NCBI GenBank assembly: GCA_029858755.1
Contig: JAOUEK010000007.1
Span: forward strand, 1 to 15,219
From: Thermoleophilia bacterium
Lineage (GTDB): Bacteria; Actinomycetota; Thermoleophilia; Gaiellales; Gaiellaceae
DNA length: 15,219 nucleotides
Reading direction: 5' to 3'
Under the pieces are notes generated by a model that saw only the letters and a program-made list of their open reading frames with translations, had not been told where the DNA came from and searched no databases. This document shows, piece after piece, positions 1 through 15,219 of the stretch (positions within the stretch are counted from its first letter, which is position 1; every line of letters starts with the position of its first letter). The position numbers and the translations under genes are program-made.

Positions 1-35
1 CCGATCACGACGACGTCGGGCTCGCGCTCGCCCAT
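1..35 (-). CDS. 5' end of a probable Rossmann-fold (FAD/NAD-binding) protein, partial
   Basis: Reading leftwards, an ATG at 35-33 opens a frame that runs off the window edge and encodes MGEREPDVVVIG. A short charged leader followed by a hydrophobic strand ending in DVVVIG is the usual start of a dinucleotide-binding Rossmann fold, as in FAD-dependent oxidoreductases; the rest of the GxGxxG loop lies outside the window. An in-frame GTG two codons upstream (41-39) is an alternative start. It follows capA on the same strand after a 59-base gap that contains a hairpin. Only twelve residues are visible, so the family is a guess. Confidence 0.45.
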   Translation of the reverse strand, partial: MGEREPDVVVI

Positions 36-47
36 GCTCACCACCGA

Positions 48-79
48 GATTCGGGGACGCGCAGGTCGGTCCCCGATTC
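48..79 (-). terminator. Imperfect hairpin after capA
   Basis: The arms at 48-58 (GATTCGGGGAC) and 69-79 (GTCCCCGATTC) pair over 11 positions with one mismatch, around a 10-base loop. The hairpin lies in the 59-base gap between the capA stop and the next leftward start. There is no T-run, so it is either an intrinsic terminator of the U-less kind proposed for high-GC bacteria or an RNA structure just upstream of the next start codon. Confidence 0.35.
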
Positions 80-94
80 AGGCCGGACGTTACG

Positions 95-1225
95 TCAGCG
101 GCGTCCGAGCACCCCGGTCGACGACACCGTCACGCCGCGCGCACCGAAGTCGGCCTTGGACAGGGAGCGCACGATCGCGTGTGCCTGCTCGGACGGGTCG
201 AGCCGCGGCACGCCGGCGTCGTTCAGCCGCGTCGGCACGAGGATGCCCGCCTCGAACCTCCCGTCGCCTCTGAGCGTGACGCGGAGGATGCCGCTCACGG
301 AGAGCGGGCCGCCGAGCGAGAACACCTTGTAGCCGCCGAAGTTGCCGAGCGAGTAGGCGATCAGGCGGCCCTTGTACCACTCCATGCCGCGGAGCACGTG
401 TGGCCCGTGGCCGACCACGAGGTCGGCCCCCGCGTCGATCGCTGCCCGCGCGAAGCGCACCGGGTCGCCGCGGTCTTCGCCCAGGTACCGCTCCGTACCC
501 CGACGCACGTGCTGCTTGTCCGTCCCCTCCGCCCCCATGTGGGCGGTGACGACGACCAGGTCCGCCGTGCGCGCGGCACGGGCGACGAGCTTGCGCACGG
601 CGGGGAGGTCGCTGAGCGAGTTGGCCCACGGGTACGCCGCGAAGCCGAGCACGGCCACGCGGATCTCGCCGACCGTCGTCGTCGTGACCTGACCCGGCCG
701 CCCCGTGTGGGCGAGCCCACGCTCGTCGAGCGCGCCGATCGTGTCCTGCAGCCCGCGCTTGCCGAAGTCGAAGGCGTGGTTGTTCGCGAGGTTGAGCATC
801 GTGAACCCCGCGCGCTGCAGCCACCGCGCGTACGACGGCGGGGTGCGGAAGGAGAAGCAGTCGGTGCTCGACGGCGAGCACTTCGACGCGGTCGCGGTCG
901 TGAGCGTGCCTTCGAGGTTGCCGAGGACGATGTCGGCCGGCAGGTCGGCCGCCACATCGGAGAAGAAGCCGCGGCCCCCGTCCGGCGGTAACCGCGGCGT
1001 CGAGCCCATGACGATGTCGCCGACCGCGGAGATGGTGACGACGCCCGGCGGGAAGGGGGGCTTCTTCGGCGGGGGCTTCGGCTTCGACGCCTGCTTCGCA
1101 GCCCTGGTCGTGGAGCCGGGCTGGGCGACGGCGGGCGTCGGCGCGCCGTCGACGAGCAGCGACGCGACGACGGCGACCAGCGCGACGACGGCTCCCGCGC
1201 GCAGGGCGAGCAGGACGCCTCGCAC
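95..1225 (-). CDS. CapA-family secreted protein (PGA_cap, metallophosphatase-like fold)
   Basis: The 376-residue protein starts at GTG 1225, preceded by a good Shine-Dalgarno (AGGAGAG, 1230-1236) that overlaps the stop codon of the upstream peptidase gene, which suggests translational coupling. Residues 1-35 are a signal sequence or membrane anchor (hydrophobic 5-24, then a VAQ-like cleavage region), followed by a Lys/Pro-rich linker (46-60). The CapA domain spans about 62-335, with the family motifs GDIVMG (69-74), NLEG (103-106), NLANNH (145-150), HMGAE (229-233), GHGPHVLRG (272-280) and YSLGNF (291-296). CapA proteins belong to the calcineurin-like metallophosphatase superfamily and are named for poly-gamma-glutamate capsule synthesis. 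No capB or capC genes are adjacent, so a capsule role is not shown; an extracytoplasmic envelope function is the safer reading. Confidence 0.9.
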   Translation of the reverse strand: MRGVLLALRAGAVVALVAVVASLLVDGAPTPAVAQPGSTTRAAKQASKPKPPPKKPPFPPGVVTISAVGDIVMGSTPRLPPDGGRGFFSDVAADLPADIVLGNLEGTLTTATASKCSPSSTDCFSFRTPPSYARWLQRAGFTMLNLANNHAFDFGKRGLQDTIGALDERGLAHTGRPGQVTTTTVGEIRVAVLGFAAYPWANSLSDLPAVRKLVARAARTADLVVVTAHMGAEGTDKQHVRRGTERYLGEDRGDPVRFARAAIDAGADLVVGHGPHVLRGMEWYKGRLIAYSLGNFGGYKVFSLGGPLSVSGILRVTLRGDGRFEAGILVPTRLNDAGVPRLDPSEQAHAIVRSLSKADFGARGVTVSSTGVLGRR

Positions 1226-1234
1226 GAAGCTCTC

Positions 1235-1921
1235 CTAGTTCCGGTTGCCCAGGAAGATGAGCGCGTAGTACGCGAGCTGTGTGAGCGCCGCCAGTGCCGC
1301 CGCGACGTACGTCATCGCGGCCGCCGTCAGCACCTTCTTCGCGCCCTGGCGCTCGCCCTCGCCGACGAGGCCGAGCTCGCGGATCTGCACGAGTGCCCGT
1401 CGGGAGGCGTCGAACTCGACCGGCAGCGTGACGAGCTGGAAGAGGACGACGACGGCGAACAGCACGATCGCGGCCTGAACCAGCCCGAGGGCCCCCATGA
1501 ACGCGCCGATCAGGAGCAGGAACAGCCACGCCTGTGAGGCGATGGACACCGCGGGCCACATCGCCGAGCGGACGCGGAAGAAGCCGTACTCCTTCGCATG
1601 CTGGAGAGCATGGCCTACCTCGTGCGCGGCGATCGCGGTCGAGGCGACGGCGGCGCCGTCGTAGACGGGCGCCGAGAGGTGAACCGACCGCTTCCGCGGA
1701 TCGTAGTGGTCGGACAGCGGCCCCCCCTGCGCGCGCTCGACGGGGACGTCCGCGAGGCCGTTCTGGTCGAGGATCTGGCGCGCCACCTGCCCGCCGGTCA
1801 GCCCCGTGAACACGGCGACCTGCATCTGCTGCGCGACGGTCTTCCGCAGCCACCCCTGGACGACGAAGCCGAGGATGAGCGGAGGGATCAGGAAGGCGAG
1901 GTAGAGCGCGAATCCGTTCAT
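1235..1921 (-). CDS. YugP-type membrane zinc metallopeptidase (Zn_peptidase_2)
   Basis: The 228-residue protein has the zincin motif HEVGH (100-104, in the context AIAAHEVGHALQH) and a likely third ligand Glu in LPVEFDAS (E169). Membrane segments lie at about 4-22, 131-148, 150-167 and 203-224. Length and order match the YugP family, which is predicted to be a membrane-embedded peptidase of unknown substrate. The start chosen is ATG 1921, because the next residues form the first membrane helix as in relatives; the frame stays open to 1987, but that extension is charged and would overlap the divergent kynureninase start. A TACGCT box ends 7 bases before this ATG and no Shine-Dalgarno is visible, so the mRNA may be leaderless. 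The gene is first in an apparent operon with capA. Confidence 0.9.
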   Translation of the reverse strand: MNGFALYLAFLIPPLILGFVVQGWLRKTVAQQMQVAVFTGLTGGQVARQILDQNGLADVPVERAQGGPLSDHYDPRKRSVHLSAPVYDGAAVASTAIAAHEVGHALQHAKEYGFFRVRSAMWPAVSIASQAWLFLLLIGAFMGALGLVQAAIVLFAVVVLFQLVTLPVEFDASRRALVQIRELGLVGEGERQGAKKVLTAAAMTYVAAALAALTQLAYYALIFLGNRN

Positions 1922-1928
1922 GGGTGGA

Positions 1929-1934
1929 AGCGTA
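1929..1934 (-). promoter_or_regulatory. -10 box (TACGCT) for a leaderless zinc-peptidase transcript
   Basis: On the minus strand TACGCT is followed by 7 bases and then the ATG at 1921. This matches the TAnnnT rule and places the predicted transcription start at the start codon. No clear -35 hexamer is seen. The same box and a similar spacing precede glgC. Confidence 0.5.
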
Positions 1935-1971
1935 GCAACGCGGTCTCGCTCGTCCGGCGGATCCGCGGCTC

Positions 1972-1977
1972 CATAAT
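1972..1977 (+). promoter_or_regulatory. -10 box (CATAAT) for the kynureninase-glgA transcript
   Basis: CATAAT stands out as AT-rich in GC-rich surroundings, ends 9 bases before the ATG at 1987, and has no Shine-Dalgarno behind it. Together with the minus-strand TACGCT at 1929-1934 it makes a compact divergent promoter region of 65 bases. Confidence 0.45.
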
Positions 1978-1986
1978 CGTTCCGCA

Positions 1987-3267
1987 ATGAGCGCCACGCG
2001 GGCCCAGGAGGAGGCGGGACGGCTCGATGCGGCCGATCCGCTGTCGACGCTGCGCGCGGAGTTCGCGATCCCGCCCTGGCCGGGCGGCCGGCACCCCGAG
2101 TGGGCCTATTTCGCCGGCAACTCCCTCGGCCTGATGCCGCGGGCGGCCCGGGCCGCGCTCGACGCCGAGCTGGGCGAATGGGCGCGTCTGGCGGTCGAGG
2201 GCTGGTTCGAGGCCCGTGAGCCGTGGCTCGAGTACGCGGGGGCCCTCCGGCCGTCGGTGGCGACGCTCGTCGGAGCCTCGCCCGACGAGATCGCAGTGGT
2301 GGGCACGCTGAGCGTGAACCTCCACCTGCTGCTCGCGAGCTTCTTCCGGCCGGGCGGCGAGCGTCGGCGAATCCTGATCGAGGACACGGCGTTCCCCTCC
2401 GACTCCCACGTCGTGCGCAGCCAGGCGGCGTGGCACGGCCTCGACCCGGACGAGACGGTGCTCCGGGTGGCGCCGCGCGACGGCGAGGCCACCCTCAGGG
2501 TCGAGGACGTCGTCGAGGCGATCGAGCGAGACGGCGAGAGCCTCGCGCTCGTCCTCCTCGGAGCGGTCAACTACCTCACCGGCGAGGTGCTGCCGCTGCG
2601 CGAGATCACCGAGGCGACGCACCGCGCGGGGGCTGTGTGCGGATGGGACCTCGCGCACGCGATCGGCAACGTCCCGGTCGACCTCCACGAGTCGGGCGCG
2701 GACTTCGCCGCCTGGTGCCACTACAAGTACGTCAACGGCGGCCCGGGAGCGCCGGCCGGGATCTTCGTCAACGAGCGGCACTGGCGTGAGGCCGAGCCGC
2801 TGCGCCTCGCTGGCTGGTGGGCGGTCGACCCCGCAACGCGCTTTCGCATGGAGCCGGGCTTCGTGCCGCGCCGGGGGGCCGAGGGCTGGGCGATCTCGAC
2901 GCCGCCGATCGTCGCGTACGCGCCACTTCGTGCGTCGCTCGCCCTCTTCGACCGCGTGGGGATGGCAGCGCTTCGGGAGCGCTCGATCCGCCTCACCGGG
3001 TGGCTCGAGACGCTGCTCGACGACGTGGCCGCCACACGGAGGATCACGCTGATCACCCCACGCGAGGTCGACCGGCGCGGCAGCCAGCTCTCGATCGCCG
3101 TCGAGCACGCGGAGGCCGTCGCCCGGCGGCTGCGTCACGAGCACGGGGTGGTCTGCGACGTCCGGCAGCCCGACGTGCTCCGCTTCGCGCCGGCGCCGCT
3201 CTACTCGTCGTTCGAGGACTGCAGCCGCGCCGCGGCCGCGCTGCGAGACCTGTCCGAGCCGCGATGA
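1987..3267 (+). CDS. kynU: Kynureninase (bacterial kynurenine-preferring type)
   Basis: This 426-residue fold-type I PLP enzyme should split L-kynurenine into anthranilate and L-alanine in tryptophan breakdown. Family motifs are YFAGNSLGL (41-49), FPSDSH (136-141), GWDLAHAIGN (219-228), WCHYKYVNGGPG (243-254, with K247 as the PLP lysine), GWW (276-278) and ISTPP (303-307). By motif alignment, W73 (EGWFEAREPW) falls where human kynureninase has His102, and T305 where it has Asn333. Trp and Thr there are the bacterial pair associated with kynurenine rather than 3-hydroxykynurenine. No tryptophan dioxygenase, formamidase or anthranilate genes are nearby. The gene overlaps glgA by ATGA, an unusual pairing. 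The start lacks a Shine-Dalgarno and follows a CATAAT box. Confidence 0.93.
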   Translation: MSATRAQEEAGRLDAADPLSTLRAEFAIPPWPGGRHPEWAYFAGNSLGLMPRAARAALDAELGEWARLAVEGWFEAREPWLEYAGALRPSVATLVGASPDEIAVVGTLSVNLHLLLASFFRPGGERRRILIEDTAFPSDSHVVRSQAAWHGLDPDETVLRVAPRDGEATLRVEDVVEAIERDGESLALVLLGAVNYLTGEVLPLREITEATHRAGAVCGWDLAHAIGNVPVDLHESGADFAAWCHYKYVNGGPGAPAGIFVNERHWREAEPLRLAGWWAVDPATRFRMEPGFVPRRGAEGWAISTPPIVAYAPLRASLALFDRVGMAALRERSIRLTGWLETLLDDVAATRRITLITPREVDRRGSQLSIAVEHAEAVARRLRHEHGVVCDVRQPDVLRFAPAPLYSSFEDCSRAAAALRDLSEPR

Positions 3268-4655
3268 GCGGGCTCCGCGTGCTCTTCGCCACGGCCGAGC
3301 TGACGCCGGTGGCCGCCGTCGGCGGCCTCGCGCAGGCGGCGACCGGCCTCGTGCACGAGCTCCGCGCCCAGGGCCTCGAGGTGGAGGCGGTGCTGCCGGA
3401 CTACGGCGGTGTCGAGCTCCGCGACGAGGAGCGCCTGCCGCCGCTCGACGTCCCCGGATGGGCGGCGCCGGCGACGGCCCGTCGCGGAGAGCATCCCTCC
3501 TTCGGCCCGGTCACGCTCGTCTCGGTTCCCGGGATCGAGCGCCCGCACCCGTACGCCGACGAGCGCGGCGAGAGCTGGCCGGACAACGACGCCCGCTTTC
3601 TCGGCTTCGCGGTGGCGGTGGCGGCGCTCGCGCGCACGTCGCGGCCCGACCTCGTGCACCTGAACGACTGGCACACGGCCGCTGCGGCCGCCGCCGTCGA
3701 CCCGGGCACGCCCGTCGTGCTGTCGGTGCACAACCTCGCCTACCAGGGCCGGACCGGGCCGGACTGGGCCGATCGGCTCGGCCCCCGGGGGGCCGCCTTC
3801 CTGCGCGACGGCGGCTGCAACCCGCTCGCCGGAGCGATCGCACTCGCCGACCTCGTCGTCGTCGTCAGCCCGACGTACCGCGAGGAGGTGCTGCGGCCGG
3901 AGACCGGCAACGGGCTCGACGGGCTGCTCCGGGAGCGGGCGGACCGGCTGGTGGGGATCCGCAACGGGATCGACACCGAGGTGTGGGGCCCCGCGCACGA
4001 CCCGCACCTGCCCGCGCCCTTCGGGCCTGACGACCTCGCGCCCAAGGCGAGTGCGAAGGCCGCGCTGCTGGAGCGACTCGGTCTGCCGGACGGGCCGGAG
4101 CCGCTCGCCGTCGGCGTCACGCGCCTCGTCGGGCAGAAGGGGTTCGACCTGCTGCTCCCGCTCGTGCCCCGGCTCGGCGAGCTGCCGCTCAGGGTGGCGA
4201 TCCTCGGCTCCGGCGAGGCCTGGCTCGCCAGGCAGCTGCACGGTGCGGCCGCCGCCCACCCGGGCACCCTGGCCTTCGTCGAGGGCTACGACGAGCAGCT
4301 CGCGCACCTCCTGCTCGGCGGCGGCGACCTGCTGCTGCTGCCGAGCCGCTTCGAGCCGTGCGGGCTCACGCAGATGCAGGCGATGCGCTACGGGACGCTG
4401 CCCGTGGTCACCGACGTCGGCGGCCTCCGCGACACCGTCGTCGACCTCGACGACGACCCCGAGCGCGGACTCGGCTGGCGGGCGCCCGTGGCCGACAGCG
4501 GGGCGCTGCTCGACACGCTGCGCCGCGCCGTCCTGGGGTGGGGCGACCCGGAGCTCCGCCTGGCCGCCCAGCGTCGCGGGATGACGGCGGACTGGTCGTG
4601 GCGGGAGCCCGCCGCCCAGCACGTCGAGCTCTACCGTCGCCTCGTGAATCGGTAG
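3264..4655 (+). CDS. glgA: Glycogen synthase, ADP-glucose type (GT5)
   Basis: The 463-residue GT-B glycosyltransferase is expected to extend alpha-1,4-glucan from ADP-glucose. The ATG overlaps the kynureninase stop (ATGA) with no Shine-Dalgarno of its own, so translation is probably coupled. The N-terminal GT5 domain has FATAELTPVAAVGGL (8-22), HLNDWHT (132-138) and SVHNLAYQG (154-162). The C-terminal domain has NGID (234-237), TRLVGQKG (286-293, with R287 and K292), SRFEPCGLTQ (361-370, with E364) and MRYGTLPVV (374-382). The E. coli KTGGL loop, whose Lys15 contacts ADP-glucose, is AVGGL here, so that lysine is missing while the other catalytic residues are kept. glgC follows directly, which supports the glycogen assignment. 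Confidence 0.92.
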   Translation: MSGLRVLFATAELTPVAAVGGLAQAATGLVHELRAQGLEVEAVLPDYGGVELRDEERLPPLDVPGWAAPATARRGEHPSFGPVTLVSVPGIERPHPYADERGESWPDNDARFLGFAVAVAALARTSRPDLVHLNDWHTAAAAAAVDPGTPVVLSVHNLAYQGRTGPDWADRLGPRGAAFLRDGGCNPLAGAIALADLVVVVSPTYREEVLRPETGNGLDGLLRERADRLVGIRNGIDTEVWGPAHDPHLPAPFGPDDLAPKASAKAALLERLGLPDGPEPLAVGVTRLVGQKGFDLLLPLVPRLGELPLRVAILGSGEAWLARQLHGAAAAHPGTLAFVEGYDEQLAHLLLGGGDLLLLPSRFEPCGLTQMQAMRYGTLPVVTDVGGLRDTVVDLDDDPERGLGWRAPVADSGALLDTLRRAVLGWGDPELRLAAQRRGMTADWSWREPAAQHVELYRRLVNR

Positions 4656-4664
4656 GTCTCCGGA

Positions 4665-4689
4665 CGGGGCCGGGACGGGCCCCCGATTT
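4665..4689 (+). terminator. Hairpin after glgA
   Basis: GGGGCC (4666-4671) pairs with GGCCCC (4678-4683) over a 6-base loop and is followed shortly by ATTTC. It begins ten bases after the glgA stop and ends before the TACGCT box of glgC, so it could separate the two transcripts. The stem is short and the U-tract is minimal. Confidence 0.4.
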
Positions 4690-4710
4690 CGCGGGAGGCG
4701 ACATCGGCTG

Positions 4711-4716
4711 TACGCT
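4711..4716 (+). promoter_or_regulatory. -10 box (TACGCT) for leaderless glgC
   Basis: TACGCT is followed by 8 bases and the ATG at 4725, with no Shine-Dalgarno. The hexamer is identical to the one in front of the zinc-peptidase gene on the other strand. Confidence 0.5.
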
Positions 4717-4724
4717 CGGCACGA

Positions 4725-5960
4725 ATGGCGGTCGAGCCACGGATCCTGGTGATCGTCCTCGCCGGCGGCGAGGGGAAGCGCCTGATGCCGCTCACCGCCG
4801 ACCGCGCCAAGCCCGCCGTCCCGTTCGGAGGGTCCTACCGTCTGATCGACTTCGTGCTCTCGAACTTCGCCAACGCCGGGTACCTGAAGATCGTCGTGCT
4901 GACGCAGTACAAGAGCCACTCGCTCGACCGGCACATCTCCCAGACGTGGCGGTTCTCAACGCTCCTCGGCAACTACGTCACCCCGGTCCCGGCCCAGATG
5001 CGCCGGGGCCCGTACTGGTTCCTCGGCTCGGCGGACGCGATCTACCAGAACTTCAACCTGATCGGTGACGAGCGGCCGGATCACGTCTGCGTCTTCGGCG
5101 CCGACCACATCTACCGCATGGACCCGCGGCAGATGGTGGACGACCACGTCGCCTCCGGCGCCGGGGTCACCGTCGCCGCGATCCCAGTCCCACACGCCGA
5201 GGCCCGGGAGTTCGGTGTGATCGAGTCCGACGCCGACGGGCGCATCCTCGCCTTCCACGAGAAGGTCGACGACCCACCGTCGATGCCGGGCGACGAGACA
5301 CGATGCCTCGCCTCGATGGGGAACTACGTGTTCGAGACGCACACACTGATGGACATCGTCGCCCCCACCGGCTCCGACCAGCAGCGCACGGACATCGGCG
5401 GCGACGTGATCCCGGCGCTGACGAGGGCCGGCGTGGCCCGGGTCTACGACTTCTCCACGAACGACGTCCCGGGCCAGGACGACCGCGAGCGCGGGTACTG
5501 GCGCGACGTCGGGACACTCGACGCCTACTACGCGGCGAACATGGACCTGATCGCCCCCGTGCCGGTGTTCAACCTCTACAACGACGCGTGGCCCGTGCTC
5601 ACCGACCAGCCACAGCTGCCCCCGGCGAAGATCTCCCGTGGCATCGGCGGCGAGCCCGCGTCGGTCGGCGCCAGCCTCCTCTGCCACGGCTCGATCGTCT
5701 CCGGCGCGCACGTGGAGCGCTCCATCGTCGGGCCCGGGACGTACGTCGACCACGATGCCCACGTCGTCGACTCGATCCTCTTCCCCGGCGTGCGCGTCGG
5801 CTCGGGGGCGCGCCTGAGCCGCTGCGTGATCGACAAGAACGTGGTCGTGCCGCCCGGCTTCAGCATCGGGCTCGACCCGTCGGGCGACTCCGAGCGCTTC
5901 ACGGTCAGCGACAACGGGATCGTCGTCGTCGAGAAGGGACGCGACCTGTCCGGCGCCTGA
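4725..5960 (+). CDS. glgC: Glucose-1-phosphate adenylyltransferase (ADP-glucose pyrophosphorylase)
   Basis: The 411-residue enzyme makes ADP-glucose from ATP and glucose-1-phosphate, the committed step of bacterial glycogen synthesis and the donor used by GlgA next door. The nucleotidyltransferase domain (about 8-275) has LAGGEGKRLMPLTADRAKP (12-30), SADAIYQ (102-108), FGADHIYRMD (124-133), SMGNYVF (197-203) and YWRDVGTLDAYYAANMDL (258-275). Residues from about 300 to 400 form the left-handed beta-helix, with hexapeptide-like SIVSGAHVERSIVGPG and a conserved IDKNVVVPPG near its end. Length and sequence agree with actinobacterial GlgC. It has its own TACGCT -10 box and no Shine-Dalgarno, so it is probably transcribed separately from kynU-glgA. 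Confidence 0.96.
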   Translation: MAVEPRILVIVLAGGEGKRLMPLTADRAKPAVPFGGSYRLIDFVLSNFANAGYLKIVVLTQYKSHSLDRHISQTWRFSTLLGNYVTPVPAQMRRGPYWFLGSADAIYQNFNLIGDERPDHVCVFGADHIYRMDPRQMVDDHVASGAGVTVAAIPVPHAEAREFGVIESDADGRILAFHEKVDDPPSMPGDETRCLASMGNYVFETHTLMDIVAPTGSDQQRTDIGGDVIPALTRAGVARVYDFSTNDVPGQDDRERGYWRDVGTLDAYYAANMDLIAPVPVFNLYNDAWPVLTDQPQLPPAKISRGIGGEPASVGASLLCHGSIVSGAHVERSIVGPGTYVDHDAHVVDSILFPGVRVGSGARLSRCVIDKNVVVPPGFSIGLDPSGDSERFTVSDNGIVVVEKGRDLSGA

Positions 5961-5998
5961 CGGGTCGGCCGACTCGTGCCGGGCCCGGACCGGCCCCG

Positions 5999-6004
5999 TA
6001 GAAT
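5999..6004 (+). promoter_or_regulatory. -10 box (TAGAAT) for the cupin-amidohydrolase transcript
   Basis: TAGAAT is followed by exactly 6 bases and then GTG 6011. A transcription start 7 bases past the box would fall on the G of GTG, giving a leaderless message. No Shine-Dalgarno is present. Confidence 0.55.
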
Positions 6005-6010
6005 CCCTCC

Positions 6011-6370
6011 GTGGACGTCCGCCGCTGGCACGAGGAGAACGTCGAGGAGCTGACGCCGGGGATCGGGCGGCAGGCGCACCACACGGGACGCCTGACCGTC
6101 GCGCGGATCTTCCTCGGTCAGGGCGCCGTCGTGCCCGAGCACAGCCACGAGCACGAGCAGGTGGCCACCGTGCTCGAGGGCCGGCTCCGCTTCCGCATCG
6201 AGGACGCGGAGACGATCCTCGCGAAGGACGAGACCATCGTCGTTCCGTCGGGCGCACGGCACACGGTCGAGGCGCTCGAGGACTCGCTCGTGCTCGACGT
6301 CTTCGCCCCGGCCCGCGACGACTGGATCCGCGGCGACGACGCGTACCTGCGCTCCCCGGTTGACGGCTGA
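6011..6370 (+). CDS. Small single-domain cupin protein
   Basis: The 119-residue protein starts at GTG and is one cupin barrel. Motif 1 (G39-G57) carries the metal-ligand cluster EHSHEHEQ, with H44, H46 and an acidic residue at 49. Motif 2 is PSGARH (79-84), with H84 as the final ligand. Such stand-alone cupins bind a divalent metal and act as small dioxygenases, isomerases or sensors; nothing here fixes the substrate. The last 11 bases overlap the start of the amidohydrolase, so the two are probably translated together and may act on related compounds, which is inference. A TAGAAT box lies 6 bases upstream. Confidence 0.85.
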   Translation: MDVRRWHEENVEELTPGIGRQAHHTGRLTVARIFLGQGAVVPEHSHEHEQVATVLEGRLRFRIEDAETILAKDETIVVPSGARHTVEALEDSLVLDVFAPARDDWIRGDDAYLRSPVDG

Positions 6371-8000
6371 CCTCGTCCTCGCGGGGGGTACCGTGCTCAC
6401 CAGCGACCGCGCACGCCCGCGGGACGAGGCGGTCGCCGTCCGGGCCGGGCGCATCGCCTTCGTCGGCTCCGCCGAGGACGCCCGCGAGTGGGTCGGCCCG
6501 CACACGGAGGTGATCGAGCTCTCCGGGCGCACGCTCCTGCCCGGCTTCCAGGACGCGCACGTCCACCTCGCGAGCAGCGGCCTGGGGGGGCTGCAATGCG
6601 ACCTCCGCGCGGCCGCGGCGCCCGCCGCGTACGGGGAGCTGATCCGCGCCTACGCCGCCTCGCACCCGGACGAGGAGTGGATCGTCGGCGACGGCTGGGG
6701 GTCGGACGACTTCGGAGGGCCGATGCCGACGCGGCAGCAGCTGGACGCGATCGTCGCCGACCGTCCCGTGTACCTGGAGACCCGTGACGCACACACGGCG
6801 TGGGTCAACTCGCTGGCGCTCGAGCGGGCGGGGGTGACCGCCTCGACACGCGACCCCGAGGGAGGGTTGATCGACCGCGACGACGCGGGCGCGCCCTCCG
6901 GGACGCTGCAGGAGAGCGCGCGGCGCCTCGTGCGGGCGCACCTCCCGGAGCCGAGCGCCGCCGACTGGCAGGAGGCGATCCGGCGCGCGCAGGCGGAGTT
7001 GCACTCCTACGGCGTCACCGCGTGCCAGGAGGCGAACCTGACGCCGGACCTGTTCGAGCCCTACCGCGCGGTGGCCGGGCGCGGGGAGCTGACGATCCGC
7101 CTCGAGGGCAACCTCGCCTGGGACTCCGCGCTGGAGACGGAGCAGCTCGAGGGCCTGCTCGACCGGCGTGCGCGCGGCACCGTCGGCCGCATGCGGATCC
7201 GCGGGGCGAAGCTCTTCCAGGACGGCGTGGCCGAGAACTTCACCGCCGCCATGCTGGAGCCCTACCGCGACGCCGCAGGCGCACACACGGCGAACGCCGG
7301 TCTCAGCATGTTCGCGCCGGAACGGCTCGCGCGCGACGTGACGCTGCTCGACGCCCACGGCTTCCAGGTTCATGTGCACGCGCTGGGCGACCGCGCCGTG
7401 CGCGAGGCGCTCGACGCGCTCGAGGCCGCGGCGCGGGCGAACGGCCGGCGCGACGCGCGCCATCACCTGGCTCATCTCCAGTTCGTCCACCCCGAGGACC
7501 TGCCGCGCTTTGCCGCCCTCGGGGTCGTCGCGAACGTGACCCCGCTCTGGGCCGTGCTCGACGGCTACGTGACCGACCTCACCCTGCCGTTCGTCGGCGA
7601 GCGGGCGGCGGCCACGATGTACCCGTTCGCGAGCCTCGCCCGCGCGGGCGCGCGCCTCGCCGTCGGCAGCGACTGGTCGGTGTCCTCCCCGGATCCGCTG
7701 CTGCAGGTCGCGGTCGCGGCGCTGCGGCGCATGCCGGACGAGCCCGGGGCCGAGCCGCTGCTCCCTGCCGAGCGCCTCGACGTTGCCGCGGCGCTCGAGG
7801 CGGCGACGCTCGGCTCCGCCTACGTGAACCACCTCGACGCTGAGACCGGCTCGATCACGGTCGGCAAGCTCGCCGACCTGGTCGTGCTCGACCGCGACCT
7901 CGCGGGCGCCGGGCCGGCGGAGATCGCCGAGGCCCGCGTCGTACTCACCCTGGTCGAGGGCGAGACGGTCTACGCCTCGCCCGAAGGCCGGCCGGCCTGA
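6360..8000 (+). CDS. YtcJ-type metal-dependent amidohydrolase (amidohydrolase family 3)
   Basis: The 546-residue protein fits the family length. The N-terminal beta-sandwich strand ADLVLAGGTVLT supports the TTG start at 6360 inside the cupin gene; no Shine-Dalgarno is visible, so reinitiation after the cupin is likely. The TIM-barrel metal motifs are LLPGFQDAHVHL (59-70, HxH at 67-69), KLFQDG (284-289), QVHVHALGDRAV (336-347), HLAHLQF (369-375) and GSDWSV (436-441). The C-terminal sandwich ends with ITVGKLADLVVLD. Members hydrolyse cyclic amides, imides or exocyclic amide bonds, and the exact substrate cannot be read from sequence. A strong hairpin follows the stop. Confidence 0.92.
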   Translation: MTADLVLAGGTVLTSDRARPRDEAVAVRAGRIAFVGSAEDAREWVGPHTEVIELSGRTLLPGFQDAHVHLASSGLGGLQCDLRAAAAPAAYGELIRAYAASHPDEEWIVGDGWGSDDFGGPMPTRQQLDAIVADRPVYLETRDAHTAWVNSLALERAGVTASTRDPEGGLIDRDDAGAPSGTLQESARRLVRAHLPEPSAADWQEAIRRAQAELHSYGVTACQEANLTPDLFEPYRAVAGRGELTIRLEGNLAWDSALETEQLEGLLDRRARGTVGRMRIRGAKLFQDGVAENFTAAMLEPYRDAAGAHTANAGLSMFAPERLARDVTLLDAHGFQVHVHALGDRAVREALDALEAAARANGRRDARHHLAHLQFVHPEDLPRFAALGVVANVTPLWAVLDGYVTDLTLPFVGERAAATMYPFASLARAGARLAVGSDWSVSSPDPLLQVAVAALRRMPDEPGAEPLLPAERLDVAAALEAATLGSAYVNHLDAETGSITVGKLADLVVLDRDLAGAGPAEIAEARVVLTLVEGETVYASPEGRPA

Positions 8001-8015
8001 GCGCCACGCCACGAC

Positions 8016-8043
8016 CAGGGGTCTGGCTTCGAGCCGGCCCCTG
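8016..8043 (+). terminator. Intrinsic-like terminator after the amidohydrolase
   Basis: CAGGGG pairs with CCCCTG at the base, followed by a U-G and a C-G pair, a single bulged T, and an inner GGCT/AGCC stem closed by a TCG loop. It starts 15 bases after the stop codon at 7998-8000 and is followed by the pyrimidine-rich CTTCCTGTCCCCC. Confidence 0.6.
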
Positions 8044-8094
8044 CTTCCTGTCCCCCGACGGCTTCCGAGGCTTCCCTTTCCCGCCGCGCCGCAG

Positions 8095-8100
8095 TAGCAT
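8095..8100 (+). promoter_or_regulatory. -10 box (TAGCAT) for the cyclic-nucleotide-binding gene
   Basis: TAGCAT is followed by 7 bases and GTG 8108, with no Shine-Dalgarno. It lies downstream of the terminator-like hairpin at 8016-8043, consistent with a separate leaderless transcript. Confidence 0.5.
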
Positions 8101-8107
8101 CGCCCTC

Positions 8108-8518
8108 GTGCTGCGCAAGAACGCCAAGGTCGATCTCATCTCGCGGGCGCCGCTCTTCTCCGAGCTCTCCAAGAAGGAGCTGGGCGAGGTGGCGTCGATC
8201 GCCGACGAGATCGACCTGCCCGCGGGGCGGGCGCTGACCACGCAGGGGGAGCGCGGCCGCGAGTTCTTCGTGATCGTCGAGGGCTCGGTGAAGGTCGAGA
8301 AGAACGGACGCAAGGTGAACGAGCTCCACGCGGGCGACTTCTTCGGCGAGGTCGCCCTCCTCACCGACGCCACGCGCAACGCGACGGTCACCGCGACAGC
8401 ACCGCTCCGCGTGCTCGTGGTCACCGATACGGCCTTCAAGTCGCTGACGCGGCGGATGCCGTCGATCGCGCCGAAGCTGCTCGCGCCGCTCGCCGAGCGC
8501 ATCGACGACAACCTCTAG
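8108..8518 (+). CDS. Stand-alone cyclic-nucleotide-binding domain protein
   Basis: The 136-residue protein is a single CNB domain. It opens with the usual helix (LISRAPLFSELSKKEL), continues through the beta-roll (RALTTQGERGREFFVIVEGSV), and reaches the phosphate-binding cassette FGEVALLTDATRNATVTA. The Glu and Arg that normally contact the cyclic phosphate are both present, so cAMP or cGMP binding is plausible. The C-terminal helix ends at the stop with no helix-turn-helix, channel or kinase domain, so it is not a CRP-type regulator by itself and would have to act through a partner. The start is GTG behind a TAGCAT box, and a 15-bp perfect inverted repeat follows. Confidence 0.9.
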   Translation: MLRKNAKVDLISRAPLFSELSKKELGEVASIADEIDLPAGRALTTQGERGREFFVIVEGSVKVEKNGRKVNELHAGDFFGEVALLTDATRNATVTATAPLRVLVVTDTAFKSLTRRMPSIAPKLLAPLAERIDDNL

Positions 8519-8545
8519 CGACGTCCGACCTCACGAGCGGCTCGT

Positions 8546-8592
8546 CGGTCACGGGCCGCCGTTCCGCGTCGGGCGGTGGCGGCCCGTGACCG
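8546..8592 (+). terminator. Perfect 15-bp inverted repeat between two genes
   Basis: The arms at 8546-8560 (CGGTCACGGGCCGCC) and 8578-8592 are exact reverse complements around a 17-base loop, 28 bases after the stop of the cyclic-nucleotide-binding gene. There is no T-run after the stem. A terminator is the simplest reading; a binding site or RNA element for the downstream gene is possible. The rest of the 201-base gap holds only the weak promoter candidate listed next and the Shine-Dalgarno of the next gene. Confidence 0.5.
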
Positions 8593-8651
8593 CACCACGC
8601 GGCCCGGCCGCTCGGCGGTGGCGACCGGATTCCGATACGGGGTTTCTCCGG

Positions 8652-8681
8652 TTGCACAGAGGCTCCCCGGTTCGGGATGAT
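8652..8681 (+). promoter_or_regulatory. Weak candidate promoter for the thiamine-diphosphate enzyme
   Basis: TTGCAC (8652-8657) and GATGAT (8676-8681) are separated by 18 bases, giving a short leader before ATG 8720. Just downstream are GATCG-6-CGATC (8679-8694) and TCGAT-T-ATCGA (8693-8703), small symmetric sequences that could be an operator. Unlike the other transcription-unit heads, this gene has a real leader and a Shine-Dalgarno (GAAGGGAG, 8706-8713). Confidence 0.3.
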
Positions 8682-8719
8682 CGACGGCACGATCGATTAT
8701 CGAGCGAAGGGAGCGCGGG

Positions 8720-10501
8720 ATGAGCGAGATGCGCGGTGCCGACCTCGTCGTCGAGTACCTCATCCGCGAGCAGGTGCCCTACCTGTTCGGCTACGCGGGA
8801 CACGGCGCGGTCGGACTGCTGGACGGAGTCTTCGACCGCCAGGACGAGATCGAGGTCGTCTTCCCGCGGATCGAGACCGGCGCGGCGTACATGGCCGACG
8901 CCTACTACCGCGTCAGCCACGAGGTGATCCCCGTCTACACCTCCACCGGGCCCGGCCCGATGCTGCTGACGGCGGCTGTTGCCAATGCCTTCTACGACTC
9001 CTCCGCGATGATCGCGATCACCGGGCAGGTCGCGACGACGCAGAACGACTCCGGCGCGCTGCAGGAGGAGTACCGGCACTACCAGGCGGACTTCCCGAGC
9101 ATCGCGAAGGTGATCACGAAGCGGAGCTTCCAGGCCCACTCGGTCGCCGACCTCGGCAAGTTCCTCCCCAAGGCGTTCAAGCTGGCACGGGAAGGGCGGC
9201 CCGGCCCGGTGCACATCGACGTGCCGTACGACCTCTGGGTGACGAAGGCCGACGTCGAGGTGCCCGAGCCGGCCGAGCACTCGCGCCAGCTGAACTGGCG
9301 GACACCCGGCTCGCCGGAGGCGGTGGGGAGGGCGCTGGAGATGCTGCTCGCTGCGAAGCGCCCGCTGATCCTCGCCGGCGGCGGCGTGATCTGCTCGGAG
9401 GCGAGTGCCGAGCTCCAGGCCTTTGCGGAGCACGTCAACATCCCCGTCTACACGTCGTTCATGGGCAAGGGGGCGCTGTCGGCACGGCATCCGCTGCACC
9501 TCGGCATCGCCGGCTGCTGGGGCGAGTACCCGGCCCAGGAGGCGGCCCGCAACGCCGACGTGATCCTGGCGCTCGGCTGCCGCTTCTCCGACATCCACAG
9601 CTCCTCGTGGCTGCCGGGCTACACGTACAACATCCCCCCGACCAAGCTGATCCACGTGGACATCGACCCGCAGGAGATCGGCCGCAACTACCCGACCGAG
9701 CTCGGCATCATCGGCGACATCCGCGAGGTGCTGCGCCAGCTCGTCCAGCTCGCCGAGGCGCAGGGGCCGAAGCGCGAGCGCTCCCCCTGGCACGACCAGG
9801 TCGAGGGGTACAAGGAGGAGTGGACGAACTTCATCGAGCAGGAGAAGGCGTCCAACGCGGTGCCGATCGACCCGCGCCGCGTGATCAAGGAGCTGCGGGC
9901 AGCGGCGCCCGACGACACGCTGATGATCACGGACACGGGGAACCATCAGACGTGGGTCGAGCAGTACTGGGATGCGCTCGGCCCGCAGATGGTGTTCACG
10001 CCCGGCGGGTTCGCGGGCATGGGCTTCGGCACGTACGGCGTGCTCGGGCTCAAGCTGGCGCGACCCGACCAGCCGGCGATCTGCGTCACGAGCGACGGCA
10101 GCTTCATGATGTTCCCGGGCGCCGTCGCCACCGCGACGGAGCACGGGATCCCCGCGGTCTGGGTGATCTTCAACAACTACACGATCGGGGTGATCCGCGA
10201 CCTCCAGCGCTTCTACATGGACGGCCGCGAGATCGGCACCAGCTTCGTCAAGCAGTCGACCGGCGAGTTCTGGAACCCCGACTTCGCGAAGATGGCCCAG
10301 GCCATGGGCGCGGGCGGCATCTCGGTCGAGGACCCGGCCGACCTCGGCTCGGCCTTCGAGACCGCGCTCGCGGCCGGCACGCCGTACGTGATCGACGTGA
10401 AGGTCAACCGCGACACGGCCGTGCCGCTGATCGGAACGTGGCACTTCGCGCCGATCCCGCAGGCCGAGCCGACGTTCGGGAAGCCGCTGATCCTCACGTG
10501 A
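8720..10501 (+). CDS. Thiamine-diphosphate-dependent enzyme, acetolactate-synthase-like
   Basis: The 593-residue protein has the three-domain layout of the acetohydroxyacid synthase superfamily. The N-terminal PYR domain carries the catalytic Glu in [13 protein letters not shown] (E52), TSTGPGP (74-80) and [10 protein letters not shown] (101-110). The middle domain (about 200-345) has LILAGGGV. The C-terminal PP domain has the ThDP/Mg motif from SDGSF (458-462) to NN (485-486), where Ser replaces the first Gly of the usual GDG. The start is set by GAAGGGAG six bases upstream. No ilvN regulatory subunit or other branched-chain gene is nearby, so a catabolic or other 2-oxoacid reaction is as likely as acetolactate synthesis. 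It overlaps the following ATPase gene by GTGA. Confidence 0.85.
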
Positions 10502-11601
10502 GCCGCTACCCGTTCTCGGCGATCGTCGAGCAGGAGCGCCTCAAGCAGGCGCTCCTGCTCAACGCCGTCAACCCCGCGGTCGGCGGCGTGCTCGTCGAGG
10601 GGACGAGCGGCACCGGGAAGTCGACCGCCGTGCGCGGCCTCGCCGAGCTCCTACCCGAGATCGACGTGGTCGCCGGGTGCCCCTTCTCGTGCTCTCCGCT
10701 CGAGCCGTGCGCGCACTGCGTGCAGCGTCAGGCGCGTGGCGAGGCGCTGGAGACGGTGCGGCGGCGGGTGCGTGTGGTCGACCTCCCGCTCAACGCCACC
10801 GAGGATCGCGTGGCCGGCTCGGTCGACATCGCCAGGGCGCTGCGGGAGGGGATCATGGCGCTCGAGCCCGGGCTGCTCGCCGACGCGAACCGCGGCATCC
10901 TCTACGTGGACGAGATCAACCTGCTGGACGACCATCTCTGCGACGTGCTGCTCGACGCCGCCGCGCTCGGGGTGAACGTCGTCGAGCGCGAGGGCGTCTC
11001 GGTGTCGCATCCCGCGGCGTTCCTCCTCGTGGGGACGATGAACCCGGAGGAGGGTGAGCTGCGGCCGCAGCTCGCCGACCGCATCGGCCTGCGGGTGGTC
11101 GTGGACGCGCTCGCCGACCCCGGTCGGCGCGCCGAGGTGATCCAGCGACGGGAGGCCTTCACCAGCCAGCCGGCCGCGTTCGTCTCGGAGTGGGCCGACC
11201 GGCAGGCCGCGCTCTCGGCGTCGGTGCAGGATGCCCGCGAGCGTGTGGGCCGTGTGACCGCGACACCAGGGACCTACCGGGCGATCGCGCGCCTCGTCAC
11301 CGGCGTCGGCGTCTCCAGCCATCGTGCCGACGTCACCGTGCTCCAGTGCGCCAAGGCGCTCGCGGCGCTCGACGGGCGGCTGGAGGTCGGCCGTGACGAC
11401 CTGCTCGAGGCAGCGGGCCTCGCGCTCGGGCATCGCGTGGTGCTCGACCCGTTCGACCCGGGCTCCGGCCTCGACGATCGACTGCTCAGGCGCATCCTGG
11501 ACGATGTGCTCGACGAGGAGACGGCGGAAAAAAAAGCGGCGGGCCCGGCGACGCCGGAAGAGACGTCGACCTCTCGGAGCTCGACGGCACGCCGGGGCTG
11601 A
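10498..11601 (+). CDS. Magnesium/cobalt chelatase small subunit-like AAA+ ATPase (ChlI/BchI type), zero-frame product
   Basis: The 367-residue protein starts at a GTG overlapping the previous TGA. It is a BchI-type AAA+ ATPase: [20 protein letters not shown] (4-23) at the front, Walker [10 protein letters not shown] (35-43), a four-cysteine insert [14 protein letters not shown] (61-74), Walker [11 protein letters not shown] (134-143), and [17 protein letters not shown] (179-195) with sensor and arginine-finger residues. A lid domain runs to about 340. After EKK (344-346), encoded within an A8 run, only a 21-residue Ser/Thr/Arg-rich tail remains before TGA 11599-11601. ChlI-type subunits form the ATPase ring that drives metal insertion into porphyrin or corrin. 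The same start probably also yields a longer ChlD-like protein by a -1 shift at 11529-11535. No cobN or chlH is in view, so the metal is undetermined. Confidence 0.9.
11515..11557 (+). promoter_or_regulatory. Programmed -1 frameshift signal (internal SD, A8 slippery run, hairpin)
   Basis: GAGGAG (11515-11520) lies 8 bases before the heptamer A AAA AAA (11529-11535), read in the ATPase frame as gaA AAA AAA. Nine bases after the heptamer, CCGGC (11545-11549) and GCCGG (11553-11557) form a stem over GAC. This is the three-part layout known from dnaX. A one-base backward slip moves translation into the von Willebrand A frame. Transcriptional slippage that adds one A would have the same effect. 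This is the only A-run of this length I find in the window. Confidence 0.75.
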
Positions 11602-12437
11602 TCCGGCTCGACGTCGACCCGGCCCGGGTGTTCGACGTGAAGGCTCCCGCCGACGGGCTCGAGCGCGGGGCGATCGGTCGTCGCACGAGGTCGCTCGTGG
11701 CGCTCCGCCGCGGGAAGTACTCCCGCCCACGGCTGGCGCGGGCGCGCGACAGCGACGTGGCCTTCGACGCGACCGTGCGCGCCGCGGCCGCCCGGGCGGG
11801 ACGCCGGGGGGCCGTGTTCGCGATCGCGGTCGAGGACGTCCGGGCGAAGGTTCGCGAGCATCGCGTGCCGCTCGAGGTCTGCTTCGTGCTCGACAACTCC
11901 TACTCGCTGCAGGCCGACCGCCTCGTGGAGAAGGTCAAGGGCCTCGTCTTCGAGCTGCTGCAGGACGCCGCCTCGCGCGGCGACCGCGTCTCGGTGGTCG
12001 CCTTCAGGAGCGGCCGGGCGGAGGCGACGGTCGCGCTGCGCCCGACCGCGAGCGTGCGCCTTGCCGCCGAGCGCCTGCGCCGGGTGCCCCTGAGCGGCCG
12101 GACGCCGCTGGCGGCGGCGCTCGACACGGCGCGGCGGCTCCTCTTCCAGGAGCTGCACAAGCGCGCCAACGCGCACCCACTGGTGGTCGTGGTCAGCGAT
12201 GGCCTCCCGAACGTGCCGCTGCGGCGGACGGGCGACGCGATCCGCGACGTGCTCGAGCAGGGGCTCCTGCTGCGTCGCGCGAGGATCCCGTGCGTCGTCG
12301 TCGACGCCGTCCCGCCGGGACGCGCGGAGGAGAGCTGCGGCCGCGCGCTCGCCGACGTCGCCTCCGGTGTCCACGTGGCCCTGTCCGATCTCTCGCCCGG
12401 TGCGTTCGCCGAGGCGGTGGCCGAGCTCACCGGGTAG
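11535..12437 (+). CDS. chlD: von Willebrand A part of a ChlD-like chelatase medium subunit, made by -1 frameshift
   Basis: Read in the -1 frame from 11535, this adds 300 residues to the first 346 of the ATPase, giving a 646-residue AAA+-VWA protein, close to actinobacterial one-piece ChlI/ChlD-like chelatases. After an acidic linker ([11 protein letters not shown]) comes a basic segment, [18 protein letters not shown]. The VWA domain follows with a complete MIDAS: DNSYS (D466, S468, S470 of the fusion), T536 in SGRTPL, and D568 in VVSDGLPN. The frame is open from 11397 but has no ATG, GTG or TTG before 11628, and GTG 11628 lies inside the basic segment region with no Shine-Dalgarno, so independent initiation looks poor. 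Without the shift, the VWA domain would lose its ATPase half. Confidence 0.82.
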
Positions 12438-12446
12438 AAAGGGATC

Positions 12447-13076
12447 GTGCTCACGGCCGTACAGGCGGAGGTGCTCGAGGCGCTCGTCGACCCGCGCCTC
12501 GACGGGGTCGCCGAGGCCGCCGCGCCGGCCGAGGTCGTCGCGCAGCTGCGGGACGAGGGGCTGCTCCGACCGGAGCGCCGTGACGAGGTCGCGGAGCTGC
12601 TCGAGCGGCGAGTGCTCGAGCAGCCGATCGTGTGGGGCACGTGGTCGCTGACCCAGGGGGAGGTGCTGGCCGCCTTCGCCACACACTGCCGTGAGGAGCT
12701 GGACGACGTCGAGGTGGCGGAGGAGACACCGACGCTGCTCGCCGTGCGCTGGCGGTCGGAGCTGAGCCGATTCGAGCTCCGCAACGGCTTCCTCGGGCTC
12801 GAGCGCCTCGTCACCGACGACCCGACGATGCTGCTCGGCGACATCGAGCCCAGGCGCGACGCGCTGGTGAGCGCGTTCCTCGACGACGCGACGCTCCGAG
12901 CGCGGCTCGCGATCTGCGACCTCGACCGCCTCGAGCGCCTCGGCACCGTCCGCTCGAGCGCCTTCGTCTACCTCGAGTGGTTCCTGCGGGACGCCTACGG
13001 CGTGAAGCTGCTGCCGAGCTCCGCGTTCACGCAGGGGCTGATCGAGCGGGGCGTGATCTCGCTCGGCATGGGGTGA
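12447..13076 (+). CDS. Conserved-looking protein of unknown function downstream of the chelatase gene
   Basis: The 209-residue protein starts at GTG, nine bases after the VWA stop, with AAAGGG (12438-12443) as a probable Shine-Dalgarno. I do not recognise its family. It is acidic and mostly helical in appearance, with no signal peptide, membrane segment or cysteine cluster. The N-terminal third (LRDEGLLRPERRDEVAELL) looks like small winged or helical repeats. The centre has LAVRWRSELSRFELRNGF, and the C-terminus has SSAFVYLEWFLRDAYGVKLL. Its tight spacing to the chelatase ORF suggests co-expression, perhaps as a partner of the AAA+-VWA machine; that is inference from position only. Confidence 0.75.
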   Translation: MLTAVQAEVLEALVDPRLDGVAEAAAPAEVVAQLRDEGLLRPERRDEVAELLERRVLEQPIVWGTWSLTQGEVLAAFATHCREELDDVEVAEETPTLLAVRWRSELSRFELRNGFLGLERLVTDDPTMLLGDIEPRRDALVSAFLDDATLRARLAICDLDRLERLGTVRSSAFVYLEWFLRDAYGVKLLPSSAFTQGLIERGVISLGMG

Positions 13077-13097
13077 GGCCGGCCGCCGCCGCCGGCC
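13077..13097. terminator. GC-rich hairpin between convergent genes
   Basis: GGCCGGC (13077-13083) pairs with GCCGGCC (13091-13097) over a 7-base loop, immediately after the stop at 13074-13076 and ten bases from the stop of the oppositely oriented gene at 13107. A bidirectional terminator is the natural reading, although neither side has a T-run. Confidence 0.45.
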
Positions 13098-13106
13098 GGT
13101 GCCGGC

Positions 13107-13412
13107 TCAGGCGCGCCGCTCCTCGATGTGGACGAGGCCGAGCGTGACGATCGTCCGGTTCCGGGCGAACGCGTGGTGGCCCCGCTGCACCAGGTACTGA
13201 TCCGTCGCCTCGAGCATGCGCCGGTAGACATGGAGCGGGATCCGCACCGAGCGCTCGCAGTCGCTCGCCATGCACTCGCAGGCGAACTCGACCAGGCCCT
13301 GCGCGTCGGTCGGCGTCGCAGCCGCGCCGGCTCTGCGGCCGTTGGCCCGGCGTCGCGCGGCCTGCCCGGCCGCCGAGTTGGCAGGGGCCACTCCCTCGTC
13401 GTCCGCGGCCAT
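13107..13412 (-). CDS. Small CECx4C-motif protein of unknown function
   Basis: The 101-residue protein has a disordered Ala/Arg-rich N-terminus (about 1-36) and a compact C-terminal domain beginning VEFACECMASDC (41-52). It continues with VRIPLHVYRRML and ends near IVTLGLVHIEERRA. The C-E-C-x4-C cluster is typical of small actinobacterial proteins that I remember only as uncharacterised; metal binding is plausible. The start is ATG 13412 with a strong GGGAGGAG (13421-13428) eight bases upstream. It follows carD on the same strand after a 53-base gap containing a hairpin. No function is assigned. Confidence 0.8.
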   Translation of the reverse strand: MAADDEGVAPANSAAGQAARRRANGRRAGAAATPTDAQGLVEFACECMASDCERSVRIPLHVYRRMLEATDQYLVQRGHHAFARNRTIVTLGLVHIEERRA

Positions 13413-13434
13413 GGCGTTCGCTCCTCCCTGGTGG

Positions 13435-13458
13435 GCGACGGGCGTGGTCGCCCGTCGC
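13435..13458 (-). terminator. Perfect 9-bp hairpin between carD and the CECx4C gene
   Basis: GCGACGGGC (13435-13443) and GCCCGTCGC (13450-13458) are exact reverse complements over a 6-base loop. Read leftwards, the hairpin lies just after the carD stop and six bases before the Shine-Dalgarno of the next gene. It could terminate some carD transcripts or act as an RNA structure controlling the small downstream gene. Confidence 0.45.
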
Positions 13459-13465
13459 AGGGGCC

Positions 13466-13972
13466 TCAGCGTCCGTGCTCGAGCTGATCCTCGATCCAGC
13501 TGTCGGCGTCCTCGCGAGACGAGCCGCGAGCCTGCGCGATCTCGTCCGCCAGGAGCTGACGGGCCTTCACGACGACCTCTCGCTCGCCGGCGGAGATCTG
13601 TGTCCCCTTGCCGGCCTCCTGGAGCCTCCGCTGGCGCTCCGCGGCCTCGCAGACGATCTCGGCGAGGCCGACCGCGTCGCCGCCGACGAGCTTCGCCATC
13701 GTGTCGCGGCGGCGCGACAGCCACTGCCCCTCGCTGACGACGGGATCCGCGCGTAGCGCCTCGCGCACGCGGTCGAGGTCGGCTTTGGTGGCCAGCGGCC
13801 GGAGCTCGCTGAGCGCACGGTCGAGGGGGAGCGTCACGGTCAGCCCGTCGACCATCGCCAGCACGACCGTCTCGTGCGTGGAGCCCGACGAGGCCGAGAC
13901 GGGCTTGCGCTCGACGACGCGCCCGATTCCGTACGCGCGGTACACGATCTCGTCACCGACTCCGAGCTTCAC
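13466..13972 (-). CDS. carD: CarD-family RNA polymerase-binding transcription regulator
   Basis: The 168-residue protein has the CarD layout. The N-terminal RNAP-interacting Tudor-like domain (about 1-60) reads KLGVGDEIVYRAYGIGRVV, then VVLAMVDGLTVTLPLDRA. A helical DNA-binding domain follows, containing GQWLSRRRDTMAKL. W84 aligns with the wedge Trp (W85) of mycobacterial CarD that props open the upstream edge of the promoter bubble. The tail ISAGEREVVVKARQLLADEI (126-145) is also conserved. CarD binds the RNAP beta subunit and adjusts open-complex stability at many promoters. The GTG 13972 start is chosen because homology begins there and a TACCCT box ends 6 bases before it; upstream frame extension shows no homology. 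Confidence 0.95.
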   Translation of the reverse strand: MKLGVGDEIVYRAYGIGRVVERKPVSASSGSTHETVVLAMVDGLTVTLPLDRALSELRPLATKADLDRVREALRADPVVSEGQWLSRRRDTMAKLVGGDAVGLAEIVCEAAERQRRLQEAGKGTQISAGEREVVVKARQLLADEIAQARGSSREDADSWIEDQLEHGR

Positions 13973-13978
13973 CCTCTT

Positions 13979-13984
13979 AGGGTA
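13979..13984 (-). promoter_or_regulatory. -10 box (TACCCT) for leaderless carD
   Basis: On the minus strand TACCCT is followed by AAGAGG and then GTG 13972. The purine stretch touches the start codon and is too close to serve as a Shine-Dalgarno, so a leaderless start is favoured. Confidence 0.5.
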
Positions 13985-14353
13985 CAGGTGCCACCCGCTC
14001 CGTCGCCGTGGCCCGCTGCCCGGCCCGAGTCGACGGCACGGCCAGGCGCGCCCCCGACCGTGGCCGGGCCGCAGAGCACGTTCGCGTGCTGCCGCCGATC
14101 GCCCACTTCGGGCCCTCGTTCCTCTGCGGCAACATGCAGACGACCCCGTGCAAGGGGCTCTGGCATGGGTTCCGCCGCGGCACCCCGCGTCTCCGGCTTC
14201 TCGTGAAGCCGTTCCGCCCGTTCGCGCCCCTTCGTCAGCTTCGGCGGCCGGCCGCGGCCGGCCGCGATCCGCGCAACGGTCGTCGCGACGCACCATTCAC
14301 AGGGGAACCGGGAGCGGGTTCGCGACGGCGTCCCGATACCCCGCTGCAGGGTG
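13985..14353. other. Gene-free region upstream of carD with several hairpins
   Basis: About 370 bases between the carD promoter and the queF stop carry no protein frame I can support, although open frames cross it on both strands because of GC content. It holds AGCACG-TTCG-CGTGCT (14075-14090), CCCC-6-GGGG (14144-14157), a 7-bp perfect stem CGGCTTC-TCGT-GAAGCCG (14194-14211) and a 22-base perfect palindrome (14244-14265). It could contain a structured RNA, a dispersed repeat, or a decayed gene. I see no tRNA T-loop and no rRNA sequence. Confidence 0.45.
14244..14265. repeat. 22-base perfect palindrome
   Basis: The sequence is its own reverse complement over all 22 bases. It consists of two GGCCGGCC units flanking a central CCGCGG-type core. 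It lies 88 bases beyond the queF stop in the leftward direction. It could fold into a cruciform or terminate queF transcripts; being all G and C, it may also partly reflect base composition. Confidence 0.6.
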
Positions 14354-14770
14354 TCAGGGCGACTCGGTCGCTGCCGTTGCCGTGATCGTGATTCCGCCGC
14401 GTGCCTTCTGCACGAGCGTGACGTGCACGGCACTGGGCTCGACCTCGAGAGCGGTGGCAACGTCGTCGCGGATCTTCACAGCGAGGCTCTCGCAGAAGAC
14501 CCCCTCGTTTCGGTACTGCATCAGGTAGAGCTTCAGCGACTTCGACTCCAGGCAGAGGAGGCGCGGCGCGTAGTCGATCGTGACGACGTACAGGTCGGGT
14601 TGTCTCGTGACGGGACAGATCGCAGCCAGCTCGTCACTCGTCATCTGCACCCGCGTGACCCCGGGATTCTCGAACGTCTCGAGACCTCCGTACTCCGTCG
14701 AGCCCGAGTGCCCCAGAGCGACGAACGGGCTGGTGCCACGCGTCTCGCCGATGCCGCTCTTGCCGCTCAT
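14354..14770 (-). CDS. queF: NADPH-dependent 7-cyano-7-deazaguanine reductase
   Basis: This 138-residue unimodular (short) QueF reduces preQ0 to preQ1 in queuosine tRNA modification. It belongs to the tunnelling-fold superfamily. Diagnostic residues are the catalytic Cys in ICPVTRQPD (C52) with the general-acid Asp (D59), the QueF motif ESKSLK (75-80) for NADPH, the substrate Glu in FCE (E94), and ARGGI (123-127). In B. subtilis QueF the FCE position is FHE, so His is replaced by Cys here. ATG 14770 is preferred over an open extension to 14833, which would overlap the divergent gene. TACAGT ends 6 bases upstream of it with no Shine-Dalgarno. No queC, queD or queE is in the window. Confidence 0.94.
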   Translation of the reverse strand: MSGKSGIGETRGTSPFVALGHSGSTEYGGLETFENPGVTRVQMTSDELAAICPVTRQPDLYVVTIDYAPRLLCLESKSLKLYLMQYRNEGVFCESLAVKIRDDVATALEVEPSAVHVTLVQKARGGITITATAATESP

Positions 14771-14775
14771 GCGCC

Positions 14776-14782
14776 TACTGTA
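14776..14782. promoter_or_regulatory. Symmetric -10 element TACTGTA between divergent genes
   Basis: On the minus strand TACAGT (14782-14777) is followed by 6 bases and the queF ATG, fitting a leaderless start. On the plus strand the same bases read TACTGT (14776-14781), also a TAnnnT box, 24 bases before ATG 14806. One symmetric sequence could therefore drive both genes across a 35-base gap. The plus-strand use is less certain. Confidence 0.45.
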
Positions 14783-14805
14783 CGGGTTGACTTGACCGGG
14801 AAACC

Positions 14806-15174
14806 ATGAAGCGCGTCTATCTCGCCGGACCACCGTATGCCGAGGAGTACCGACGTCGGGCCACGACGCTCGCGCGTAACGCCAACTGGGAAGCGGTCGA
14901 TCCGATGCGGCGTGACTTCAGGGGCCGGACAAGCGGGCACGAGCGCGAGATCGTCGACGGCGACCTCGCCGACATCGATGCCAGCGACGCCGTCCTCGCT
15001 GCGTTCACCCACCCCGACGAGGGCACCGCGATGGAGGCCTGGTACGCACACCGATCAGCCAAGCCGGTCATCGTCTACACGGGCGGCAGCCCCCCACACC
15101 CGTGGGTCGTCTACGTCGCCACCGCGTTGCATGCCGACCTCGAGGACGCGGTCGAGGCCCTCACCAAGCTCTAG
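14806..15174 (+). CDS. Nucleoside 2-deoxyribosyltransferase-like protein
   Basis: The 122-residue protein has the features of this small alpha/beta family: an opening strand and loop MKRVYLAGPPY, an acidic stretch IVDGDLADIDASDAVLAAF (49-67), and the catalytic-type Glu in DEGTAMEAWYA (E77), followed by the strand KPVIVYT. Family enzymes exchange bases on 2-deoxynucleosides or hydrolyse the N-glycosidic bond of nucleotides. The start is ATG 14806; GGGA five bases upstream is a weak Shine-Dalgarno. The gene is divergent from queF. A link between nucleoside or base metabolism and 7-deazaguanine handling is possible but rests only on position. The 45 bases after the stop show nothing. Confidence 0.82.
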   Translation: MKRVYLAGPPYAEEYRRRATTLARNANWEAVDPMRRDFRGRTSGHEREIVDGDLADIDASDAVLAAFTHPDEGTAMEAWYAHRSAKPVIVYTGGSPPHPWVVYVATALHADLEDAVEALTKL

Positions 15175-15219
15175 GGGGCGTCCAGAGCCGTCGGGGCGAA
15201 AGACGCGGCCGCGTGTCGA

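Follow-up and report, generated by a model that had tools for sequence, protein, structure and literature searches.

A putative frameshift-built AAA+/VWA machine encoded beside a thiamine-dependent enzyme in uncultured Thermoleophilia

A single gene of an uncultured Thermoleophilia bacterium very probably yields two proteins through slippage on a run of A, a short AAA+ ATPase of the ChlI type and a long AAA+-VWA protein of the ChlD type. The gene lies in a 15,219-nucleotide stretch of DNA (the window) between the genes of a ThDP (thiamine pyrophosphate) enzyme and of an unannotated protein that we call P209, and the same trio is present in two relatives (genomes G034 and G027). That the frame breaks, that the break is conserved and that the module is present in three genomes is established at the level of sequence, and the case for a frameshift-made AAA+/VWA machine is strong. 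Taken together, a -1 frameshift, a three-gene module and a setting other than that of a chelatase make up a reading that we hold to be highly probable.

All features described here are on the forward strand. The zero-frame ORF runs from a GTG at 10498 to a TGA at 11599-11601 (10498-11601) and encodes a predicted ChlI-type AAA+ ATPase of 367 residues with a Walker A motif, whose profile matched ChlI in a search against structures (E 9.4e-113). This frame crosses a run of eight A (11528-11535), read as gaA AAA AAA GCG, that contains the slippery heptamer A_AAA_AAA at 11529-11535, and the stop comes 63 nt downstream of the heptamer. The -1 frame, open from 11397 to 12437, has its first ATG, GTG or TTG as a GTG at 11628. 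After the slip (11535-12437) it specifies 300 residues comprising a ChlD-type linker and a VWA domain with the MIDAS motifs DNSYS, SGRTP and VSDG, and this part matches the structure of the Mg-chelatase 60 kDa subunit (E 1.4e-13). A slip on the heptamer is predicted to give a product of 646 residues. The initial annotation had described the A8 run in the AAA+ frame, the stop at 11601 and the open -1 frame with no start codon before 11628 and an intact MIDAS, all of which we verified in the sequence. Its central claim of a -1 frameshift signal joining the two frames gained from a break at the same codon that we found in both relatives. Nowhere else in the window do six or more A or T stand in a row (one A8 against 0.00 expected from 200 dinucleotide shuffles), and the corresponding run is likewise the only one of that length in the matching stretches of the relatives (14.0 and 18.0 kb). 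In the seven window genes, slip codons left out, lysine is written AAG 39 times and AAA 0 times; avoidance of AAA is less strict in G034, whose ThDP gene has 3 AAA and 16 AAG.

The slip falls at the same codon at all three DNA loci (here, G034 and G027). Retention of the A run in related genomes and of a zero-frame stop within about 70 bases had been suggested as a check, and both were found: the run is A8 in G034 and A7 in G027, with A_AAA_AAA in the same frame, and the stop follows after 42 nt and 21 nt, respectively. In all three pairwise comparisons the most variable sites were the third codon positions, those of the zero frame up to the slip and those of the -1 frame beyond it (alignments built in the frame tested, without an other-frame control). 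The candidate stimulators fared differently. A Shine-Dalgarno-like GAGGAG read from the sequence (11515-11520) lies 8 nt before the heptamer and a CCGGC-GAC-GCCGG hairpin (11545-11557) starts 9 nt past it; the presence and spacing of the two, as annotated initially, held up, but not their conservation in the two relatives. GAGGAG is absent from the 36 nt upstream of the run in both. The 5-bp hairpin was rejected as the best fold, since a longer stem is predicted instead for the 70 nt after the run (11536-11605; -38.7 kcal/mol, z -2.28, a stability matched by 7 of 200 shuffles), and also as a conserved stimulator, since the 70 nt folded at the three loci had no common excess stability (z 0.32 and -0.53 in the relatives). 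Fold windows of 45, 60, 75 and 105 nt gave z of 0.18, -2.99, -0.45 and -1.17 here and of -1.44 to 0.74 in the relatives, and Rfam at its gathering score gave no match within the window.

The same two products would arise by transcriptional slippage, in which RNA polymerase adds one A and some of the mRNAs, now with nine A, are read straight through. Eight A come close to the length at which slippage is known, bacterial runs of 9 A or T being the example in PMC5009743, but the G027 run has 7 A only and keeps A_AAA_AAA in the same frame, and we consider polymerase slippage unlikely. In the results of Antonov et al. 2013 (PMC3711429) on other genes of the chelatase cluster, frameshifting in E. 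coli was 10% at 7 A, 40% at 9 A and 63% at 11 A, so that a 7-A cassette does shift, although such an assay cannot by itself tell ribosomal from polymerase slippage in these genes.

The three genes form a module. The ThDP enzyme (8720-10501, 593 residues) belongs to the acetolactate-synthase superfamily by its Pfam TPP_enzyme N, M and C domains, scores under the cut-off for the acetolactate synthase large subunit (TIGR00118; 430.7 vs 538.35 bits) and is 83% identical to its G034 counterpart, and the stop of its gene overlaps the start of the AAA+ gene (GTGA). P209, the product of the third gene (12447-13076, 209 residues), matched nothing in Pfam or NCBIfam at E<=0.001 and its structure model has a pLDDT of 94.9. 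Three genera, all of one family, have the frameshifted gene flanked by both. The frameshifted gene, P209 and a close ThDP homologue each occur in the same three of 61 genomes and in none other at the cut-offs used; the ThDP cut-off of E<=1e-150 was our choice, and the G027 ThDP gene, which is interrupted by N, narrowly passes it (4.3e-153). Across the order P209 is present in 3 of 129 genomes. The module is seen directly in three genomes, and contigs of the same size are common to the ChlI, VWA and P209 lists far above chance, which is an indirect indication of linkage. In G034 a Lar_N protein directly follows P209 and a nickel-insertion protein (PF01969) is nearby. A link to LarA was dropped, as Lar_N is present in 27 of the 61 relatives; in G027 it is some 53 kb away from the module, and here it is encoded on different contigs.

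Where the initial annotation had pointed to the chelatase subunits of a cobalamin producer, our searches did not agree. Neither the large subunit CobN/ChlH (PF02514) nor the corrin pathway marker CbiC/CobH (PF02570) was found in any of the three module genomes, vs both in each of the two other relatives searched (G006 and G007), whose ChlD is in frame and of a different clade. Since the module genomes are drafts (80, 96 and 81% complete) these absences are not certain. With no large subunit and no corrin-pathway marker found, the gene does not appear to be part of a known cobalt or magnesium chelatase. CobNST and ChlIDH do combine a small AAA+ subunit with a medium AAA+-VWA subunit of the same families as here; the difference lies in these two absences and in NCBIfam cut-offs that are not reached. 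With the N and C halves scanned apart, the best NCBIfam match was TIGR02442 (putative cobaltochelatase), to which the N part scored 452.5 bits and the C part 171.9, under the cut-off of 779.45 even when summed (624 bits), and TIGR02030 (390 bits, cut-off 466.95) and TIGR02031 (235.7 and 99.7 bits, cut-off 499.55) were also below theirs. A separate chlI or bchI elsewhere in the genome, another check suggested initially, was searched for and the draft genome holds no good second ChlI (next match 28.5 bits); in the draft relatives the next match to a separate small subunit had 33.7 bits in G034 and 21.3 in G027. Alternatively, this could be the usual cobalt chelatase pair of a cobalamin producer, with CobN and the corrin genes absent merely because the assemblies are drafts, or a pair that serves another tetrapyrrole. 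The TIGR02442 match speaks for such a pair, as do the published frameshifted chlD genes accompanied by CobN (Kuznetsov et al. 2022, PMC9227772). We think this alternative quite improbable given the score under the cut-off, searches that were negative even in the 96% complete genome and positive in two relatives, and the co-occurrence of the frameshifted gene with the ThDP enzyme and P209 instead.

The frame break is kept throughout the protein family as listed. In all 120 homologous proteins listed, one of which is the gene studied, a Lys-Lys at the place of the slip is followed by the end of the protein 3-21 residues on, and the residue preceding the Lys-Lys can always be encoded with a final A; an in-frame fusion longer than about 642 residues was beyond what this listing could show. 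These proteins also bear on whether the VWA part is instead a separate protein, re-initiated within the gene, for instance at GTG 11628, with no fusion being made. That GTG is 27 nt past the stop, in G027 residue 27 of the post-slip -1 frame is encoded by a GTG, and 24 of 120 listed VWA gene calls have their start where GTG 11628 would align, so some members of the family may use an internal start. In G034, however, the first ATG, GTG or TTG of the -1 frame comes 68 residues after the slip, past a conserved stretch, the start places are scattered (MIDAS offset 12-107), and re-initiation gives no purpose to the Lys-Lys before the stop in all 120; we judge it very unlikely. That the break reflects faulty sequencing or assembly, or a gene in decay, is barely credible, despite the error-prone nature of homopolymer runs and a draft in 564 contigs, because the frame breaks at the same codon in both other orthologue genomes, of which G027 has 7 A, and the break recurs in 120 of 120 listed homologues, with motifs intact on both sides.

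Frameshifting remains our preferred reading, and similar breaks were seen more widely. The 80 named loci include the two relatives (L064 and L065), and 8 of the 78 others were picked out by inspection as frame-broken (L076, L078, L085, L091, L099, L111, L132 and L137), all eight by a -1 break with an in-frame A_AAA_AAA. CobN was present in the fetched flanks of 20 of the 80, and the ThDP enzyme, P209 and CobN in none of the flanks of the eight at E<=1e-5, these flanks being short and ending with their contigs. In two class genomes (L051 and L057) a VWA match lies in the -1 frame without an A heptamer. The gene forms its own clade with support of 100/100 in a tree of 108 of 111 loci, from which L064, L065 and L047 were omitted as duplicates and whose bootstrap is unsettled. 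On this tree the frameshift label requires at least two changes on the starred branches, and five by parsimony.

The mechanism itself is already known from published frameshifted chlD genes, and it is the setting with a ThDP enzyme and P209 that differs. A 2020 study by Antonov reportedly deals with such genes as well. As described in Antonov et al. 2013 (PMC3711429) and Kuznetsov et al. 2022 (PMC9227772), they share with ours an AAA+ zero frame, a VWA -1 frame, an A_AAA_AAA site and the lack of a separate ChlI, and some also lack CobN/ChlH and an assigned function; ours differs in its actinobacterial clade spanning three genera, the conserved trio and the absence of a detectable large subunit. 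PMC9227772 leaves the role of ChlI/ChlD pairs without a large subunit open, and the module offers a concrete three-gene set for asking about it.

From a functional point of view, one start and a programmed -1 frameshift at A_AAA_AAA would give the 367-residue and 646-residue proteins, and as both contain the AAA+ domain both could enter one ring, the efficiency of slippage setting the number of VWA arms per ring. We infer that the long form is made and that such rings mix. In dnaX the shift leads to the short form, and short and long ATPase can share a ring. The A-rich heptamer and the two ATPase lengths are common to both cases, whereas here the shift would produce the long form and no conserved stimulators were found; the dnaX site is A_AAA_AAG (PMC5009743).

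CbbQ-CbbO is an AAA+/VWA pair that acts on a client. Like it and NorQ-NorD, the predicted machine would have an AAA+ ring, a VWA partner with a MIDAS and a gene beside a candidate client enzyme; it differs in that both proteins would come from one frameshifted gene of the ChlI/ChlD branch by sequence, with a client role that is putative. PMC13036017 treats NorQ-NorD as an AAA+/VWA client machine and also names CbbQ-CbbO. The most likely mode of action would be as in these pairs, to remodel or activate a client protein, of which the ThDP enzyme would be the first candidate and P209 a possible adaptor. That the machine acts for the ThDP enzyme and not for a tetrapyrrole chelatase we would put at somewhat below an even chance. 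About as tentative is the full picture of a frameshift-built AAA+/VWA activase for a thiamine-dependent enzyme, with P209 as adaptor, in uncultured Thermoleophilia, a ChlI/ChlD motor that would work without a chelatase large subunit. In the open-licence literature that we searched, no paper connected a ThDP enzyme with a pair of the ChlI/ChlD type. If true, the activase reading would name a function for at least one lineage of CobN-less frameshifted chlD genes. The break also affects how these genes are recorded: some JGI records treat the halves as two distinct genes, ChlI and ChlD, and the long protein is therefore likely missing from them.

The coordinates that the initial annotation gave for both frames of the gene were borne out when the window sequence was re-read. 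The zero frame (10498-11601, forward strand) begins with GTG and encodes a ChlI-type AAA+ ATPase of 367 residues. The -1 frame is open from 11397 to 12437, and its earliest start codon lies at 11628; it codes for a VWA domain of ChlD type in which the MIDAS motifs DNSYS, SGRTP and VSDG are present. Positions 11527-11538 read gaA AAA AAA GCG in the zero frame, and a -1 slip at the heptamer A_AAA_AAA (11529-11535) would fuse both frames into a predicted protein of 646 residues. The run of eight A is the sole A or T run of at least 6 in the window (0.00 occurrences of A8 expected from 200 dinucleotide shuffles), and in two relatives, G034 and G027, the corresponding run is likewise the sole one within the stretch that matches the window. 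Slip codons excluded, the seven genes of the window spell lysine with 39 AAG and 0 AAA; G034 uses AAA elsewhere too, with 3 AAA and 16 AAG in its ThDP enzyme gene. ARAGORN places a tRNA-Arg within the AAA+ coding frame (11378-11472); in DNA this rich in G+C the call is probably spurious.

Sequence comparison shows that the frame break is genuine and has been conserved. Of 61 genomes (this one and 60 relatives), three hold a close orthologue, namely this genome, G034 (65% identical) and G027 (66%), which represent three genera of one family; the remaining matches were weaker, and the two strongest of them (48% and 51%) are ChlD genes that read in frame. All three loci break at the same codon, to the -1 frame, at A_AAA_AAA followed by GC. 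The initial annotation had proposed checking relatives for the A run, a zero-frame stop within about 70 bases and the hairpin: the run and the stop (63 nt after the heptamer here, 42 in G034 and 21 in G027) are shared, the hairpin is not. In all three pairs, aligned only in the frame being tested, third codon positions show the most variation in the zero frame upstream of the slip and in the -1 frame downstream of it. A protein database search gave 1193 matching clusters at E<=1e-100. The best 120, this gene included, compared as proteins rather than DNA, are all 324-383 residues long in a search where candidates over about 642 residues could not appear. At the slip position every one has KK, which lies 3-21 residues short of the end and is preceded by E (66), P (22), R (15), A (5), S (5), Q (3), G (3) or T (1); each of these residues has a codon ending in A. 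Other frameshifted loci of the chlD type in which A_AAA_AAA lies in frame were seen in Spirochaetes (L078, L091, L099, L132) and Chloroflexi (L076, L085, L111, L137); L078 adjoins malic-enzyme, AzlC and tRNA-editing-domain genes. At L051 and L057 the ChlI-type and VWA-type matches lie -1 apart and overlap without an A heptamer, reflecting either an assembly error or a different arrangement.

Translational -1 slippage is the best reading of this break. For other magnesium chelatase cluster genes, PMC3711429 reports 10%, 40% and 63% frameshifting from E. coli cassettes with 7, 9 and 11 A. RNA polymerase could also slip at a run of 8 A, but this is less probable in G027, where the run has 7. Re-initiation at an internal start could also yield the VWA frame, and the place matching GTG 11628 is indeed the start in 24 of the 120 VWA proteins listed from 226 clusters (E<=1e-40). 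However, starts among those 120 are scattered (MIDAS offset 12 to 107), and the first -1-frame start, at residue 32 after the slip here and residue 27 in G027, does not come in G034 until 68 residues past the slip, downstream of a conserved stretch; re-initiation alone therefore does not explain the family, and an internal start may serve part of it. Of the two flanking elements previously noted, the hairpin is present in this gene but not shared (downstream fold z of -2.28, against 0.32 and -0.53 in G034 and G027), and GAGGAG is likewise present here but absent from the 36 nt before the run in both relatives.

The system is probably not a chelatase of the known kind. Neither CobN/ChlH (PF02514) nor CbiC (PF02570) was found in the three genomes carrying the gene (80, 96 and 81% complete), which speaks against the chelatase subunits first proposed; the same searches found both in G006, of the same genus as this genome, and in G007. 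By our arithmetic the odds that CobN is missing by chance from all three drafts are near 0.0015, if misses are independent. In G006 and G007 ChlD is in frame and adjoins CobN, whereas the gene studied here is frame-broken in genomes where no CobN was found; its clade stands alone in the tree with 100/100 support, far from their ChlD. The suggested look for a separate chlI gave no good second ChlI in this genome, G034 or G027, and neither half reaches the cut-off that NCBIfam sets for its cobaltochelatase, ChlI or ChlD family. Frameshifted chlD genes have been published, including some without CobN/ChlH and of unclear function (PMC9227772, PMC3711429, PMC5009743, PMC8211752). What this analysis adds is an actinobacterial clade whose sequences carry the frame break in every member examined, and the tie of the gene to a ThDP enzyme and to P209, an unannotated 209-residue protein; our search of open-licence literature found no paper on this tie.

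The frameshifted gene sits between them. The stop of the ThDP enzyme gene (8720-10501) overlaps its start as GTGA, and P209 (12447-13076) begins 9 nt past the VWA stop. The overlaps in G034 are GTGA and TGATG; in G027 P209 overlaps as ATGA and the ThDP gene, seen in pieces as it is interrupted by N, ends 171 nt upstream of the start codon used. P209 occurs in 3 of the 61 genomes and in 3 of 129 genomes from the order, and a close ThDP homologue in 3 of 61 at E<=1e-150, a cut-off of our choice that G027 passes narrowly (4.3e-153); the same three genomes hold all three genes. Class-wide, these three alone of 399 reached E<=1e-130 with the AAA+ profile (next best 6.2e-115), or 2 of 257 under a completeness bound that leaves out G027. 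In a phylum draw of 396, which evidently did not include the two relatives, P209 was found in this genome alone; it has 466 homologues at E<=0.001. Among the matches listed (120 each), exactly equal longest-contig sizes of at least 3 kb were shared far more often than by chance, with 16 common to the ChlI and VWA sets (0.24 expected), 9 to ChlI and P209 (0.22) and 12 to VWA and P209 (0.24), which points indirectly to linkage of these three in metagenomes, the ThDP enzyme lying outside this comparison.

The ThDP enzyme contains ETGAA and SDG...NN, which we take to be the catalytic-Glu context and the metal/ThDP motif, and scores below the acetolactate synthase cut-off. P209 had no match at E<=0.001 in Pfam or NCBIfam, and its predicted structure (pLDDT 94.9, pTM 0.90) gave no confident fold match in structure comparison. 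CbbQO is an AAA+/VWA machine that acts on a client protein. PMC13036017 describes NorQD in such terms and names CbbQO among these machines. By analogy the AAA+/VWA proteins might remodel or activate the ThDP enzyme as their client, a tentative proposal to which we give somewhat less than an even chance.

The genes flanking the trio differ among the three loci as read. The window's other genes (1-8518 and 13466-15174) encode PGA_cap, zinc peptidase, kynureninase, glycogen-synthase-like, GlgC, cupin, amidohydrolase, cNMP-binding, CarD-like, QueF-like and nucleoside deoxyribosyltransferase proteins, with no link to the module seen. Downstream of the G034 module (L152:4809-10221), P209 is followed by a Lar_N protein and then a heliorhodopsin, with Asn_synthase-like, Ni_insertion and AIRC-domain proteins on the opposite strand; together with Lar_N, these three resemble a Lar nickel-cofactor set.
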